From Synechococcus sp. CBW1004 (GTDB lineage: Bacteria > Cyanobacteriota > Cyanobacteriia > PCC-6307 > Cyanobiaceae): a stretch of 64,000 nt of DNA. The notes under the pieces are model-generated. The model saw nothing but the letters and a program-made list of their open reading frames with translations, made no database searches and was not told the origin of the DNA. The stretch covers positions 868,001-932,000 of the forward strand of contig NZ_CP060397.1 in assembly GCF_015840715.1 (NCBI RefSeq). Reading direction: 5' to 3'. Below, in pieces: positions 1 through 64,000 of the stretch (position 1 is its first letter; each line of letters begins with the position of its first letter). The position numbers and the translations under genes are program-made.

Positions 1-351
1 GCCGCTCGGCCGGCGACAGCACCGCAGCCCAACGGCAGGCCGCAGCCCACCCAGGGCCCGACCCCATTGGCGGGCGCTCAGCCGAGAGCTCTATCACCGG
101 CTGGCCAAACCCCATCAGCCCCTACAGCCCCCGAACCAGCTCAGGTGCCCCTGCCGGCCGACACCATCCAGCAGCTGCACAGCACCCTGCGCAGCCTGCC
201 CAGGCCGCTGCTCGACTCGCTCACCCAGGGTTTCCGGCGGCGGTTCCAGGTACCCGATAGCGCCGTGACCATCGCCGACCGAATCATCCTGCAGTGCCAT
301 CACGATTGGATTGAGACCTTCCTCGTGCAGCACTCCGACACCAGGGCCTGA
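1..351 (+). CDS. Rad52-family protein, 3' end with fused C-terminal domain (5' cut by window edge)
   Basis: The frame is open from base 1 with no start codon, so this is the 3' end of a longer gene. It is closely related in sequence to the gene at 34864-35883: a Pro/Ala/Gln-rich linker matching the tail of that Rad52-family protein, then a roughly 55-residue domain beginning ADTIQQLHSTLRSLPRPLLD and ending in a CHHDWIE motif. Here linker and domain are continuous. In the 35-kb copy a TAG replaces the TTG at 67-69. Rad52-family single-strand annealing proteins serve phage-type recombination. I infer the same role here; the function of the extra C-terminal domain is unknown. Confidence 0.7.
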   Translation, partial: AARPATAPQPNGRPQPTQGPTPLAGAQPRALSPAGQTPSAPTAPEPAQVPLPADTIQQLHSTLRSLPRPLLDSLTQGFRRRFQVPDSAVTIADRIILQCHHDWIETFLVQHSDTRA

Positions 352-380
352 CCAGCTGGCGCTGAACCACCTTCCCTGCT

Positions 381-394
381 AGTACAGGTGTACT
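381..394. promoter_or_regulatory. LexA-type SOS box
   Basis: The 14 bases AGTACAGGTGTACT fit the cyanobacterial LexA pattern RGTACNNNDGTWCB at every position. The box lies 15 bases before the ATG at 410 and just downstream of a Rad52-family gene, so DNA-damage control of the two-gene operon that follows is plausible. Binding is inferred. Confidence 0.55.
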
Positions 395-409
395 TGTTGA
401 GGAGTTGTC

Positions 410-688
410 ATGGTGCCGGTCCCGCTCTCAGGGCTGCAGCCCTCTCGCGACGAGGCGATCGAGGAGTGGCCCTGGCTCGACGAGGCGATCCTGCGTTCTA
501 GCCGCAGCCGCCAGGTCTGCATGACCTGCCACTTCTTCCGGCACCACCCGGGGCCCAACTGCATCCCCCAGCTGGCCTGCCATCTGCACCAGGGGCTGAT
601 CGCCCATGGCGACCACCTCACCCATCGCTGCAGTGGCTGGACGGAGGATCTTCACCGCCAGCGGGGCTGGGCGCCGGAAGTGGCGTGA
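410..688 (+). CDS. Small cysteine-rich hypothetical protein
   Basis: 92 residues. The ATG has a good ribosome site (GAGGA, 399-403). The middle of the protein carries CMTC, then two further cysteines within 20 residues, several histidines and a late HRCSGW motif, which suggests a small zinc- or metal-binding fold. I do not recognise a named family. It overlaps the next gene by 4 bases (GTGA), so the two are probably translationally coupled, and both sit behind the LexA-type box. Confidence 0.6.
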   Translation: MVPVPLSGLQPSRDEAIEEWPWLDEAILRSSRSRQVCMTCHFFRHHPGPNCIPQLACHLHQGLIAHGDHLTHRCSGWTEDLHRQRGWAPEVA

Positions 689-969
689 GCAAAGGGGCCC
701 GGAGGCGACCGCCGCTGTCGCCCCGTGAGGCGTGGATCAGCGACGGTCGGCAGGTGCTGCACTTCCGGCCCACCCTCTGGGATCGCTGGAGCCAGCGGCT
801 CGAGATCACCAGCGGTGAGCTGTTGCCCGATCAGCCGGTGCCGCTGCTCAAGCGCCGGTGGGAGCTCAGCAGGGAGGAGGCCCTCAGGCTCTGGGCAGAA
901 AAGCGCCAGCAGGGCTGGCAGCCCTGTGAACCCCAGTGGCTGCCGCCTCCCGCCCCGGCTGAGCGCTGA
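685..969 (+). CDS. DUF1651-like protein
   Basis: 94 residues. The GTG start overlaps the TGA of the preceding gene. The pattern WISDGRQVLHFRP followed by PLLKRRWELSREEALRLW and QQGW resembles the small DUF1651 proteins of picocyanobacteria, whose function is unknown. Placement behind a LexA-like box is the only functional hint. The family call is from memory of the pattern. Confidence 0.6.
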   Translation: MSKGARRRPPLSPREAWISDGRQVLHFRPTLWDRWSQRLEITSGELLPDQPVPLLKRRWELSREEALRLWAEKRQQGWQPCEPQWLPPPAPAER

Positions 970-975
970 ACTGCT

Positions 976-1533
976 TCAGAAGCGGGAGCCCGGCGTCTGC
1001 AGGAAGGCCAGCTCCTCCGCGCTCGACACCCGCCCGAGGGCAGCATTGCGGTGGGGGAAGCGGCCAAAGCGGGCGATCACATCCCGGTGCCGACGGGCGA
1101 AGTCGGCGGTGCGGGGATCGCTGAACCGCTCGAACAGCGGCAGCGCCGCTTCCTGCACCGCCATGTCTTCGCTGTGCATCAGGGGCATCAGCCAGAACTG
1201 CCGCCGCGTCTGCTCCACTTCCTCCTCCAGCCAGCCCTTCTCCACCGCGCACAGGCTCAGCGACTGGGCCTGGGGATCGCCCGCGAAGGCCATGGCGGTC
1301 TCGCGCCAGATCTGGCGGGGGAACTGATCGAGCAGCAGCACCAGGGCGAGGCCCCCGGTCGGCTCCGTGCTCCAGGCGTCGAGCTCGCCGGCAAGCGCCT
1401 GGCGGGTGAGCCCGAGGAAGCGATCCCGCACCAGCGCGTCGAAGGCCGGGTCCTTGGCAAACCACTGGCGCGGCCGGGTCTCGCCAAACCAGAACACGAG
1501 AACCTCGCCAGTTTGGTCCCGCTGGCCTGGCAT
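976..1533 (-). CDS. DUF924 family protein
   Basis: About 185 residues. It has the family's features: an N-terminal VLVFWFGE, then RQWFAKDPAFDALVRDRF, LVLLLDQFPRQIWR and FGRFPHRNAALGR near the C-terminus. DUF924 proteins are all-helical, TPR-like and biochemically uncharacterised. I chose the ATG at 1533 because it overlaps the TGA of the upstream gene (ATG/TGA share bases 1533-1535), indicating coupled translation. A GTG one codon earlier is possible. Confidence 0.85.
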   Translation of the reverse strand: MPGQRDQTGEVLVFWFGETRPRQWFAKDPAFDALVRDRFLGLTRQALAGELDAWSTEPTGGLALVLLLDQFPRQIWRETAMAFAGDPQAQSLSLCAVEKGWLEEEVEQTRRQFWLMPLMHSEDMAVQEAALPLFERFSDPRTADFARRHRDVIARFGRFPHRNAALGRVSSAEELAFLQTPGSRF

Positions 1534-1829
1534 CACAGCAGCGCCTGCACGCTGGCCACCTTGTCCTCCAGGCTCTGATCCTTATCTGTACGGGTATTGA
1601 TCTTGACCGTCGTGTAAACGCGGGGACAGCCCATGGTGTGCACCGCCTGGTGGCAAGCCTCGATCGCGGCGAACACCGGCTCCCACTCGCCCTCGATGGC
1701 GGTGCCGTTGGGATGCAGCTGAATCTTGAGCCTGACGTTGGTGAGCACCTTCTCGCAGGCGGCGACGTAGGGCGCGAGGTGCACGCCCACGCCGATCGGC
1801 ACCACGCACAGATCCACGATCACCTTCAT
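1533..1829 (-). CDS. MTH1187 family thiamine-binding protein
   Basis: 98 residues from the ATG at 1829. MKVIVDLCVVPIG, then a YVAACEKVL helix and LHPNGTAIEGEW are typical of the MTH1187/YkoF ferredoxin-like fold, which binds thiamine or related pyrimidines in the cytoplasm. It is upstream of and overlapping the DUF924 gene, so the two form an operon. A longer reading frame upstream is open, but the family normally begins at this methionine. Confidence 0.85.
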   Translation of the reverse strand: MKVIVDLCVVPIGVGVHLAPYVAACEKVLTNVRLKIQLHPNGTAIEGEWEPVFAAIEACHQAVHTMGCPRVYTTVKINTRTDKDQSLEDKVASVQALL

Positions 1830-1882
1830 GGCGAACCCCGCTTGATTGCATCCATCGTGGGAGCAGTTGCCCGGGTCCTGAC

Positions 1883-2332
1883 ATGTCCGTGTTCCCGCTG
1901 CTGGTGATCGTCCATGCCCTGGCCGCGACGGTTTGGACCGGCGGGCATCTGGTGCTGGACCTCGGGGTGCTGCCAAGGGCGCTGCGGGCACAAAGCGCGG
2001 CCGAGATCCGCGGCTTCGAGGAGGTCTTTGAGCCGCTGGGTCTCACGGCCCTGGCCATCCAGGTGGTGACGGGGGTGTGGATGGCCTGGAACTACCTGCC
2101 GGGCTTCCGGGGGCTGTTCAGCCCGGCCAACCCGATCGGAATGCTGGTGGGCGTGAAGCTGCTGCTGCTGGCCGCCACAGCCGCCCTGGCGATCCACGCC
2201 CGGCTGCGGCTGATTCCCAACCTCAGCGACGCCAACCTCACCGGCCTGGCCTGGCACATCCGCGGCATCACCGCGCTGGCGATCGCCTTTGTGGTGGTGG
2301 GTGCCCTGATCCGGCTGGGTGGGCTGGGCTGA
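1883..2332 (+). CDS. CopD-like integral membrane protein
   Basis: 149 residues with four predicted membrane segments (about 3-20, 52-70, 87-107, 124-145). The early HALAATVWTGGH, with histidine and tryptophan in the first helix, and the WMAWNYLP segment match the CopD/copper-resistance-D or heme-binding DUF2269-like class. It is divergent from the thiamine-binding gene and convergent with the next one. A role in copper or haem handling at the membrane is inference from family. Confidence 0.7.
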   Translation: MSVFPLLVIVHALAATVWTGGHLVLDLGVLPRALRAQSAAEIRGFEEVFEPLGLTALAIQVVTGVWMAWNYLPGFRGLFSPANPIGMLVGVKLLLLAATAALAIHARLRLIPNLSDANLTGLAWHIRGITALAIAFVVVGALIRLGGLG

Positions 2333-2359
2333 GCCGGAGTTCCCGCCAAGGGTGGGGCT

Positions 2360-2775
2360 TCACGAGGCAGGCAACACCAGCAACAGCAGGCGGTTGCCCT
2401 CCGGATCCAGCAGCCAGGCCTCAGCGCCGAATGGTTCCTGGCGCGGTGGATCTTCTGAGGTGGCGCCCAGATCCAGAGCCGTGGTGATCCAGGCCTGGAG
2501 CATGGCAACGGTGCCCGGCCCATCGGTCTGGCGTTGCAGGCACAGCGCCAGGCGACCCTGCTGGCGCGGTTGCGGCCGGTTCCGGGATGGGCGTAAACCT
2601 CCAGACATCCGCCGGCCGGCCAGGGCACGCGCCAGTGCGCGGCGCTCATGCCCGGCTGCGGCGCAACGCCCAGCAGAGCGCCATAGAACTGAGCCAGGGC
2701 GGCGGGATCGTCGGCGGCCAGCACGAGCGAACTGGTGATCGAGCCGGTGATGGCCGTGGCCTCTGGCTCGGGCAT
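2360..2775 (-). pseudogene. Frameshifted VOC/glyoxalase-like protein
   Basis: The N-terminal half reads in one frame from the ATG at 2775 (SSLVLAADDPAALAQFYGAL, the typical betaalphabetabetabeta start of the vicinal-oxygen-chelate fold, continuing to CLEVYAHPGTG). The C-terminal half reads in another frame (QGRLALCLQRQTDG... to EAWLLDPEGNRLLLLVLP, the typical second-half end). The frame changes near 2555-2590. Either the gene is broken or one base is wrong in the assembly. Substrate cannot be predicted. Confidence 0.65.
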
Positions 2776-2781
2776 CCCAGA

Positions 2782-3024
2782 TCAGCGGAAGAGGGCTGCA
2801 TGGCGGGCCATGGTCCGGATGCTGCTGACGGCAGCACTGGGGCCACGGCGCACGCGCACCCGAACGGTGCAATGGGCTGGCCCCATGTGCTCGATCAGGG
2901 CCTCGCGGGCCTCGTGCTGCAGCTCCTCCATGGTCGGGGCCGTGATGCGGATGGGCAGGGTTTCGGCCTGAGCTTCCAGATGGCCTGGGCGTTCTGCCAC
3001 AACGTGGAACACGATCTCTCGCAT
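2782..3024 (-). CDS. HicB-like small protein
   Basis: 80 residues from the ATG at 3024. REIVFHVVAERPGHLEAQAE and APTMEELQHEAREALIEHMG give the beta-beta-alpha pattern of the HicB antitoxin N-domain, followed by a basic C-terminal strand. No HicA partner is adjacent, so it may be an orphan HicB-fold protein. The upstream open frame has no coding-like sequence, which decided the start. Confidence 0.6.
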   Translation of the reverse strand: MREIVFHVVAERPGHLEAQAETLPIRITAPTMEELQHEAREALIEHMGPAHCTVRVRVRRGPSAAVSSIRTMARHAALFR

Positions 3025-3182
3025 GGGCTGGGTATGACTGTCTTTCCGACTCCACCCTTGGGCGGCAGTGGCCAAGGTGAGCGTGCCGCCCGATACGGGG
3101 AACCGTCTGTTTTGATCCACCACAGAGAGGACCCGCTGGCCTGAGTCCAGCCACGATCGAAGCAGGGCCGCCAAGAGCAGGG

Positions 3183-3362
3183 ATGACAGCCCAGCAGGAC
3201 CGTCACAGCCGACACCCCCAGGAGAGGGGATCGACCAGCGAGCGGCAGAAGCCTCAACTGCTCGAGACGCTGCAGGACATGGAGCAGCAGCTGCGCCGCC
3301 ATCCCCCTCTGGAGGATCTGGGGCCGCTGTTCGGGCCGGAGGCACAGGGCCGCCCCTCCTGA
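3183..3362 (+). CDS. Small hypothetical protein
   Basis: 59 residues, ATG at 3183 and TGA at 3360. It is polar, with a helical centre (QLLETLQDMEQQLRRHPP) and a short DLGPLFG tail. No family recognised. The compact composition and clear stop make it more credible than the competing frames, but support is modest. Confidence 0.4.
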   Translation: MTAQQDRHSRHPQERGSTSERQKPQLLETLQDMEQQLRRHPPLEDLGPLFGPEAQGRPS

Positions 3363-3441
3363 TCTGGCTCAGATCCGCCAACCCGCCAGGGATAGGAAAG
3401 CCTGCAGCCTTGAATGGCGTCTGAGCAAGGCCGCTGCGTCG

Positions 3442-4353
3442 ATGCAGCGAAACACGGGGCAACGCTCGCTACCACGACAGGTACCCGAGGGGGGTTGGCG
3501 CCGCATCGCGGCGATGGAAGCATTCGAACTCGGCCCACGGGAGGTGGTGGACCTGGCGTCCATCCCCTGGCTTGCCCTCGCCGAGGTGGGAGTTCAACAG
3601 TTTGAGCTCGCCCATCAAGACCCTGTCACCACCTGGGTCCTGCGCTGCTCACCAGGCAGCGAGCTGGATCTCGATCAGTTTGAGGCGTGCAGCGAGATCC
3701 TTGTGCTGGAGGGGGATCTGCGTGAAAGTGGATCTGACTATCCGGTCGGCAGCTTCCTGCGGGGGCCATCGTCCTCCCTTCAGGGCTGCGGCTCCCGTGA
3801 AGGCTGCGTCCTGCTGCTCCGGCAGGTTGCCGGGGGCGACGAGTCTGAGCCGCTGAGACTCCAGGCTTCTGCAGTGGCGTGGCAGAAGGGGCCGGCACTG
3901 GGCCTGCAGGTGATTCCGCTCCACACCACAGACGCCGAGGAGCTCTCCTTGCTGCGTTGGCAGCCCGGTTCCTCCTACGAGCCCCACCGCCACGCCGACT
4001 GGGAGGAGATCCTCGTGTTGGAGGGTGTTCTGCAGGATGAACACGGCACCTATGGCCCGGGGACGTGGCTGCGCTACCCCCCCGGCAGTGAGCATCACCC
4101 CTGGAGTGATCTGGGTTGCACGATCTGGCTCCGCACCGCGGCGCCCACCAGGCAGCCCTCTTCTCCTGCGACCCAGTCCTTGCCGTCACCGAGCAGAAAC
4201 CTGATCACACCCCTCAGCGGACAGCCATGGCATGAACATCGGGGCGTCCTCCAGCACCGGCCACGCCGTAAGACCGCCATCGGCATGGCCCGGGAAGAGT
4301 TCGCTGAGACCTCCTCCTCTCCCCTTACAGTCCAAAACGGATCCACGCGCTGA
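3442..4353 (+). CDS. Tandem cupin protein, ChrR-like
   Basis: Up to 303 residues. There are two cupin repeats. The first (about 50-130) has degenerate metal ligands. The second (about 165-230) keeps SSYEPHRHADWEEILVLEG and a late GSEHHPWSDLGC, the histidine/glutamate set of ChrR-type cupins. These are cytoplasmic metal-binding sensors or anti-sigma-factor C-domains. The last 70 residues are low-complexity. The ATG at 3514 (starting MEAFELGPREVV) is an equally plausible start. No adjacent sigma factor is present, so anti-sigma function is not supported here. Confidence 0.7.
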   Translation: MQRNTGQRSLPRQVPEGGWRRIAAMEAFELGPREVVDLASIPWLALAEVGVQQFELAHQDPVTTWVLRCSPGSELDLDQFEACSEILVLEGDLRESGSDYPVGSFLRGPSSSLQGCGSREGCVLLLRQVAGGDESEPLRLQASAVAWQKGPALGLQVIPLHTTDAEELSLLRWQPGSSYEPHRHADWEEILVLEGVLQDEHGTYGPGTWLRYPPGSEHHPWSDLGCTIWLRTAAPTRQPSSPATQSLPSPSRNLITPLSGQPWHEHRGVLQHRPRRKTAIGMAREEFAETSSSPLTVQNGSTR

Positions 4354-4361
4354 GGAGGTCG

Positions 4362-4625
4362 ATGGCCGGTGGATCAGGCAACGGAGGCGGTGAACAATCC
4401 GGGCTGACGGTTGGACAGCTGGAGGCCAGCTACCCGATTTACTGCAAAGCCCTCAAGATGCTGATTCAGGAGGAGAAGAAACTCTCCGAGATTCAGCGCA
4501 CTGTGTGCTGGGACCGACTGGAAAAACTGCATCGCGCCATGCCCAGACAGTACCGGGATCCGTTGATGCACTACAGCATGCTGAAACGCCAGATTGAGGC
4601 CCAAGGCTCTGGCGAACGTCACTGA
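4362..4625 (+). CDS. Conserved-looking hypothetical protein
   Basis: 87 residues with a strong ribosome site (GAGGAGG, 4350-4356) before the ATG. After a glycine-rich start it is a compact helical protein (LEASYPIYCKALKMLIQE, then DRLEKLHRAMP and DPLMHYSMLKRQIEAQ). No family recognised. It sits 8 bases after the cupin gene and may be co-transcribed with it. Confidence 0.55.
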   Translation: MAGGSGNGGGEQSGLTVGQLEASYPIYCKALKMLIQEEKKLSEIQRTVCWDRLEKLHRAMPRQYRDPLMHYSMLKRQIEAQGSGERH

Positions 4626-4703
4626 ACGTTGCGCAGCCTCGCGCTGCAACGCAGCGACAGCCAGCGTTGATGACATCCAGATCATGCCACTGCGCCTCTG
4701 CCT

Positions 4704-5464
4704 TTGATGTCCGATGAAGCCGCCTCTCCACTGAAGATCCTAGTGGCGGATGATCAGGAGACGATTCGTCAGCTGCTGGCAACCCGCCTGCGTCTGCAGG
4801 GCCACCAGCCGGTGATGGCAGGCAATGGGCTTGAGGCCTTAGAGCTGTTCGGCAGTGAGCAGCCAGATCTGGTGATTCTCGATGTGATGATGCCGGAGCT
4901 GGATGGCTTTCAGGCCACCGAGCGAATCCGCGCTCAATCGGACGTGCCCATCATTCTGCTGACAGCACTGGATGAGGTGGAACAGCGCATTATGGGGCTG
5001 AACCTTGGGCTGATGATTACATGATCAAGCCCTTCAGTCCCAAGGAATTAGAGGTGCGCATCCGCTGCGTGATGCGCCGCTGCACCGCGATCCCAGGAGA
5101 AGCGGAAACCATGCCCGCGCGGATGAGTCAGGCTGTGCAGGTCGGCGATCTGAGCATTGACCTCCCCCGGAGACAAGTGTACCGGGACAACGAGCGAATC
5201 CGTCTGACGGAGATGGAGTTCAATCTGCTGGTGTTGCTTCTCAAGCAGGCCGGAACAGCGATCCAACGACAAGAGATGCTCGAGAAAATCTGGGGCTACA
5301 CCCCTAAAAGGGCGGTCGACTGCCGTGTCGTGGATGTGCACATTTCACGCCTGCGCGCAAAGCTAGAACTGGATCCGATCAATCCCGAACTGATCCTCAC
5401 CGTACGCGGTCTTGGATATATGTTCCAGCGCCTCCCCGATGGGCTTGAGATCGCATTCTCCTGA
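4704..5464 (+). pseudogene. RpaB-like OmpR-family response regulator with a one-base frameshift
   Basis: The receiver domain reads from 4704 (ILVADDQE acidic pocket, LVILDVMMPELDG phosphoacceptor Asp, LLTALDEVEQR). It stops early at 5022 because the sequence encoding GLNLGADDY has lost one G of a GGGG run near 5004-5010. The other frame resumes at once with YMIKPFSPKELEVRIR and a full winged-helix DNA-binding domain (LTEMEFNLLVLLL, WGYTPKRAVDCRVVDVHISR, TVRGLGYMFQ). The WGYTP...VDVHISRLRAKLE block is RpaB-like; RpaB controls light-stress and phycobilisome genes. It may be a decayed paralog or a homopolymer assembly error. A linker gene lies just downstream. Confidence 0.8.
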
Positions 5465-5470
5465 TGTCAG

Positions 5471-5490
5471 AGGCCCCGAGAACGGGGCCT
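5471..5490 (+). terminator. Hairpin terminator of the regulator gene
   Basis: AGGCCCCG and CGGGGCCT form a perfect 8-bp stem around a 4-base loop, starting 7 bases after the regulator stop codon. The following tract is T-poor. The site lies between convergent genes and could act on both strands. Confidence 0.6.
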
Positions 5491-5531
5491 CCTGGCTGTG
5501 CTCTGCCGCTGGGAAAGGCCTGGATAGGCGA

Positions 5532-6500
5532 TCAGCTCACCACCACATTGGTGACGCGCCCCAGCGCGTTGGCACGCTTGAGGGCCTCATTCATCCGGGT
5601 GAGGGGAACGCGGATCACGTAGTCGCCGCTGCGGACGTAGTCCTGGGCGACCACCCCGGAGACACTGATCGTGACGGTGCGCGAGCCACGGCCGCGGAAG
5701 CCGGAGCCGCCGAGGCGGACCGATTCGCGGTCGCTGCGGGCCGGAGACTGGCGGGCACCGCTGTCGAGGGCGCCCTCATACAGGCCCTGGGCCTCGGAGA
5801 CGACGGCCCGGTAGGGCCCCTCGGTGCTGATGTGGCTGTAATCGGTGATCGGGCGGATGAAGCTGCTGCCCAGGGAGACGGGCGGCAGCGCGCCGGGGAC
5901 CGGCATCGCCCGGTTCTGGTGCAGCGCCCGGTTCAACGCCGCCTGGCGACCGGAGCTGGATCCCTTCACCGACGCTGCAGCACCGCGGGCCAGCTGCATC
6001 AGCCACGAGAACTGGCGACCCTCATGGCCGATCGAATAGCCCCAGCCGTGCAGGTATGGCACCACATCGTTACCGAACCGATCCTGGTATTCGGCGCTGT
6101 CGATGTAGGAGTCGATCTCGGCGTCGTAGCCCTGCTCCTGGAGGATGGTGAAGTGGTGCAGCATCTCCTCGCGGTTGTGAGGAGCGCGGCCGAGCAGGTG
6201 CTTGTGGTTCAGCTCAATGAAGCGGTAAGCGTTGCAGTGCTCAAAGAACTTGGCGCGATACAGCGCGCTCTTGGCCACCGTCCGCACTAGCTCACGGACA
6301 TTCAGATAGCCATCGCGGAAGAGGGATTCAGCCCCCTTGAGCCGTTCGCTGCTCATCAGGTACTGCTGGCCGAGCACCTGCCGATACACGGAACGAAGGA
6401 TAATGTCCTTGGCTTCTGCTGAGGCGACCGACCAGCTTTCCTTGTCTCGATCATTGGCAAAGCGTTCAATGCCAAGTTCTGCGGCGCGAACGAGGGTCAT
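5532..6500 (-). CDS. Phycobilisome rod linker polypeptide (CpcC-type)
   Basis: 322 residues. The N-terminal PBS-linker domain (about 15-150) has DIILRSVYRQVLGQQYLM, ESLFRDGYLNVRELVRTVAK, FIELNHKHLLGRAP and IDSAEYQDRFGNDVVPY. A flexible 100-residue middle follows, then a CpcD-like domain (about 255-322: TVTISVSGVV, DYVIRVPLTRMNEALKRAN, VTNVVVS). This order fits rod linkers that join phycocyanin or phycoerythrin hexamers within the antenna rod. The phycobiliprotein genes are not nearby. The start is ATG at 6500. Confidence 0.93.
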   Translation of the reverse strand: MTLVRAAELGIERFANDRDKESWSVASAEAKDIILRSVYRQVLGQQYLMSSERLKGAESLFRDGYLNVRELVRTVAKSALYRAKFFEHCNAYRFIELNHKHLLGRAPHNREEMLHHFTILQEQGYDAEIDSYIDSAEYQDRFGNDVVPYLHGWGYSIGHEGRQFSWLMQLARGAAASVKGSSSGRQAALNRALHQNRAMPVPGALPPVSLGSSFIRPITDYSHISTEGPYRAVVSEAQGLYEGALDSGARQSPARSDRESVRLGGSGFRGRGSRTVTISVSGVVAQDYVRSGDYVIRVPLTRMNEALKRANALGRVTNVVVS

Positions 6501-6923
6501 GTGTTCAGGGATCAGTGAGACGACAGGTGCTGCAAATCTGCCTGCATCGTGACGTCAACGCACAGACTGGATGGCCGCACGATGACAACTCCGACTGCTG
6601 GAGATCAATAGGCGAAAAACCTGTCAGGAAACCCTAGCCATGGCTCGGTGAACAGCACAGAATCGTTACAAACGACACTCCGGCGCTTGCGCCCAGGGCC
6701 AGGCGCCCCGTTGTGCGGTCCACTGGGCCCGGGCACCTCCGCCGGCGCCACGCCACTCACGCGAACCGCGCCCCCCGGGGCGGCGGCTCGGTTTGGGGCC
6801 GTTCTGTCTGTCAGGGGAGAGGGACGTCGCTTGGCCTGGCAAGGCTCCGATGCTCCGACCCATCGTCTGCCGAGCGCCTGCCCATGCAGGCCATCACGGC
6901 TAAAACGACTGCACAGGACATGG
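6501..6923. other. Intergenic region between linker and PAS genes
   Basis: It must hold the linker promoter reading leftward and the PAS-gene promoter reading rightward. The frame of the PAS gene stays open to 6648, but the encoded stretch is Pro/Ala/Arg-rich without domain character, so I treat it as non-coding. No operator motif was recognised. Confidence 0.35.
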
Positions 6924-7709
6924 ATGTCGATGTCACGGCTGGAGGAGACCGCCTCGGTCGTTCCCCGCTGTCCCTGGGATGCAGGGGAGGGGTTTCTGCT
7001 GCTTCCTGGAGATGGGCTCATCCTGGCCACGGGGGATGGGCGGATCAGCTACTTCGATCACCGGGCCCAGCAGACGGTGGGGAAGCCGGAGCCCTTCCAC
7101 TGCGGTGATCCGCTGGATCTGATCTGGCCTGAACTGGCGGAGGCGTTGGAAGCCCATTCCAACGCGATCAGTGAGGGGCCACTCGACACCCGGTTGCCCT
7201 GTGGTGCCGGCGTGCAGACGGTGCGGCTGTTCCGCTCGGACGGCGGGATCGGAATCGTGCTGCTGGCCAATCGCGATGCCCCGGACAACAGCAGCTCGGA
7301 TCAGCAACTGCTGATGCACCAGAGCATCCTTCGTCATGTCCGTGATGCGGTGATTGTGACGACGGCCGAGCCCGTGGACCCTCCCGGCCCGGTGATCGTC
7401 TATGCCAATCCTGCGGCACTCCGGCAGACGGGCTATCGCGCGGCTGAGCTGCTGGGCCGCAGTCCGAGGATTTTCCAGGGCCCGCTGACGGATCGCGACG
7501 CCCTCTTCTCTTTCCATCAGGCGATGCGGCACTGGCAGCCGACGCGGCAGAAGGTGTTGAACTACCGCAAGAACGGCTCGACCTTCTGGGTGGAGATCGA
7601 CATCGCCCCTCTGGCGGATCGGGATGGTTGGTACACCTTCTGGGTGTCTGTGCAGCGCGAATGCGACTCACCCGCCCGGCACGCTGCTGGTGGACCGATC
7701 ACGGGATGA
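6924..7709 (+). CDS. PAS-domain protein, LOV-like but without the photoactive cysteine
   Basis: About 261 residues from the ATG at 6924. The N-terminal 110 residues form an unassigned sensory-like region (FLLLPGDGLILATGDGRISY). The C-terminal PAS core (about 130-250) has ILRHVRDAVIVTT, YANPAALRQTGYRAAELLGR, SPRIFQGPLTDRDAL and LNYRKNGSTFWVEIDIAPL. The last three resemble LOV/PAS-9 domains, but GRNCRFLQ reads GRSPRIFQ here, so the flavin-adduct cysteine is absent. No output domain follows. Confidence 0.75.
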   Translation: MSMSRLEETASVVPRCPWDAGEGFLLLPGDGLILATGDGRISYFDHRAQQTVGKPEPFHCGDPLDLIWPELAEALEAHSNAISEGPLDTRLPCGAGVQTVRLFRSDGGIGIVLLANRDAPDNSSSDQQLLMHQSILRHVRDAVIVTTAEPVDPPGPVIVYANPAALRQTGYRAAELLGRSPRIFQGPLTDRDALFSFHQAMRHWQPTRQKVLNYRKNGSTFWVEIDIAPLADRDGWYTFWVSVQRECDSPARHAAGGPITG

Positions 7710-8689
7710 GACTGCGTTCGGATCGGCCTCGTCGTCAGCCATGAGGCCCACAACAAAGCCCGGAGCGTTGGCCCCGGGCATTTGCCTGCTCAGCCGTGGT
7801 GCCGTCCCAAGGGGGTCGGGCGCAGCTGTGCGGTCGGTTGATCGTCAGACCAGGGTGTCTTTGGTTGTGGGGCGGAGCTGCCGGCGCTGGCACCTGGGGC
7901 CAGGTGTCGAGTGGGACGTTCCGTTTGGTCCGGGGCACCTGGGACGGTGCAATGGACGGCGTGTGTCCCCTCCAGGAAATGACACGCCAAGAACGTCAGA
8001 GATCCGTCGAGAAGTGTTGGAGCAGGGGCCGGATCGTCAGCGCGCTCCTGTCTGCTGCTCAGGGGGGGTGTCTTCCATCTGTGGAGCCTCCGAATCCCGT
8101 TGCAGCCACGATGCTCCCGCCGGCCAGGGCCAGCAGCGGTTGCAGCGGCTTCGACACCGGTCTTCACTGCGGGCAACGGGGCTTCATGAAGCGGTCTTCA
8201 CCAGGAGGTTGGAGACTTCTCCCGCTGATCGGCCAGGCGGTTCGCAAAACCGCCAGTTTCACGGCGGGAACAGGCACCTCGCAGCGCCCCCACCACCAGG
8301 CGGATGGCCTAACTTGTGATTGAGGGGAGGCCCGGGAGCCAACCCGACCCTCACCCTCCCAAAGAGTCCGGCCAGGGATCACCCGAGCCGGTGTGCACAG
8401 AGGAGGTGCGCCAACGATGCGACACACAACAGGTGAACTCGGTGACGCGGCGCGAACGCCATCCCGTAACCGCAGAGAGCGATACGCCAGTTCTGATTCC
8501 CGCGTGTTGAACCCCCGAGCTGCATAACTTGGGACGGGATCACAGCCGAGAAGGTCAAGCCCCGAGCATCTCTTCTCCCAGACGTGATCTGCATTCCTTT
8601 CCTGCTAGGCCCAAGACAGGTCATGCGTGAACGACAGACACCCGACCGGTAGTCCTTGGTGTGAGGACGTGACCGCCGCAACCGGTGCT
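7710..8689. other. Long stretch without a convincing gene
   Basis: Open frames exist on both strands but encode Arg/Gly/Pro-rich low-complexity sequence without domains or good ribosome sites. Because the stretch ends in a strong hairpin at 8690-8714, an untranslated RNA in the last few hundred bases is possible. No known RNA family was recognised. Confidence 0.3.
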
Positions 8690-8714
8690 AAGGCGCCCCT
8701 ACACGGGGCGCCTT
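8690..8714 (+). terminator. Strong hairpin, probable terminator
   Basis: AAGGCGCCCC and GGGGCGCCTT form a perfect 10-bp stem with a 5-base TACAC loop. There is no clear upstream gene, so it may end a non-coding transcript from the 7.7-8.7 kb stretch. The following bases are not T-rich, so termination efficiency is uncertain. Confidence 0.5.
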
Positions 8715-8814
8715 CCTGATGCGCTGCCCCGGAGAGCCATGCAGATCCTGCATCAGGTGCCCAGGCCCTGCAGCCCAGTGGCAGGCTGGGCCGTTGCCTG
8801 GTTCGCCTCCCCTG

Positions 8815-8922
8815 ATGCCTTTGCTCCAGCGGTCAGACGCGCTGGTCGGCCTGGCGATCGTTGCCTGCTCCTCAGTCGCGGCCCTGGAACCTACGGGTGC
8901 TGCTCCTGGTGCCGGCTACAGG
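8815..8922 (+). pseudogene. Secreted staphylococcal-nuclease-like protein, piece 1 of 3 (signal peptide)
   Basis: Codons 1-36 from the ATG at 8815 encode a hydrophobic signal-like segment (ALVGLAIVACSSVAA). The gene stops at 8922, where IS sequence starts right after TACAGG. The next piece begins at 14173, after a second TACAGG at 14167-14172. With the third piece at 16310 the restored reading frame is 36+123+64 codons with no frame error. The original product is inferred to be an exported calcium-dependent nuclease of about 223 residues. Confidence 0.8.
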
Positions 8923-9023
8923 GGGACTCCTGAAAAAGATTCTCGGCCCATCGGCGCCGAATTCGTCCGTTTGCTTCGCGTTAATCAGGCCGGCAAGCGC
9001 CGTGACATCAAGTGGGCCAGATC

Positions 9024-9832
9024 TCAAAAGTCTGGCTTGCAGATGACCGCAGGAGCTCTGATCGCTGACCAGGCCATAAGAAAGCTGTAGATCCACCCAA
9101 AAAGAAGGGCAAAAAAGAGGCGCAGCAGCCTCAAGACCTTTTCCGCGCACATCACGACAAAGGCCATTGAGATGGAGGATTCGGCACCAGCTGGTAGACG
9201 AACCATGATCAGATCCAGGGAATACTTGCGCTTTCCATATCCAAAGACGCCTTCCACTTCATTGCGTCGAGCTTGATCAGATCGGAGCTGCTGCTTGTGT
9301 GCAGTGGTGACATCAGGATCCTTGGGCGGGCGGCCCAATCGCTTGCCGGAGAGGCGAATACCGTTCCTCATGCAGAAATGCCTATTCTTGGCCGTGATAT
9401 AAATCCGGTCGGCGCAGATGCGCTCTGGGTAAGGTCCTGTATCCAGCTTGTATTTTTCCGCCTGAGCGATCAGGTCTTCTCCTTCGTTGTAGGGGTTCCA
9501 GCTGATGCGGTGCAAGAACGGAAAGCCGTTTTGAACCGAAACACTGATTTTGGCACCAAACTCCACCGCAGCACGTGCTTTGCCTCGCACCATTGGGCGG
9601 ATATGGGTCTGCACAAGATTCACCAGGCGGTCTGGAATGCTGTTGGTCTGAGAGGCGAGCAGAAGGCCCTGCTGCCGCTCCAACTCGCTGCAGGCCAACA
9701 ACTTCTGCCACCAATGCCTCTTGAGCTCAGAAAGCCTTGCCCCACAGCCGATCAGAGCATCAATGGCTTTGAGATTCTGCCGCACATATCCAAGCTGATG
9801 TTTAATGGCAGCCTTCACTTTTCGGCGGCGTG
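9024..9832 (-). pseudogene. Type-A IS5-like transposase, C-terminal fragment
   Basis: About 270 residues match the C-terminal half of the intact transposase at 12501-14051. One visible difference is DTGPYPER against DTGSYPER. The 5' half is missing because the IS21-like terminus begins at 9833. The reading frame runs on into that sequence and picks up an ATG at 9938, but the fusion would lack the first catalytic Asp. The second Asp (ICADRIYI) and the Glu (NEVEGVFGYG) are still present. Confidence 0.85.
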
Positions 9833-9896
9833 TGATCCGCGTCAACCCCCTTGGCCGTTTCGCGACAACCAAGTTGGCCGGTGAGAGTCCCTGATC

Positions 9897-9930
9897 GCCC
9901 CCAGGTTGTCGCCGGCGACAACCTGGGGGC
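9897..9930. repeat. Perfect 34-bp palindrome in the IS21-like end
   Basis: Two 17-base arms, GCCCCCAGGTTGTCGCC and its exact complement, meet with no loop. An identical copy is at 38037-38070. Half-sites of the type GTTGTCG or CGACAAC recur around it (9871, 10008, 10134 regions). It is probably a transposase-binding or regulatory site of this IS rather than a terminator. Confidence 0.7.
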
Positions 9931-10163
9931 GGCGACATGAAAACTGAGCCACCTGCCTGCCAGAAGTCCGATCAGCACTGGCTTTTCGTGTTCGGCAGCA
10001 GACGACAACCCGGTTGGCCGGTACCGCTGGTGACTCTCCGCCCCAACCTCTGGCGGAGCGCACGAGCCGGCGGACCCCATAGTCCGCCGGCAGCGCGGAG
10101 CTCACCACCGGGGGCTGCGCTGATCGGCGCCAGGTTGTCGCCTCGCGTCAATGTCTCCTCGCC

Positions 10164-10970
10164 CTATCCCTGCTCCTTGCGCCGCCTCCCTGCGCGGCGT
10201 TCGGCATCGGCGCGGCGGTGGCTGTCGCCGCCGATCTCGACGATGTGGCAGTGATGCACCAGCCGATCCACCGCCGCGACGGTCATCGAGCTGCTGGGGA
10301 AGATCTCATCCCAGGCCGTGAACGGCTGATTGGCGGTGATCAGCAGCGATCGGCGCTCGTAGCGGTGGCAGATCAGCTCAAACAGCACACTGCTCTCCTG
10401 CTCATCGCGCCGCACATAGCCGATGTCATCGATCAGCAGCAGCGGGTAGCGATCCAGCCGCTCCAGTGCCTGCGGCAGGTTGTAGTCGGCGCGGGCCTTC
10501 TGCAGCTCCTGCACCAGTGCCGTGGCTGGGTAAAAGCGGCAGGGCTGATCCAACGCAATCTGCGCCAGGACGATGCCGATCGCCAGATGGGTCTTGCCGA
10601 CGCCGCTGGGGCCGAACAACAGCACGTTCTCACCCCGCTGCAGCCATTCGCTCTGGTGGGTCAGCCCCTCCAGCTCCTGCCATGGGCCGGCCTCGATTCT
10701 GCCGCTGTGGTCATAGTCCGCGAGCGCCTTGCTCCAGGGCAGCTGGGCCGAACGCAGCAGCCGTTGCTGGCGGGCCTGCTGGCGCTGCTCCACCTCCTGC
10801 TCGCAGAGGGAATAGAGAAATTGGCTGTGGCTCCAGCCCTCGGTCTCAGCTTGCGAGGCGATGCTCTGCCAGTGGGAGCGGATCCGTGCCAGCCGCAGCT
10901 GCCGCAACAGGATCGGCAGGGCGGCCTCCGCTGCCTGGGGCCTTGGCACGGAGGACGAGGAGATCGTCAT
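10164..10970 (-). CDS. istB: IstB-like ATP-binding protein of IS21 family
   Basis: 268 residues. The Walker A motif is GPSGVGKTHLA, Walker B is LLLIDDIGYV, and LLITANQPFTAWDEIF is the characteristic IstB block. IstB is an AAA+ ATPase that helps the IstA transposase and target choice. The N-terminal helical region (LPILLRQLRLARIRSHWQ) is complete, so this length is normal. The partner istA is truncated upstream, so the element is not autonomous. Confidence 0.93.
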   Translation of the reverse strand: MTISSSSVPRPQAAEAALPILLRQLRLARIRSHWQSIASQAETEGWSHSQFLYSLCEQEVEQRQQARQQRLLRSAQLPWSKALADYDHSGRIEAGPWQELEGLTHQSEWLQRGENVLLFGPSGVGKTHLAIGIVLAQIALDQPCRFYPATALVQELQKARADYNLPQALERLDRYPLLLIDDIGYVRRDEQESSVLFELICHRYERRSLLITANQPFTAWDEIFPSSSMTVAAVDRLVHHCHIVEIGGDSHRRADAERRAGRRRKEQG

Positions 10971-11133
10971 AGCTCTGCAGGGGGTGTTGAGGGATGCGTT
11001 GCGTGGGCAGGGGGCGATGGGGCGGCAACCGGAAGCGTTGCTGCAGCGCCGCCAGCGACAGCCCCTGCCGTTGGTGGGCCTTTTCCAGCCAGGTCAGAAC
11101 TGGCTCGTAACCGGCCAGCCGGCAGCCCACGTA
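10846..11133 (-). pseudogene. IstA transposase, C-terminal fragment
   Basis: The frame has LAGYEPVLTWLEKAHQRQG, ALQQRF and PQHPLQSYDDLL, the usual end of IstA just before and overlapping istB. The 5' portion with the catalytic core is absent because the type-A element begins at 11134. The upstream end of istA is not found on the far side of that element, so the sequence was lost rather than merely interrupted. Confidence 0.7.
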
Positions 11134-11219
11134 GGGACTCCTGAAAAAGATTCTCGGCCCATCGGCGCCGAATTCGTCCGTTTGCTTCGCGTTAATCAGG
11201 CCGGCAAGCGCCGTGACAT

Positions 11220-12475
11220 CAGGGCCCATTAGAAGTCTGTCCCAGTAGCCCTGGCGGGGCCTCTGCCGCAGCGGTTTGCTGGTCAGGTCTTGCCTCTCAC
11301 CGTTGGCCACGCCACTCCTGAACCCTGCTGCTGCAACCGATCTGATCAGCTTCCTCAAGGCGCTGCCCGACTGCCGCATGCGGCGCGGGGTGCGCTTCCC
11401 GCATTGGTGGATGCTGCTGGTGGCGATCCTGGCCATCCTGAGCAACCAGGGTTCGCTGATGGGGATGGAGCGATTCGCCAAGCGGCATCGCAAGACCCTC
11501 AACGAGCTGCTCGGTACCCACATCGCCAAGCCGCCGTCGGACTCGACCTTCCGGTTGCTGCTGGCTCAGCTTGATGTGGAGGGCTTTGAGAACCTGCTGC
11601 AGCAGTGGATGGCATCCCAGCCAGGCGTGACTGAGTCCGTCGAGACCCTGGTCTGCGACGGCAAGACGCTGCGGGGCTCCATCGCTGAGAACGCTTCCGG
11701 CGCAGCGCGTTTCATTGCCCAGGTGAGCCTCTACTCGAACACGCTGGGCGTGGCGATCGCCCAGAGCACCTACGCCACCGACGCCGGCGGAGAAATCGCG
11801 ACCCTGCGGCAGCTCCTCGATCGCGTGGAGCTGGAAGGACTTTTGGTTCAAGCGGACGCGCTGCATGCGAACCGCCCTTTTTCCTCTACCTCGAGCAGCG
11901 TGGCGCCGACTTCATGATCGCGGTCAAGCACAGTCGCCGCAAGGGGTTTCGGATGATCCGCGATCGGCTGACCTACGGCCGGCAGGTGCCGTTTCAGACC
12001 AGCAAGCGAGAACGCAAACGCGGCCGTGATCTCACCTGGACCCTGCGCGGCATGCCGGCTCCCCCGTGGGTAGTGGAGAACTGGCCAGGCAGCGCCACGA
12101 TCCTGGCGGTCCGCTGCAAGGGCATCCGCGAGGGCGAGCCCATCGATGAGACCCATTACTACGTCACGAGTCTCAGGACAACGGCGCTGGCTCTGCTGCA
12201 GCACGTCCGCGACCGCTGGTCCATCGAGAATTCCTGGCACTGGCCCCGCGACACCCAGCTCAGGGAAGACGCGCATCGCTACCGCGAGTCCAATGGCGTT
12301 CGCATCCTGGCCACGCTCCGCAGCCTGGCGATGAATGCCCTGCGCCTGGGTGACTTCTGGTCCATCACCGAGGGCCTTGCCGCTCTGGCCCATGACGTCA
12401 GGGGACTTCTGGCACTGCTGGGTTGGCGAGAACCGGCTCAGACACTCAGTTCGGCTTGACTTCTAATGAGCCCTG
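11220..12475 (+). mobile_element. ISAs1-family insertion sequence, 1256 bp, 10-bp target duplication
   Basis: The ends are CAGGGCCCATTAGAAGTC and, inverted, CAGGGCTCATTAGAAGTC (one mismatch). Both sides carry GCCGTGACAT (11210-11219 and 12476-12485), a 10-bp duplication that fits the family's 8-10 bp. It inserted into the type-A element between its end and its transposase gene, and is the most recent event in this nest. Confidence 0.92.
11276..12459 (+). pseudogene. ISAs1-family transposase with frameshift
   Basis: Residues 1-205 read from 11276 (FLKALPDCRMRRGVRFPHWW, LVCDGKTLRGS, AGGEIATLRQLLD, LLVQADALHANRPF). The rest reads in another frame to 12459 (FMIAVKHSRRKGF, THYYVTSL, VRDRWSIENSWHWPRD, NALRL). 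The shift lies in the T run near 11878-11882, where one more T would restore a continuous 390-residue protein. Family members normally have one frame, so it is inactive or a base-call error. Catalytic DG, D and E motifs are all present. Confidence 0.85.
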
Positions 12476-12500
12476 GCCGTGACATCAAGTGGGCCAGATC

Positions 12501-14051
12501 TCAAAAGTCTGGCTTGCAGATGACCGCAGGAGCTCTGATCGCTGACCAGGCCATAAGAAAGCTGTAGATCCACCCAAAAAGAAGGGCAAAAAAGAGGCGC
12601 AGCAGCCTCAAGACCTTTTCCGCGCACATCACGACAAAGGCCATTGAGATGGAGGATTCGGCACCAGCTGGTAGACGAACCATGATCAGATCCAGGGAAT
12701 ACTTGCGCTTTCCATATCCAAAGACGCCTTCCACTTCATTGCGTCGAGCTTGATCAGATCGGAGCTGCTGCTTGTGTGCAGTGGTGACATCAGGATCCTT
12801 GGGCGGGCGGCCCAATCGCTTGCCGGAGAGGCGAATACCGTTCCTCATGCAGAAATGCCTATTCTTGGCCGTGATATAAATCCGGTCGGCGCAGATGCGC
12901 TCTGGGTAAGATCCTGTATCCAGCTTGTATTTTTCCGCCTGAGCGATCAGGTCTTCTCCTTCGTTGTAGGGGTTCCAGCTGATGCGGTGCAAGAACGGAA
13001 AGCCGTTTTGAACCGAAACACTGATTTTGGCACCAAACTCCACCGCAGCACGTGCTTTGCCTCGCACCATTGGGCGGATATGGGTCTGCACAAGATTCAC
13101 CAGGCGGTCTGGAATGCTGTTGGTCTGAGAGGCGAGCAGAAGGCCCTGCTGCCGCTCCAACTCGCTGCAGGCCAACAACTTCTGCCACCAATGCCTCTTG
13201 AGCTCAGAAAGCCTTGCCCCACAGCCGATCAGAGCATCAATGGCTTTGAGATTCTGCCGCACATATCCAAGCTGATGTTTAATGGCAGCCTTCACTTTTC
13301 GGCGGCGTGGCCGTTTTTGCTTCGCCACTCTCAGGAAATGAGCACGAGCAAGGCCACGGTCGTAGCGAGGTCGATGTCTCCTGAATCCCGATGACTGACT
13401 GCACAGATCATCAATGACTCGCTCGGTCGTTGTGCGAGCCTCGCTGAGGAGCCTGAGGTCTCTGGGATAGGTAATGTCGGCAGGAGTGCAACTAGCATCA
13501 ATCGTGAGAGTGCCCCAATTCTTTCCTTCTGGCCAGTCAGCAGGCTTGATCAACGCATCAAGTTCCAGCTGAGCGCCTCCTCCTCTGGAATCAGGATCAT
13601 CATGGTCGTCATCGTCTGCTACCTGAGCAAGTGCTTCCAGAAGGATCTCTTTGCCGCGCTGCACCACCAGCTCATTGATACGGCGCAGATCCTCGTCAGA
13701 AAAGCGTTTGCGAAAATGCACCATCATCGAGGCATCAAACGGTGCCTTGGCTGTGTAACCCGCAAAGCCGAGAAAGAACTGCATATAGGCGTTCTCTCTG
13801 ATCTGATGGACAGTCTCTTCGTCGGTTAACCCCAACTTCTGTTTGATGTAGAGAGCACCAAAGGCCATCCGCACTGATTTGGCTGGAGCGCCAATTGTGG
13901 CGTTGAATTGAGGGGCATAGGCTTGTTCCAGCTCATCCCATGGCATCAGCCCCTCCAGTTGAACCCAGCGATTCTCGGGATCAAGTGTGCCGCCAAATGG
14001 CAGGTGGAACTCCTTGATTGAGATCTGACCGTTATTGTGCCTCCGGTACAT
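12501..14051 (-). CDS. Type-A IS5-like transposase
   Basis: 516 residues, the full length for this group. The N-terminal region is DUF772-like (FHLPFGGTLDPENRW, MPWDELEQAYAPQF, AFGALYIKQKLGLTDEETV). The DDE core has LTIDASCTPADI (first Asp), ICADRIYITAKNR (second Asp) and NEVEGVFGYGKRKYSL (Glu). It looks functional. Types B and C in this window are relatives with the same architecture and clearly different sequence. Confidence 0.9.
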   Translation of the reverse strand: MYRRHNNGQISIKEFHLPFGGTLDPENRWVQLEGLMPWDELEQAYAPQFNATIGAPAKSVRMAFGALYIKQKLGLTDEETVHQIRENAYMQFFLGFAGYTAKAPFDASMMVHFRKRFSDEDLRRINELVVQRGKEILLEALAQVADDDDHDDPDSRGGGAQLELDALIKPADWPEGKNWGTLTIDASCTPADITYPRDLRLLSEARTTTERVIDDLCSQSSGFRRHRPRYDRGLARAHFLRVAKQKRPRRRKVKAAIKHQLGYVRQNLKAIDALIGCGARLSELKRHWWQKLLACSELERQQGLLLASQTNSIPDRLVNLVQTHIRPMVRGKARAAVEFGAKISVSVQNGFPFLHRISWNPYNEGEDLIAQAEKYKLDTGSYPERICADRIYITAKNRHFCMRNGIRLSGKRLGRPPKDPDVTTAHKQQLRSDQARRNEVEGVFGYGKRKYSLDLIMVRLPAGAESSISMAFVVMCAEKVLRLLRLFFALLFGWIYSFLMAWSAIRAPAVICKPDF

Positions 14052-14172
14052 CTGGAGTGATCAGGAGTAAAGGCAATCACGGATTGCCTGGTTCACGGCC
14101 ATTTTAGCGGCTTCTCATGCTTGAGACCAGCCGCGGCGCAATGGATCTGGATTTTTCAGGAGTCCCTACAGG

Positions 14173-14541
14173 GCCACGGTCATTTCCGTCGGGGATGGCG
14201 ACACCTTGCGGGTCAGCAACGCCGGCCGCCCAATCACCATCCGGCTGGCCTGCATCGACGCCCCCGAGACGGCGCAGAGCCCCTATGGCCAGCAGTCCCG
14301 CGCCTACCTGCAGCAGCGCCTGCCCCCTGGCCGCCAGGTGAGCATCCTTCCCCACACCACCGACCGCTACGGCCGCACCGTCGCCGAGGTGATCAGCGAC
14401 ATCAACATCAACCTGGAGATGGTGGAAGACGGCCAGGCGTTCGCCTATCGCCGCTACCTGAGCGGCTGCAACGCCAAGGAGTACCTCGATGCCGAATACC
14501 GGGCCAGTCGGCACCGCTATGGGGTGTGGCAGGTGCAAGGA
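14173..14541 (+). pseudogene. Staphylococcal-nuclease-like protein, piece 2 of 3 (catalytic domain)
   Basis: 123 codons in frame with piece 1. They encode ISVGDGDTLRV, then IRLACIDAPETAQSPYGQQS (the SNase core Asp and Arg region), DRYGRTVAEVI and the YRASRHRYGVWQ end. The piece is bounded by TACAGG on its left (type-A block) and CAAGGA on its right (type-B element). SNase-type nucleases cut DNA and RNA with calcium, usually outside the cell. Confidence 0.85.
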
Positions 14542-16303
14542 GGGACTCCTGAAAAACGACTCGCGTGCCTCACTGGGGCAAGCCGACGAACAGGGGTGAT
14601 GGCAGCTCGAATCCGCGGCTTTACAGCAACCGGCGATTCGGCTGCCTCAAACTGGCAAATGCTTCTTGGCGCCACCAAGAGCCAGCCAAGACGTTGTAAC
14701 GCACAAAAACCAGGAATAAATCGCGACAAAAAAGAGGCGGAGGAGCCTCAGGATCTTCTCGGCACACATCACCAGGAATGCCATCGAGATCGTCGTTTCT
14801 GCACCCTGAGGCAGGCGAGCCATGATCAACTGAAGTGAATACTTGCGCTTCCCTGAACCAAAGACACCCTCAACCTCGTTTCGCTTGCGCTGGTCAGCGC
14901 TGAGCTGCTGCTTGTGCACAGCGTTGACTCCTGGATCCTTCGGTGGCCTCCCAAGTCGTTTGCCAGATAGTCGGATATTGTTCCTCGTACAGAAGTTTCG
15001 ATTCTTAGTGTTGATGTAGATGCGATCGGCGCAGATGCGCTCAGGGTAGCAGCCATGCTCTCGCTTGTACTTCTTGGCTTGTGAAATCAAGTCTTCGGAC
15101 TCATTGTACGGATCCCAGCTGATCCTGTGAAGGAAGGCAAAGCCATTGCGCACGGAAACACTAATTTTGGCACCAAACTCAAAAGCGGCTCTTGCTTTGC
15201 CACGAGCAATGGGGCGAACATGTCGCTGAATCAAGTTGACGATGCGGTCGGGCATGCTGCGTGTCTTGGAGTACAGCAAGATCGTCTGCTGTCGGTGCAG
15301 CTCACTGATCACGAGAAGCTTCTTCCACCAATGCGTCTTGAGACCCGAAAGGCTTGCGCCAGAGGCGATCAGGGCATCGATGGCATCAAGATTGCGCTGC
15401 AGGTAGTCGAGCTGGCGGCGTATTGCGGCTTTTGTTTTGCGACGACGTGGCTTTTTCTGCTTGGCGACATTGAGGAAAGCAGCACGCGCCCTGCCTCGAT
15501 CATATCGAGGCTTATGCTTACGCAGATCTGGGTGCTGACTGCGCAGATCATCAATGATTCGTTCGGTTGACTCCCTCGCCTCATTGAGTAGCTTCAGATC
15601 AGTGGGATAGGTGATGTCGGCTGGCGTGCAAGAGGCATCGATGGTCAATGTTCCCCAGTTCTTGTCCTCGGGCCAATCTGCTGGCTTCACGAAATCGTCA
15701 ATGGAGATCTGGGTTCCAGCATCAACACTTGGATCGTCGGGGTGGTCGTCATCTTGCCGTGACGACACAGCCTCGATCACCATGGCCTTACCGCGTTCTG
15801 CAATCAGTTCGTTGATCCGCTTGAGGTCATCCTCTGAGAAACGCTTGCGGAAATGCACCATCATCGACGGGTCGAATGGTGATTTACTGGTGTAGCCGGC
15901 AAAACCCAAAAAATACTGCATGTATGCATTTTCTCGGATCTGCTCGACGGTTTCCTCATCGCTCAAGCCAAGGCGCTGCTTAATGAACAGCGCACCAAAT
16001 GCCAATCTCACAGACTTCGCGGGGGCACCAGTCGTGGGGCTGAACTGAGGGGCATACGTTTCTTCCAGCTCTTCCCATGGCATCAGAGAGGAGAAGATCA
16101 CCCAGCGGTTGTCCGGGTCCAATGTTCCGCCAAAAGGGAGATGGAACGCCTCGATTGAAAGCTGCCCGTTATGGTGTTTCCGGTACATCTACTGGGTTGA
16201 ACAGTTGCAGCAATCATCGATTGCCCCTTGCAAGGCCAGTTTAGCGAGCCTCGACCGCTGAAACCAGCTGCGCTGCAGTCGATCTGGCTTTTTCAGGAGT
16301 CCC
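14542..16303 (-). mobile_element. Type-B IS5-like element, copy 1, 1762 bp, 6-bp target duplication
   Basis: The ends are GGGACTCCTGAAAAA-type inverted repeats shared with type A. The flanks are CAAGGA at 14536-14541 and 16304-16309. It is inserted in the nuclease gene. Copy 2 at 41383-43144 has exactly the same length. Confidence 0.93.
14647..16188 (-). CDS. Type-B IS5-like transposase, copy 1
   Basis: 513 residues, complete. The motifs are FHLPFGGTLDPDNRW, LTIDASCTPADITYPTDL, ICADRIYINTKNRNF and NEVEGVFGSGKRKYSL. It differs from copy 2 (41488-43029) at only a few residues, for example N against R in MYRKHHN/R and LDAIDAL against LDVIDAL, so the expansion was recent. The region is noticeably less GC-rich than the host genes. 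Confidence 0.93.
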   Translation of the reverse strand: MYRKHHNGQLSIEAFHLPFGGTLDPDNRWVIFSSLMPWEELEETYAPQFSPTTGAPAKSVRLAFGALFIKQRLGLSDEETVEQIRENAYMQYFLGFAGYTSKSPFDPSMMVHFRKRFSEDDLKRINELIAERGKAMVIEAVSSRQDDDHPDDPSVDAGTQISIDDFVKPADWPEDKNWGTLTIDASCTPADITYPTDLKLLNEARESTERIIDDLRSQHPDLRKHKPRYDRGRARAAFLNVAKQKKPRRRKTKAAIRRQLDYLQRNLDAIDALIASGASLSGLKTHWWKKLLVISELHRQQTILLYSKTRSMPDRIVNLIQRHVRPIARGKARAAFEFGAKISVSVRNGFAFLHRISWDPYNESEDLISQAKKYKREHGCYPERICADRIYINTKNRNFCTRNNIRLSGKRLGRPPKDPGVNAVHKQQLSADQRKRNEVEGVFGSGKRKYSLQLIMARLPQGAETTISMAFLVMCAEKILRLLRLFFVAIYSWFLCVTTSWLALGGAKKHLPV

Positions 16304-16309
16304 CAAGGA

Positions 16310-16504
16310 GGTATCACTCGCCCTTGGGACTTCCGCCATGGGCGCAGCGCTGCCGTGACACCGGATGGCACCACGCCCGGTGGCCGCCGCTATCGCTGCA
16401 AGGAGATCGGTTCCTACGCCCGAGCCCAGGAGCTGCTGCACCAGGGGCACACCTATCTGGACAGCAACGACGATGGGGAGGCCTGTGAGTCCTTACGCCG
16501 TTGA
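16310..16504 (+). pseudogene. Staphylococcal-nuclease-like protein, piece 3 of 3 (Excalibur-like tail)
   Basis: 64 codons and a TGA, in frame with piece 2 after CAAGGA. The tail RYRCKEIGSYARAQELL and YLDSNDDGEACESL resembles the Excalibur calcium-binding motif (DxDxDGxxCE), often found at the end of secreted SNase-like proteins. This confirms that the three pieces were one gene. Confidence 0.8.
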
Positions 16505-17061
16505 GGTCCACCTGGAATAGCTTCCATTCGAGAACCTCCACCCAACAGCACAAATGACTGCCCGGGTGGCGTCACTGAACATGCTTTCTTTGGACTAGGA
16601 GTGCTCGGGAAAGAACGGCTCTGATTGTGTTCCTCCTGTACCACTCGCGGCACAGATTCATCACCACAAACTGGGTCCAATGCCATTCGCGTGCATTGGG
16701 TCGCTCGCAAGAGCCTTGATGGCGTCGCACAAAGTCGCAGAAAAAAGTTTGCGCGACCCCCTTCTCTCCTGGATTTGCGTTATGCCGTAAAATAGCAAAA
16801 GCGCTCGACAAATTTGCGTGGGCACAAGATTTCTATACATGCTAGTCAATTGCTTTTGGCGGGATTTAAATATTGCGAGAATCCTGCTCATGGGAGCAAT
16901 CTTGTAACCGGCGGCCTTGGCGAGTTCGCTCCTGAAGCGGCCAATCTCTTCTGAATCATAGCTACATTTAATCGCAATAATAATCTCAGATTTGCCCTGA
17001 CCTTCTAGGTCAAGGGTAGCAGTCAGCAGGGCGCTCGCAGTTAGCCGAGAGCGCCTAGCTG
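16505..17061 (-). other. Fragment of an unrecognised gene beside the type-C element
   Basis: On the minus strand, 17055 to about 16661 encodes a protein-like stretch (LDLEGQGKSEIIIAIKCSYD, EEIGRFRSELAKAAGYKIAP, MYRNLVPTQICRALLLFYG). Its 5' end lies in the IS, so the true start is lost. Another frame continues to about 16572. Composition is AT-richer than the neighbours. It is probably a transferred gene fragment. I cannot name it. Confidence 0.4.
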
Positions 17062-18779
17062 GGGCTTCCTGAAAAAGTGAGAGGGAGGTCAAGCTGTCAA
17101 AGAGCCGAGCCTGAGTGAGGCGGAGACTGGCCGTTCATGTGGGGCTGAGATGAGTGCTCACACACACGAATGGTGACCCCTTGCCTGGTTGATTGCACAG
17201 GAGAAGTTGCAGCCAGGACGCAAAAAGAACAAAAAGAAGCTCCAGCAGCTTCTCGAGGTTCATCACCAGAATATTGAGTGCGATGGTTGAACCCTGGGTC
17301 ACAGCGAGCTTCTCACGTATCAGGCCCAGTCCAAAACGCCTCTTGCCTTGGCCGATCTTGCCTTCAACGGCATTCCTTTGGCGCTGGTCATCGATGAACT
17401 GCTGCTTCTCGGCAGCCACCAATTCAGGATCGTTCTTCGGCCGTCCAAGTCGCGGGCCACTCAAACGGATTCCATGGCGCTGGCAGAAAGCACGGTTCGA
17501 TCTTGTGCGGTAGATCTGGTCAGCACAAATCACCTTCGGATAGTGACCATGGCGACGCCGATAGGAAATCGCTTGACCCTTGAGGTCTTCTCCTTCGTTG
17601 TAGGGGTCATAACTCAGGCGATCGAGGAAGGTGAATCCCTCGCCGGTGACAGAGATTGAGATCTTGGCTCCGAACTCAACATTGCAACGAGCTTTCCCGC
17701 GGACAATCGGCCTGATATGTGCCTGGCAGAGGCTGACGATGCGATCTGGGATACTTCTGCTGTCTGCGTGATAGAGAATGGTCTGCTGGCGGACCAGCTC
17801 GCTGATCACCAGCAACTTCCGGTAGATATGCCGTCCGGCGGCCAGAAGGCAGCCACCACAGGCGATCAGGGCGTCAACGCTTGCCAGATTCCGCTTGAGG
17901 TGACCAAGCTGCTGTTTGATCGCTTTGCGGATCTTGCTGATCCTTGGCTTCTTCTTTTTGGCCACTGCAAGAAACTGCCGCCTCGCCTTTTTGCGGTGTG
18001 TACGCGGCTTGTGGCCAAAGCGTTCCCTGACGTGGGGATGCATCGCATCAATCAGGATCTCAGTCATCTCCCTGGCTTCATTGAGCAGGGATAGATCGGT
18101 GGGATGACGGATATCCACCGGCGCACAGGTGGCATCGATCAAGAGTGAACCCTGATTCGGCTGCTTCTGCGAGGATGGCTTTGGTTGGTCGGGAGGACTG
18201 GTCGATCCGCCACTGCTGTCGTCATCCGCTGGGCCCTGGGGATCTGATGAGCGAATCATTTTCAGGCCGCGGCGCACAATCCGTTCATTGCAGTCATTCA
18301 CAATCGCTTCTGGCAAGCGCTTGCGGAAATACACCATCATCGATGGATCAAACGGCGCCGAAGACTGGAACGCTTCCAAGCCAATGAAAAACTGGAGATA
18401 GGGGTTTTCCTTGATCTGCTCCACCAGTTCTTCATCCGTGAGCCCGAGACGGGCCTTGATGATCAAGGCACCCAGTGCCATGCGAAAGGGTTTTGCCGGT
18501 GCTCCAAAGCCCTTACAGAATTGCGCCGCGTAGTCGTCCTCCAGTTCATCCCACGGAATGAGCTCAGCCAGCTTGATCCACCGATTATCACCGGAGAGTT
18601 TGCCGCCAAACGGCAGGAAGAAGTTTTCGAACGAGAGCTGATAACGATGCTCACGCCGATACATGTGGAAACCTCCGGACCGCTTTTGGGCTCAGATCGG
18701 CCCGTTCACGCACATTTTACCGTCAGAAACTGCCGAGATCCATTGCACTGCAGTGGATCTGCCCTTATTCAGGAAGCCC
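17062..18779 (-). mobile_element. Type-C IS5-like element, copy 1, 1718 bp, flanks not matching
   Basis: The ends are GGGCTTCCTGAA inverted repeats, and the length equals copy 2 (39047-40764). The 6-bp flanks are TAGCTG on the left and CAAGCA on the right. Lack of a duplication means that one flank was replaced by a later deletion or recombination, so DNA on its two sides was not originally contiguous. Confidence 0.9.
17135..18664 (-). CDS. Type-C IS5-like transposase, copy 1
   Basis: 509 residues, complete. The motifs are FFLPFGGKLSGDNRWIKL, LLIDATCAPVDIRHPTDL, ICADQIYRTRSNRAF and NAVEGKIGQGKRRFGLGL, giving the D, D and E residues. Copy 2 differs at two noted positions (RRGLKM against RHGLKM, YRRRHG against YWRRHG). 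Confidence 0.93.
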   Translation of the reverse strand: MYRREHRYQLSFENFFLPFGGKLSGDNRWIKLAELIPWDELEDDYAAQFCKGFGAPAKPFRMALGALIIKARLGLTDEELVEQIKENPYLQFFIGLEAFQSSAPFDPSMMVYFRKRLPEAIVNDCNERIVRRGLKMIRSSDPQGPADDDSSGGSTSPPDQPKPSSQKQPNQGSLLIDATCAPVDIRHPTDLSLLNEAREMTEILIDAMHPHVRERFGHKPRTHRKKARRQFLAVAKKKKPRISKIRKAIKQQLGHLKRNLASVDALIACGGCLLAAGRHIYRKLLVISELVRQQTILYHADSRSIPDRIVSLCQAHIRPIVRGKARCNVEFGAKISISVTGEGFTFLDRLSYDPYNEGEDLKGQAISYRRRHGHYPKVICADQIYRTRSNRAFCQRHGIRLSGPRLGRPKNDPELVAAEKQQFIDDQRQRNAVEGKIGQGKRRFGLGLIREKLAVTQGSTIALNILVMNLEKLLELLFVLFASWLQLLLCNQPGKGSPFVCVSTHLSPT

Positions 18780-18830
18780 CAAGCAGGTGATGGCACTGCC
18801 GGCGTGCATTCGGGACTGTAATTGTCAGGT

Positions 18831-18941
18831 GGGCACCTCGAAAAATGGGCATTGCCGCGACGATCGGCCAAGGTCGACGCAGGCCAGGATATGAGTCTCA
18901 GTCGGTGCTGCCAGGGAAAACTGGTATTTTTCGAGGTGCCC
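18831..18941. mobile_element. 111-bp MITE-like element with 16-bp inverted repeats
   Basis: GGGCACCTCGAAAAAT at 18831-18846 is exactly inverted at 18926-18941. Both sides carry AGGT (18827-18830, 18942-18945). It has no coding capacity. It ends 10 bases from the stop codon of the glycosyltransferase gene and marks one edge of the low-GC gene cluster. A parent transposase is not in the window. Confidence 0.75.
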
Positions 18942-18950
18942 AGGTGCCAA

Positions 18951-20180
18951 TCACAGCATCTTGGTGATTGTCTCCACAGCATTGTAGACAGATACGACGC
19001 GGCTCATCGCCGCGCACCTGGCCTTGAGCGCTTCATCATGAAGGGCGCGGAGGATCGCAGTCTCCAGATCGTGAAGCTTTGGCGCCGCAATAGCCACGCC
19101 TGCCGCCACCAGCCTGGCAGCGTTGTCAAACTGGTCGAAATCCAGCGGATGGACCACCGCTGGGATGCCGTGTTTCAAACAGTGGTTCATCACACCAGAA
19201 CCCGCATGATGCACGACGAGGTCGTAGCGCGGCAGATAGTCCAAGTAGGACACAAAGGCATACTCGTGAAAGTTGCCCTCCTGCCGCGCGAAAGCTGCCA
19301 CCGAGTTGCCGTGTGTGAAATGAAACACGATCCCCGGATGAAGCACTGCCATGCTGCGGATCGCATTTCTCATCCCGTCCTTTGCATGCATCAGATGCGT
19401 TCCGATGCTGATGAGAACACAAGGCCTGCCATCGTCGCGAAAAGCCGGCAGGGGGCCTTTATATGGTGGTATGTAAAGAACTGGACCCACGAACTGGACA
19501 GCTTTCGGCCAGGTGCAGTCAAACTCAATCTCCTTCGCACCGAGGGCGAGGATGCAGTGCGGTGAATAAACCGCCTCACTGCCATCGGAACGATAGATGC
19601 CGCAAAAGCCGATCCTTTGGAAAACACGCCAGAATAGTAACCAAATAATGTGCTTAAACCCCTTCGTCGTCCACCGCATTGCGACATGCATCAACCGCTG
19701 CAATGCCGTTCGGGCAGGTCTCTGCCCGTTGAAATATGCAGGTGGTCCATTAGGAGTTTCGATCACGCTGGGTGATGCCGTCACCGTCCACCAAGGAATG
19801 CCATGACGAATCGCCGTGAATCCGGCGACAGGTACGACAAAGTCTGCAATGACAAGATCCGGTTTCTCTTCCCGATAGATCCTCTCAAGCTCCTCCTGAA
19901 GCCTCCCCATCAGCCCCACATTTTCGGTCAACTGACCATAGAGCCGCAGCGGATTATTTTTCACTGCATGACCGGGTTCACTGATCCCTATCACAACATG
20001 CTCGTGCGCCGCCATGATCTCACGGGCCCGCAAATTGGCTTTTTCTGCGGCCTTCACACCCTTTGGTGTGCTTAGAACGAGCACATCTGCCACGCTGGCA
20101 ATTCCCTTCCCTATGCCCAACAGCGGATTCAAGTGTCCGCTAAATGGCGGGCCGATTAGTAGGATTTTTTTCCTCCTCAT
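18951..20180 (-). CDS. GT1-type glycosyltransferase (UGT/MGT-like)
   Basis: 409 residues. The N-terminal GPPFSGHLNPLLGIGKGIA is the acceptor-side start of GT-B enzymes such as macrolide and sterol glycosyltransferases. The C-terminal donor motif is at about 324-350 (HHAGSGVMNHCLKHGIPAVV then HPLDFDQFDNA). It would transfer a nucleotide-sugar residue to a lipophilic acceptor in the cytoplasm. It is the last gene of a seven-gene operon; its ATG overlaps the previous stop by 4 bases. Confidence 0.88.
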   Translation of the reverse strand: MRRKKILLIGPPFSGHLNPLLGIGKGIASVADVLVLSTPKGVKAAEKANLRAREIMAAHEHVVIGISEPGHAVKNNPLRLYGQLTENVGLMGRLQEELERIYREEKPDLVIADFVVPVAGFTAIRHGIPWWTVTASPSVIETPNGPPAYFNGQRPARTALQRLMHVAMRWTTKGFKHIIWLLFWRVFQRIGFCGIYRSDGSEAVYSPHCILALGAKEIEFDCTWPKAVQFVGPVLYIPPYKGPLPAFRDDGRPCVLISIGTHLMHAKDGMRNAIRSMAVLHPGIVFHFTHGNSVAAFARQEGNFHEYAFVSYLDYLPRYDLVVHHAGSGVMNHCLKHGIPAVVHPLDFDQFDNAARLVAAGVAIAAPKLHDLETAILRALHDEALKARCAAMSRVVSVYNAVETITKML

Positions 20181-20734
20181 GGCAGCACAACGCTTCGGTA
20201 GAATGCCTCAAATAATCGTAGTGTCTCCACCTTCTCCAGGTAGTCCATGTGTGCGCAATCAATGCGTGCATCCACCTCACGGTGAAACGTTTGTGAAATG
20301 AGATCCAAGTCTCCTTGCACCAGAAAGTATGACGCAACATCCGGCTGACGCCTTGAAACCGGACCATACGCAAATACATGTAGCCTCCTCCGCGTCTCTA
20401 CCGGTAGCTTGAGGTTGTTAAGCAACTCCAAACCACAACTTCCTGCCAGAAGAATGACCGCGTCTATTCCTTCAAGTCTTACCACTACCTCGGTGCGGTG
20501 CTTTGCGCGAAAAGTCGCAGTCTGCGAGCAGAGATATTGGCTGACGTTGTTGATACTTGCAGAAAGGAGTTGTAATCGCTCGGGGAACGGAAAGGTCTCC
20601 TTCCATGGAAAATTGTAGCGCAACCAGTTGGCCTGCGGTACGATGCTGAGGCGCTGAAATGCCCTCTGCTGCTGTGATAGACCAGTGCATCCCCGCACAC
20701 TATGTCCGGTGATGAAGCCAACGATATGATTCAT
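20177..20734 (-). CDS. Probable small alpha/beta-hydrolase-fold protein
   Basis: 185 residues. I do not recognise the family. The order of elements fits an alpha/beta hydrolase: VILLAGSCGLELL as nucleophile elbow (Ser99 in A-G-S-C-G), FLVQGDLDLIS with an acid at 142 or 144, and DCAHMDYLE with His162. ATGA overlaps on both sides show tight coupling to the two glycosyltransferases. A lipase, thioesterase or decarboxylase-like role in the pathway is possible, and the AGSCG elbow is unusual. The call is inference. Confidence 0.5.
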   Translation of the reverse strand: MNHIVGFITGHSVRGCTGLSQQQRAFQRLSIVPQANWLRYNFPWKETFPFPERLQLLSASINNVSQYLCSQTATFRAKHRTEVVVRLEGIDAVILLAGSCGLELLNNLKLPVETRRRLHVFAYGPVSRRQPDVASYFLVQGDLDLISQTFHREVDARIDCAHMDYLEKVETLRLFEAFYRSVVLP

Positions 20735-22008
20735 ACCGCCGAGAAGTCATTCGTGTCACGCACCCAATAGCGCCGCATCCGCCAACTAATCGTCCGGCTA
20801 AAGAGAGCATGGCTGAGGTGCAACGGTTGGATGAGTTCGGAGAACAGAGACATTAGAGGTTGGTGCCGGCTCACGCAAAAAAACATTCTCTGGATTGACG
20901 CTAGGGACGATCTGCGAAGCAACATCACTATGAGCAGTAGGCAAGAGGTGGGTTCCCCCCTGATCCACATCAAGGTCAACAACGCCAGTGACGAAAGCAG
21001 CACAGTAATCAATGGCGAACGCAAGCTGCTAACCAAGATGAAATAGAAGCAAAGGATGATCAACAGGATCTGCCAGCTAACCACAGCCAAAAGCAAGAAG
21101 CTAAAACCAAGCAACATTGGTGGCAGCCCATGTAGCACAAAGATGAGTAACTGAACAGGAATGCTTTGCCCTTTCAGTAATAACAGCGTGAAAACATTCC
21201 AACGATGCATCATTTGAAAGTAATGCTTCATATCTCGCACTCCCGTCTGCACATATAGCGGTGCTTGTGACTGGTTGATGCTGCCTCCAAGCTTCAAAAC
21301 GAGAGTAGCAAGCGCAAAATCGTCAGTTAGCTCATGCAGGATGGGATGGAAGTGCTGAATCCGATCCAGTTCCTCTCTCCGCATCACGTAACCCATACCA
21401 TTTAATGTGAAAGGAGACAGCAAACGCGATGTGCCGAGGTATGTGAAGATGGAGTTATTGTTCACGAACTGCCCCAGCAGACATGAGGCGAGATTTTGGC
21501 CATTCTGATAACACGGCAACCCTGTTGCGACGGTCGACGTCCTTGCGGCTTCAACGAGCGCTGAGGCGCTAGCGGCAGACAAGCTCGTGTCATCATCAAT
21601 TACCGCAAAAAAAGGTGTCTGAACGAGACGAGAAGCGATCTGGAGCTTCCATAACTTTGGGTTTGTCGCGTCTGGGCAGGGCGGACAAAGTACAACTCTG
21701 ATTTGTGGCCGCTTCTGCTTGCCAGCAATGCGCAGTGCCTCCGCATCATCTTCATCGATAAGCCAGAGGAAGTTCTGTCCGGGCAAATTGTCGAGATTTG
21801 CCTCTAGACGCGACTCCAGCAGCGGATCACCACTCAAAATCGCCTGATTGATGGTGAGCGTTCCCTCTGGTAACGACTCCAAGGGCAAGGGCGGCTTCGA
21901 ATTGGCATAAGACAATGCCAGCCATCGACGCCAAATAAGAGAGACAGTATAAAGAAGCAGGATAATAAGTAGAGACATGGTCATGATTAGAGTTGATGCT
22001 TTTGCCAT
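20731..22008 (-). CDS. Membrane glycosyltransferase, GT2/GT21 ceramide-glucosyltransferase-like
   Basis: 425 residues. There is an N-terminal membrane helix (about 8-26). The catalytic domain has FFAVIDDDTSL (DxD, about 138-140), LTDDFALA (about 228-234) and YFQMMHRW, matching the (Q/R)xxRW motif (265-270) of processive and ceramide glycosyltransferases. Several C-terminal membrane helices follow (about 280-345). It probably glycosylates a membrane lipid. It overlaps the upstream gene by 22 bases. Confidence 0.85.
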   Translation of the reverse strand: MAKASTLIMTMSLLIILLLYTVSLIWRRWLALSYANSKPPLPLESLPEGTLTINQAILSGDPLLESRLEANLDNLPGQNFLWLIDEDDAEALRIAGKQKRPQIRVVLCPPCPDATNPKLWKLQIASRLVQTPFFAVIDDDTSLSAASASALVEAARTSTVATGLPCYQNGQNLASCLLGQFVNNNSIFTYLGTSRLLSPFTLNGMGYVMRREELDRIQHFHPILHELTDDFALATLVLKLGGSINQSQAPLYVQTGVRDMKHYFQMMHRWNVFTLLLLKGQSIPVQLLIFVLHGLPPMLLGFSFLLLAVVSWQILLIILCFYFILVSSLRSPLITVLLSSLALLTLMWIRGEPTSCLLLIVMLLRRSSLASIQRMFFCVSRHQPLMSLFSELIQPLHLSHALFSRTISWRMRRYWVRDTNDFSAV

Positions 22009-22943
22009 TCCACAAATCGCCTGACACCCTCCTCAAGGCTCACGCTTGGAGGCCCAAGCACACGAAGGCATTGACTAGCATCAAAGGTCTTGGTGCTGCT
22101 TAGCACCTCGACCCCGAAACGCGTGATCGGCGGCTCCCGCCAGGGCATCAACAGACCAAAGATCTTCTCCAGCAGCCACGCCACACGCATGGCCTTTGCC
22201 CTAGGAATGGCCCTTGTGACAGCGGGCAGATCGAGGCGTGCAAACACATCAGCAATGAAGGACTGTATCTCCACTGGCTGATGATTGGTAAGGTTAAAGT
22301 CCCCTGTCACTGCCGGATTCAGCGCGGCAGCCAGCATGTAGTCACACAGTGTATCGATGTAGATCAAATCACCGACGGCAGGTGGACCAGGCCGAGTGAT
22401 CGAAATCATGCGCCCCTGCTGCGCGGCCCTGAGCAACCGTGGAAAAAGCACGGTGTCCCGCGGACCGAACACTGCGCGGGGCCTCAGCACACAGCAATCA
22501 CCGGAATAGGCGCACGCGACCCGCTCGCCTTCGAATTTCGTTTGCGCATACGCATTCACAAACGTCGGGCCAATTGGCGAGTACTCCGTGAGCCCGAACT
22601 GGTCGCCCTTTCGATAGAACACAGAGCTGGAAGAAATGTAGATCAGCTTGCGCACCCTTTGCATTTCGCAAAACTCGACCACATGTTTCGTGGCTAGTAC
22701 GTTCTGCTGCCGATACTGTTTTAAACTCCCCCAGGGTGACGAACGTGCAGCCGCATGGATCACCACATCCGGCGACCAGTCAAGCCGCAGCGGCTTCGTC
22801 AGGTCCATACGGATGTAGTCAGGCAAATCCATCGGGCGACGTCCTAGGCCGCGAATTTCCACATCCTCACGTTTCTCATGCTGCATGCAGAAGGAACTTC
22901 CGACAAAGCCAGATGCACCGGTGATGAGGATTCTTGTTTTCAT
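21987..22943 (-). CDS. NAD(P)-dependent epimerase/dehydratase-like reductase
   Basis: 318 residues. The Rossmann motif GASGFVG is at 9-15, a Ser cluster ISSSSVF at about 103-109, and the catalytic YAQTK at 132-136, with a typical GDLIYIDTLCDYM later. This is the extended short-chain-dehydrogenase class that includes OleD-type 3-hydroxy-acid reductases and sugar epimerases. Because the operon begins with a KAS III, reduction of a beta-keto acid or ketone is as likely as a sugar role. The start ATG overlaps the previous TGA (ATGA). Confidence 0.85.
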   Translation of the reverse strand: MKTRILITGASGFVGSSFCMQHEKREDVEIRGLGRRPMDLPDYIRMDLTKPLRLDWSPDVVIHAAARSSPWGSLKQYRQQNVLATKHVVEFCEMQRVRKLIYISSSSVFYRKGDQFGLTEYSPIGPTFVNAYAQTKFEGERVACAYSGDCCVLRPRAVFGPRDTVLFPRLLRAAQQGRMISITRPGPPAVGDLIYIDTLCDYMLAAALNPAVTGDFNLTNHQPVEIQSFIADVFARLDLPAVTRAIPRAKAMRVAWLLEKIFGLLMPWREPPITRFGVEVLSSTKTFDASQCLRVLGPPSVSLEEGVRRFVEWQKHQL

Positions 22944-24166
22944 ACTGGCTTCGTGATGCAGCAAATACGTTTCTCTTTCTCTGACAGTGGCTGAGCACTC
23001 CAGGGCTGAAAATCAAACGTGGGTCGTTCTAGTCGTAAACTATCGATGAGCGACTCAAGTGACGACTGCACAGCATTACTATTCCCATTAAGCAGTTGGA
23101 CTTGCCAGCGCTGACCGTGCTGCTCAATGCGGTAACGCTCTACTGGATGCGTGTAGAGCACTTGCCGCAGCACATCGGGAAATACCGGTGAGAGGGCGCC
23201 GCTGGCATCCTGCAACCACAAAACCTCCTCGGCGCGGCCTTCAATTTGCTTCAGCGTCATCGTCTTACGTCCGCACGGACACGGCGTAGGGTCGAGCCGT
23301 AAAATGTCATCTAGTCTATGACGCACGAACCACTGTGTCTCTCGCGAGAAATCTGTAATGAGCGGATGAAAGCGCTCGTGCTCGTCATCCAGCCACTGGG
23401 GCTCGATATCCAACGATTCTTCGTTCAAATGTATACGACCCTTTGAGCATGTGCAGCCGAGAAATCCCTCCGCAGCTTGGTAAATCTGTCCAACGGCTAC
23501 GCCGAAGGCCTCTTCAATCGCCGCACTGTCCTTCTCATCCAGTACTTCCGCTACGGAGATGACCTGCTTAGGCCGTACGCGTGCGCTCCGAGCCAGTTCG
23601 GCCAATACTGTCGCCGGAGCAACCAGCACATGGGGCCGATAGTTGTTGAGCCGGCCAACCAGTTCATTGATGGGCTGAGTGAGATCAAAGTACTCAAGCT
23701 CCACTCGGAAGCTTGAAAGTGTGCCATATAAATTGCTGTTAGCACGCAGAAAAAATGCGATGCGTAACGGCTTGGCGAAGACGTTGCAGATTTGTAACAA
23801 TGAGCTCGTGTTTAACATCCGCGCCAGCATCTGCCCCGCCCAGCGGCAGCGGTCCGCGCGCCCAACCAGAAAAACCAGCCGTGCACCCGAAGTGCCAGAT
23901 GACAATCCCACCGTGACGCCGCCCGGAAGTTCGGGCTTGAAATTACGCTCACACTCCGCCCTCAGTGCCACCGCCGTGGCCTGCTCTAGGGTGATCCCAT
24001 GGCGGTTCAGCGATGAGAAATGCTCGAGATAGGAACTTTTCGTCATCACGTCTGCAAAATGCGGTGCTTTGGCTAGAAAACGCCGCAACCGTTTCTCTCG
24101 ATTCCGCGGCGCACGCAACCAGCGTGTGCTGATGAAGTGCCAAAGTATAAGGAAACGTTCAACCAC
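22940..24166 (-). CDS. Adenylate-forming enzyme related to PaaK/coenzyme F390 synthetase
   Basis: 408 residues from the GTG at 24166, chosen because GGAGG lies 7 bases upstream. An in-frame ATG at 24190 would overlap the previous gene more. The motifs are GLSSGTSGARLVF (SSGTSG at 89-94, ATP loop), IYQAAEGFLGCTC, ITDFSRETQWFVRHRLDD and a PaaK-like CPCGR (296-300). Such enzymes activate carboxylates as acyl-adenylates. No CoA-binding or carrier domain is evident. The substrate is probably the acid made by the KAS III and reductase. Confidence 0.82.
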   Translation of the reverse strand: MVERFLILWHFISTRWLRAPRNREKRLRRFLAKAPHFADVMTKSSYLEHFSSLNRHGITLEQATAVALRAECERNFKPELPGGVTVGLSSGTSGARLVFLVGRADRCRWAGQMLARMLNTSSLLQICNVFAKPLRIAFFLRANSNLYGTLSSFRVELEYFDLTQPINELVGRLNNYRPHVLVAPATVLAELARSARVRPKQVISVAEVLDEKDSAAIEEAFGVAVGQIYQAAEGFLGCTCSKGRIHLNEESLDIEPQWLDDEHERFHPLITDFSRETQWFVRHRLDDILRLDPTPCPCGRKTMTLKQIEGRAEEVLWLQDASGALSPVFPDVLRQVLYTHPVERYRIEQHGQRWQVQLLNGNSNAVQSSLESLIDSLRLERPTFDFQPWSAQPLSEKEKRICCITKPV

Positions 24167-25028
24167 GCTGGATCCTCCGGCTGCCCCCATATTGACGCCA
24201 AGTCGTGGTGCAGTGTGACGGAATGACCAGCGGCGCATGTGGTGAAAGATACAGGGCACGCAGTTTTGCGAAGGTGGCGTCGTAGGCCTCGCCATCATCA
24301 AAAACTAGATATGCCAGCGGTGAGGGCTTCTTGCCGCGAATCAGACCTTCGATTTTCCAGCAGGAATCCCCAATGAGGAAAATCGGCTTATCCGCATAAA
24401 AAGCCAGGCCGAGCTGGGAAGCCGTATGCCCCGGCAGATCAACTCCGAGCAAACTGCCATCGTGCAGCAAATCGTGCATCGCTTCAAAGGGTTTCCACGC
24501 GTCTGGCAGAGGTATGAGTGGCATCATCTCGGCATATTGGAGGCGCTTTTCCATATCTTGCGGCAGCAACTCGCGCATGTAAGCTCGACGCAGGCGTCCT
24601 AGGCGGTTTTTTTGCTTACACAGCGTATGTTCGGAGCGGGTGGCGATGAAACTTGCCTTCGGAAAGTCACGTAGCCCCGCCACGTGATCTGCATGGAAGT
24701 GCGAAATGATGATCGTCTCAATATCTGAGGCGCGGATGCCGCGCGATTCAAGTTGTGCGAGCAGTTCCTCCTCTGGCGGTGGCAGCGTCACCGGAGTGAT
24801 CATGCGATAGAGACACTCTGGAAAGCGTTTCGTGGCTTCGTGGAAGTGCCGCGAGTAGCCTGTGTCGTAAAGCATTAGCCCGCGCTGTGGATGCTCGATG
24901 AGCCCGACCAGCGCGGGAAAATCGATTGCACGCCGACCACCACTCCTGAGTGCCATGCACTCTGGGTGTTGGCAATGGCCGACCTTTAACAGATCAAACT
25001 TTACGCGGATGGCAAACGGTTTGTTCAT
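24159..25028 (-). CDS. Metallo-beta-lactamase-fold hydrolase
   Basis: 289 residues. The zinc-site motif SHFHADH is at 109-115, with further ligands at His201 (LPGHTASQLG) and Asp221 (FLIGDSCW) and a final PSHC. The pattern resembles N-acyl-homoserine lactonases and related lactone hydrolases. In the operon it could open a beta-lactone or cut a thioester. It starts 1 base after the KAS III stop and overlaps the next gene. Confidence 0.85.
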   Translation of the reverse strand: MNKPFAIRVKFDLLKVGHCQHPECMALRSGGRRAIDFPALVGLIEHPQRGLMLYDTGYSRHFHEATKRFPECLYRMITPVTLPPPEEELLAQLESRGIRASDIETIIISHFHADHVAGLRDFPKASFIATRSEHTLCKQKNRLGRLRRAYMRELLPQDMEKRLQYAEMMPLIPLPDAWKPFEAMHDLLHDGSLLGVDLPGHTASQLGLAFYADKPIFLIGDSCWKIEGLIRGKKPSPLAYLVFDDGEAYDATFAKLRALYLSPHAPLVIPSHCTTTWRQYGGSRRIQRG

Positions 25029-25029
25029 C

Positions 25030-26019
25030 TCAGTAGGTGAAAACAATACCGCCGATGGAGACCCCCGCGCCCGTGCCGAGCAACAGCGCTTTTTGCCCCC
25101 GCTGCAAACCATACAAGTGAATCCCAAAATGCAGCGCCGTGGGTAGTGACGCTCCAACTTGGTTGCCAAACTCCCCGAACACATCGACCATGCGCCCGTC
25201 ATCAAAGCCGAGTAACTTCGCAACATGATCCAGTGCCTGACGGCTCGCTTGATGCGGGATCATCAGCGCCAAGTCCGAGCTCTTCACACCGGCCTCTGCC
25301 AGCAGGGTCTCGACGAATCCAGGCAGCTCCCGCGCTGCCAGCGCATAGAGCTGCCGGCCTCGCATTTCAAACAATGCTTCAGAGTGCTCCGGACAGCCGC
25401 GCCGGTGATAACGCGACCCACCGGAGCGAATCTGGCAAAACTCCACACCCTCTGGCAGCGTTACGCTGCGCACAGCATGAATGCGGGACGTGCCGTCCCC
25501 ACGGCGCAGCACCACCGCCGCCGCACCATCACCAAAGATTCCGTTCTCACGAAGATTTGTGTAAGTCGTCGTGAAGGTCGAGATATCTGCCGAAACGATC
25601 ACCACGTTCGCATAGCGCCCTGTCGAGATGGCGTTGCTCATGAGGTCTAGCGCCTGCAAAAAGGACAAGCAGCTTGCCCCCACGTCTAGTGTCGACACAC
25701 GGTGCGTGAATTCCTTCAACTCAGCGAGAACCATTGCCGCGTTGTAAGGCAGGGCTTGATCCATCGTGGCCGAGGCGCAGACGAGGCAGTCAAGTTCGCT
25801 CCAGCCCATGCCCGCATCCGCCAAGGCCGAACCAACAGCCTGCGCTGCGAGCTGCGCGGCCGTTTCAAGCACAGCCGTATGTCGCTTTGCGACTCCTGTA
25901 ACACGCAATACCTCTCCCGTGGGCAAGCCCAGCTCCGCATCCAGTTCAGCTGCTGTCAGCACTCTCTCGGGTAGGGCAACTCCTGTTCCGGCGATGCGAA
26001 CTAGGTATTCAGAATTCAT
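25030..26019 (-). CDS. Beta-ketoacyl synthase III family protein (FabH/OleA-like)
   Basis: 329 residues from the ATG at 26019. The catalytic triad is visible: Cys117 in DVGASCLSF, His256 in LMIPHQASRQALDH and Asn286 in FGEFGNQVGASLP, and the C-terminus reads GTGAGVSIGGIVF. KAS III enzymes make C-C bonds by Claisen condensation of acyl thioesters. As the first gene of a glycosyltransferase operon it is unlikely to be the housekeeping FabH and more likely a specialised OleA-like or natural-product enzyme. The open frame continues 14 codons upstream without a better start. Confidence 0.88.
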   Translation of the reverse strand: MNSEYLVRIAGTGVALPERVLTAAELDAELGLPTGEVLRVTGVAKRHTAVLETAAQLAAQAVGSALADAGMGWSELDCLVCASATMDQALPYNAAMVLAELKEFTHRVSTLDVGASCLSFLQALDLMSNAISTGRYANVVIVSADISTFTTTYTNLRENGIFGDGAAAVVLRRGDGTSRIHAVRSVTLPEGVEFCQIRSGGSRYHRRGCPEHSEALFEMRGRQLYALAARELPGFVETLLAEAGVKSSDLALMIPHQASRQALDHVAKLLGFDDGRMVDVFGEFGNQVGASLPTALHFGIHLYGLQRGQKALLLGTGAGVSIGGIVFTY

Positions 26020-26111
26020 GCCGCCGATGCAACGCGCCCCGCTGCTGTGTCCAAATCGCAAAACCAGCCATTGTCAGCTTAGCTGTGCTTTCTCACCAAG
26101 TCATTCAGCGT

Positions 26112-26280
26112 TCAGCAGCCGCTGGAGGGACGGTTGAGGGGATGGGGGCGGCCACCGAGGGCCATGTGGCACCTGTGGCCGTTATAGAGCCCGAGATAGC
26201 GAGGAACCAGCGCTTTCGCTCCTCGGAGGTTTGAAACGGCATGGCGTAAGCCCACTCGCCCATGGGGGTCTTGCTGAACC
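26112..26280 (-). pseudogene. IS481-like transposase, C-terminal remnant with frameshift
   Basis: One frame gives MGEWAYAMPFQTSEERKRW. A second continues with LVPRYLGLYNGHRCHMALGG then RPHPLNRP. Together these are the end of an integrase-core transposase of the IS481 type. Only this tail remains, just upstream of the seven-gene operon, and it marks the other edge of the low-GC region. Confidence 0.65.
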
Positions 26281-26292
26281 GGTGCCTGGTTC

Positions 26293-26502
26293 TCAGCGCG
26301 CTTGCGCGTTAGCTGAGAGAGCGTCCTGATTCCGTTGATGCTCAACCCAGGCGTTCTGCAGGTCGGTGCGGGTGACCCGGTAGCCCAGGTGGCGGGCAGC
26401 CTGCAGTAGCTGCTGACGACTGCGGCAGCGGCGCAGGGTGTCGCGCAGTTCGGCACTGGCTTCCGCGTCGCTGACCAATCGCTCCAGTTCCGACCAGCTC
26501 AT
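26293..26502 (-). CDS. Nif11-like domain protein
   Basis: 69 residues from the ATG at 26502. The sequence SELERLVSDAEASAELRDTL, then QLLQAARHLGYRVTRTDL, matches the helical Nif11 pattern (residues and spacing around the AxxxGY block). Nif11 domains serve as leader regions of RiPP precursors or stand alone. Here there is no Gly-Gly cleavage site or cysteine/serine-rich core, so a precursor role is not supported. Confidence 0.7.
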   Translation of the reverse strand: MSWSELERLVSDAEASAELRDTLRRCRSRQQLLQAARHLGYRVTRTDLQNAWVEHQRNQDALSANAQAR

Positions 26503-26586
26503 GCCCGTGCCTCGGTTGGCTGCACGTTGCCGCGGGTAGGGGCAGTGCACCACGTTCCGCCGGGCACATTCAGGCAAGCGCCGGAG

Positions 26587-27835
26587 TCACAGACGCCGTG
26601 GCCAAAGCAGCCCTGAGCTGGGCCTGGTGTTCACGTCGGGCTCATCGGCGCCACTGCCGCCACTACCGGAACCGCTGAGCAGCGGCCCCTGCTGCGGGTG
26701 CTGGCGGGCGCCTGCTGCGCTCATTGGCGGGTAGTTACGGATGAAATCCGGCGTCGCGGTCACCATCTGCAGACCCCAATGGGACAGGCTCTGGGGCGGG
26801 AGGCCGGTGATGAAGTGGAGCTCGTTGCACTCCCGCCACTGGGTCAGGGCGGTTGCTGATGTCCAGGGGCTGGCCTGGCTGTGGCTGGTACCGCTGGGTA
26901 GCCACAGCCAGACGTCGTAGGCGAGGGAACGCTGGCCCAGCTGCAGCATCACCCCATCGGGTCTGGTCACCTTGCCGAAATGGGTGCTGGCGCCGCGGAT
27001 GGTGGTGGAGCCGATGAACAGCGGGGCCGGCAGCTGGATGAGAGGCGGCGGGGTGTCGAGCAGGCCCTGGGGCTCGAGGATGAAGTCGTAGTGGCCGAGG
27101 CTGATGCCGCTGCGCAGTTGGTGGCCGTTGCTGTGCAGGCTCGCGTTCAGGGCAGAAGGCAGTCCCCCAAAGCGGTTGCCGGAATAGCCGTGCAGCAACA
27201 CCGTCTCGTAGGGCTGCCGGCTGGTCCTGGGGAAGACGGTGATTGAGCACCCCATCCCGATGTGCCCGGGCTCTTGTAGAGGGCATGGCAGCAATCGCGG
27301 TGCAGCTCGTCGCTGCCGCCGCTGGTCTTGAGAGCCCAGCAGAAGAATTCCCGGCCCGGTGTGGTGTCCTGCGCGATCAGCAGGATCGTGCCGATGGCGG
27401 TCGCGCCGGAGAGGGTGCTGTCGACGTAGGCGAGGCCCGTCGACCAGCCGGTGGAGTTGTTGTAGGAGCCGTAGCCGCCGTTGCTTGTGGTGTCTGAGAA
27501 GGTGCTGGCCTTGGCACTCCCGAAGATCGCACTGCTGCTCGATTGGCTCTCCCCTTGGGCGGTGGTGCTTTCGGTGAGGAACCAGAGGTGGCCGGGTTCC
27601 ACGGGATGGCCCAGCTGCCAGGTGTAGCCCCAGCGGTTGGCGGTGGCATCGGCATGGGAGCGGATCACCGAGAGGGGCGTGCTGGCATTGCCGGGCAGGG
27701 CGTTGACGGCGGCTGCAAAGGCGCGGAAGGCCTCGTCGAGCTGCATGCCAATCCCTGCCGGATCCCTGCCGGATCCTTGCTGGTCCACTTCCAGGTCCCA
27801 GGGGCAAAGGACTGGCAGAACACCTGATAGGTCAT
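26587..27835 (-). pseudogene. Phage-structural-like hypothetical protein with two frameshifts
   Basis: It starts MTYQVFCQSFAPGTWKWTS at 27835 and must change frame twice to stay open: near 27757-27780, where the 11-bp unit CCGGATCCCTG is duplicated in tandem, and near 27250-27285 (HALYKSPG to HIGMGCSITVFPR). The restored protein would be about 415 residues, Ser/Thr/Gly-rich, beta-like, with a Gly-rich tail, as in tail or baseplate proteins. No firm family match. It overlaps the upstream gene by ATGA. Confidence 0.5.
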
Positions 27836-28140
27836 GGGGTTGTGCCTCCCTGGAGGGCAGGTGCGTCCTTGGTGAGCAGCAGCAGGCCGTGGCCGCCGAT
27901 CGCAAACCACTCGCTGCCATCGGGCGCCTTGAAGTAGCTCATCGCCGCACTGCTGAGATTCACCACCGCGAAATCAGGCGGAAGAAGCAGGGGTTCCCAG
28001 AACTGGGCCGGTTCGTTGGCGACCTCGTAGTAGCTCCAGTCGGTGGTGGCGATCACCAGCTCGGCGGGCCGGCTGATCCGCACCACCGTGAGCAGCCCAT
28101 CGCGCAGCAGGCCGCGGGAGCCGGACGGCTGGCCGGAGCG
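27832..28140 (-). pseudogene. 3' fragment of a phage-like hypothetical gene
   Basis: About 100 residues remain (TVVRISRPAELVIATTDWSY, LLLPPDFAVVNLSSAAMSYF, GSEWFAIGGHGLLLLTKD). The 5' part is replaced by IstA sequence from about 28142 reading the other way. It overlaps the following gene by 4 bases, so both came from one operon, probably of a prophage or phage-derived element. Function unknown. Confidence 0.5.
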
Positions 28141-28145
28141 CACGT

Positions 28146-28637
28146 TCCAGCTCACCACTGGCTCGAGACCCTGGAGGAGGGCTTCCGCCACTGGGGCGGG
28201 GTGCCGCAGGAGGTGCTGGTGGACAACGCCCGTGCGCTGGTGAGCCAGCACGATCCGGAGCGGCAGATCCTGGTCTTTGCCGAGCGGCTGGAGGAGTTCT
28301 CCAGCTACTGGGGGTTCAAACCTCGCGCCTGCCGGCCGTATCGGGCGCGGACGAAAGGCAAGGACGAGCGCGGGGTGGCGTACGTCAAGAGGAATGCGAT
28401 CGCCGGGCGGGAGTTCAGCAGCTGGGCGGAGTTGGAGGCACACCTGGCGCGCTGGACCCGCGAGGTGGCGTGTCCGCCGACAATGAAGTTGGCCGATCAC
28501 GAAAACCATGAGCAAACACCGAACCAGCCGCCGGCCAAGCCAAGGCGGAACGACTCCGAGAACAGCCGCCCCCCAGGTGTCAGGGGTGGCTCAGTTTTCG
28601 ATGTCGGAAGTGGCTCAGTTTTCAGTGTCGCTTGACA
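28146..28637 (+). mobile_element. IS21-like remnant: IstA core fragment and right end
   Basis: From about 28146 to 28470 the frame encodes HHWLETLEEGFRHWGGVPQE, VLVDNARALV (catalytic Asp), WGFKPRACRPYRARTKGKDE (Glu) and WAELEAHLARW of IstA. It then jumps to the element end, with istB deleted. The end carries two direct repeats, GTGGCTCAGTTTTCGATGTCGG (28586-28607) and a near copy at 28610-28630, and finishes with the inverted TGTCAAGCGACA at 28637. It lies in the 3' end of hsdM. Confidence 0.8.
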
Positions 28638-30063
28638 CCTTGTAGCGGTTGAGGCTGAGGTCGTAGCCCTGGGCGCTGATCTCCTCCTTGGGCACGCAGA
28701 AGCTCTGAGCGGTGCGCGCTCGCCCCCGTTCTGAGTCCTTGCGATGGCGCCAGCGGTCGAGGCAGTCGGGCAGGTTGTTCTTCTCGTGCTCGTTTTCGCC
28801 AAGGGCTTCCTTGGGTGTCGGGCCGAGTTTCTCAAGCGGCAGCAAGGGGTTGCGCTTGTCGTCGAGGCTCCAGCCGTCGGCGGTCATGTCGTAGAACCAC
28901 ACCTGATCGGTGCCGCCCCGGCCGGTCTTGGTGAAGAGCAAGATCGCTGTGCTCACACCGGCATAGGGGCGGAACACACCGCTCGGCAGCGACACCACGC
29001 CTTCGAGGAAATGGTCTTCCACCAGGGTGCGGCGCAGTTCCTTATGGGCCTTGCTTGAGCCGAACAGCACGCCATCAGGCACGATCACCGCCGCTCTGCC
29101 GCCGGGCCTGAGCAGCTGCAGAAACAACGCCATGAACAGCAGCTCGGTCTTCTTCGTCTTCACCACCCGCTGCAGCCGGGCGCTGGTGCTCTCGTAGTCG
29201 AGTGAGCCGGCGAACGGCGGGTTGGCTAGGATCAGGGTGTATTTGTTCTCCTCGCTGGCGCTGTCTTCGGAGAGCGAATCGCGGTAGCTGACATCGGGGT
29301 TCTCCACCCCATGCAGCAGCATGTTCATCGCGCCGATGCGCAGCATCGTGTTGTCGAAATCGAAACCATGGAAGAGGCCATGGTTGAAGTGCTCGCGCAG
29401 ATCCGGATCGCTGAGCACCTCCGGGTGGTGTTCACGCAGGTATTCGCCCACCGCCACCGGGAAACCGCAGGTGCCGCAGGCGGGATCCACCATCACATCG
29501 CGCGGCGTGGGCTCGGTCATCGCCACCATCAGTTCGATGATGTGGCGCGGCGTGCGGAACTGGCCGTTGGTGCCGGCGGTGGCCAGCTTGCCGAGCATGT
29601 ACTCGTAGATGTCGCCCTTGGTGTCGCGGTCCTCCATCGGCACCGCATCGAGCAGCTCCACCACCTTGGTGAGCAGCGCCGGCGTTGGGATCGTGAAGCG
29701 GGCATCACGCATGTGGGTGGCGTAGGCCGACTCCTCACCACCCAGCTCCCGCAGGAAGGGGAACACCCGCTCGCCCACTACCTGGAACATCGAGGATGGA
29801 TCACCCAGCTCCTTGAAGCGGCTCCAGCGCAGCTCGCTCCAGGGCCGCCCTTGGGGATCAGCTCCTTCCGGGAAGATGTGGCGCCGCATCGGCTGGCCCG
29901 AGCGCTGGCTGCGGCGCTCCTCCAGGGTTTCCAGCTCATCGAGCCGGCGGATGAACAGCAGGTAGGTGAGCTGCTCCAGCACCTCCAGCGGGTTGGCGAT
30001 GCCGCCGCTCCAGAAGGCATCCCAGATCCGGTCGATCTGGTTGCGCAGCTCGCCGGTGAGCAC
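28615..30063 (-). CDS. hsdM: Type I restriction-modification DNA methyltransferase subunit, C-terminus replaced by IS end
   Basis: 482 residues. The N-terminal helical domain is typical (ELRNQIDRIWDAFWSGGIAN, YLLFIRRLDELE). The SAM motif I is DPACGTCGFPVA and the N6-adenine motif IV is ILANPPFAG, followed by a partner-binding region. The last seven residues (VSSDTEN) and the stop come from the IS21 end at 28637, right after GYDLSLNRYK, so only a short C-terminal part is lost. The GTG at 30063 gives the usual MLTGELRNQ start. No hsdS or hsdR is in the window, so the enzyme is an orphan here. Confidence 0.9.
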   Translation of the reverse strand: MLTGELRNQIDRIWDAFWSGGIANPLEVLEQLTYLLFIRRLDELETLEERRSQRSGQPMRRHIFPEGADPQGRPWSELRWSRFKELGDPSSMFQVVGERVFPFLRELGGEESAYATHMRDARFTIPTPALLTKVVELLDAVPMEDRDTKGDIYEYMLGKLATAGTNGQFRTPRHIIELMVAMTEPTPRDVMVDPACGTCGFPVAVGEYLREHHPEVLSDPDLREHFNHGLFHGFDFDNTMLRIGAMNMLLHGVENPDVSYRDSLSEDSASEENKYTLILANPPFAGSLDYESTSARLQRVVKTKKTELLFMALFLQLLRPGGRAAVIVPDGVLFGSSKAHKELRRTLVEDHFLEGVVSLPSGVFRPYAGVSTAILLFTKTGRGGTDQVWFYDMTADGWSLDDKRNPLLPLEKLGPTPKEALGENEHEKNNLPDCLDRWRHRKDSERGRARTAQSFCVPKEEISAQGYDLSLNRYKVSSDTEN

Positions 30064-30221
30064 CGAGGCCGCCGTGGTTCCGGGGGCGATGGCGGCCTGG
30101 GGGCCGGTGCGCCGGCACCGTTGCCGCTGCGGCGGGTGCGCTGGCCAGTGCCTGCCGCGGCAGCACGCGGTGGGGGTGCCACGCCTGGCGCCTTCAAACC
30201 GCCTCCGGGGCCGCGAGCCTT

Positions 30222-30395
30222 TTAGGCGTCGCCCATCGCCACCACCCGGTTCTTCACCTCCTCCAACACGTCATCGCTCAGGGGCTCCCCTGCCTCCTGC
30301 TCCAGGGCCTTGCGGATCTGGTCGTTGCTGATCCGGCTGCCGTCCTCCGGGATCAGGGCGATCAGGTCGTTGACGAGGTCGGCGAGGACGGGCAT
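30222..30395 (-). CDS. Small hypothetical protein upstream of hsdM
   Basis: 57 residues from the ATG at 30395 (MPVLADLVNDLIALIPEDGS, ISNDQIRKALEQEAGEPLSD, VLEEVKNRVV). It is acidic and helical, possibly a winged-helix-like start. It ends 158 bases before hsdM, and the gap is Gly/Pro/Ala-coding low-complexity DNA, so the two could once have been one protein. No family recognised. Confidence 0.45.
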   Translation of the reverse strand: MPVLADLVNDLIALIPEDGSRISNDQIRKALEQEAGEPLSDDVLEEVKNRVVAMGDA

Positions 30396-30618
30396 CAGGT
30401 CGGGGAAGTGGATGCTGGACTCAGGGAAGCAGAGCCGGGGACTGGGTCGGTGCCTGGCCTCAATGGGGTTCACGATGCCTGGTTGGGCACCAATCCGACT
30501 CAGTTGTCATGCGAAGGACGGTCCGTCCGCTGGTTGGTGGCCATGGCCCGCCTCAGCTCCGCCCCAGTTTGCCGCCAGTTACAGCGTGCTGTCTCCATTC
30601 GGAGTGGAACCTGCATCC

Positions 30619-31175
30619 TCAGGAGGGCGAATCTATGCACGCGCTGCATAGTTTTCCGTTTGCTCCCTTTCTGGCCTGCGCAGGAGGCTTGCCCTGACAG
30701 CCTCCCCCCTCCTGTGCACCGTCTGTTTGAGCTGGTATCCACTCCTCCTGGGCCTTCTCCACCCGCTGCCGCAGGATCCTGATCAGATGCCTGGCGGTGG
30801 CGCTGCTCAACAGCCGCCCTTCCGGCAACAGCAGCCAGAGCGTCTCCCGCAGCGATGGCTGTCCGGGGTGGGGGATCAGCTGCTGGGCCTCGAGCCAACC
30901 TGGCGTCACCAGAGCAGGGCAGATCGGCATCGACAGCTCGCGATCGCGCATGCGCTTCAGCCAGGCGGACACCTCCTGGCAGCTGGCCGGTTGCTGTTCG
31001 AGCTGAAAGCCATGCCAGGCGAGCGTTTCATGCAGCAACGGGGTGGCCCCCTTACGAGGCAGCAGCACCCTCTGCGGGATCGACTCCTCGAGAGAGGCCG
31101 TTGCATGGCAGACCAGCTGCATCGGCAGTTCCCCGAGCAGCACCGCCTGAATCCCTGACCAGTTGGGCCGTTGTT
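30619..31175 (-). pseudogene. LysR-like effector-domain fragment (tentative)
   Basis: The frame running into 30619 has the look of the C-terminal half of a LysR-type substrate-binding domain (LPMQLVCHATASLEESIPQR, LLPRKGATPLLHETLAWHGF, LRETLWLLLPEGRLLSSATA, HLIRILRQRVEKAQEEW). It has no DNA-binding domain of its own and abuts the truncated integrase at about 31180. I regard it as a deletion remnant. The family call is weak. Confidence 0.35.
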
Positions 31176-32299
31176 TGGCCTTCACGGTCCGTGGATGGCA
31201 CCAGGTTGCGCCGATGGGCCCGCAGGCTGTAGCTGTGCCGGAAGGAGTACGGCACCAGCCGCTCGCCGCGGGATTCCACTTCATCCCGCAGGCTGCGCCA
31301 GGCCGGCTGGCGCTTGAGGTAGGTACCCAGGCCGTCGGCAGCGCCGTTTCCAGACTGAAGCGGCGGGAGGTGAATCAGCCTCGCCTGCCACCGCGCCAGC
31401 AGATTCCACGACACGAGGGCTCCTTCGTCCTGCAGCGGCAAGGGGTAGACCCTGCGAGGCTCTGTGATTCCGCCCCCGCTGCGCTTGCGGTAGTTGCACC
31501 ACCAGTGGGGCTCGCCTGTGCTGCGGTCCATGCGAACACTGAGATGCAGCAGCTCCACTGGCCGCAGCCCGAGCTCCGCCATCAGCCGGATCGCATCGCG
31601 CCAACGCAGGCCTGCGGCATCGTCGGGCAGGGAGGCGATCAACCGCAGGATTTCGGCATCGCTGATGGGGTCGCCACCGCCCTTCCCCTCACTACCTGCG
31701 GGTTTGCGGCCCACGTGGTGGGACAGGTCGGAAGGCGGGAGCCAATGGGCGGGGAACTGCTCACGCTCGACGCAATGCCGCAGAAATTGGCTCAGGGACT
31801 GGCAGCGGATCTGTCGCATGCGCGATCCAGGGGCCCAGTCAGCCACACAGCGGTCAATCAGGTCCAAGGGCCGCCCAGGCGGGCGGCTGCCGCTGAGCAG
31901 ACTCACCGCCATCTCCAGCACAGGTCGGTAGCCCTTGTCCCAGGTGGCTTCCGAGATGGTGTTGCCGTGCTGGAGTTTCTGCTTCCGGAAGCGCTCAGCT
32001 GCGCCCTGCCAGTCACGAATCACCTGTGGAGCCTTGCCGTCAGCCTGGTCAGCAGCAGCGCGAAGATCCAGGCCCTGATCCATCAGTTTATAGATGCTAC
32101 GGACACGAATATAGGCATCACCAACGTCGTTATTGCTCCACTCAAAAGGTAGAACGACGGACTGTTCTGCCTGCCCTGGAAGTCTCACCTTGAGACGTAT
32201 TCGCCCCCGAGATTCGACCGCGTTCCAACCGCTGGCGAGGTTGCGGACCTGCTCCCTGAAGGTCTTCTCCCAGTGCTGGAGGTTGACGACTTTCGGCAT
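31176..32299 (-). pseudogene. Tyrosine-type site-specific integrase, C-terminus lost
   Basis: From the ATG at 32299 (MPKVVNLQHWEKTFREQ) the protein has an N-terminal SAM-like binding region and a catalytic start: LMAELGLRPVELLHL (first Arg) and PYSFRHSYSLRAHR (HxxR). After about 31190 the frame runs into unrelated sequence, without the GHS..H and Tyr of the active site. It lies beside a tRNA-Pro fragment, the usual position of an island integrase. A tail of the missing type (MGHSLEVHLRSYPW) occurs at 63.4-63.7 kb. Confidence 0.75.
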
Positions 32300-32417
32300 G
32301 GGCGTGCCCAAAACGTGCCCAAAACTAGCCGTTCCAGGCCGGACAGGGCAAGACAGCGCCTCCCAGAACCCTTGGTATGACTAGAAACGCCAGATGGGGC
32401 CTGGTGCCGGCTTTCGC

Positions 32418-32459
32418 TTTGGGAGCACTAGGTCGCAGGTTCGAATCCTGTCGCCCCGA
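32418..32459 (+). tRNA. 3' part of tRNA-Pro(UGG), probable attachment-site scar
   Basis: The sequence from TTTGGGA (anticodon loop with TGG) through GCACT, GGTCGCAGGTTCGAATCC and TGTCGCCCCGA matches the anticodon loop, T-arm and acceptor of tRNA-Pro. The upstream half is absent: the 5' anticodon stem does not pair and there is no acceptor 5' strand. It is not a functional tRNA. Integrases commonly use such 3' ends as att sites, and an integrase gene starts 120 bases away. Confidence 0.75.
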
Positions 32460-32678
32460 TTGAATTCTCGAGGATTGGCCCAAGGGCTTGCAAGAGAATC
32501 TGCAAGAGAACCCCCTCCTCACCAGCCTCTCCAGGTCCCGCCTGTCGCGTACAAGAGGTTCACCGGCCAGCCTCCAGTGGCATTGCCAAGGACGAAGCCC
32601 GTCCGTTCAGCTTCGTTCTCTTGCATCTCTTGCACCGTTCGGCTTGAGGCTGTCAGGTGCGGGGCAAGACTGAGACTC

Positions 32679-32792
32679 ATGGCATCCCGTCTGATCGTCT
32701 CCGACAATCGTGACGACCCGGGCAATCCGTTGGTGCTTGACGGCGACGCCATTGACGCTGCAGCCAGAGATCCGCTGGCGATCGGCAAGTGA
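32679..32792 (+). CDS. Small hypothetical protein (37 aa)
   Basis: MASRLIVSDNRDDPGNPLVL then DGDAIDAAARDPLAIGK. The stop overlaps the start of the next gene (GTGATG), suggesting a coupled pair. It resembles no family I know. Aspartate-rich composition and island location are the only clues. Confidence 0.4.
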   Translation: MASRLIVSDNRDDPGNPLVLDGDAIDAAARDPLAIGK

Positions 32793-33064
32793 TGGTCGAC
32801 CAAGTGTGGGCAGAAGGAACTGATCCAACTGGCGGCGGTCTGTATTACGAGCGCAGCAGCAACCGGCATCGGCGGCTGCAGGCCTTCGAGACGGGGCACG
32901 AGGACTTCATGACCGGCGGTTGGGTACGAGTGCTGGCCACCGCGGAGCAGGTGCAGCGTGAGCGCCCCGGCATGGAGCAGGCAGCCAGGGCGGGCCTGGT
33001 GAAGATCCACGGCATCCACCGGGGCGTGCTGCTGGTGGAGTTCCTGGACGTTCCCTGGGGCTGA
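32792..33064 (+). CDS. Hypothetical protein of the integrated island
   Basis: About 90 residues. It begins MVDQVWAEGTDPTGGGLYYE and contains FETGHEDFMTGGWVRVL and IHGIHRGVLLVEFLDVP. It is compact and globular-looking. It is coupled to the 37-residue frame upstream. A GTG one codon earlier is possible. A hairpin follows at 33110. Function unknown. Confidence 0.45.
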   Translation: MVDQVWAEGTDPTGGGLYYERSSNRHRRLQAFETGHEDFMTGGWVRVLATAEQVQRERPGMEQAARAGLVKIHGIHRGVLLVEFLDVPWG

Positions 33065-33109
33065 GCAGCCACCGCAGGGCTCTGGTCGTCGTCGGCCGTC
33101 CTTCAGCGT

Positions 33110-33128
33110 GCCACGGCTGAGCCGTGGC
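33110..33128 (+). terminator. Hairpin after the small island genes
   Basis: GCCACGGC and GCCGTGGC form a perfect 8-bp stem with a TGA loop, 46 bases after the stop of the preceding gene. No T tract follows, so it could instead be a REP-like hairpin. Confidence 0.35.
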
Positions 33129-33501
33129 GTGCATCGGCCAGCCGCCGCCGCCCTCCGCGCTGGGGCCGGTGTGGTGGGTGGTAGCGGGCTTGGCCGCGCT
33201 CCCGCGGCTGCGGTGGCGTGGCGGCCCGTCCCTTGCGGTGCGCGGGGTGCTGGCTCAGGTGGCCTCGCGCGGCTGCGCGGCCGGTGTTGGTTTGGTGGCT
33301 CATTCAGTGCCCCTTCTTTGCATCGAGATTCCTCGGCTTCCAGTGGCATCGGCCCGTTGAGTTCCATTGCCCTGCAGCGGCTCTGCCGGCCCCGTACTGC
33401 GCTTGTACTGGTAGAATAAAGGTTGCGCCAAAGGCCACGAGCCCATCGCCGGCGGCAACGAAATCCTCAGACAACTTGCCCCGTTCGTTTGCTCTGTAGC
33501 C
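33129..33501. other. Intergenic, no convincing gene
   Basis: Open frames are Trp/Arg/Gly-rich without domain character. The right end is relatively AT-rich (TTGTACTGGTAGAATAAAGG near 33402-33421) and probably contains the promoter for the three genes that follow. No repressor site could be defined. Confidence 0.3.
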
Positions 33502-34023
33502 ATGATCTTGTCTTCTGCTGCAGTGGCCCCGGCCGCTGCATTGGCCCTCCCTGGCCTGCTGCCTCGTCCTGTTCAGGTCCATCGCTCGGTGGTGATCGTC
33601 GCTGGGGGCGGCCGTGATCTGGCCTGGCCCGTTGAGCGCATCGCCTCCGCTCTGCTCCAGCGCAGCGGTGTCCGTGCCGTTCATCTCCTTCTGCATGGCG
33701 GTGCCCGTGGTGCCGATCAGGCCATCGGTCGGGCTGCCCATCAGCTCGGCTGGCGCGTCCAGTCCCTCGCTGCTGAGTGGCGTCGCTTTGGCCGCTGCGC
33801 CGGGCCCATCCGCAATCGGCAGCTGCTTGAGCAGGCGCTCATCGAGGCCCAGGCCCACACCTCCCCTTCGTTCTCTGCCTCGGTGCTGGTGATCGCCTTC
33901 CCCGGTGGGTCCGGCACCGCCTCGCTGGTGCAGCAGGCCCGCCGCTGCTCCTCCCGGTCCCCGGTGCCGTTCGCGGTGATGGAGGTCTCTGCGCCCTTCT
34001 CCCCCGAGCCCCTCGCCGCCTGA
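33502..34023 (+). CDS. DUF2493-like SLOG-fold protein
   Basis: 173 residues. SVVIVAGGGR starts a Rossmann-like fold, LLLHGGARGADQAIGRAAHQ is the characteristic nucleotide-binding loop, and RNRQLLEQ and LVIAFPGGSGTASLV follow. This is the DUF2493/SLOG pattern, related to DprA and LOG proteins that bind nucleotides or nucleic-acid-like ligands and are frequent in phages and conflict systems. The first 25 residues are Ala/Pro-rich and may not be translated. It is followed by Gp157 and Rad52-type genes in the same direction. Confidence 0.78.
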   Translation: MILSSAAVAPAAALALPGLLPRPVQVHRSVVIVAGGGRDLAWPVERIASALLQRSGVRAVHLLLHGGARGADQAIGRAAHQLGWRVQSLAAEWRRFGRCAGPIRNRQLLEQALIEAQAHTSPSFSASVLVIAFPGGSGTASLVQQARRCSSRSPVPFAVMEVSAPFSPEPLAA

Positions 34024-34095
34024 GCGGCGCCCTCCTGGCTTCCCATGCCGGCCCGGTGTTGTGGGTCGGCCCTGTTCCTTCTGCTCTCCATTTCC

Positions 34096-34716
34096 ATGGC
34101 TGTCCTCTCTGCTTCCTCCTCCGCCCTTATCCCAGTCCCGCCCGCTGCCGTCGGCCCGGCCTGCTCCCTGCAGCGTTCCGGTTCCCTGTGGCAGCTGGGC
34201 ATCGAGGCCCAGGAGCTCACCACCGCCATCGGTCTGCTCGCCGAGCAGCTGGAGGCCGATGACGACGACACCCGATCCCAGGGCCTCGCCGAGCTGGAGG
34301 CCGCCTTGCTGGCCGAGGAAGGCAATAAGGCGGCCCTGGCCGCCAAGGCCGATGCCACCTGCTGGGTGATCGAGCACCTGCGAGGTCAGGCCGCCTATCG
34401 CCAGCAGCAGGCCAAGCGGCTCACTGAGCTGTCCCGGTCCGATGCCAGCCGCGCCGATGCCCTGGAGGAATCTCTGGTCCTGGTCCTCACCCGCCTGCAG
34501 CCAGCGGCCACCCGTTTCTCGTTCCCCAATCACGAGCTCACCTCCCGCAAGTCCCAGGCCGTCGAAATCGACGACGAAGACGCCCTCCCCTCTGAGTGGC
34601 TGAGCTTCGCCACCACCAGCAAGCCCGACAAAGCCGCCATCAAAGAAGCCCTCAAAGCCGGCCGGCAGATCACCGGCGCCCAGCTCGTCTCCCGCCGCTC
34701 CTGGCGCATCCACTGA
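34096..34716 (+). CDS. Siphovirus Gp157-like protein
   Basis: About 206 residues from the ATG at 34096 (34045 is an alternative). SLWQLGIEAQELTTAIGLL opens a long coiled-coil helix with acidic repeats. The C-terminal block FSFPNHELTSRKSQAVEIDD, ALPSEWLSFA, PDKAAIKEALKAGRQITGAQ and LVSRRSWRI is the typical Gp157 end. In phages Gp157 accompanies recombination genes such as single-strand annealing proteins, as here. Confidence 0.85.
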   Translation: MAVLSASSSALIPVPPAAVGPACSLQRSGSLWQLGIEAQELTTAIGLLAEQLEADDDDTRSQGLAELEAALLAEEGNKAALAAKADATCWVIEHLRGQAAYRQQQAKRLTELSRSDASRADALEESLVLVLTRLQPAATRFSFPNHELTSRKSQAVEIDDEDALPSEWLSFATTSKPDKAAIKEALKAGRQITGAQLVSRRSWRIH

Positions 34717-34863
34717 GGGGGGCAGAGCCCCCTTTGTGATGGGCGGCTGCAATTGCGGGGCCAGGCGCTGCAGCAGACCTCAGGCCACCAGATCCCAGGC
34801 CCCGGCATCGGCAGCAGGCCGTCGGGGCCGTCCCTCGATGCCACTTCTCACCCACACCACGCC

Positions 34864-35556
34864 ATGACCGTCACCACCCCCACCCGCAATGGCCGCAGCG
34901 CCCCCAGCCGGCCGCCGACAGCCCTGGAGCTGATCCGCCGGGCTGACGCCACGCCGGAGCCCTTGCCCGCAGAGGCAACGCCCTCACCGCAACACTCACA
35001 AGGCTTCTCCCCCGAGCAGGTGGCTGCGCTGGCTGCCCCCCTCGATCGGGCCAATGTCCGCCAGCGGGAGCAGGGCCGCGGGAAGGTCAACTACCTCGAA
35101 GGTTGGCAGCTCATCGCCGAGGCCAACCGCATCTTTGGCTTTGACGGTTGGCAGCGGCAGACCATCGCGGTCCGCTGCGTCGCTCAGGCCGAACGGCTGA
35201 TCGGGCGGGACCAGAAGCCCGGTTGGGGTGTCACCTACACAGCCCGGGTCCGGGTCACCGTCAATGCAGGCGGGCTCCCCTCCCTGATCCGCGAGGGCAC
35301 CGGGGCTGGCCACGGCATCGACACCGATCTGGGCCAGGCCCATGAATCGGCCATCAAGGAGGCCGAGACCGATGCCATGAAGCGGGCGCTGATGACCTTT
35401 GGGAACCCGTTTGGCCTCGCCCTTTACGACAAACAGCAGCGGGAGGTCACTGGGGCCAGCGGGGCACCAACCTCCTCAGTGCGCCCTGCCGCTCGGCCGG
35501 CGGCAGCACAGTCGCCCAACGGCAGGCCGCAGCCCACCCAGGGCCCGCCCCCATAG
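34864..35556 (+). CDS. Rad52/22-family single-strand annealing protein, ended by an in-frame TAG
   Basis: 230 residues from the ATG at 34864. The annealing domain (about 55-195) has RANVRQREQGRGKVNYLEGW, LIAEANRIFGFDGWQRQTIA, TGAGHGIDTDLGQAHESAIK and ETDAMKRALMTFGNPFGLAL. Such proteins pair complementary single strands in phage-like recombination. A Pro/Ala/Gln linker then meets TAG at 35554-35556. The homologous gene at the left edge of the window has TTG there and reads straight into a C-terminal domain, which is also preserved here after the stop. Confidence 0.88.
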   Translation: MTVTTPTRNGRSAPSRPPTALELIRRADATPEPLPAEATPSPQHSQGFSPEQVAALAAPLDRANVRQREQGRGKVNYLEGWQLIAEANRIFGFDGWQRQTIAVRCVAQAERLIGRDQKPGWGVTYTARVRVTVNAGGLPSLIREGTGAGHGIDTDLGQAHESAIKEAETDAMKRALMTFGNPFGLALYDKQQREVTGASGAPTSSVRPAARPAAAQSPNGRPQPTQGPPP

Positions 35557-35883
35557 GCGAGCGCTCAGCCCAGAGCTGCCTCACCAGCGGCCCAGGCTTC
35601 TGCAGCCTCCGAACCAGCTCAGGTGCCCCTGCCGGCCGACACCATCCAGCAGCTGCACAGCACCCTGCGCAGCCTGCCCCGGCCACTGCTCGACTCCCTC
35701 ACCCACGGTTTTCGGCGGCGCTTCCAGGTGCCGGAGAGCGCCGTCACCATTGCCGATCGGATCACCCTCCAGTGCCATCACGACTGGATTGAGGCGTTTC
35801 TGGTGTCGCACTGGGAGGTGCGCTCTCCAGATCAGCACCGGGAGGTGCGCTCTGGAGATCAGCACCAGAGCAGCAGCGGCTGA
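35557..35883 (+). pseudogene. C-terminal domain of the Rad52-family gene, separated by the TAG
   Basis: The region stays in the same frame as the Rad52 gene and keeps high similarity to bases 70-340: VPLPADTIQQLHSTLRSLPR, LTHGFRRRFQVPESAVTIAD, CHHDWIEAF. It could be made by readthrough, from an internal start (GTG at about 35620) or not at all. After the domain a 27-bp tandem repeat adds an acidic/basic tail. The function of the domain is unknown. Confidence 0.6.
35813..35866 (+). repeat. 27-bp unit in tandem, two copies
   Basis: GGGAGGTGCGCTCTCCAGATCAGCACC (35813-35839) is followed directly by a copy differing at two bases (CC to GG). The repeat is in frame and encodes REVRS.DQH twice. The left-edge homolog lacks it, so it arose after duplication. 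Confidence 0.85.
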
Positions 35884-36001
35884 ACCTCCACGGATTGGTG
35901 ACGGGATGAGACCGGCGCCGGCCTGAGCGATCAAGCTGGCCTTGTTCGGGTCTTCTCCGGTTTGGAGCTGAACCACTGGCGATATCCGTCAGACTGAAGG
36001 G

Positions 36002-36196
36002 ATGGAGAAGACAGACCGCAACATCCAGCCAACCTCGCCATCCCGTGGCGCTGTTGCCCTTGAGCCACCAGGGAGCGCACCTCCCCTGGTGAACGATCCG
36101 GTGCAGCCGCTGACGGGCAGGGCCGGAGCCCTTGCCGCGGTTGAGCGTCTGTATCAGGAGCATGGCGATGAGCTGAAGCAGCTTGCCGATGCCTGA
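36002..36196 (+). CDS. Putative antitoxin partner of Doc
   Basis: 64 residues, Pro-rich at the start, ending in a helix AAVERLYQEHGDELKQLADA. The last codons overlap the Doc start (ATGCCTGA). Size, acidity and position immediately before a Doc toxin suggest the antitoxin, but it does not resemble Phd or other known partners that I recognise. Confidence 0.55.
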   Translation: MEKTDRNIQPTSPSRGAVALEPPGSAPPLVNDPVQPLTGRAGALAAVERLYQEHGDELKQLADA

Positions 36197-36599
36197 GCCG
36201 CAGTGGCTCGATCGCGACCTGGTCGATGCGCTTCATGACCAATCGCTGCGCCTGCACGGCGGGCTTGCCGGAGTCCGTGACGTCCATGTTCTGGAAGCAG
36301 CGATTGCCTCACCACGCAACCTCTGGGCCTACGACGGGGAAGAGAATCTTTTCCGCCTGGCTGCCCATCTGCTGGTGAGCCTGGCCAAGGCGCATGCCTA
36401 TAGCGATGGCAATAAACGGATCGCCATCATCTCAGCCGTGGCCTTTCTGGGCGGCAACGGCATTGAGCTCTCGATCGGCGCCGGTGAGCTGGTGCCGCAG
36501 ACGATTCGGGCAGCACGCTGCCGGGAGCAGGATCGAGGCGTAGAGGAGGAGGCCATCGCGCTCTGGCTCGAGCTTTCCAGTCGCATGAGCTCCTCATGA
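36189..36599 (+). CDS. doc: Doc-type (death-on-curing) Fic-fold toxin
   Basis: 136 residues from the ATG at 36189. WLDRDLVDALHDQSLRLHGG is the typical Doc start, and the active-site HAYSDGNKRIA carries the Fic His, Asp, Gly-Asn-Lys-Arg. Doc phosphorylates elongation factor Tu and arrests translation. The toxin core looks intact. It overlaps the genes on both sides by a few bases. Confidence 0.9.
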   Translation: MPEPQWLDRDLVDALHDQSLRLHGGLAGVRDVHVLEAAIASPRNLWAYDGEENLFRLAAHLLVSLAKAHAYSDGNKRIAIISAVAFLGGNGIELSIGAGELVPQTIRAARCREQDRGVEEEAIALWLELSSRMSSS

Positions 36600-36760
36600 A
36601 CGAGAACCACGCCGCATTCGATCAGCGCTTTGAAGCCGGGCAATCCGTCATCGAGGCGATTGACCTCTCCGCCGCAAGGCGTCCGTACCTTGAACCGAAG
36701 CCGGATCAAGAGGATCTCCGCTCACACAGTCAGCAAAAAGCGACATCCGAGGGCCCATGA
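36596..36760 (+). CDS. Small antitoxin-like protein
   Basis: 54 residues, MNENHAAFDQRFEAGQSVIE then AIDLSAARRPYLEP. The FDxRFExGxSVIxxIDLSxAxRP pattern is that of short CopG-associated antitoxins. Its ATG overlaps the Doc stop (ATGA) and its stop overlaps the DUF433 start (ATGA). It may belong to a second module whose toxin is missing. Confidence 0.55.
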   Translation: MNENHAAFDQRFEAGQSVIEAIDLSAARRPYLEPKPDQEDLRSHSQQKATSEGP

Positions 36761-36957
36761 CGTTGTCCCGTATCCGTCACGATCCGGCTGTGATGGGCGG
36801 CAGGCCCTGCATCCGTGGCCTGCGCATCACGGTCGCCACGATCCTGAACCTCATGGCCAGTGGTGCCACACCGGAGCGCATCCTGCAGGCGTACCCCCAG
36901 CTGGAGGAGGCTGACATCGACGAGGCCCTGGCCTACGCAGCCTGTCAGTTGCCATAA
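36757..36957 (+). CDS. DUF433 antitoxin-like protein
   Basis: 66 residues. RIRHDPAVMGGRPCIRGLRI then TVATILNLMASGATPERILQ and YPQLEEADIDEALAYA are diagnostic of DUF433, a winged-helix protein normally followed by a PIN-like (DUF5615) toxin. No toxin follows here; the next gene is on the other strand. It is the last member of the Doc operon. Confidence 0.9.
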   Translation: MTLSRIRHDPAVMGGRPCIRGLRITVATILNLMASGATPERILQAYPQLEEADIDEALAYAACQLP

Positions 36958-36982
36958 AGCCCTGCACTTGCGCTGATCCTGT

Positions 36983-37698
36983 TCAACGGCTGCTCAGCCA
37001 GCACCACAGCCAGGCCACCGCCAGCTGCAGCCCCACAGTCGGCAGGCCGTAGGACAGCCAGGTGCGGAAGCCCAGCCGCGACCCGTGTTGCCGGGCCACC
37101 CCGGCCGCTACGAGGTTGGAGGAGGAGCCGATCACCGTGGCGCTGCCGCCGATCACCACCCCCAGCATCAGGGCTTCGAAGAGGGGAAGGGCGGCCGGCA
37201 GCGGAATCCCCCCTGCCGCCATCAGCCCGCTGCGACCGCAGGCCTCCAGCAGCAGCGGCGTCAAGGCCGCCACCAAGGGGATGTTGGGGATCAGGGCCGA
37301 GAGGGCGGCACTCACCAGCAGCAGCCACAGGCTGCTGGTCAGCACGTTCTCCCCCACGCGCTGGGCCAGCTGGGTCGCCAGGGCATCGAGGGCACCGCTG
37401 CGCTCCAGGCCCCCCACCAGCACGAACACGGCGGCGAAATAGAGCAGCGTCGCCCAGTCGATCGAGGCCAGCAAATCGTCCACCGGTTTCAGGCCGCTGT
37501 GGTGGCTGATGAACAGGGTGGCCACCGCGCCGCCGAGGGCCACCGCGGCCGGATCGAGCGGCACGGGCAGGGAGCTGCCGGTGATGAACAGCACCAGCAT
37601 CAACAGCGCCACCAGCAGCAGCCACGGCAGGGCGCCGCGATGGTGGGCCGGAGCCGGCCGCAGGTCGGTGACCGGTAGCTGGGCGCGCCACAGGGGGC
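36983..37698 (-). pseudogene. Anion permease of the ArsB/SLC13 type, 5' truncated
   Basis: About 235 residues of the C-terminal half remain with repeated membrane helices (LLLVALLMLVLFITGSS, DWATLLYFAAVFVLVGGLER, LTSSLWLLLVSAALSALIPN, GVVIGGSATVIGSSSNLVAA). The last block is the typical substrate loop of the second repeat (SATxIGSSxN). The 5' half is gone: at 37698/37699 the sequence switches to the IS21-like end. Substrate could be arsenite, sulfate or dicarboxylate. Confidence 0.75.
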
Positions 37699-38134
37699 GA
37701 TCGGCTGGTGCATCACTGCCACATCGTCGAGATCGGCGGCGACAGCCACCGCCGCGCCGATGCCGAACGCCGCGCAGGGAGGCGGCGCAAGGAGCAGGGA
37801 TAGGGCGAGGAGACATTGACGCGAGGCGACAACCTGGCGCCGATCAGCGCAGCCCCCGGTGGTGAGCTCCGCGCTGCCGGCGGACTATGGGGTCCGCCGG
37901 CTCGTGCGCTCCGCCAGAGGTTGGGGCGGAGAGTCACCAGCGGTACCGGCCAACCGGGTTGTCGTCTGCTGCCGAACACGAAAAGCCAGTGCTGATCGGA
38001 CTTCTGGCAGGCAGGTGGCTCAGTTTTCATGTCGCCGCCCCCAGGTTGTCGCCGGCGACAACCTGGGGGCGATCAGGGACTCTCACCGGCCAACTTGGTT
38101 GTCGCGAAACGGCCAAGGGGGTTGACGCGGATCA
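37699..38134 (+). mobile_element. 436-bp IS21-like end, inverted copy of 9833-10268
   Basis: It matches the first IS21-like fragment base for base as far as compared, in the opposite orientation. It includes the last 35 or so codons of istB and the 34-bp palindrome (38037-38070). The outer terminus at 38134 joins IS66 sequence. The inner side is cut at the permease gene. Confidence 0.88.
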
Positions 38135-39046
38135 GCTCGATCCCTGGCGTTTCCAGAAAAGTCCAGAGCGCCTGCTTGCGCTGCAGCAACTGGCGACAGG
38201 TTCGCACCGTCTGGGCCCAGGGCGTCTGCTCGCCCCGCTCACAGCCCAGATCCACCACCCGCTGCAGCGTGGCCTCGAACGCCAAGCGGAGGGGGTGGCA
38301 TCGATGCAGGAGCTGGGGCCGGTCGATCGCTCCGCTCTTCCACTGGTGCCAGTGAGCGAACAGATGCTGCTGCAGAGCCAGCATCTGGGCTCCGATCTCC
38401 CTGCTGGCGCCCTGGCGTTCAGCGATGGCCGCCAGATCCCGGATCAGGTGGGCCCAGCACAGCTGCCGCTGCTCCACGGGCAGGTGGTTGTAGGCCGAGA
38501 AGCGATCACTCACCACGATCCCTGCAAAGGTATGGCCCAGAAGCTCCATTGCCGCTGCACTTGAGCGGCTCAGGCCCTGCAGGAACACCGTAACCAGTGG
38601 TGTGACCATGACCCACTGCCAGCCGCGCCTGCCAGCAGGATTACAACCGTCGGCGTTGCCGGTGGGGGCGCCGGTTTCATCCACGTAGGCCACCGGCTGC
38701 TGCCGGGCCACCTCCAGGGCTTCCTCCACCGCCTGCTGCAGGGCTGCGCTCAGACGTGCCCGGATGGTGGCGATAGCGCCGCGGCTGATTTCCACACCCA
38801 GCAGCTGATCCAGCAGCGCCTGGGTTCGGCCGAAACTCAGGGGAAAGGCGCTGCCCAGCAGTCCCACCAGGCCGCTCAGGCGTGGGCCGTAGCGGCTGGG
38901 CTCCACATCCGCCGGCAGCTCGGCGCAGGTGCTGGTGGAGCAGCAGGGGCAGACCAGACGGTGCAGACGGTGTTCGATCACCACCGGGCTGATCGGTGGA
39001 ATCTCGATCACCTGATGGCGCAGCGGCTCCGCATCCTCCCCCTGTA
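38135..39046 (-). pseudogene. IS66 transposase (TnpC-like), C-terminal piece
   Basis: It continues the N-terminal piece at 40765-41176 after the type-C insertion, from GEDAEPLRHQVIEIPPISPV through YVDETGAPTGNADG, FAGIVVSDRFSAYNHLPVEQ and CWAHLIRDL. Catalytic Asp residues are present. The last 90 or so residues, including the NNAAERALR region seen in copy 2, are replaced by IS21-like sequence, so it is inactive. Confidence 0.88.
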
Positions 39047-40764
39047 GGGCTTCCTGAAAAAGTGAGAGGGAGGTCAAGCTGTCAAAGAGCCGAGCCTGAG
39101 TGAGGCGGAGACTGGCCGTTCATGTGGGGCTGAGATGAGTGCTCACACACACGAATGGTGACCCCTTGCCTGGTTGATTGCACAGGAGAAGTTGCAGCCA
39201 GGACGCAAAAAGAACAAAAAGAAGCTCCAGCAGCTTCTCGAGGTTCATCACCAGAATATTGAGTGCGATGGTTGAACCCTGGGTCACAGCGAGCTTCTCA
39301 CGTATCAGGCCCAGTCCAAAACGCCTCTTGCCTTGGCCGATCTTGCCTTCAACGGCATTCCTTTGGCGCTGGTCATCGATGAACTGCTGCTTCTCGGCAG
39401 CCACCAATTCAGGATCGTTCTTCGGCCGTCCAAGTCGCGGGCCACTCAAACGGATTCCATGGCGCTGGCAGAAAGCACGGTTCGATCTTGTGCGGTAGAT
39501 CTGGTCAGCACAAATCACCTTCGGATAGTGACCATGGCGACGCCAATAGGAAATCGCTTGACCCTTGAGGTCTTCTCCTTCGTTGTAGGGGTCATAACTC
39601 AGGCGATCGAGGAAGGTGAATCCCTCGCCGGTGACAGAGATTGAGATCTTGGCTCCGAACTCAACATTGCAACGAGCTTTCCCGCGGACAATCGGCCTGA
39701 TATGTGCCTGGCAGAGGCTGACGATGCGATCTGGGATACTTCTGCTGTCTGCGTGATAGAGAATGGTCTGCTGGCGGACCAGCTCGCTGATCACCAGCAA
39801 CTTCCGGTAGATATGCCGTCCGGCGGCCAGAAGGCAGCCACCACAGGCGATCAGGGCGTCAACGCTTGCCAGATTCCGCTTGAGGTGACCAAGCTGCTGT
39901 TTGATCGCTTTGCGGATCTTGCTGATCCTTGGCTTCTTCTTTTTGGCCACTGCAAGAAACTGCCGCCTCGCCTTTTTGCGGTGTGTACGCGGCTTGTGGC
40001 CAAAGCGTTCCCTGACGTGGGGATGCATCGCATCAATCAGGATCTCAGTCATCTCCCTGGCTTCATTGAGCAGGGATAGATCGGTGGGATGACGGATATC
40101 CACCGGCGCACAGGTGGCATCGATCAAGAGTGAACCCTGATTCGGCTGCTTCTGCGAGGATGGCTTTGGTTGGTCGGGAGGACTGGTCGATCCGCCACTG
40201 CTGTCGTCATCCGCTGGGCCCTGGGGATCTGATGAGCGAATCATTTTCAGGCCGTGGCGCACAATCCGTTCATTGCAGTCATTCACAATCGCTTCTGGCA
40301 AGCGCTTGCGGAAATACACCATCATCGATGGATCAAACGGCGCCGAAGACTGGAACGCTTCCAAGCCAATGAAAAACTGGAGATAGGGGTTTTCCTTGAT
40401 CTGCTCCACCAGTTCTTCATCCGTGAGCCCGAGACGGGCCTTGATGATCAAGGCACCCAGTGCCATGCGAAAGGGTTTTGCCGGTGCTCCAAAGCCCTTA
40501 CAGAATTGCGCCGCGTAGTCGTCCTCCAGTTCATCCCACGGAATGAGCTCAGCCAGCTTGATCCACCGATTATCACCGGAGAGTTTGCCGCCAAACGGCA
40601 GGAAGAAGTTTTCGAACGAGAGCTGATAACGATGCTCACGCCGATACATGTGGAAACCTCCGGACCGCTTTTGGGCTCAGATCGGCCCGTTCACGCACAT
40701 TTTACCGTCAGAAACTGCCGAGATCCATTGCACTGCAGTGGATCTGCCCTTATTCAGGAAGCCC
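39047..40764 (-). mobile_element. Type-C IS5-like element, copy 2, 1718 bp, 6-bp target duplication
   Basis: It is flanked by CCTGTA at 39041-39046 and 40765-40770. The uninterrupted site is visible in IS66 copy 2 near 46890, so the insertion is proven base by base. Same orientation as copy 1 at 17062, 22 kb away. Confidence 0.95.
39120..40649 (-). CDS. Type-C IS5-like transposase, copy 2
   Basis: 509 residues, complete and near-identical to copy 1. All DDE motifs (LLIDATCAPVDI, ICADQIYRT, NAVEGKIGQGKRRF) are kept. It differs by His for Arg in RHGLKM and Trp for Arg in YWRRHG. Confidence 0.93.
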   Translation of the reverse strand: MYRREHRYQLSFENFFLPFGGKLSGDNRWIKLAELIPWDELEDDYAAQFCKGFGAPAKPFRMALGALIIKARLGLTDEELVEQIKENPYLQFFIGLEAFQSSAPFDPSMMVYFRKRLPEAIVNDCNERIVRHGLKMIRSSDPQGPADDDSSGGSTSPPDQPKPSSQKQPNQGSLLIDATCAPVDIRHPTDLSLLNEAREMTEILIDAMHPHVRERFGHKPRTHRKKARRQFLAVAKKKKPRISKIRKAIKQQLGHLKRNLASVDALIACGGCLLAAGRHIYRKLLVISELVRQQTILYHADSRSIPDRIVSLCQAHIRPIVRGKARCNVEFGAKISISVTGEGFTFLDRLSYDPYNEGEDLKGQAISYWRRHGHYPKVICADQIYRTRSNRAFCQRHGIRLSGPRLGRPKNDPELVAAEKQQFIDDQRQRNAVEGKIGQGKRRFGLGLIREKLAVTQGSTIALNILVMNLEKLLELLFVLFASWLQLLLCNQPGKGSPFVCVSTHLSPT

Positions 40765-41176
40765 CCTGTAGCAGGGTGCCGCAGCGGCGGCAGGCGTCCG
40801 GGTGGTGCTCGAGCACCTCATCCACACGCGCGATCGGCAGCAGCTCCGGCCCTGCTCCCGGGTGCCCCTGCTGACCACCCCGCTTGCGACCAGTGCCTTT
40901 GCAGCGGGTGGGCGGCTTAAAACCCGTGCCGTCACTGGAGGGCGGCTTGGAGGAGTTGCGGGAGTTGCGGCCGATCCGCTCGCGCAGGCTGGCCAGTTCC
41001 GTCGCCAGGTCGGTGAGCTGCGCTCGGAGCTGGTCGTTCTCCTGCTGTTGTCTCTGGAGCTGTGCAAGAACCTCAAGGAAGCCAGCCCTCACGCCCACCG
41101 GAGTGGAAGCCCAGTCCGCTTCTGAAATCCCGGCCGGAGGGGTGGTCATCGCAGGAAGTCTCTGCCTGAGATGCAA
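40765..41176 (-). pseudogene. IS66 transposase (TnpC-like), N-terminal piece
   Basis: About 137 residues identical to the start of copy 2: a leucine-zipper-like region (LEVLAQLQRQQQENDQLRAQ, LTDLATELASLRERIGRNSR), the NSSKPPSSDG motif and a zinc-finger-like CRRCGTLLQG. It is cut by the type-C element at its CCTGTA target. Confidence 0.9.
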
Positions 41177-41252
41177 CCGGGATTCAAGCCGACGTCAAGG
41201 GTTCAGTCGTATCGATGTTCGCGATGAGCTGTCCCGCCCCCCTGAATGGGTA

Positions 41253-41382
41253 CCAGGGATGACAGGACTTGCTGCTCAGTGGTGCGGGACTGCACCTATG
41301 GCATACCGACAAGAACTTGAGGCCAAATGGGAATCTGAAGACCGGCAACCACCCGAATGGGGTGTTCGTAGAGCTGTGCTTA
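41253..41382 (+). pseudogene. DNA methylase, piece 1 (motif I remnant)
   Basis: The frame GMTGLAAQWCGTAPMAYRQE then WESEDRQPPEWGVRRAVL is the region following the SAM motif (normally VLDPFAGTGMTG) in large DNA methylases with zinc ribbons. The upstream part was lost at the IS66 insertion, exactly in the SAM loop. The next codons lie at 43151 after the type-B element. Confidence 0.75.
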
Positions 41383-43144
41383 GGGACTCCTGAAAAACGA
41401 CTCGCGTGCCTCACTGGGGCAAGCCGACGAACAGGGGTGATGGCAGCTCGAATCCGCGGCTTTACAGCAACCGGCGATTCGGCTGCCTCAAACTGGCAAA
41501 TGCTTCTTGGCGCCACCAAGAGCCAGCCAAGACGTTGTAACGCACAAAAACCAGGAATAAATCGCGACAAAAAAGAGGCGGAGGAGCCTCAGGATCTTCT
41601 CGGCACACATCACCAGGAATGCCATCGAGATCGTCGTTTCTGCACCCTGAGGCAGGCGAGCCATGATCAACTGAAGTGAATACTTGCGCTTCCCTGAACC
41701 AAAGACACCCTCAACCTCGTTTCGCTTGCGCTGGTCAGCGCTGAGCTGCTGCTTGTGCACAGCGTTGACTCCTGGATCCTTCGGTGGCCTCCCAAGTCGT
41801 TTGCCAGATAGTCGGATATTGTTCCTCGTACAGAAGTTTCGATTCTTAGTGTTGATGTAGATGCGATCGGCGCAGATGCGCTCAGGGTAGCAGCCATGCT
41901 CTCGCTTGTACTTCTTGGCTTGTGAAATCAAGTCTTCGGACTCATTGTACGGATCCCAGCTGATCCTGTGAAGGAAGGCAAAGCCATTGCGCACGGAAAC
42001 ACTAATTTTGGCACCAAACTCAAAAGCGGCTCTTGCTTTGCCACGAGCAATGGGGCGAACATGTCGCTGAATCAAGTTGACGATGCGGTCGGGCATGCTG
42101 CGTGTCTTGGAGTACAGCAAGATCGTCTGCTGTCGGTGCAGCTCACTGATCACGAGAAGCTTCTGCCACCAATGCGTCTTGAGACCCGAAAGGCTTGCGC
42201 CAGAGGCGATCAGGGCATCGATGACATCAAGATTGCGCTGCAGGTAGTCGAGCTGGCGGCGTATTGCGGCTTTTGTTTTGCGACGACGTGGCTTTTTCTG
42301 CTTGGCGACATTGAGGAAAGCAGCACGCGCCCTGCCTCGATCATATCGAGGCTTATGCTTACGCAGATCTGGGTGCTGACTGCGCAGATCATCAATGATT
42401 CGTTCGGTTGACTCCCTCGCCTCATTGAGTAGCTTCAGATCAGTGGGATAGGTGATGTCGGCTGGCGTGCAAGAGGCATCGATGGTCAATGTTCCCCAGT
42501 TCTTGTCCTCGGGCCAATCTGCTGGCTTCACGAAATCGTCAATGGAGATCTGGGTTCCAGCATCAACACTTGGATCGTCGGGGTGGTCGTCATCTTGCCG
42601 TGACGACACAGCCTCGATCACCATGGCCTTACCGCGTTCTGCAATCAGTTCGTTGATCCGCTTGAGGTCATCCTCTGAGAAACGCTTGCGGAAATGCACC
42701 ATCATCGACGGGTCGAATGGTGATTTACTGGTGTAGCCGGCAAAACCCAAAAAATACTGCATGTATGCATTTTCTCGGATCTGCTCGACGGTTTCCTCAT
42801 CGCTCAAGCCAAGGCGCTGCTTAATGAACAGCGCACCAAATGCCAATCTCACAGACTTCGCGGGGGCACCAGTCGTGGGGCTGAACTGAGGGGCATACGT
42901 TTCTTCCAGCTCTTCCCATGGCATCAGAGAGGAGAAGATCACCCAGCGGTTGTCCGGGTCCAATGTTCCGCCAAAAGGGAGATGGAACGCCTCGATTGAA
43001 AGCTGCCTGTTATGGTGTTTCCGGTACATCTACTGGGTTGAACAGTTGCAGCAATCATCGATTGCCCCTTGCAAGGCCAGTTTAGCGAGCCTCGACCGCT
43101 GAAACCAGCTGCGCTGCAGTCGATCTGGCTTTTTCAGGAGTCCC
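41383..43144 (-). mobile_element. Type-B IS5-like element, copy 2, 1762 bp, 6-bp target duplication
   Basis: GGGACTCCTGAAAAA-type ends. The flanks are TGCTTA at 41377-41382 and 43145-43150. It is inserted in the DNA methylase gene between the codons for Val-Leu and Asn-Asp. Same orientation as copy 1, 27 kb away. Confidence 0.95.
41488..43029 (-). CDS. Type-B IS5-like transposase, copy 2
   Basis: 513 residues, complete. The catalytic motifs are as in copy 1. Differences include MYRKHHNRQLS and HWWQKLL (HWWKKLL in copy 1). Confidence 0.93.
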   Translation of the reverse strand: MYRKHHNRQLSIEAFHLPFGGTLDPDNRWVIFSSLMPWEELEETYAPQFSPTTGAPAKSVRLAFGALFIKQRLGLSDEETVEQIRENAYMQYFLGFAGYTSKSPFDPSMMVHFRKRFSEDDLKRINELIAERGKAMVIEAVSSRQDDDHPDDPSVDAGTQISIDDFVKPADWPEDKNWGTLTIDASCTPADITYPTDLKLLNEARESTERIIDDLRSQHPDLRKHKPRYDRGRARAAFLNVAKQKKPRRRKTKAAIRRQLDYLQRNLDVIDALIASGASLSGLKTHWWQKLLVISELHRQQTILLYSKTRSMPDRIVNLIQRHVRPIARGKARAAFEFGAKISVSVRNGFAFLHRISWDPYNESEDLISQAKKYKREHGCYPERICADRIYINTKNRNFCTRNNIRLSGKRLGRPPKDPGVNAVHKQQLSADQRKRNEVEGVFGSGKRKYSLQLIMARLPQGAETTISMAFLVMCAEKILRLLRLFFVAIYSWFLCVTTSWLALGGAKKHLPV

Positions 43145-43150
43145 TGCTTA

Positions 43151-44619
43151 ATGACCTGGGGCCGGCGGCCTCATTCATAGCAGCCGGTTTTAACCTGAAA
43201 TTTGACGTACAGCAGTTCGAACAGGAGGCCTGGCGCATTCTTGATGAAGTGGAGCACCAGCTCGGATGGATGTACGAGGTGCTTCACACAGACGGCAACA
43301 GCAGAGGTCGGTTGAACTATATGGTCTGGAGTGAGATATTTTCATGCTCTGAATGCTCTGGTGAAATTAACTTTGTAAGCGAAGCACTTGAATCCGAGAC
43401 TGGGAAGGCTCGGGACTCGTTTCCGTGCCCACATTGCGGCTTTCAACTTAACAAAGACAGGCTTGAGCGTTGTTTCGTCACCAAGCTTGATCCTGTCACG
43501 CAAGAGCCATGGAAGCGAATTGACCTTCGTCCAGTCTTTATAAACTATAGCATTGGCAGAATTTCCTATGAGCGCCCTGTTACCAAGGATGATCTGGATA
43601 TCTTGGCTCAAATCTACAAGTTGCCATACCCACACGAAGTGCCCAGCTTGATTTTTCCTGTTGAGAACATGTATCACGGCTCCCGAATAGAGCCAAAGGG
43701 ATTTAAGAGTGCGCACCATTTCTACTTTTCTCGAACAGCGCATGCGCTTGGAATGCTATGGCGACTAGCCAGCGAAGTCAGCGAAAAGAATGCCTCGCTA
43801 GCTCGCGCACTGAAATTCTGGCTGGATAGCCACTTTGTAAATCTTTCGATCGAGAATCGCTACAGACCCGGCGTATCGTATCCGTATAATCTCCTGTCAG
43901 GAGTCTACTATGTATCGTCAATGATATGCGAGGCTGACTACCTTAAAGCATACGCCAATAAGCTAAAGCGCATCTCTAGTGCTTTTTCTCAGTGTTCAGC
44001 TTTCTCGAGCAGCAATGCAGCGATTACCACCGGTGATTGTGCCAGCCTTTCGGTCCCTAATGAATCTATCGACTACATCTTTACGGACCCACCCTTTGGT
44101 GCTAACATCTTTTACGCAGATCTTAATCTTCTCGTGGAGTCATGGCATGGCGTGATTAGCGACTCTGCGAACGAAGCGATTGTTGATTCAGCCAAGAAGA
44201 AGGGGGTGAACGAATATCAGAATCTAATGCGCCACTGTTTTTCTGAGTACAGTCGGGTATTGAAGCCTGGCCGTTGGATGACTGTTGTCTTCAGCAATTC
44301 CAGCAACAGCATCTGGCGTGCTATCCAAGAGGCAATGGGTGCGTCAGGATTCGTCGTTGCCGATGTCCGAACCCTGGACAAACAGCAGGGCTCGTATCGA
44401 CAGGTGACCAGTACCGCAGTAAAGCAAGACTTGGTAATCTCGGCTTACAAGCCAACAAAGGAGTTGCAAAGACAATTTGATATCGGTGAATCCTCTGCAG
44501 AAAGCGCATGGGCGTTTGCGCGTGAACACCTTCACAATGCCCCTCGATTTGTAGGCAATGCAAATGTTATTGAAATCGTGGCCGAAAGAACACCCCAAAT
44601 GCTGCTAAGGAACCCCTGA
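43151..44619 (+). pseudogene. DNA methylase (zinc-ribbon, COG1743-like), piece 2
   Basis: It continues piece 1 with NDLGPAASFIAAGFN and has EECxG-type regions: GWMYEVLHTDG, a zinc-ribbon pair (SCSECSGEINF and FPCPHCGFQL) and a later target motif FTDPPFGANIFYADLN (DPPF, motif IV), then VLKPGRWMTVVFSNS. These are adenine- or cytosine-N4 DNA methylases found with phages or BREX-like islands. The final residues and stop (LRNP then TGA) come from the end of the following IS5 element, so the 3' end is also missing. Low GC, probably transferred. Confidence 0.8.
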
Positions 44620-45668
44620 AAAACCCGATAGAATCAGTACAGTTCCAATAATGAGACTGGCAGCGGATGGCGGCCCCCTCCAGTTGGGTTTCACGGACTA
44701 CGAGCAGACCTACGCCAAGAAGAAAACGCGCCGGCAGCGCTTCCTCGATGAGATGGAAGCCACAGTGCCCTGGGATCCTTTCCTGGCCTTGATTTCGCCT
44801 GTGTACCACAGGCCTTCTGCCAAGGGCGGGCGCCCACCGTTTCCGCTGGAGGTGATGCTGCGCATCCACCTGCTGCAGCAGTGGTTCACGCTTTCCGATC
44901 CCTTGATGGAGGAGATGCTGATCGAGACCCCCTGCTTCCGCCGCTTTGCTGGGATCGACATGGTTGAGGACCGGATCCCTGACGAGACGACGATCCTGAA
45001 CTTCCGCCACCTCCTGGAAGAGAATCGGATAGCAGAGCAGATCCTGGAGACGGTGAACCAGAGCCTGCGGGAGAAGGGCGTGATGCTTAAGGAGGGTACG
45101 ATCCTCGATGCCACAATCATCAACGCTCCCAGTTCAACCAAGAACAAGACGGGCGAGCGGGATCCTGAAATGCACTCGGTGGCCAAAGGCAACCAGTGGT
45201 TCTTTGGGATGCGGTGCCACATCGGTGTGGATGCAGCCTCGGGTCTGGTCCATTCCGTGGTGAGCACGGCTGCCAACGTCCATGAGCTGAACACGGCACC
45301 CGATCGCGGCCATGGCGAGGAACGCATGATCTACGGCGACTCTGGCCACATCGGCATCGAAAAGCGTGAGGCGTTCAAGGACTGCGAAGCAGAGATGCGC
45401 ATCGCCATGAAGCCCGGACAGCGCCGAGTTCTACCGGACACCCCAGAGGGAAGACTGCTGGATCTGATGGAGGCGGCGAAAGCACATGTCAGGGCAAAGG
45501 TGGAGCATCCATTTCGGATCATCAAGTGCCAGTTTGGATTTCGGAAGGTCTTCTACCGAGGCATCCGCAAGAACAACCTCAAGCTGACGATGCTGTTTGC
45601 CCTCGCCAATCTCTGGATGGTGCGCGAACGTTGTCCTTCTACAGCGTAAATGACAGAATAAGTGTGCC
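44609..45668 (+). mobile_element. IS5-family element (different from types A-C)
   Basis: The left end is GGAACCCCTGAAAAACCC at about 44609. The right end abuts the IS66 terminus near 45669. A sequence CGTTCAGGGGTC at 45673-45684 resembles an inverted IS5 end, so the exact right border is uncertain. The transposase is intact. No target duplication could be assigned. Confidence 0.75.
44651..45649 (+). CDS. IS5-family transposase
   Basis: 332 residues, full length. The N-terminal domain has FTDYEQTYAKKKTRRQRFLD and PPFPLEVMLRIHLLQQWFTL. DDE residues occur in GTILDATIINAPSSTKNKTG, IYGDSGHIGIEKR and RAKVEHPFRIIKCQFGFRKV, and the C-terminal NLWMVR is usual for the family. It should be active. Confidence 0.93.
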   Translation: MRLAADGGPLQLGFTDYEQTYAKKKTRRQRFLDEMEATVPWDPFLALISPVYHRPSAKGGRPPFPLEVMLRIHLLQQWFTLSDPLMEEMLIETPCFRRFAGIDMVEDRIPDETTILNFRHLLEENRIAEQILETVNQSLREKGVMLKEGTILDATIINAPSSTKNKTGERDPEMHSVAKGNQWFFGMRCHIGVDAASGLVHSVVSTAANVHELNTAPDRGHGEERMIYGDSGHIGIEKREAFKDCEAEMRIAMKPGQRRVLPDTPEGRLLDLMEAAKAHVRAKVEHPFRIIKCQFGFRKVFYRGIRKNNLKLTMLFALANLWMVRERCPSTA

Positions 45669-47381
45669 GTAAGCGTTCAGGGGTCGGGACACCCCAGTGC
45701 GTCAGTCAATCTCCGATCTCTCCTCTGAGAGGGGCCATCTGTTCCTTCCACGTGTGATCGCTGCCTCAGCGATCCGGCACCAGCGATGGCATCACGCCGC
45801 CGAGGCGATGGGCAATCCAGGCCTGCTCCAGGAATTGCCAGACATCGCGGCCCTGCTGCCGCAGGGTGGCGGTGACGGTGAGCAACCGGCTGCGGCAGAT
45901 GGCGCCGCCGGAGGACTGGACGCCATGGCTGATCTTGCGGTGAATCACCGATTGCCGCAGTGCCCGCTCGGCAGCGTTGTTGGTGGGCTCGATCCCTGGC
46001 GTTTGCAGAAAAGTCCAGAGCGCCTGCTTGCGCTGCAGCAACTGGCGACAGGTTCGCACCGTCTGGGCCCAGGGCGTTTGCTCGCCCCGCTCACAGCCCA
46101 GATCCACCACCCGCTGCAGCGTGGCCTCGAACGCCAAGCGGAGGGGGTGGCATCGATGCAGGAGCTGGGGCCGGTCGATCGCTCCGCTCTTCCACTGGTG
46201 CCAGTGAGCGAACAGATGCTGCTGCAGAGCCAGCATCTGGGCTCCGATCTCCCTGCTGGCGCCCTGGCGTTCAGCGATGGCCGCCAGATCCCGGATCAGG
46301 TGGGCCCAGCACAGCTGCCGCTGCTCCACGGGCAGGTGGTTGTAGGCCGAGAAGCGATCACTCACCACGATCCCTGCAAAGGTATGGCCCAGAAGCTCCA
46401 TTGCCGCTGCACTTGAGCGGCTCAGGCCCTGCAGGAACACCGTAACCAGTGGTGTGACCATGACCCACTGCCAGCCGCGCCTGCCAGCAGGATTACAACC
46501 GTCGGCGTTGCCGGTGGGGGCGCCGGTTTCATCCACGTAGGCCACCGGCTGCTGCCGGGCCACCTCCAGGGCTTCCTCCACCGCCTGCTGCAGGGCTGCG
46601 CTCAGACGTGCCCGGATGGTGGCGATAGCGCCGCGGCTGATTTCCACACCCAGCAGCTGATCCAGCAGCGCCTGGGTTCGGCCGAAACTCAGGGGAAAGG
46701 CGCTGCCCAGCAGTCCCACCAGGCCGCTCAGGCGTGGGCCGTAGCGGCTGGGCTCCACATCCGCCGGCAGCTCGGCGCAGGTGCTGGTGGAGCAGCAGGG
46801 GCAGACCAGACGGTGCAGACGGTGTTCGATCACCACCGGGCTGATCGGTGGAATCTCGATCACCTGATGGCGCAGCGGCTCCGCATCCTCCCCCTGTAGC
46901 AGGGTGCCGCAGCGGCGGCAGGCGTCCGGGTGGTGCTCGAGCACCTCATCCACACGCGCGATCGGCAGCAGCTCCGGCCCTGCTCCCGGGTGCCCCTGCT
47001 GACCACCCCGCTTGCGACCAGTGCCTTTGCAGCGGGTGGGCGGCTTAAAACCCGTGCCGTCACTGGAGGGCGGCTTGGAGGAGTTGCGGGAGTTGCGGCC
47101 GATCCGCTCGCGCAGGCTGGCCAGTTCCGTCGCCAGGTCGGTGAGCTGCGCTCGGAGCTGGTCGTTCTCCTGCTGTTGTCTCTGGAGCTGTGCAAGAACC
47201 TCAAGGAAGCCAGCCCTCACGCCCACCGGAGTGGAAGCCCAGTCCGCTTCTGAAATCCCGGCCGGAGGGGTGGTCATCGCAGGAAGTCTCTGCCTGAGAT
47301 GCAACCGGGATTCAAGCCGACGTCAAGGGTTCAGTCGTATCGATGTTCGCGATGAGCTGTCCCGCCCCCCTGAATGGGTAC
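45669..47381 (-). mobile_element. IS66-family element, copy 2, 1.71 kb
   Basis: The left end GTAAGCGTTCAGGGG and the right end, inverted GTACCCATTCAGGGG, are similar, and the GTA start is typical of IS66. Flanking octamers (AGTGTGCC, TGGGGAGG) differ, so one side was rearranged after insertion. It holds a single TnpC-like gene and no tnpA or tnpB. Confidence 0.85.
45766..47304 (-). CDS. IS66-family transposase (TnpC-like), intact
   Basis: 512 residues. N-terminal coiled coil and NSSKPPSSDG motif, zinc-finger-like CxxC pairs (CRRCGTLL, CPCCST), DDE core with YVDETGAPTGNADG, VVSDRFSAYNHL and the late NNAAERALRQSVIHRKIS. The C-terminal domain SGGAICRSRLLTVTATLRQQ is the standard IS66 end. It gives the reference sequence for the broken copy 1. 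Confidence 0.93.
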   Translation of the reverse strand: MHLRQRLPAMTTPPAGISEADWASTPVGVRAGFLEVLAQLQRQQQENDQLRAQLTDLATELASLRERIGRNSRNSSKPPSSDGTGFKPPTRCKGTGRKRGGQQGHPGAGPELLPIARVDEVLEHHPDACRRCGTLLQGEDAEPLRHQVIEIPPISPVVIEHRLHRLVCPCCSTSTCAELPADVEPSRYGPRLSGLVGLLGSAFPLSFGRTQALLDQLLGVEISRGAIATIRARLSAALQQAVEEALEVARQQPVAYVDETGAPTGNADGCNPAGRRGWQWVMVTPLVTVFLQGLSRSSAAAMELLGHTFAGIVVSDRFSAYNHLPVEQRQLCWAHLIRDLAAIAERQGASREIGAQMLALQQHLFAHWHQWKSGAIDRPQLLHRCHPLRLAFEATLQRVVDLGCERGEQTPWAQTVRTCRQLLQRKQALWTFLQTPGIEPTNNAAERALRQSVIHRKISHGVQSSGGAICRSRLLTVTATLRQQGRDVWQFLEQAWIAHRLGGVMPSLVPDR

Positions 47382-47443
47382 TGGGGAGGAGACCATTCAG
47401 CCCATTGGCCCACTGCTCTGCTGGCTTGTGCTGAATCCTGGCA

Positions 47444-49102
47444 GTGCGCATGCACCTGCTGGCAAGAGCCGGTGCCTCCCCACGCACCTGGGTCTCCGTG
47501 CCATCCAATCCGATCTCTGCTGCAGCGACTGATGATTTCCCCTGGGCAGCACGCCCCACCCTGACCGCCCTGCGGGACTCCCTCCAGATCACCGCCGACT
47601 GCTGGGCCCTGCTCGCCGCGCCCGACGGCAGCAGCCGCAAGGAGCAGTACCTGCCCAAGGGGGGAGCGCGAGCCCGAGACCGCCTATCGCAAGCGTCTTG
47701 ATGCCGCCCGCCCCTCCGGCTTCTTCCGTGACGCCATGCGCACCTATGCCGGCATGCTCAGCCGTGGCAGCTGGATCAGCCTTCCGTCCAGCCTGAGCTC
47801 GGTGCTCACCGATGTGGACGGCCGGGGCACGGACCTGGGCGTGTTCCTGGCTTCCGCTGATCTGTTGGTGCTGCGGGATGGAGCGGCCCTGGTGCTGGTG
47901 CTGCCGCCCGAGCACAGCTGGCCCAGCGAGGGCGACCGACAGGAGGCACTGCGACGTGGTGATCGACTGTCGCTGCCGCGGCTGCAGCTGGTGCCGCGGG
48001 CCAACTGCCTGAACTGGGAGCTGCCGGTGTCGTATGGCCTGCCGGGGCTGATCGTCTGGCGGGAGCCGGTGAACCAGGCCTCCTCCCCTGAGGCAGATAC
48101 CGCTGAAGCCCATGGGACAGCCGGGGCTGTGAAGCAGCAGATTCAGGCCCTGCTCGGCGATGCCGACGCTCCTGACCGCTGGCTCTACCGGAGCCTGGCG
48201 CTGCTCCACTCCGGGGATGCGGTAACGGGAATGCAGGTGGCCCACCATCCGGTATGCATCGACCCCCAGGCCAGTAGTGGCTGGCGGTTCGAGGAGCCTG
48301 TGGCCAGCACCTTCGAGGGGATCCACCGGCTGCCGGCCTGCTGGTACACCTCCGATTGCTCGGCCTTCGGGGATGGGGAGCTGCCGCACCTGGGTCTTGC
48401 GCACCAGTACCTCAATCACTTCCGCTGCAAGAGCGAGTACGAGGAACTGCTCTCCCGCACGGCCCTGCCGGTGGGCGTGCGGATGGGGATGGTGGACGCC
48501 ATGGGCAACAGCCAGCCGGGCCTGTGGTGCTGGGCCCGAACACCTGCATGGACCTCCCCGCCGATGCGTCCTTTGAGTTCGTGGAGATCCGGGCCCGCTC
48601 GCTGGCGGAGCACCGGGCCTGGCTGCAGATCCTCGACGACACCATGCGCCGTGATGCCCTGATCCGCTCCCAGAACCGCGGTGCCGCCCGGACTGAGATG
48701 GAGATCAGCCTGACCGCCAGCCAGAGCTATGCGCTGCTGCAGGCGATGGCGATCCAGAAGGCCTCGCTGGTCCCGCCCCTTCTCCAGCACTGGAGCGCCC
48801 TGACCGGCGAGCAACTCACGCCGGGTGCCGGCTTGCAGGTGACGGTGAGCCCGCTCACCCCGCCGATCCAGCCGCAGCCCCAGGTGAAGGAGTGGATCGA
48901 ACTCTTCGACAAGGGTGTGATCAGCCGGGAAGAGCTGCGCCACCAGCTGGCCCTGGCCACGGCGAATGCGATCAGCAGCCCGACCCTCGATGACAGCCCG
49001 GCGACCAGGGCGGGGGAGGGTGACGTTCCACCTGGTGCTGAGCCGGCAGCTGCTCAGCCGCCGATGGCTTCAACCACCTCTTCCAGGCCGAGGCCGCACT
49101 GA
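47444..49102 (+). pseudogene. Phage portal-like protein (DUF4055) with two compensating frameshifts
   Basis: Three consecutive frames give one DUF4055-like protein: TALRDSLQITADCWALLAAP (frame 1), then SGFFRDAMRTYAGMLSRGSW to LAHQYLNHFRCKSEYEELLS (frame 2), then GPNTCMDLPADASFEFVEIR and MEISLTASQSYALLQAMAIQ (frame 1 again). The shifts are in a six-G run at 47649-47654 (one G too many) and in CCGGGCC near 48519 (one G too few). The core would be about 500 residues. Portal-like proteins form the DNA entry ring of phage heads. The 5' end may be clipped by the IS66 element. Confidence 0.75.
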
Positions 49103-49299
49103 CTGGCCACGTCCTTGAGGATCTGCCGCAACGTGCCGACCCGCAGGGGCTTGTGGGCCGGGATGGTGAGGTGCTGCTGCTGATCCCCGCCCTGGCGGCT
49201 GAGGCGCATGTGACTGCCGCTCTTCCGGGTGACCACATACCCGTAGGCCGCCAGCCGCTTGGCCAGGTCCACGCCATTGAGGTCGCGAGGGATCTTCAC
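49054..49299 (-). CDS. hicA: HicA toxin
   Basis: 81 residues. KRLAAYGYVVTRKSGSHMRL contains the dsRBD-like GSH catalytic motif, followed by HLTIPAHKPLRVGTLRQILK. HicA is an mRNA interferase neutralised by HicB. Its ATG overlaps the HicB stop. Its 3' end overlaps the last part of the convergent phage portal-like gene. Confidence 0.92.
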   Translation of the reverse strand: MKIPRDLNGVDLAKRLAAYGYVVTRKSGSHMRLSRQGGDQQQHLTIPAHKPLRVGTLRQILKDVASQCGLGLEEVVEAIGG

Positions 49300-49502
49300 A
49301 GGGCCAGCAGTTCCTGGCGGACGTGGTGGAGCCTGATCAGGGGCGGGGCTGCTCCGTCTTCAAAGTGGCAGTGGACCGCATCGCGGATCTCACGGTGCAG
49401 CTCTTCCAGGCTGTCGGCCTCGGTGTGGATGGCGGCGCCTACTGCGCTGGCCCTATAGGAGCCGTCGTCGGCTTCCTCCACAACAAACAGGATCTCGTTC
49501 AT
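49296..49502 (-). CDS. hicB: HicB antitoxin
   Basis: 68 residues from the ATG at 49502. MNEILFVVEEADDGSYRASA, IHTEADSLEELHREIRDAVH and CHFEDGAAPPLIRLHHVR match the HicB beta-alpha fold. There is no extra C-terminal DNA-binding domain. The order hicB-hicA with a 4-base overlap is one common arrangement. Confidence 0.88.
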   Translation of the reverse strand: MNEILFVVEEADDGSYRASAVGAAIHTEADSLEELHREIRDAVHCHFEDGAAPPLIRLHHVRQELLAL

Positions 49503-49517
49503 GGCTCGGCCTTCTGG

Positions 49518-49874
49518 TTGAAGTCTGGCAGCGCTGCCAAGCCGCTGGCCTGGCTCGGCAACAGCAGTCGTGAGCAGGGACTCAACCCCACCCTCACCGG
49601 CCGGCCCTCGGATCCCCTGCCGGTGGGCAGCTGGCTGTTCATCCCCAAGCGCCGCGCCGCTGCCAATGCCGACACAAGCACCACCACACTCCCCTCGGGC
49701 TTCTACACGCCGGAAACCCTGGCGGCCTATCTGGGCGTCTCCACCTCGACGATCTACAGCTGGAACTCCAGCGGCTACGGGCCGCCCTTCGTGAAACTGG
49801 GCAACCTGGTCCGCTACACCTACGAGGACGTGGAGCTGTGGCTGGCCAGGCAGCTGGAGCTCTCGCGGGGGTGA
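49518..49874 (+). CDS. Helix-turn-helix (MerR/excisionase-like) protein
   Basis: The C-terminal 55 residues (GFYTPETLAAYLGVSTSTIY, SWNSSGYGPPFVKLGNLVRY, YEDVELWLARQ) form a clear HTH_17/Xis-like DNA-binding domain. The preceding 60 residues (LAWLGNSSREQGLNPTLTGR, GSWLFIPKRR) are unassigned. There is no ATG in this frame; TTG at 49518 is the best start, so the gene may be 5' truncated at the HicB border. Excisionases assist phage or island excision. Confidence 0.6.
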   Translation: MKSGSAAKPLAWLGNSSREQGLNPTLTGRPSDPLPVGSWLFIPKRRAAANADTSTTTLPSGFYTPETLAAYLGVSTSTIYSWNSSGYGPPFVKLGNLVRYTYEDVELWLARQLELSRG

Positions 49875-49968
49875 GATGGCCACGCAGCGGTGATGGCTGG
49901 GCTGACCGAACGCGATGGGACCGGTGGCTTCGGGCGGGAACCCGCTACGGCCAGACCGTTCACATGCC

Positions 49969-49985
49969 GTTACAGTGCTTGTAAC
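49969..49985. promoter_or_regulatory. Inverted repeat before the Hli operon, possible operator
   Basis: GTTACA and TGTAAC flank a 5-base centre, 14 bases before the Hli start. GTTACA is the half-site of HLR1 elements bound by RpaB at high-light genes, but HLR1 halves are direct repeats and these are inverted. Control by light stress is a guess. Confidence 0.35.
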
Positions 49986-49999
49986 AATCTGAAACGTGC

Positions 50000-50143
50000 A
50001 TGACCGATCCCGCTCCCCGCTTTGGCTTCGTCGCCTTCGCTGAAACCTGGAATGGCCGTCTGGCCATGCTCGGCTTCGTGATTGGCCTCGCCACCGAGCT
50101 GCTCACCGGGCAGAGCATCCTCCAGCAGATCGGCCTCGGTTGA
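50000..50143 (+). CDS. hli: High-light-inducible protein (Hli/SCP)
   Basis: 47 residues, one membrane helix with the chlorophyll-binding motif ETWNGRLAMLGFVIGLATEL (ExxNxRxAM). HLIPs bind chlorophyll and carotenoids in the thylakoid and protect photosystem assembly. The ATG overlaps no other gene. It is the first of five small genes in the same direction. Confidence 0.92.
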   Translation: MTDPAPRFGFVAFAETWNGRLAMLGFVIGLATELLTGQSILQQIGLG

Positions 50144-50148
50144 ACGCC

Positions 50149-50268
50149 ATGAGCACCGACTACTCCACCGCCATCGCCGCCGTCATCGGCCTGGTCGTCG
50201 TCCTCACCGCCATGACGGTCTTTGTTCTCCGTCGCCCCAGCGATCTCGCTCCCACCCCCAGACGATGA
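50149..50268 (+). CDS. Single-helix micro-protein next to Hli
   Basis: 39 residues. MSTDYSTAIAAVIGLVVVLT then AMTVFVLRRPSDLAP: one membrane helix (about 7-27) and a short basic tail. It starts 5 bases after the Hli stop and overlaps the next frame by 4 bases (ATGA). The context suggests a thylakoid or Hli-associated subunit. Family unknown. Confidence 0.65.
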   Translation: MSTDYSTAIAAVIGLVVVLTAMTVFVLRRPSDLAPTPRR

Positions 50269-50348
50269 ACACCGGCACCCTCGCTCTTCTGCTGATCGGT
50301 GCCTGGCTCACCGCTGCTCTGTTGCAGCCGCGCGGCGCTGCCGACTGA
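50265..50348 (+). CDS. 27-residue membrane micro-protein
   Basis: MNTGTLALLLIGAWLTAALL then QPRGAAD: one short membrane helix. The ATGA overlap with the previous stop is strong evidence for translation. No family known. It is similar in kind to photosystem or cytochrome small subunits, but the sequence does not match any I know. Confidence 0.55.
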   Translation: MNTGTLALLLIGAWLTAALLQPRGAAD

Positions 50349-50408
50349 GCACTGGCTTTCCGGCCTTCCGCTCCAGCTTCAGCTTCCATCCCCCATTCCA
50401 GAGATTCA

Positions 50409-50645
50409 ATGACCAATACCTCCGCCAACGACCAGTGGTTCCAGCACCGCGCCGAGCAGCTCATCCACATGGAGCAGCTCAAGCGGGTTGAGCGGTTCAA
50501 CGGTCGTGCCGCCATGCTCGGCATCGTGATCGGCATCCTCACCGAGGCGATCACCGGCTCCGGCATCGCCCATCAGATCGGCCTTGGTGCCCTGGTGGAC
50601 GGCTATGCCGCGTGCCGCACCCAGTTCCTGCCCTTCTGCTTCTGA
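50409..50645 (+). CDS. Second high-light-inducible-like protein
   Basis: 78 residues. A helical N-terminus (WFQHRAEQLIHMEQLKRV) is followed by ERFNGRAAMLGIVIGILTEA, which contains the ExxNxRxAM motif, and a C-terminal extension with two cysteines. It is longer than the first Hli and resembles HliC/HliD-type or Ycf17-like proteins. Probably part of the same transcript. Confidence 0.88.
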   Translation: MTNTSANDQWFQHRAEQLIHMEQLKRVERFNGRAAMLGIVIGILTEAITGSGIAHQIGLGALVDGYAACRTQFLPFCF

Positions 50646-50729
50646 GGCTCCGCCCCTCCGGGCACACCCATCAGCCCCTGGCCATGCCGGGGGCTTTTCC
50701 ATGATCAGCGCTCCTCACGTCACCACCCC

Positions 50730-50993
50730 ATGACCGGCAACCTCCAGGCAATCGGTTTCCTCTTCTCCTGGGTGCTCGGCTGGGGAATCGGTGGTTCCCT
50801 GATCGATGCGGGGCTGATCAACGCGGGCGTCTATTCGCTGGAAGGACCCCAGCTGGGCACGCTCGCGACCTTCGTGATCTGGAGCCTGATCTGGGGTGGC
50901 GGTGGGGTCTGGCTCTACTGGCGCTGGACCCACAAAGTCACCAAATGGGGGGGGGGGGATGCAAGGTCAAGTCGAGCTAGAAGATCGGCGTGA
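50730..50993 (+). CDS. Small two-helix membrane protein with a G10 tract at its 3' end
   Basis: 87 residues as read. There are two hydrophobic helices (about 8-30 and 44-63: SLIWGGGGVWLYWRW). After HKVTKW the coding sequence meets ten consecutive G (50947-50956), so the real C-terminus depends on the exact count. The present frame adds a basic tail. The family is not recognised. It may belong to the Hli cluster. Confidence 0.6.
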   Translation: MTGNLQAIGFLFSWVLGWGIGGSLIDAGLINAGVYSLEGPQLGTLATFVIWSLIWGGGGVWLYWRWTHKVTKWGGGDARSSRARRSA

Positions 50994-51008
50994 GCAACAG
51001 GGATATTC

Positions 51009-54000
51009 ATGGAAGCACCTGCCCTGTTCCACCCCGGCGGTTTCCAGCGATCAGCGTCAGCCCTCGGCTCCAGCCTCGCCACCGCAATGGATCGGTGGCT
51101 GCCGTGCTGCCGATGGCGTTGCCGCTTCACCCTGCTGGTGTTTGCGCCCTCGGCCGCCGTGCTGCTGCTGGCCGCCAGCTGGCTGGCACACAATGCGCGC
51201 CAGCAGGTTCTGACGGCCTTGAAACTGCATCAAACCCACGCCATCGCGCTGGCGAACCAGTCCCTCAAAGACAGGCTGGCTCAGGCCGAGGGCGACCTCG
51301 ACATGCTGACGGCGCGGCCGGAGCTGCAGCGCTGGCTGGCCGAACCCAGCCCTGCCAACCGCGCCGCCCTGGCCCAGCTCACGGGCGTGGTGGCCGAGGC
51401 CAGCGGCCACTACGACCAGATCCGCTGGCTGGATGCCGCCGGTCGGGAGCAGGTGCGCATCAACTGGCGCGGCGGCCGCGCCACACCCCTGGCTGCTGAC
51501 GCCCTGCATGACAAAAGCCGCCGTTATTACGTCATTGCCGCCAAGCAGCTGGCGCCGGGGAGCACCTACATCTCACCGCTGGATCTCAACGTCGAAAACG
51601 GGCGCATCGAAACGCCAGAGAAACCGGTGCTGCGGCTGCTCCGCCCGATCGCGCCGGATCCCGCCAACCCGCAGCGGCTCATCACCCTGGTGCTGAACCT
51701 GCTGGGCCAGCCGCTGCTGGAGAGCTTCTCCGCCGTGGGCACCGAAGCTGACAGCACCCTGCTGCTGCTCAACCGCAGGGGCTTCGCGCTCTACAGCCCT
51801 GACGGCAAGGCGGACTGGGGCTTCATGACGGGCAAGCCCGCCGCCTTCCCGCGCCGCGATCCGGCGGCCTGGCGGCTGATCCAGGCACAGACCAACGGCC
51901 AGCAGCTCCTGGCCAGCGGCCTGTGGACCTGGCAGTCCCTGCATCCGTTTCAGACCAACCTCTTCACCAGCGAACACGACGGCAGCGATCTGCGGCCGTT
52001 TGACACCAGGCCGCGCTGGATCGCCGTCAGCCACATCAGCGCAGCGCAGCTGGCGCAACGGCAATGGGCCGTCACCCAGCCGATTGCCATCAGCACCGCA
52101 CTGGGCCTGGCCGCCCTGGCGGGATTCAGCGCCTGGGTTGGCCGCAGGCTAGAGCGGGGCCACCAGGCCGACAGTCGGCTCGCCCTGGTGGCCCAGAACG
52201 CGGCGAATGTGATCTACGCCGCCGATGCCCAAGGCCGCCTCATCTGGGTGTCGGATTCCACCCAGACGCAGCTGGCGCTCGACCCCAGCACCCTGCTGGG
52301 CCGTCCCCTCGCTGCCCTGCTCCTGGAAGACGACCGCCCCCTGGCCGAACAGGCCCAGGCGCAGCTCAGCCAGGGCCAGACGGCCACCTTCCAGGGCCGT
52401 ATCCTCGATGGCGCTGGCGTTGAGCACTGGCTGGAGATCAGCAGCCGCTCGGCGGTGGCCGCCGATTGCAGCCTCCAGCAGGCGGGCGCCTGGCGCCTGA
52501 TCGATATCGAGCACCAGCAGCAGCAAGCGCTGGACCAGGCCCAGCAGCACATGGCTGCCGTCACAGCGAATGCCCCGGTCGGCATGGTGCTCACCACCGC
52601 CGACGGCCGGTTTGTGGAGGTCAACCCAGCCTTCTGCGCCATGCTCGGCCTCAACCGCCAGCAGCTGCTGGCCTCCACCTGGCAGAAGATCACCTACCCA
52701 GCCGATCTGGACGACGATCTGGCCCTGGTGCAGCAGATCCTCAAGGGCGAGCGCAACACCTACCGCCGCCGCAAGCGCTTTCTCCATGCCGACGGCCATG
52801 TGATCTGCGGGGACCTCTCGGTGGCCACCCTCCGCCGGGATGACAGCGTGGTGGAGTCGTTCATCGCCCAGGTGATCGACATCAGCCGCAGCGTCAAGAC
52901 CGAGCAACAGCTCAGGCAGGCCAGGGAGCACTACCGGCTGCTGGCGGAAAACGCCGCCGATGTGGTGCTCAAGTGCGACCACCGGCACCAGCTCAGCTGG
53001 ATTTCACCCTCGGCGGCCGAGCTGTTCGGCAGCAGCACCGACAGCATCCTCAACAGCGCCCTGCCGGACTGGCTGCATCCGGACGACCGGCAGGCCTTCC
53101 AGGACTACCACCAGCGCCTGGCGCGTCAGCTCGCTCCCACCGCCAACGGAGCGGGCCAGCTGCTGCGCCTGCGCACCGGCGGCGGCAGCGACCGCTGGGT
53201 GGCGCTGCGGATGCAGCTGCTGCGCGATCGCGGCCACGCCATCCAGGGTGCCGTGATCAGCCTGCGCGATGTGCACGAGATGACCATCGCCCGCCAGCAG
53301 CTCGACAGCCAGCGCCTCTTCCTGCGCGCCACGCTCGACTCGCTCCTGGATCCGCAGCTCACCCTCGATCCGCTGCGCAACGAGAACGGGCGGATCGTCG
53401 ACTTCCTCCTGGCCGACGGCAACAGCGCCAGCTACGCCTTCCTGGGCCAACCGGCCAGCCGCCTGTTGGGCCGCACGATCACCAGCATCTTCCCGGGGGT
53501 CGCCAAGCAGGGCCTGCTCGATTGCTACCGCAACGTGATGGACTCCGGCGAACCGCTGCTGCTCACCGATTTCGTCTACACCGACCAGGAAGTGCTGGAC
53601 CGCGACCTCGTGGTTGATCTCAGCGCCGTGCGGGCAGCCGACAGCCTCTCGCTCACCTGGCGTGATGTCAGCGAGCGCTACAGCAAGGCGCAGGCCCTGG
53701 CCGCCTCAGAAGAGCGCTACCGCCTGCTGACCGATAACGCCATCAGGCTGATCGTGCGCATCCGGGACAACCGCCTGATCTGGCTCAGCAACAACGCCCA
53801 ATCCATCCTCGGGGCGCCGCCTGAACAGTGGATCGGCCGGAGCGTGCAGGAGCTCCTCCATCCCGATGATCTGGCGCTCACCCTCAGCGCCCAGACCGCC
53901 CTGCAGCAGGGCGGAGCGATCGAGCGTCAGGGCCGGCTGCTCACCGCCGATGGCACCTACCACTGGTTCTCCATCGCCGCCAAGCCCTTCCTCGATGCCC

Positions 54001-54623
54001 ATGGCACACCCGATGGCTTCCAAGTGTCGCTGTGCAACATCGATCAGGAGGTAGCCGCCGCAGCCGAACTCGATTACCGCGCCAGCCACGATCTGCTCAC
54101 CGGACTGCTCAACCGCAATTCCATCCTGGAGCGCCTGGAGGCCCTGCTGGCTGATCCCGATCCGCGCGCCGGCAGCACCGGCGTGCTGTTCATCGATGTC
54201 GATAAGTTCAAGCAGGTGAACGACACCTGCGGCCATGCCGCCGGTGATGCCGCGCTCATCACCCTGGCCGATCGCATTCGCCACTGCCTGCGCCAGAACG
54301 ATCTGGCCGGCCGCATGGGCGGTGATGAACTGCTGGTTGTGTTCCAGGGCCTCCATGCCCGCGAGCAGGCCACCGCCATTGCCGAGAAACTCCGGGCCGC
54401 TGGCTGCCAGCCCATCCCCCACAACGGTGGCAACCTTGAGGTCAGCCTCAGCATCGGCGTCGCCATCGCCAACCCAGGCGAAACCGTCGACACCCTCATC
54501 GCCCGCGCCGATGCCGCCATGTACTCCGCCAAGCAAGGCGGCCGCAATCAGGTGATCACCATCGACACCGACATCGATCCCAACAGCCAGCTCCAGCAGA
54601 ACCACTCACGGGAGGCGGCCTGA
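51009..54623 (+). CDS. Multi-PAS diguanylate cyclase with extracytoplasmic sensor
   Basis: 1204 residues. An N-terminal membrane helix (about 40-60) and an extracytoplasmic Cache-like region (to about 355) end in a second helix (LGLAALAGFSAWVG). PAS repeats follow from about 385 (NVIYAADAQGRLIWVSDS), with others near 515, 650, 770 and 905. The GGDEF domain (about 1020-1190) has HDLLTGLLNRNS, the catalytic GGDEL and an RQND inhibitory site in the RxxD position, so feedback by c-di-GMP is likely. No EAL domain. It makes c-di-GMP in response to an unknown signal. Confidence 0.9.
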   Translation: MEAPALFHPGGFQRSASALGSSLATAMDRWLPCCRWRCRFTLLVFAPSAAVLLLAASWLAHNARQQVLTALKLHQTHAIALANQSLKDRLAQAEGDLDMLTARPELQRWLAEPSPANRAALAQLTGVVAEASGHYDQIRWLDAAGREQVRINWRGGRATPLAADALHDKSRRYYVIAAKQLAPGSTYISPLDLNVENGRIETPEKPVLRLLRPIAPDPANPQRLITLVLNLLGQPLLESFSAVGTEADSTLLLLNRRGFALYSPDGKADWGFMTGKPAAFPRRDPAAWRLIQAQTNGQQLLASGLWTWQSLHPFQTNLFTSEHDGSDLRPFDTRPRWIAVSHISAAQLAQRQWAVTQPIAISTALGLAALAGFSAWVGRRLERGHQADSRLALVAQNAANVIYAADAQGRLIWVSDSTQTQLALDPSTLLGRPLAALLLEDDRPLAEQAQAQLSQGQTATFQGRILDGAGVEHWLEISSRSAVAADCSLQQAGAWRLIDIEHQQQQALDQAQQHMAAVTANAPVGMVLTTADGRFVEVNPAFCAMLGLNRQQLLASTWQKITYPADLDDDLALVQQILKGERNTYRRRKRFLHADGHVICGDLSVATLRRDDSVVESFIAQVIDISRSVKTEQQLRQAREHYRLLAENAADVVLKCDHRHQLSWISPSAAELFGSSTDSILNSALPDWLHPDDRQAFQDYHQRLARQLAPTANGAGQLLRLRTGGGSDRWVALRMQLLRDRGHAIQGAVISLRDVHEMTIARQQLDSQRLFLRATLDSLLDPQLTLDPLRNENGRIVDFLLADGNSASYAFLGQPASRLLGRTITSIFPGVAKQGLLDCYRNVMDSGEPLLLTDFVYTDQEVLDRDLVVDLSAVRAADSLSLTWRDVSERYSKAQALAASEERYRLLTDNAIRLIVRIRDNRLIWLSNNAQSILGAPPEQWIGRSVQELLHPDDLALTLSAQTALQQGGAIERQGRLLTADGTYHWFSIAAKPFLDAHGTPDGFQVSLCNIDQEVAAAAELDYRASHDLLTGLLNRNSILERLEALLADPDPRAGSTGVLFIDVDKFKQVNDTCGHAAGDAALITLADRIRHCLRQNDLAGRMGGDELLVVFQGLHAREQATAIAEKLRAAGCQPIPHNGGNLEVSLSIGVAIANPGETVDTLIARADAAMYSAKQGGRNQVITIDTDIDPNSQLQQNHSREAA

Positions 54624-54799
54624 GGCGGCTGCAGCAGGTGCCCGCCAGCCAGCACCAGAACGCTTGAGTACCCATCGCCGTTGGGCCACAAGGCGCTCTT
54701 CCAGCTCCACCGGAAGGTGGACCCGCACTGACAAACCCGGCACCTGAGTCAGCACGCCGTTGAGCCGTCTGCGACAGCAGGACCTGGTGCGCTGATCCG

Positions 54800-55015
54800 T
54801 CAAGGCCGCTGGGCGGTGTCGATCAGCAGGTTCTGCAGCAACTCTGTGCTGCTGATCAGCAGGTGAGCCATCCAGATGCTCGTCAGCCTCGGCTCCGCCA
54901 TTCGATCGCCCCGGCACTGGCCGATGGCCTGCTTGATCTCAGCCAGCTCCCGGTCGATGTTGCGCACCATCGCCTCGGTGGTCTCGCGGGGCGTGGGGCG
55001 GGGAGGTGTCTGCAT
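54800..55015 (-). CDS. Hypothetical protein
   Basis: 71 residues. After a Pro/Thr-rich start it forms two helices (EAMVRNIDRELAEIKQAIGQ, LTSIWMAHLLISSTELLQNL). It is divergent from the small genes that follow. No recognised family. Confidence 0.45.
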   Translation of the reverse strand: MQTPPRPTPRETTEAMVRNIDRELAEIKQAIGQCRGDRMAEPRLTSIWMAHLLISSTELLQNLLIDTAQRP

Positions 55016-55036
55016 GAGTTGCGCCCTGGCGGGTCT

Positions 55037-55342
55037 TCAGCCGAACCGGTAGTGCTTGCGCATAGGGGCGTGCACATCCCAGGTGCAGCTCAGGCCCTGC
55101 TCGAACACCACCAGATCACCGGCTCCGAACCGGACCGGCTTACCGCCCTCCGGGGTGACGGTGACATCACCCTCCAGCAGCAGGCAGGTCTCATGCTCGT
55201 CGTAGGTCCAGGGGAAGGTGCTGACCCCACAGCCCCAGGTCGGCCAGCTCGTCACGCCCAGGCTCTGCAGCTCCGCCGGATCCGGGTTGGACGTGACCGT
55301 GATGCCGGCTGCCATGGCTTTCTGCGTGAGGACCGGGGGCAT
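55037..55342 (-). CDS. Cupin protein (DUF861/EutQ-like)
   Basis: 101 residues from the ATG at 55342; the ATG at 55315 would give a 92-residue version beginning MAAGITVTSNPD. SWPTWGCGVSTFPWTYDEHE, TCLLLEGDVTVTPEG, PVRFGAGDLVVFEQGLSCTW and MRKHYRFG cover the whole single-cupin fold. Such small cupins are common in cyanobacteria and have no assigned reaction. Confidence 0.88.
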   Translation of the reverse strand: MPPVLTQKAMAAGITVTSNPDPAELQSLGVTSWPTWGCGVSTFPWTYDEHETCLLLEGDVTVTPEGGKPVRFGAGDLVVFEQGLSCTWDVHAPMRKHYRFG

Positions 55343-55443
55343 TGTCGGCGGCAGCCAGGTAATAGGCGGTGAGCACAGCGTCGCACCGAGAGGTGCGCTT
55401 GCAACTCCTCCGGGGCGTTCCTCCACGACAGCCGCGATGGGTC

Positions 55444-55905
55444 ATGGCCACTGCCACCTCTGCTCCTCCTCCCGCCACCAGCACTGCCGCCGCCTCCAGC
55501 GGCCAGGGCGCTGACGACAACTACGCACCCGCCGGCCAGAACGCCGATGGGAGAACTGATCCCCAGGGCGACACCACCTCAGGCGAATCGGCAGCGCCGC
55601 CGGCAACGGCAGCCGCCGCTGCCGCTGATCCCGGAGCCGACGACAGCCGCTCCTCCGATCCGCTCAAGGCCGAACGCCGCAAGAACAACCAGCTGGAAAA
55701 GGAGATCCGCACCCTTCGCCAGCAGCTGAACCGCTTCTCGGAGATCAACCCCGAGGTGCCCCGTGACCCTCCGACTGCTGCACCTGTTCTTCTCACCCTT
55801 CAAAGCCATGAATGCTCTGCTCGATCGCATCGTCGCCGTGATCGCCGACTTCCAGTCACGCGAGGCGGACCTGCGCCAGCAACTGGCCGATGCCCTGGAG
55901 GATGA
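55444..55905 (+). CDS. Phage scaffold-like hypothetical protein, end uncertain
   Basis: The first 60 residues are Ala/Pro/Ser/Gly/Asp low complexity. They are followed by a coiled coil (LKAERRKNNQLEKEIRTLRQ then QLNRFSEINPEVPRD) like the N-terminus of phage head scaffolding proteins. After about 55765 the frame becomes Arg-rich, so the gene is probably truncated or shifted there, and the next frame takes over. Confidence 0.45.
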   Translation: MATATSAPPPATSTAAASSGQGADDNYAPAGQNADGRTDPQGDTTSGESAAPPATAAAAAADPGADDSRSSDPLKAERRKNNQLEKEIRTLRQQLNRFSEINPEVPRDPPTAAPVLLTLQSHECSARSHRRRDRRLPVTRGGPAPATGRCPGG

Positions 55906-56239
55906 CGCCGCGGACGCTGCTGCCATCGATGCGGCTCGCCGCGATGCCCTGGCTGCGATGGAACGCGCCGCCACGGCTGAGGCGCTGATGGCCCAGCTGC
56001 AGGCCAGCGCCGATGACGCCACCAGCCAGCTCACCGCCATCGACGCCTTCATCGATCCGTTCGTGCCGGCCCTCACCGAGGTTCAGGTCGCCGCAGATGA
56101 CGAGGCCACAGCCGTCACTGAGCCGGATGCCGCCCCTTCTGAGGCGACGACTGTTGAGGTTGTCGCAGGCGACAACTCTGGTGCCCATGATGCTGCCCCT
56201 GAGCCGGACACCGATTCCGACGAACCCGCAGCGGCCTGA
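55808..56239 (+). CDS. Acidic coiled-coil protein, phage-like context
   Basis: About 143 residues from the ATG at 55808. MNALLDRIVAVIADFQSREA, DLRQQLADALEDDAADAAAI and AMERAATAEALMAQLQASAD form long helices, and the last third is Asp/Glu/Ala/Pro-rich. Seven bases separate it from the next gene. A GTTGTCGCAGGCGACAAC palindrome lies within its 3' end (56159-56176). Function unknown. Confidence 0.5.
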   Translation: MNALLDRIVAVIADFQSREADLRQQLADALEDDAADAAAIDAARRDALAAMERAATAEALMAQLQASADDATSQLTAIDAFIDPFVPALTEVQVAADDEATAVTEPDAAPSEATTVEVVAGDNSGAHDAAPEPDTDSDEPAAA

Positions 56240-56244
56240 TCGCC

Positions 56245-56608
56245 ATGCCGCGCCGGAGCAAGGACTTCTACCGCGGCATCTCCTTCCAGCCGCCCGCTGC
56301 CGTCGCGGCTGCTGCCCGTCGCGCCCTCGAACGGCGCGCCCAGCAGCCGCCTTCTCAGCGGGGTTATGACGCCGGTGGGCCTGGCCCGGGCCCGCCAGCT
56401 CGCCAATCGCCAGGAGCTCGCACCGCAGACGATTGATCGGATGGTGAGCTACTTCGCTCGCCATGCTGTCGACAAGCAGGGCTCCACCTGGAGCACCTAC
56501 GGCAAGGGCCGCCAGGCCTGGGATGGCTGGGGCGGCGACCCCGGCCTGCGCTGGGCCCGCTCCATCGCCCGCCGGATGGATGTCGCCGAGAAGCGCGGCA
56601 GACGCTGA
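56245..56608 (+). pseudogene. Phage-associated hypothetical protein with frameshift
   Basis: MPRRSKDFYRGISFQPPAAV and AAAARRALERRAQQPPSQRG read in one frame. MTPVGLARARQLANRQELAP, DRMVSYFARHAVDKQG and GWGGDPGLRWARSIARRM read in the next from 56366. In phage and prophage proteins these two parts are usually continuous, so I infer one gene with a shift near 56360. Alternatively there are two overlapping genes. Confidence 0.55.
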
Positions 56609-56615
56609 ACGGTCC

Positions 56616-56987
56616 TCAGGCCGGATCGCGATCGATCACCAGCAGCAGGCCGCCGATGATCGCCAGGTTCTTCAGCAGCTGAATCCGCTGCATGGTGTCG
56701 GCCACATCGCTATGGAAGATCAGCGTCGTCGGCACCAGGAACAGCAGCAGCAGGATCGCCCCCAGCCGTGCCTTCCAGCCGCTGATCACCAGAGCGGAGC
56801 CCACCGCCATCAGCGCCATCGCCGCCACCAGCAGCAGCGGCGCCAGCGGCAGGCCCTTGGCGGCGATCACGCCGGCCACGGCGCCAAAGCCCGTCAGCTT
56901 GCCGATCACGGCATTCACGAACACCAGGCACAGCAGCACCCGGGCGATCCGGTTCAGCAGGGAGGGTCTACGGGTCTGCTCGGTCAT
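56616..56987 (-). CDS. DoxX family membrane protein
   Basis: 123 residues with four helices. RIARVLLCLVFVNAVIGKLT, the GLPLAPLLLVAAMALMAVGS helix and LLLLFLVPTTLIFHSDV are typical of DoxX/YkgB-like proteins of the cytoplasmic membrane, of unclear role in redox or quinone homeostasis. Convergent with the phage-like genes. Confidence 0.85.
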   Translation of the reverse strand: MTEQTRRPSLLNRIARVLLCLVFVNAVIGKLTGFGAVAGVIAAKGLPLAPLLLVAAMALMAVGSALVISGWKARLGAILLLLFLVPTTLIFHSDVADTMQRIQLLKNLAIIGGLLLVIDRDPA

Positions 56988-57108
56988 GGCGCTGCTGCAT
57001 CTGGCGGCATTGTGCGCACCACTCGACTCGGGTGGCGTGCCGCAGGGAAGGCCCCTGCAAGCCGCTGACCCGCCGGGGCCTGTGCCAGGGGCCCGGAGGC
57101 CCCCAGCC

Positions 57109-57414
57109 TCAGAGCACCGCCACGGTGCCCAGGCGCCTGGCCTGCAGCTTGCGAGCCAGCTGATGCGCCAGCTGCGCCGGAATGAAGCGGGGCTTCTTCA
57201 CCGGCACGCCACGGCGGCCATAGAAGACCACATGGCGCTCGGCATCATGCGTCTTGATGCCACCGGGATAGACATAGACCGCCAGCTGGCGGATCTCGCA
57301 GCGGGGAGAGGAGGAGGCCATCACGAAGGAGGCGAGGGACACCCGCGTCAGGCCTCGGCTGTAGCGACCCGGCCGAACCTGACGAAAACTGCCCGTCCAT
57401 CGGCTTGCAGACAT
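57109..57414 (-). CDS. Hypothetical protein
   Basis: 101 residues from the ATG at 57414 (MSASRWTGSFRQVRPGRYSR). It has a beta-rich middle (CEIRQLAVYVYPGGIKTHDA, ERHVVFYGRRGVPVKKP) and a C-terminal helix (QLAHQLARKLQARRLG). I see no known family. An upstream extension of the frame has no coding character. Confidence 0.55.
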   Translation of the reverse strand: MSASRWTGSFRQVRPGRYSRGLTRVSLASFVMASSSPRCEIRQLAVYVYPGGIKTHDAERHVVFYGRRGVPVKKPRFIPAQLAHQLARKLQARRLGTVAVL

Positions 57415-57881
57415 TGGGTACGGTCCGTGGCGAGACAGCTGGGGCAGCGGGCCTTCCTCCCTCCCCTCGCCGACCGTGTTGGCTACCGGGCCCCGCCAGT
57501 GCTGCACCTATCCGCCAGCAGGCTCTGTGTCTCCGGTGGATCAGCTGTGGTGATCTGCCGCGCCGTGGTGGTCGTCGGCCATTCGCTGGCCCGTTTCCCC
57601 GCTGAGTGGCGCTGTCTGGCCATGGCGGCTGCGACCAGCAAGAAGGCGAGGCACCAGCATGAGCCCCGCCTGGCGCCTGCCCTCAGAAGGGCAGCAGTGC
57701 CTCAAGCGCCGGATCAACGGACATGGCCGGCGCAGCTGCCCGCTGCTCAAACAGCACCTGGGCCGCCAGCTCAGCCAGCCGTGGCCAGCGCTCACCGCAG
57801 AACACCAGATCTTCCAGGAGCTGGCAGGAGATCTGGTGGCAATGTCCGCAGAGATCCAAGCCGCGGAAAACTGCGCATCAA
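57415..57881. other. No convincing gene
   Basis: Open frames on both strands are short and Arg/Ser-rich. The stretch holds the upstream region of the 57.1-kb gene and the 3' flank of the MazF-like gene. No promoter or RNA motif was recognised. Confidence 0.3.
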
Positions 57882-58202
57882 TCAGACTTCAGGGCAGACG
57901 ATTTCTCTCAGGATCTCCACACAGGTGGCACGGAGATCCGGTGGCAGGGAACCGATGCGACGCCTGACCAGAGGCATCGCCACAGACGTCATCCGAATCA
58001 GGCGACACCGGGAGGACACCTTCAGTCCGCTCTGGCTGAACTGGGGGTGATCAGCCGGGATATCCAGCTCATCCCTGTGGGCTGCTCCTGCAACCTTTGA
58101 GCTGATGAAGGCAAGGAGAACATCCTGATGGCGGTCACTCAGGCAGATCACCATCGCCGGGCAGGGGTTGACGTTGGGCCCATCCGTGAAGGGAAACGCC
58201 AC
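57882..58202 (-). CDS. MazF/PemK-like toxin, start codon unclear
   Basis: About 106 residues. VALVAFPFTDG-type start region (here EIVLVAFPFTDGPNVNPCPA), VLLAFISSKVAG, LKVSSRCRLIRMTSVAMPLV and a final helix match the MazF-like mRNA interferase fold. No ATG precedes the conserved EIVLVAFPF block: an ATA occupies a likely start position about 6 codons before it, leaving only GTG at 58202, which would clip the first strand. It may be silenced or use a rare start. Confidence 0.65.
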   Translation of the reverse strand: MAFPFTDGPNVNPCPAMVICLSDRHQDVLLAFISSKVAGAAHRDELDIPADHPQFSQSGLKVSSRCRLIRMTSVAMPLVRRRIGSLPPDLRATCVEILREIVCPEV

Positions 58203-58447
58203 CAGGACGATTTCAGAGCGAGCCTGTATGAGCCCGCCGCGACCGGCTCGCCGTCACTGAAGCTGTAGAGATCAGGCTCCAAGGCAAGGTCATCGAACGC
58301 ATGACCAGCCTGCGCGATCTGTGCCAGCTCATCGCTGCCGAGCTCGCCGCAGTCCTGCCCCAGCTGCTCCAGCAGCCAGCGGCGATCAGCGTCGGGGAGG
58401 CTCCGGATGACCTCCAGGAGGTTCCTGGTGAGTTGCGGGTTGGTCAT
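58148..58447 (-). CDS. Probable antitoxin of the MazF-like protein
   Basis: About 70 conserved-looking residues from the ATG at 58447 (LTRNLLEVIRSLPDADRRWL, LGSDELAQIAQAGHAFDDLA, DLYSFSDGEPV). As read it runs on past GEPV into the toxin region to 58148, giving 99 residues. Helical, acidic, directly upstream of and overlapping the toxin, as expected for an antitoxin. Confidence 0.55.
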   Translation of the reverse strand: MTNPQLTRNLLEVIRSLPDADRRWLLEQLGQDCGELGSDELAQIAQAGHAFDDLALEPDLYSFSDGEPVAAGSYRLALKSSWWRFPSRMGPTSTPARRW

Positions 58448-58574
58448 GGATCGAGGCTATCGCCGTCCGCCATGCTCAGGATCGGCACTGGCCGGAGCGG
58501 AGTCGAGGCGTTGGGTCTCCAGGTCTCCTTCCCAGCAGAGGCACCCCCGAAAAGCCCGGATCTCGCCTTGCTGC

Positions 58575-58985
58575 TCAAGCTGGGGCAGCGTGGGCAAGCT
58601 CAAAGCCACCTGTCTCATCTTGCTGTGGGCACCCGATGCTTGCATTGTCTGAGCCAGTAGGCGGCCGCGATGGCTCAGGCATGTCCCGACGTTTCGTCCT
58701 ACGAACGATAGTGGCTGCCCATGAGCCGGCAGCCGCAAGCGTCAGCAGACATTGTGTAAGACCCGATACAGGGACAATCACCACACCGTAGTTTTCAGGA
58801 TCGAGATTCGCGGCGACAGGACAAAGATCGCCCGATTGCAGGTTTGCCTCGAGTCTGTTCTTGGTGAGACCAACCTTCAGGTGCAAGGGGAAGATGACAT
58901 ACTCCGGAATTGCTGTGATCATCTGTTTGATCCCGTACGTGCCGCTCACGATCCTGCGAGCCACTCCAGACAGATCGCCGGGCAT
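58575..58985 (-). CDS. Hypothetical protein, weak
   Basis: 136 residues from the ATG at 58985. It contains TYGIKQMITAIPEYVIFPLH, NLDPENYGVVIVPVSGLTQC and LLTLAAAGSWAATIV, the last resembling a membrane helix. The C-terminal part is polar and disordered. No family. The longer open frame upstream is not protein-like. Kept because composition is better than in alternative frames. Confidence 0.3.
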   Translation of the reverse strand: MPGDLSGVARRIVSGTYGIKQMITAIPEYVIFPLHLKVGLTKNRLEANLQSGDLCPVAANLDPENYGVVIVPVSGLTQCLLTLAAAGSWAATIVRRTKRRDMPEPSRPPTGSDNASIGCPQQDETGGFELAHAAPA

Positions 58986-59249
58986 TGATTCTTCCGACCG
59001 AATGCTCGACTGAGAGCAGCTAGCCGCAGATCTTTGCCATGTCGACAACCGCGTGGTCTGCATGGAGAAGCATTCGTGGTCCAGAGGAGCGCCGAGGCTT
59101 CTCAACAACCAAGTGCCACCCACCGTCCCATTTCTCAGCAGCACTGCCCCGGCAGCGCCAGGATGCCTGCAGGCATGTAGACGACGTGGCGGCGAGCACC
59201 ATCACTCTTTGATTACCTTGCAGAGGCTGAGCCGATGTTCGGAGGAGCC

Positions 59250-60083
59250 ATGCCAGACCAGACCACGCCTCTTGGAAGACCATCCCATGTGGTCGTCGTC
59301 GGAGCTGGATGGGCTGGCTGGGGAGCCGCCAAGGCACTCTGTGAAGCCGGACTTCGTGTCACCTTGATTGATGGAGGGCCTGATCCAACAGGTCGTCAAC
59401 CAAGCACAACCAAGAGCGGCAAGCCTTTCGAGGCAGGCACGAGAGGGTTCTGGAAAGACTATCCCAACATCAATGCTCTCACCGATGAACTCGGCATTGG
59501 GGATGTCTTCACGGACTTCACGACGAGTGCATTCTGGTCGCCCGATGGGTTGGAGGCAACAGCGCCCGTCTTTGGAGATGCGCCCCAATGGCCAAGTCCC
59601 CTTGGTCAGATGGTAGCAACCATCACGAACTTCACACGACTACCCATTCAGGACCGGCTCAGCATTGCTGGACTTCTTTATGCGATGCTTGACCTCAACC
59701 GCAGTGAAAAGACGTTCCAGCAGTACGACGATCTCGATGCGCAATCACTCTTTGTTAGGCTCGGCATCAGTGAGCGGCTCATCAATGAGTTCTTGCGCCC
59801 CACCCTGCTGGTTGGCTTGTTCAAGCCGCCCGAGGAGCTTTCGGCTGCGGTTACCATGGAGCTTCTCTATTACTACGCCCTGGCCCATCAAGACTCATTT
59901 GATGTCCGGTGGATCAAGTCGAAAAGTATCGCCGAACATCTGTTTGCTCCGCTCAGTCGAAGGCTGATCTCCTGCCATCATCTGCAGGTCCTGGGCGGAA
60001 CGTTGGTCACACGGGTGAATTTGGCGTCTCGCTTAAGAGTTTGCGGAAAACCGTCAGAAACGCCGCGTTCCTCCCTCGCGTGA
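59250..60083 (+). pseudogene. FAD-dependent oxidoreductase (amine-oxidase/desaturase-like), 3' truncated by IS5
   Basis: The ATG at 59250 has GGAGGA 4 bases upstream. The dinucleotide motif VVVVGAGWAGWGAAKALCEA and the following ARF-type GFWKDYPNINAL region place it near carotenoid desaturase and amine-oxidase-like flavoproteins common in cyanobacteria. Native sequence ends at about 60032, where the IS5 begins (TTAAGAG); the last 17 residues and the stop are IS-derived. The C-terminal FAD and substrate region is lost, so it is inactive. Confidence 0.75.
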
Positions 60084-61431
60084 TCTGATTACGCGCTGTT
60101 CGGGCTGGATTCGTTGATTCAGCGGTTCAGAACGCCAGATTTCAGGCGTTTTGCCCCGTTGGGGCTTCCTGGAAGCCGCCTCGTTGGCACACCTCTGGGC
60201 AACCACCTGTTCATGCCGCCGCCATCGCCGGTTTGAGCAGGTTGCCCAGCCGGATCAGGTTGTAGGCGATCACGTGCAGGCCAAACACTGCACCCACCTT
60301 TTCGGTGCCGCGCAGCTTGAACTGACGCAGACCGCCCCACTGCTTGATCCAGCCAAACACCTTCTCGATGCCGCGGCGGGCATTGATCGACTTGCCGTAG
60401 CCCTCATGGCGAGTGGTGCGGCCATCAATGGCGGAACCACCAGAGCGAGCAGTGTTCTGAGCCACGTGAGGTGTGACTCCGATGCGGCGCATCTCTGCGA
60501 CAAAGCCCCTGGTGTCGTAGTTCTTGTCGGCACCGATCGTTTTCTGGTGGGCACCGGGACGATCTGCCGCCATCACCTTGGCGGCATCCCGCTCTCCGGT
60601 GCCCGTCGCTTGCGTGACGCGACAGTCGACGATCAGGGCATGGCGGTTGTCCATGAGCACGTGCCCCCGGTAGCTGGGCAACGCCGGATGGGCCTTGGAT
60701 TTGCGGCACAGCAAGGCATCCGGATCGACGCCGGAGCGATGGGTCTTGTTGCTGAGCTTGATGCCGCGGAAATCCCCTTTCGCGCGCTTCCTGCCGGGCT
60801 TTGGAGCACCAAAGCCCTCGCCAGGGCCCGATGGCGGCGGCGGCGGATCGTCCTGCCCATCAATTCGCTCCAGCGAGGCATGGGACGCCCAGGCCTGCAG
60901 CAGGGTGCCATCCACCGAGAAGTGCTCATCGCTGAGCAGCGGCCTGACCTCCGGCGCACCCATCAACTTCTCCAGGAAGCGCCCCATCACCTCCTCGTTG
61001 AGCAGCCGCTCGCGGTTCTTGGTGAACGTTGTCGGATGCCAGATCGGATCATCCGGGCTGAGACCCACGTAGCCGCAGGCCCGGCGAAGCCGTACCAGCG
61101 AAACAGCAGGTTGTAGTGGAGCTGCTCCAGCAAAAGACGCTCCGAGCGGATGCCATAGAACGCCTGCAGCAACGAGGCCAGAAGCAGCTGCTCGGGCGGC
61201 ACCGATGGCCGGCCTTCTGAGGCGTACAGCGCGCAGAAGGTGGGATTGAGTCGATCAAGGGCCTGATCGGCCAGCTTGCGGATCCGCCGCAGCGGATGAC
61301 TGGCCGGAATCCGATCCTCGACCGAGACGTAGGAGAACAGCGAGCCGGTGCGCTCCTGTCGACCTCGCATCACAGGGTGGGCGGTTGCCCCATTTTCGCA
61401 GGGATGGGCGGGTTTTTCAGCGAACTCTTAA
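60033..61431 (-). mobile_element. IS5-family element in the flavoprotein gene
   Basis: The ends TTAAGAGTTTGCGGAAAA (60033) and, inverted, TTAAGAGTTCGCTGAAAA (61431) match with two differences. TTAA at both borders may be a 4-bp target duplication. No continuation of the flavoprotein gene is visible to the right of it, so a deletion may have followed. Confidence 0.82.
60211..61373 (-). pseudogene. IS5-family transposase broken by a 23-bp insertion
   Basis: The N-terminal part (LFSYVSVEDRIPASHPLRRI to LEQLHYNLLFRWY) and C-terminal part (VGLSPDDPIWHPTTFTKNRE, HFSVDGTLLQAWAS, TIGADKNYDTRGFV, RRGIEKVFGWIKQWGGLRQF) are both normal. Between them, near 61077-61101, the expected RW(Y)VGLSPDD is interrupted by 23 extra bases bounded by TAC on each side. 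The insertion shifts the frame, so the element cannot move on its own. All DDE residues survive. Confidence 0.85.
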
Positions 61432-61509
61432 CGGCGCCATGGCCAGCAGAGCCTGCCTCCTCAGAGCCACTACCCCGATCTTTCTCCATCCCCTACTGCT
61501 CTCGATCCG

Positions 61510-62274
61510 ATGCAGACGAACGCGCTGGTGTCCCGCTCCTGGAACGGGACACCGATCTCACGGCGAACCGCCGACGGCTACGTCAATGCGACAGCCATGT
61601 GCAAAGCCAACGGCAAGCGGTGGAAGGACTACCGCGAGTCCGACCGGTGCCAGCTCTATCTGGACGCCCTGGAAAGCGTGGCCGGAATTTCCGTCCACGC
61701 TCTTGTTGAGTCCCGCTCAGGCGGTGCCGGTGGCGGCGGCACCTGGGTCCATCCCCAGGTCGCGGTCGACCTGGCCCGCTGGATCAGCGCCCCGTTCGCG
61801 GTCTGGATGGACGGTTGGTTTCTCGAGAGCGCCCAGCAGGCCGCGCCGGCGCCAGTGGAGACAAACCCGCCCAGGCTCCGGGAGGCCGAGGTGATCGCCC
61901 TGGTGGAGCGCAGCATCGGCCTTTTCGAGCGGCTGGGGGGGCTGGATCAACGCGACAAGCTGCTGTTCAAGGACATCGTGCGTAGCAACGTGCTGACCGC
62001 CAGCTCGGGGCAGGCGCTTCTACCGGGCATTGGCGCCGATGAGGAGTTGACCCTGGGCGATGCCTGGCTGGAGGTGTTCCAGCAGGTGCTGCCGCGAACC
62101 CAGTTCTGCGCGGCAGGCAAGCTCGTCGCCAAGGCCTACCGAGAGGAGTTCGGCCAGGAGCCGCCCTGCCGTCAGCAGTACGTCGACGGGGCACCCCGCC
62201 AGGTCAGGAGCTACCGGCGCTCCTGGCTGGTCGACACACTGCAGCGGCTGCGCAGCCAGCTGGGGGGAAGCTGA
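61510..62274 (+). CDS. KilA-N domain protein
   Basis: 254 residues. The N-terminal KilA-N DNA-binding domain has ISRRTADGYVNATAMCKANG, KRWKDYRESDRCQLYLDALE and the end TWVHPQVAVDLARWISAPFA. The C-terminal domain (about 120-254) is helical, with REEFGQEPPCRQQYVDGAPR, reminiscent of phage anti-repressor tails. It overlaps the next gene (TGATG). It is probably of phage origin. Confidence 0.9.
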   Translation: MQTNALVSRSWNGTPISRRTADGYVNATAMCKANGKRWKDYRESDRCQLYLDALESVAGISVHALVESRSGGAGGGGTWVHPQVAVDLARWISAPFAVWMDGWFLESAQQAAPAPVETNPPRLREAEVIALVERSIGLFERLGGLDQRDKLLFKDIVRSNVLTASSGQALLPGIGADEELTLGDAWLEVFQQVLPRTQFCAAGKLVAKAYREEFGQEPPCRQQYVDGAPRQVRSYRRSWLVDTLQRLRSQLGGS

Positions 62275-62555
62275 TGGGGTTACCAAGAGCACGCGCCAGC
62301 CGCCCTCAGCTTCCGGCCAACCAGGTCACACTCTCCAACGCCCAGGAATGGGCTGATGCACGATCAGCTGGCCAAAACCTCGGAGTCAGCGAGAAAACCT
62401 TGGGCCGCTGGCGCAAGGCCGGCTTCCTCCAGCCCGGAGTGCATTGGCGCCGCAAATTCCCGAGCACCAATTCACCCGTTCTATATCACCTGGAGCGCTG
62501 CAATACGGCGATGAATGAAGCAACTGCACGCTCTGCCGCCCTGCTGGAGACGTGA
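62274..62555 (+). CDS. Helix-turn-helix-like small protein
   Basis: 93 residues. NLGVSEKTLGRWRKAGFLQP then GVHWRRKFPSTNSPVLYHLE resembles a MerR/excisionase-type helix-turn-helix with wing. The ATG overlaps the KilA-N stop, so the pair is coupled. It is likely a DNA-binding partner from the same phage-like unit. Confidence 0.7.
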   Translation: MGLPRARASRPQLPANQVTLSNAQEWADARSAGQNLGVSEKTLGRWRKAGFLQPGVHWRRKFPSTNSPVLYHLERCNTAMNEATARSAALLET

Positions 62556-62745
62556 GTCAAAGCGATGAGGACGCTATTCACCCCACGAGTTGCCAGCAGC
62601 CTTCCAAGTCCCCCGCGGGGCCTGCAGTCGCAAGTAGGACAGCTCCCATGCGGAGACTGCACGGGGCGCCGCAGGTCCAGGCCTGAGGGCGCCCGGCCTA
62701 CTCTGAGAAGGCTTCCTTGCCGAGGACATCAGAGGAGTACACACC

Positions 62746-63033
62746 ATGCGTCTCGCCGAGCTGCAGCACCTGGCACCTCAGATCCATGAGCTGCTGGGCC
62801 GTTTCGGAGCGAGCAACCTGGCTGTCTTCGGGTCTGTCGCCAGGGACCAGGCGAGGCCTGGCAGCGATGTGGACCTGCTGGTGGATCTGCCAGATGGGGC
62901 CAGTCTGTTTGATCGTGCAGAGTTGAAGTCGGCCCTGGAGGAGCTGCTGCTGACGCGGGTGGATCTGATCCGGCGTCGCAACCTGAAGCCCGGCCTCAGG
63001 GATGTCGTGGAAGCAGAGTCCGTCGCACTCTGA
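62746..63033 (+). CDS. mntA: MntA-like nucleotidyltransferase antitoxin
   Basis: 95 residues. NLAVFGSVARDQARPGSDVD then LLVDLP contains the minimal nucleotidyltransferase motif GSx10DxD. MntA-type proteins AMP-ylate the HepT toxin to silence it. GAGGAG lies upstream of the ATG, and the stop overlaps the hepT start. Confidence 0.92.
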   Translation: MRLAELQHLAPQIHELLGRFGASNLAVFGSVARDQARPGSDVDLLVDLPDGASLFDRAELKSALEELLLTRVDLIRRRNLKPGLRDVVEAESVAL

Positions 63034-63368
63034 TGGAGCCGAGAGATCGCCAAGCTCTTGAAGACATCCTTGGAGTTCTGGATCGCGCTTTGGAGTTCCC
63101 GGTCCAGAACTACCAGACGCTGGAGAAGACAACCTATTTTCAGGATGCGGTGATTCGATGCCTGGAGGTGCTCGGAGAGGCCACAAAGCGATTGAGCAGT
63201 GAAGTCCGGCTCGCGAACCCTGAAATTCCCTGGCGTGCCATGGCAGGAATGCGCGACGTGCTGATCCATGCCTATGACCAGATCGATCTGGAGGAGGTCT
63301 GGATGGCCTATCAGCGCTTCCCTGAGATCAGGCGCCAGGTCGCCGACATCCTTGAGAAGAACGGGTAG
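63033..63368 (+). CDS. hepT: HepT-like ribonuclease toxin
   Basis: 111 residues, all-helical HEPN domain. The RX4HXY motif occurs as RDVLIHAY. AVIRCLEVLGEATKRLS is the usual third helix. It cleaves tRNA or mRNA and is modified by MntA. The ATG shares bases with the mntA stop (TGATG). Motifs are intact on both proteins, so the module should be functional. Confidence 0.92.
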   Translation: MEPRDRQALEDILGVLDRALEFPVQNYQTLEKTTYFQDAVIRCLEVLGEATKRLSSEVRLANPEIPWRAMAGMRDVLIHAYDQIDLEEVWMAYQRFPEIRRQVADILEKNG

Positions 63369-63387
63369 GGCCGACTCTCTGATGGCT

Positions 63388-63660
63388 TCAAGGTGAGGCC
63401 GTCGGCAGTGTCGAGGCAACCAGGACGTCGTGTGCGCGCTGGAAGGCGGCTTCCGTACCTGCCGCCGAAGCCCAGGGATAGGAGCGCAGGTGTACCTCGA
63501 GGCTGTGTCCCATCGAGCGGGCCGCCGAGCCGGCATCGAGGTGCATCGACAGTGCCAGGGCGGCCTTGGGCTGGGAACCGCTCAGCTCCAGCAGATCGAG
63601 GATGTGCAAGGGCTCCAGCAGCTCCGGCGGGGGGTAGGCAAAGGCCGTGCGCCGTGATGC
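63388..63660 (-). pseudogene. Tyrosine integrase, C-terminal fragment
   Basis: The frame contains ALALSMHLDAGSAARSMGHS then LEVHLRSYPWASAAGTEAAF, giving the active-site GHS..H and Tyr of tyrosine recombinases, and a QRAHDVLV end. Upstream sequence lacks the rest of an integrase. The truncated integrase at 31.2-32.3 kb lacks exactly this part, so the two may be pieces of related genes at opposite ends of rearranged islands. Confidence 0.55.
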
Positions 63661-63860
63661 CAGAGAGCCTTGAACGGTGGTGGGACTGGCCACGCGATGG
63701 GGTGGGAGTGCATCCGTCCAGCGTCACAACGCCGCCGCTAGAACGAACCATTTTTCCTGCGAAGAAGGAAGCTGACCGCCTATGGGCCGGAACCATGCGG
63801 ATCCCGCATCCTTTGCGCTGCCGGAGATCCAGATGCCTCGGCCGCGGTTATGCCAGGGGC

Positions 63861-64000
63861 ATGCCAGCGAGTCCCATTCCCGTTCCGCCCATACCCAGGC
63901 CCCTCCCGGAGCTGCTCCCTCCAGGGGCGGATGGCTTCGCGGTGGTGGATCTGGAGACCACCGGCACCGGCCAGCTCTGCCGGATCGTGGAGATCGCCCT
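63861..64000 (+). CDS. DnaQ-like 3'-5' exonuclease, 5' end only
   Basis: 46 codons before the window ends. A Pro-rich start is followed by FAVVDLETTGTGQLCRIVEI, the Exo I motif (DxE) of DEDD exonucleases such as the polymerase III epsilon subunit. The remainder lies outside the window. Confidence 0.75.
   Translation, partial: MPASPIPVPPIPRPLPELLPPGADGFAVVDLETTGTGQLCRIVEIA

Follow-up and report, generated by a model that had tools for sequence, protein, structure and literature searches.

The OleABCD pathway acts on acyl chains with a condensing enzyme, an OleD-like SDR, an adenylate-forming enzyme and a hydrolase, a combination echoed by a seven-gene operon in the window, the 64,000-nucleotide stretch of Synechococcus sp. 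CBW1004 DNA that was analyzed here. The operon differs from OleABCD in that its ketosynthase (KS) carries no OleA glutamate, its ligase is of the PaaK/F390 type (TIGR02304), the predicted fold of its 185-aa protein (p185) is minimal and lipase-like, and a lactonase-fold metallo-hydrolase and two glycosyltransferases are added. MxnB and CorB, of myxopyronin and corallopyronin, are comparable in falling on the same side of the split from FabH as the operon KS, in having the ASCLSF motif and in showing a hydrophobic residue where OleA and PpyS have the glutamate; however, they belong to modular PKS lines, whereas the operon is compact, with a reductase, a lactonase-fold enzyme, a ligase and glycosyltransferases. 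The metallo-hydrolase shares its fold and dinuclear-metal motif with the AiiA, AiiB and GcL lactonases, but it scores far under the curated equivalog cut-offs and sits in a biosynthetic operon. The TIGR02304 family owes its name to a resemblance to coenzyme F390 synthetase and is annotated in Paraburkholderia, Bacilli, E. coli and others. Family domains are also shared with GT21/HpnI-like and GT1 (EryCIII/MGT) glycosyltransferases; the GT21 protein passed the PF13506 gathering score but reached only 27 of 310 bits for HpnI, and GT1 reached 67 bits against TIGR01426 (MGT), below the cut-off of 260.

No description of the gene set or its product was found among the papers listed in the open-access literature searched, where some queries were narrow combinations, in agreement with the original remark that no described pathway with exactly this set is known. 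The passages on F390 synthetase in PMC5467263, PMC2649909 and PMC9823363 hold either lists of annotations or a ladderane proposal, none of which describes the set.

Layout and family assignment of the seven genes

The ORF check of the window placed all seven genes on the minus strand, as open, intact and tightly packed frames, listed here with two features that lie at or beyond the 3' end:

25030..26019, minus strand: KAS III-type ketosynthase (KAS3), assigned to an MxnB/CorB-like clade from profile matches, alignment and KS tree
24159..25028, minus strand: metallo-hydrolase (MBL) with an N-acyl-homoserine-lactonase fold and a complete HxHxDH site (profile, alignment, model)
22940..24166, minus strand: F390-synthetase-related (TIGR02304) adenylate-forming enzyme, PaaK-like; start GTG 24166 or ATG 24190
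21987..22943, minus strand: extended SDR reductase, OleD nearest; start ATG 22943 (profile, alignment)
20731..22008, minus strand: membrane glycosyltransferase of GT21 type (ceramide-glucosyltransferase family), with ATG 22008 or 21984 as start (PF13506)
20177..20734, minus strand: p185, by model and fold matches a minimal alpha/beta hydrolase, Ser99/Asp144/His162
18951..20180, minus strand: GT1-type (EryCIII/MGT-like) glycosyltransferase (PF06722)
18816..18956, no strand: inverted repeat with 31-nt arms, 87% complementary, and 79 nt between arms; overlaps the GT1 stop codon
about 17062..18782, minus strand: insertion sequence lying downstream of the operon; DUF772/DDE_Tnp_1_2 transposase; 9 genomic copies at 94% identity or more

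A 1-base gap separates KAS3 from MBL, and 4-base overlaps join the F390-related gene to the SDR gene, GT21 to p185 and p185 to GT1, coordinates that bear out the originally noted one-strand arrangement with overlaps or 1-base gaps. A profile search of the seven proteins gave scores over the respective cut-offs (in brackets) for TIGR02304 at 314.3 bits (251.9), PF01370 at 91.6 (20.9), PF13506 at 84.3 (21.7), PF08541 at 77.3 (26.6), PF00753 at 50.9 (22.7) and PF06722 at 39.8 (31.7). The family assignments made originally were upheld by these Pfam and NCBIfam matches, with p185 the one protein that had no match in Pfam, NCBIfam or PHROGs. Scans for sigma-70 promoters and terminators yielded counts not above those of shuffles (2 vs 4.3 and 4 vs 7.8, respectively), and no promoter is claimed.

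The ketosynthase and its partner enzymes

The residues originally cited for KAS3 (C117, H256 and N286) were confirmed as Cys, His and Asn invariant in six aligned KAS3 proteins, and the Cys motif is the ASCLSF of MxnB and CorB. The best NCBIfam match was PRK07204 (317 bits, under its cut-off of 402), the score against the curated fabH model was 169.8 bits (below the cut-off of 292.1), and the closest solved relatives were MxnB (197 bits) and CorB (187 bits), compared with 139 bits for the best FabH. In a KS tree built from 50 hand-picked cluster loci, all of which were used, with OleA and PpyS left out and FabH as the root, a branch with a support of 98 (quick tree, SH-aLRT only) separated the cluster KS rows together with MxnB and CorB from the four FabH rows; MxnB and CorB nested among the cluster rows, beside the KS of locus L123 (96 by the same measure). 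A second KAS III gene, of the FabH clade and with 30% identity to the operon KAS3, is present elsewhere in the same genome. We rejected an ordinary FabH for KAS3 on the score below the fabH cut-off, the split in the tree and the separate FabH-clade gene, and the earlier view that KAS3 is not such an enzyme agrees with the profile scores, the ranking of solved relatives and the tree. By these comparisons, KAS3 groups with MxnB and CorB, two synthases that join chains, and apart from FabH.

The role of the OleA-type glutamate base in condensation has been described previously (PMC4578411). At the corresponding position, which was fixed through MxnB/CorB (V94), OleA itself being no row of the alignment, the window KAS3 has Leu, and L, I or M occurs in 46 of the 50 cluster KS rows. 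The four rows with Glu are all actinobacterial and lie beside F390 and SDR genes, suggesting that a different, apparently chain-joining KS occupies the same slot in those clusters.

The MBL model (pLDDT 93.0) matched the lactonase GcL with a Z of 28.8 (rmsd 2.7, 253 aligned), and residues H110, H112, D114, H115, H201 and D221 were invariant in 12 of 12 aligned proteins. Both sequence and fold were nearest to lactonases, as judged from 26 PDB sequence matches at 1e-5 and the structural matches listed, and no PqsE-like thioesterase was found among those 26 matches or the 50 structural matches listed; against the curated AttM equivalog the score was 50.5 of 390 bits, below the cut-off. The F390-related enzyme, a PaaK-like member of TIGR02304 over the curated cut-off, has a GLSxGTSG P-loop, a YQxxEG motif and a C-terminal Lys, all invariant in 7/7 aligned proteins. 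For the SDR, in which Y139 and K143 were invariant in the alignment, the nearest NCBIfam models were two for the OleD 2-alkyl-3-oxoalkanoate reductase (146 and 144 bits, cut-off 580), and OleD was the best family for all five SDRs tested, the window's among them below cut-off. The analogy to Ole systems drawn originally is accordingly retained in part: OleD is the best family for the SDR, far below cut-off, but the OleA glutamate is absent, the ligase is PaaK-like and p185 resembles a minimal lipase. Membership in OleABCD itself was rejected, given the Leu at the OleA glutamate position and the 146 of 580 OleD bits.

Structure prediction for p185 (pLDDT 95.3) returned an alpha/beta hydrolase fold with Ser, Asp and His, as expected for the hydrolase that it had been proposed to be. 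The best Foldseek match was to a lipase (E of 4.0e-6), VIA Z scores were 12.8 for a lipase and 11.8 for TesA, and LipA-like lipases were matched. Ser99, Asp144 and His162 are invariant and stand in the canonical Ser-Asp-His order, and we model p185 as a minimal alpha/beta hydrolase with a putative Ser/Asp/His triad.

Distribution, base composition and origin

Many bacteria unrelated to one another, some E. coli among them, carry the core with different finishing genes. KAS3, SDR, MBL and F390 genes stood together on one strand in 71 of the 80 loci sampled, in three gene orders (42, 15 and 14 loci), and nine of the 80 held the full seven-gene set in the window's order; this neighborhood search overturns the impression of a one-off set. 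Natural carriers include Luteolibacter marinus (L019) and Undibacterium squillarum (L031), with versions of the seven-gene operon, and Pseudomonas protegens. The SDR was present in all four-gene cores. Six clusters that no contig end truncates had no MBL match, and many core loci had no glycosyltransferase match. The tailoring sets interchange among ATP-grasp/GNAT/Rieske, PAP2/hydroxylase/desaturase and the GT21, p185 and GT1 of the window. The PAP2/hydroxylase/desaturase type was found in 672 of 5,426 E. coli genomes, approximately 1 in 8 complete genomes, the ATP-grasp/GNAT set in Pseudomonas and Bacilli, and the core also in Streptococcus.

The GT21-p185-GT1 block occupied several separate parts of an F390 tree, with 5 label changes, in a tree from which 16 named loci (window-genome pieces, short stubs replaced by L120-L128, and weak matches), duplicate rows and those shorter than 280 residues were excluded. 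L125 was labelled "other" in this tree though its genome (G319) has the GT21 set on another contig; its sister there is L124, which bears the GT21 label, and the 5 changes should therefore not become more. At least four genomes among 388 of the class were positive for p185, and all four belonged to the 10 that matched F390 strongly (185 bits or more; 13 others, all below 40 bits, were uncounted). Elsewhere p185 was rare, in at least 3 of 387 genomes of the phylum of L014 and at least 1 of 347 of that of L047, the center genome included in each; these tallies are lower bounds, as no more than 8 or 9 first-look candidates were scored per genome. The acidobacterial copies L021 and L023 had no p185, L119 had a p185/GT21/GT1 cluster and no F390 match, and the verrucomicrobial L015, L016 and L018 had the core but lacked a glycosyl block inside 7 kb; five ORFs downstream in these last (three from L015 and one from each of the other two) gave cytidylyltransferase-like, thioredoxin and PSD/PSCyt matches.

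The nearest relatives of all seven genes were in L014, a Verrucomicrobiales assembly, and dN/dS against it was 0.087-0.125 for all seven, indicative of purifying selection. Only one of 99 related genomes, the window's own, had an F390-related gene over cut-off, and the operon was therefore probably acquired horizontally, with Verrucomicrobia the probable source. GC is 0.547 in the operon, so that its description as lower-GC DNA holds against the right-hand flank (26-39 kb, 0.64-0.69) but not against the transposon-rich left flank (13-19 kb), which is as low (0.54-0.57). The operon of L014 has a GC of 0.634 and a GC3 of 0.75-0.86, compared with a GC3 of 0.55-0.66 in the window operon, and an L014-like donor thus does not account for the low GC. 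Two mobile elements had been proposed at the borders: the IS481 remnant (27637-28635) was not fully upheld, its rve match being present but sub-threshold (25.8 bits, cut-off 32.6), and the MITE at the 3' end was rejected, as the inverted repeat is there but in a single genomic copy. The firm mobile neighbor is the insertion sequence at about 17062-18782.

Candidate pathways and their significance

We tentatively favor, at a little under an even chance, the reading that the seven genes form a single functional operon for biosynthesis, from Verrucomicrobia, which makes a glycosylated acyl or ketide product, most likely a glycolipid. Its basis is the gene set, conservation, selection, predicted folds and KS clade; we infer the substrates and step order, as well as the identity of the product and its being a lipid. 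The MxnB/CorB-like KAS3 would condense two acyl units, one of which is proposed to have an activated alpha-carbon (a malonyl or beta-ketoacyl thioester) because KAS3 is without an OleA-type glutamate base. The OleD-like SDR would reduce the beta-keto group, the lactonase-fold metallo-hydrolase would open a lactone or thioester to give a free (2-alkyl-)3-hydroxy acid, and the F390-related enzyme would adenylate this acid and hand it to an acceptor. The membrane GT21 and then GT1 would add sugars, with p185 a putative editing or trimming esterase/thioesterase. Counted for this reading are the recurrence of the core, the seven-gene order, dN/dS, the KS split, the actinobacterial clusters with a different KS in the slot, the OleD-like SDR, the lactonase fold, the spread of GT21-p185-GT1 over the F390 tree and the co-occurrence of p185 and F390. 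Against it stand the finding of no described product for any member in the literature searched; the PKS lines that MxnB and CorB serve, with no PKS or ACP among the seven genes; the OleD, lactonase and PRK07204 scores, all under curated cut-offs; the incomplete clusters (L021 and L023 for p185, L015, L016 and L018 for the glycosyl block, L119 for F390, and six for MBL); and the GC/GC3 mismatch with L014.

PqsE is a thioesterase in quinolone synthesis, and in a single-chain alternative, which we regard as unlikely, the F390 ligase would prime a fatty or aryl acid, KAS3 would add one malonyl in the manner of FabH or PqsD, MBL would act as a PqsE-like thioesterase, the SDR would reduce the beta-ketone and the two glycosyltransferases would yield a rhamnolipid-like 3-hydroxy acid glycoside. 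The Leu that replaces the OleA/PpyS glutamate suits such decarboxylative malonyl condensation, a metallo-hydrolase, an adenylating enzyme and a KAS III do co-occur, and a small hydrolase with GT1 may resemble RhlA/RhlB; however, the KS groups with MxnB/CorB rather than FabH, the metallo-hydrolase is nearest to lactonases in sequence and fold, and the best match of the SDR is the 2-alkyl-3-oxo reductase OleD. The relationship to MxnB and CorB, the closest solved relatives and nested in the cluster rows, together with the lactonase fold of MBL, could instead point to an alpha-pyrone or lactone, in which KAS3 would fuse two beta-ketoacyl chains, the lactonase-fold enzyme would form or open the lactone and an enol or hydroxyl would be glycosylated. 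This is improbable, given that the SDR in every four-gene core would remove the keto group that a pyrone needs and that the operon has no PKS to supply beta-ketoacyl-ACP.

Glycan clusters, too, commonly hold GT21 and GT1 alongside an extended SDR, and this, with the mobile flanks, was counted for the transfer of an operon-made acyl group to a cell-surface polysaccharide whose glycan the glycosyltransferases build; we consider it very improbable, since the seven include neither a polymerase nor a flippase nor any other glycan gene and many core loci have no glycosyltransferase match. The least probable reading, that of a decaying transferred island without function in this host, would fit the adjoining insertion sequences and a marker gene over cut-off in none of 98 other related genomes, but the seven frames are all open and dN/dS against L014 is low, though the transfer may be more recent than most of this divergence.

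Beyond the window operon, it is possible, if doubtful, that the core is an unrecognized, widely transferred "Ole-like" chain-joining pathway, spread from E. coli and Streptococcus to cyanobacteria, that leads to a shared alpha-branched beta-hydroxy acyl scaffold, finished differently by glycosylation in the window operon, by ATP-grasp/GNAT enzymes in Pseudomonas and Bacilli, and by hydroxylation and desaturation in E. coli. On this view the window operon would represent the glycosylated branch of a new class of bacterial lipids. Clean, small operons for product discovery are available in the nine relatives that have all seven genes, and a product would help to show what TIGR02304 ("F390 synthetase-related protein") and the genes that accompany it do in many phyla. 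Should the reading be correct, a single conserved core makes an acyl metabolite of a novel class in about one-eighth of complete E. coli genomes (672/5,426), and the same metabolite class would extend to streptococci, pseudomonads, bacilli and cyanobacteria, with modular tailoring genes.

The operon, its flanks and its source

The predicted minus-strand operon of seven genes (window 18951-26019) was borne out, with agreeing positions and with joints that are 4-base overlaps or near-contiguous, and family searches returned the KAS III ketosynthase (KAS3), MBL-fold hydrolase, extended SDR, GT21 domain and GT1/EryCIII-like enzyme that had been read from the sequence. The F390-synthetase-related adenylate-forming enzyme (F390) scored 314.3 bits against TIGR02304 (cut-off 251.9), and searches of Pfam, NCBIfam and PHROGs returned nothing for the 185-aa protein (p185). 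At the borders, the evidence falls short of the original prediction: the match taken for an IS481 remnant is IS481-like but sub-threshold, and the supposed MITE is a single-copy inverted repeat. The GC content of the operon (0.547) is low, as claimed, against the right flank (0.64-0.69), but not against the transposon-rich left flank, which is equally low. An insertion sequence with nine copies in the genome (at least 94% identity) terminates approximately 170 bases from the GT1 gene. Individual features of the region were as follows:

17062-18782 and 39047-40765: the two copies of this insertion sequence within the window
22940-24166 (minus strand): F390-related protein, seemingly about 25 residues short in its N-terminal stretch compared with six aligned relatives
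26293-26577 (minus strand): Nif11-domain ORF of 94 aa (29.0 bits, cut-off 23.8), directly upstream of the operon; some Nif11 proteins are RiPP precursor leaders in cyanobacteria
28615-30063 (minus strand): HsdM gene (type I restriction), in the upstream flank

The host genome is a single contig of 3.67 Mb. Among 99 genomes, the window's own included, three gave any match to TIGR02304 and the cut-off was exceeded in the window's own only, with none of the 98 relatives above it. The F390 tree, which has 97 rows, places the window as a pair with the Verrucomicrobiales metagenome assembly L014 (starred support 100), within a verrucomicrobial group of eight rows (starred support 99) that also includes the named strain Luteolibacter marinus (L019), and the other cyanobacterial rows are placed apart. 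The ketosynthase (KS) tree is concordant, with L014 closest to the window (pair support 94). Because the window groups with L014 and verrucomicrobial rows in these trees, we infer that the operon was transferred from Verrucomicrobia. Comparison of all seven genes with L014 gave dN/dS of 0.087-0.125 and dS of 0.94-2.28, so that the upper dS values are close to saturation. Since the L014 operon is far higher in GC (0.634; GC3 of 0.75-0.86 vs. 0.55-0.66 in the window), an L014-like donor alone fails to explain the low GC of the window.

The four-gene core and its tailoring sets

Scanning of the genome collection confirmed at least 559 relatives of the F390 adenylating enzyme, from which the best 80 loci were retained; these are the closest to the window's protein and hence a non-random sample. 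With tblastn matches (E 1e-6) counted up to 7 kb from the F390 gene, KAS3, SDR, MBL and F390, here termed the core, occurred together on one strand in 71 of these best 80 of at least 559, ordered KAS3-SDR-MBL-F390 (n = 42), KAS3-MBL-F390-SDR (n = 15) or SDR-MBL-F390-KAS3 (n = 14). Three of the nine misses (L058, L065, L069) reach a contig end, and the other six have no MBL match (actinobacterial L073, L074, L083 and L086; Paenibacillus L078 and L084). Matches were present in 56 plasmid records, and seven of the eight examined carry the core, which is absent from the eighth (L010). An E. coli cluster composed of the core, PAP2, a sterol-desaturase-family protein and an acyl-CoA desaturase was found in 672 of 5,426 complete genomes, with 671 covering at least 80% of the 6.9-kb cluster query; the best model for its sterol-desaturase-family protein is the ornithine-lipid hydroxylase OlsE (66.6 of 475 bits). 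This cluster (L011 3185-10066) is located between narI and purU.

Tailoring sets, the exchangeable genes beside the core (counts among the best 80 of at least 559 loci)
Set I: ATP-grasp (matched in 43 of 80), GNAT and, in many cases, Rieske; proteobacteria and Bacilli
Set II: PAP2, hydroxylase (3 of 80) and desaturase; E. coli and Burkholderia from the plasmid collection, together with Chromobacterium, Aquitalea and Herbaspirillum
Set III: GT21, p185 and GT1; GT21 in 13 of 80, p185 in 11 of 80
Set IV: GT1 adjoining the core, with an iron alcohol dehydrogenase in some; streptococci
Set V: P450, with no MBL match; Actinobacteria L073, L074, L083 and L086

The full seven-gene order of the window recurs in nine of the best 80 of at least 559 loci (L014, L019, L020, L022, L031, L032, L047, L049 and L055) and likewise in L118, outside the 80, while p185 is the sole gene missing from L021 and L023. 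The set V locus L074 additionally has ATP-grasp and GNAT matches, and in L087 (Aquitalea aquatica) a single core is flanked by set I on one side and PAP2, hydroxylase and desaturase (set II) on the other. The other loci of the best 80 (of at least 559) have the core and no match to the tailoring baits used.

As a label on the F390 tree, GT21 required 5 changes compared with a shuffled mean of 16.0, with gains indistinguishable from losses, and its carriers occupy separate spots, namely a verrucomicrobial/acidobacterial group, two cyanobacteria (L123 and L124) and a Fusobacterium (L013). At least 4 of the 388 genomes of the window's class encode p185, and each of these four belongs to the 10 genomes of the class that match F390 strongly. 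Such a co-occurrence has a chance of 2.3e-7 when genomes are taken as independent, a figure that overstates the association because two of the four come from one genus. The p185 gene shares one stretch with GT21, GT1 and an SDR in all four; in one of them (G319), MBL and F390 are encoded on a different contig. L119 is a counter-example, with p185, GT21, GT1, SDR, KAS3 and MBL all matched and no F390 match.

Predicted enzyme activities and a proposed route

None of the enzyme families is new, and public annotation already records the core under the name "F390 synthetase-related protein", alongside its neighbors. Searches of an open-access library for the gene set, one of them broad and sampled in part, brought up, among the papers listed, none that gives the set a product or a name. 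For each of five cluster SDRs, OleD models rank first, at 146-241 bits and thus below their cut-off of 580. The predicted MBL model (pLDDT 93.0) is closest to acyl-homoserine lactonases (Z 28.8, rmsd 2.7, 253 residues). PaaK-type ligases are the nearest solved relatives of the F390-related enzyme, and GLSxGTSG, YQxxEG and the C-terminal Lys are kept in all seven aligned proteins. The p185 model (pLDDT 95.3) is nearest to minimal alpha/beta-hydrolase lipases (Foldseek E 4.0e-6; VIA, Z 12.8, rmsd 3.2, 157 residues), followed by the thioesterase TesA (Z 11.8) and ClbQ (Z 11.1), and its Ser99, Asp144 and His162 are invariant (11 of 11).

We propose a route in which two acyl or ketide units would be condensed, the product reduced and then released through lactone or thioester hydrolysis, the released acid re-activated by adenylation and transferred, and glycosylation at the membrane would yield a glycolipid-like product. 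Taken as a whole this route is tentative, and we place it slightly below an even chance; the main rival, a single-chain malonyl route, we consider unlikely. The structures nearest to the window KAS3 are MxnB (197 bits) and CorB (187), compared with 139 for FabH, and a KS tree of 56 rows (quick method, SH-aLRT only, rooted on four FabH rows, OleA and PpyS left out) parts the FabH rows from the cluster KS and MxnB/CorB, which group together, by a branch with starred support of 98. According to Kresovic et al. (PMC4578411), MxnB/CorB have a valine where OleA and PpyS have their catalytic glutamate. At the position so defined, the residue in the window KAS3 is Leu; of 50 cluster rows, 46 carry Leu, Ile or Met, and the remaining four (L073, L074, L083 and L086, all set V) have Glu in an IEPATS context and form their own long branch. 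PRK09258 is the best NCBIfam model for two of these four, and the L086 KS scored 104 bits against OleA structures (recognized by PDB 3S23, an entry given in PMC5724707) vs. 117 for the best FabH. An OleA/PpyS-like KS thus appears, from these residues and scores, to occupy the same cluster slot in set V, which would favor a chain-joining role for the cluster KS. The KS row closest to MxnB/CorB, which adjoin it with starred support of 96, is that of a cyanobacterial GT21-type cluster (L123 11640-12629), a position hinting at a possible origin of the MxnB/CorB antibiotic synthases.
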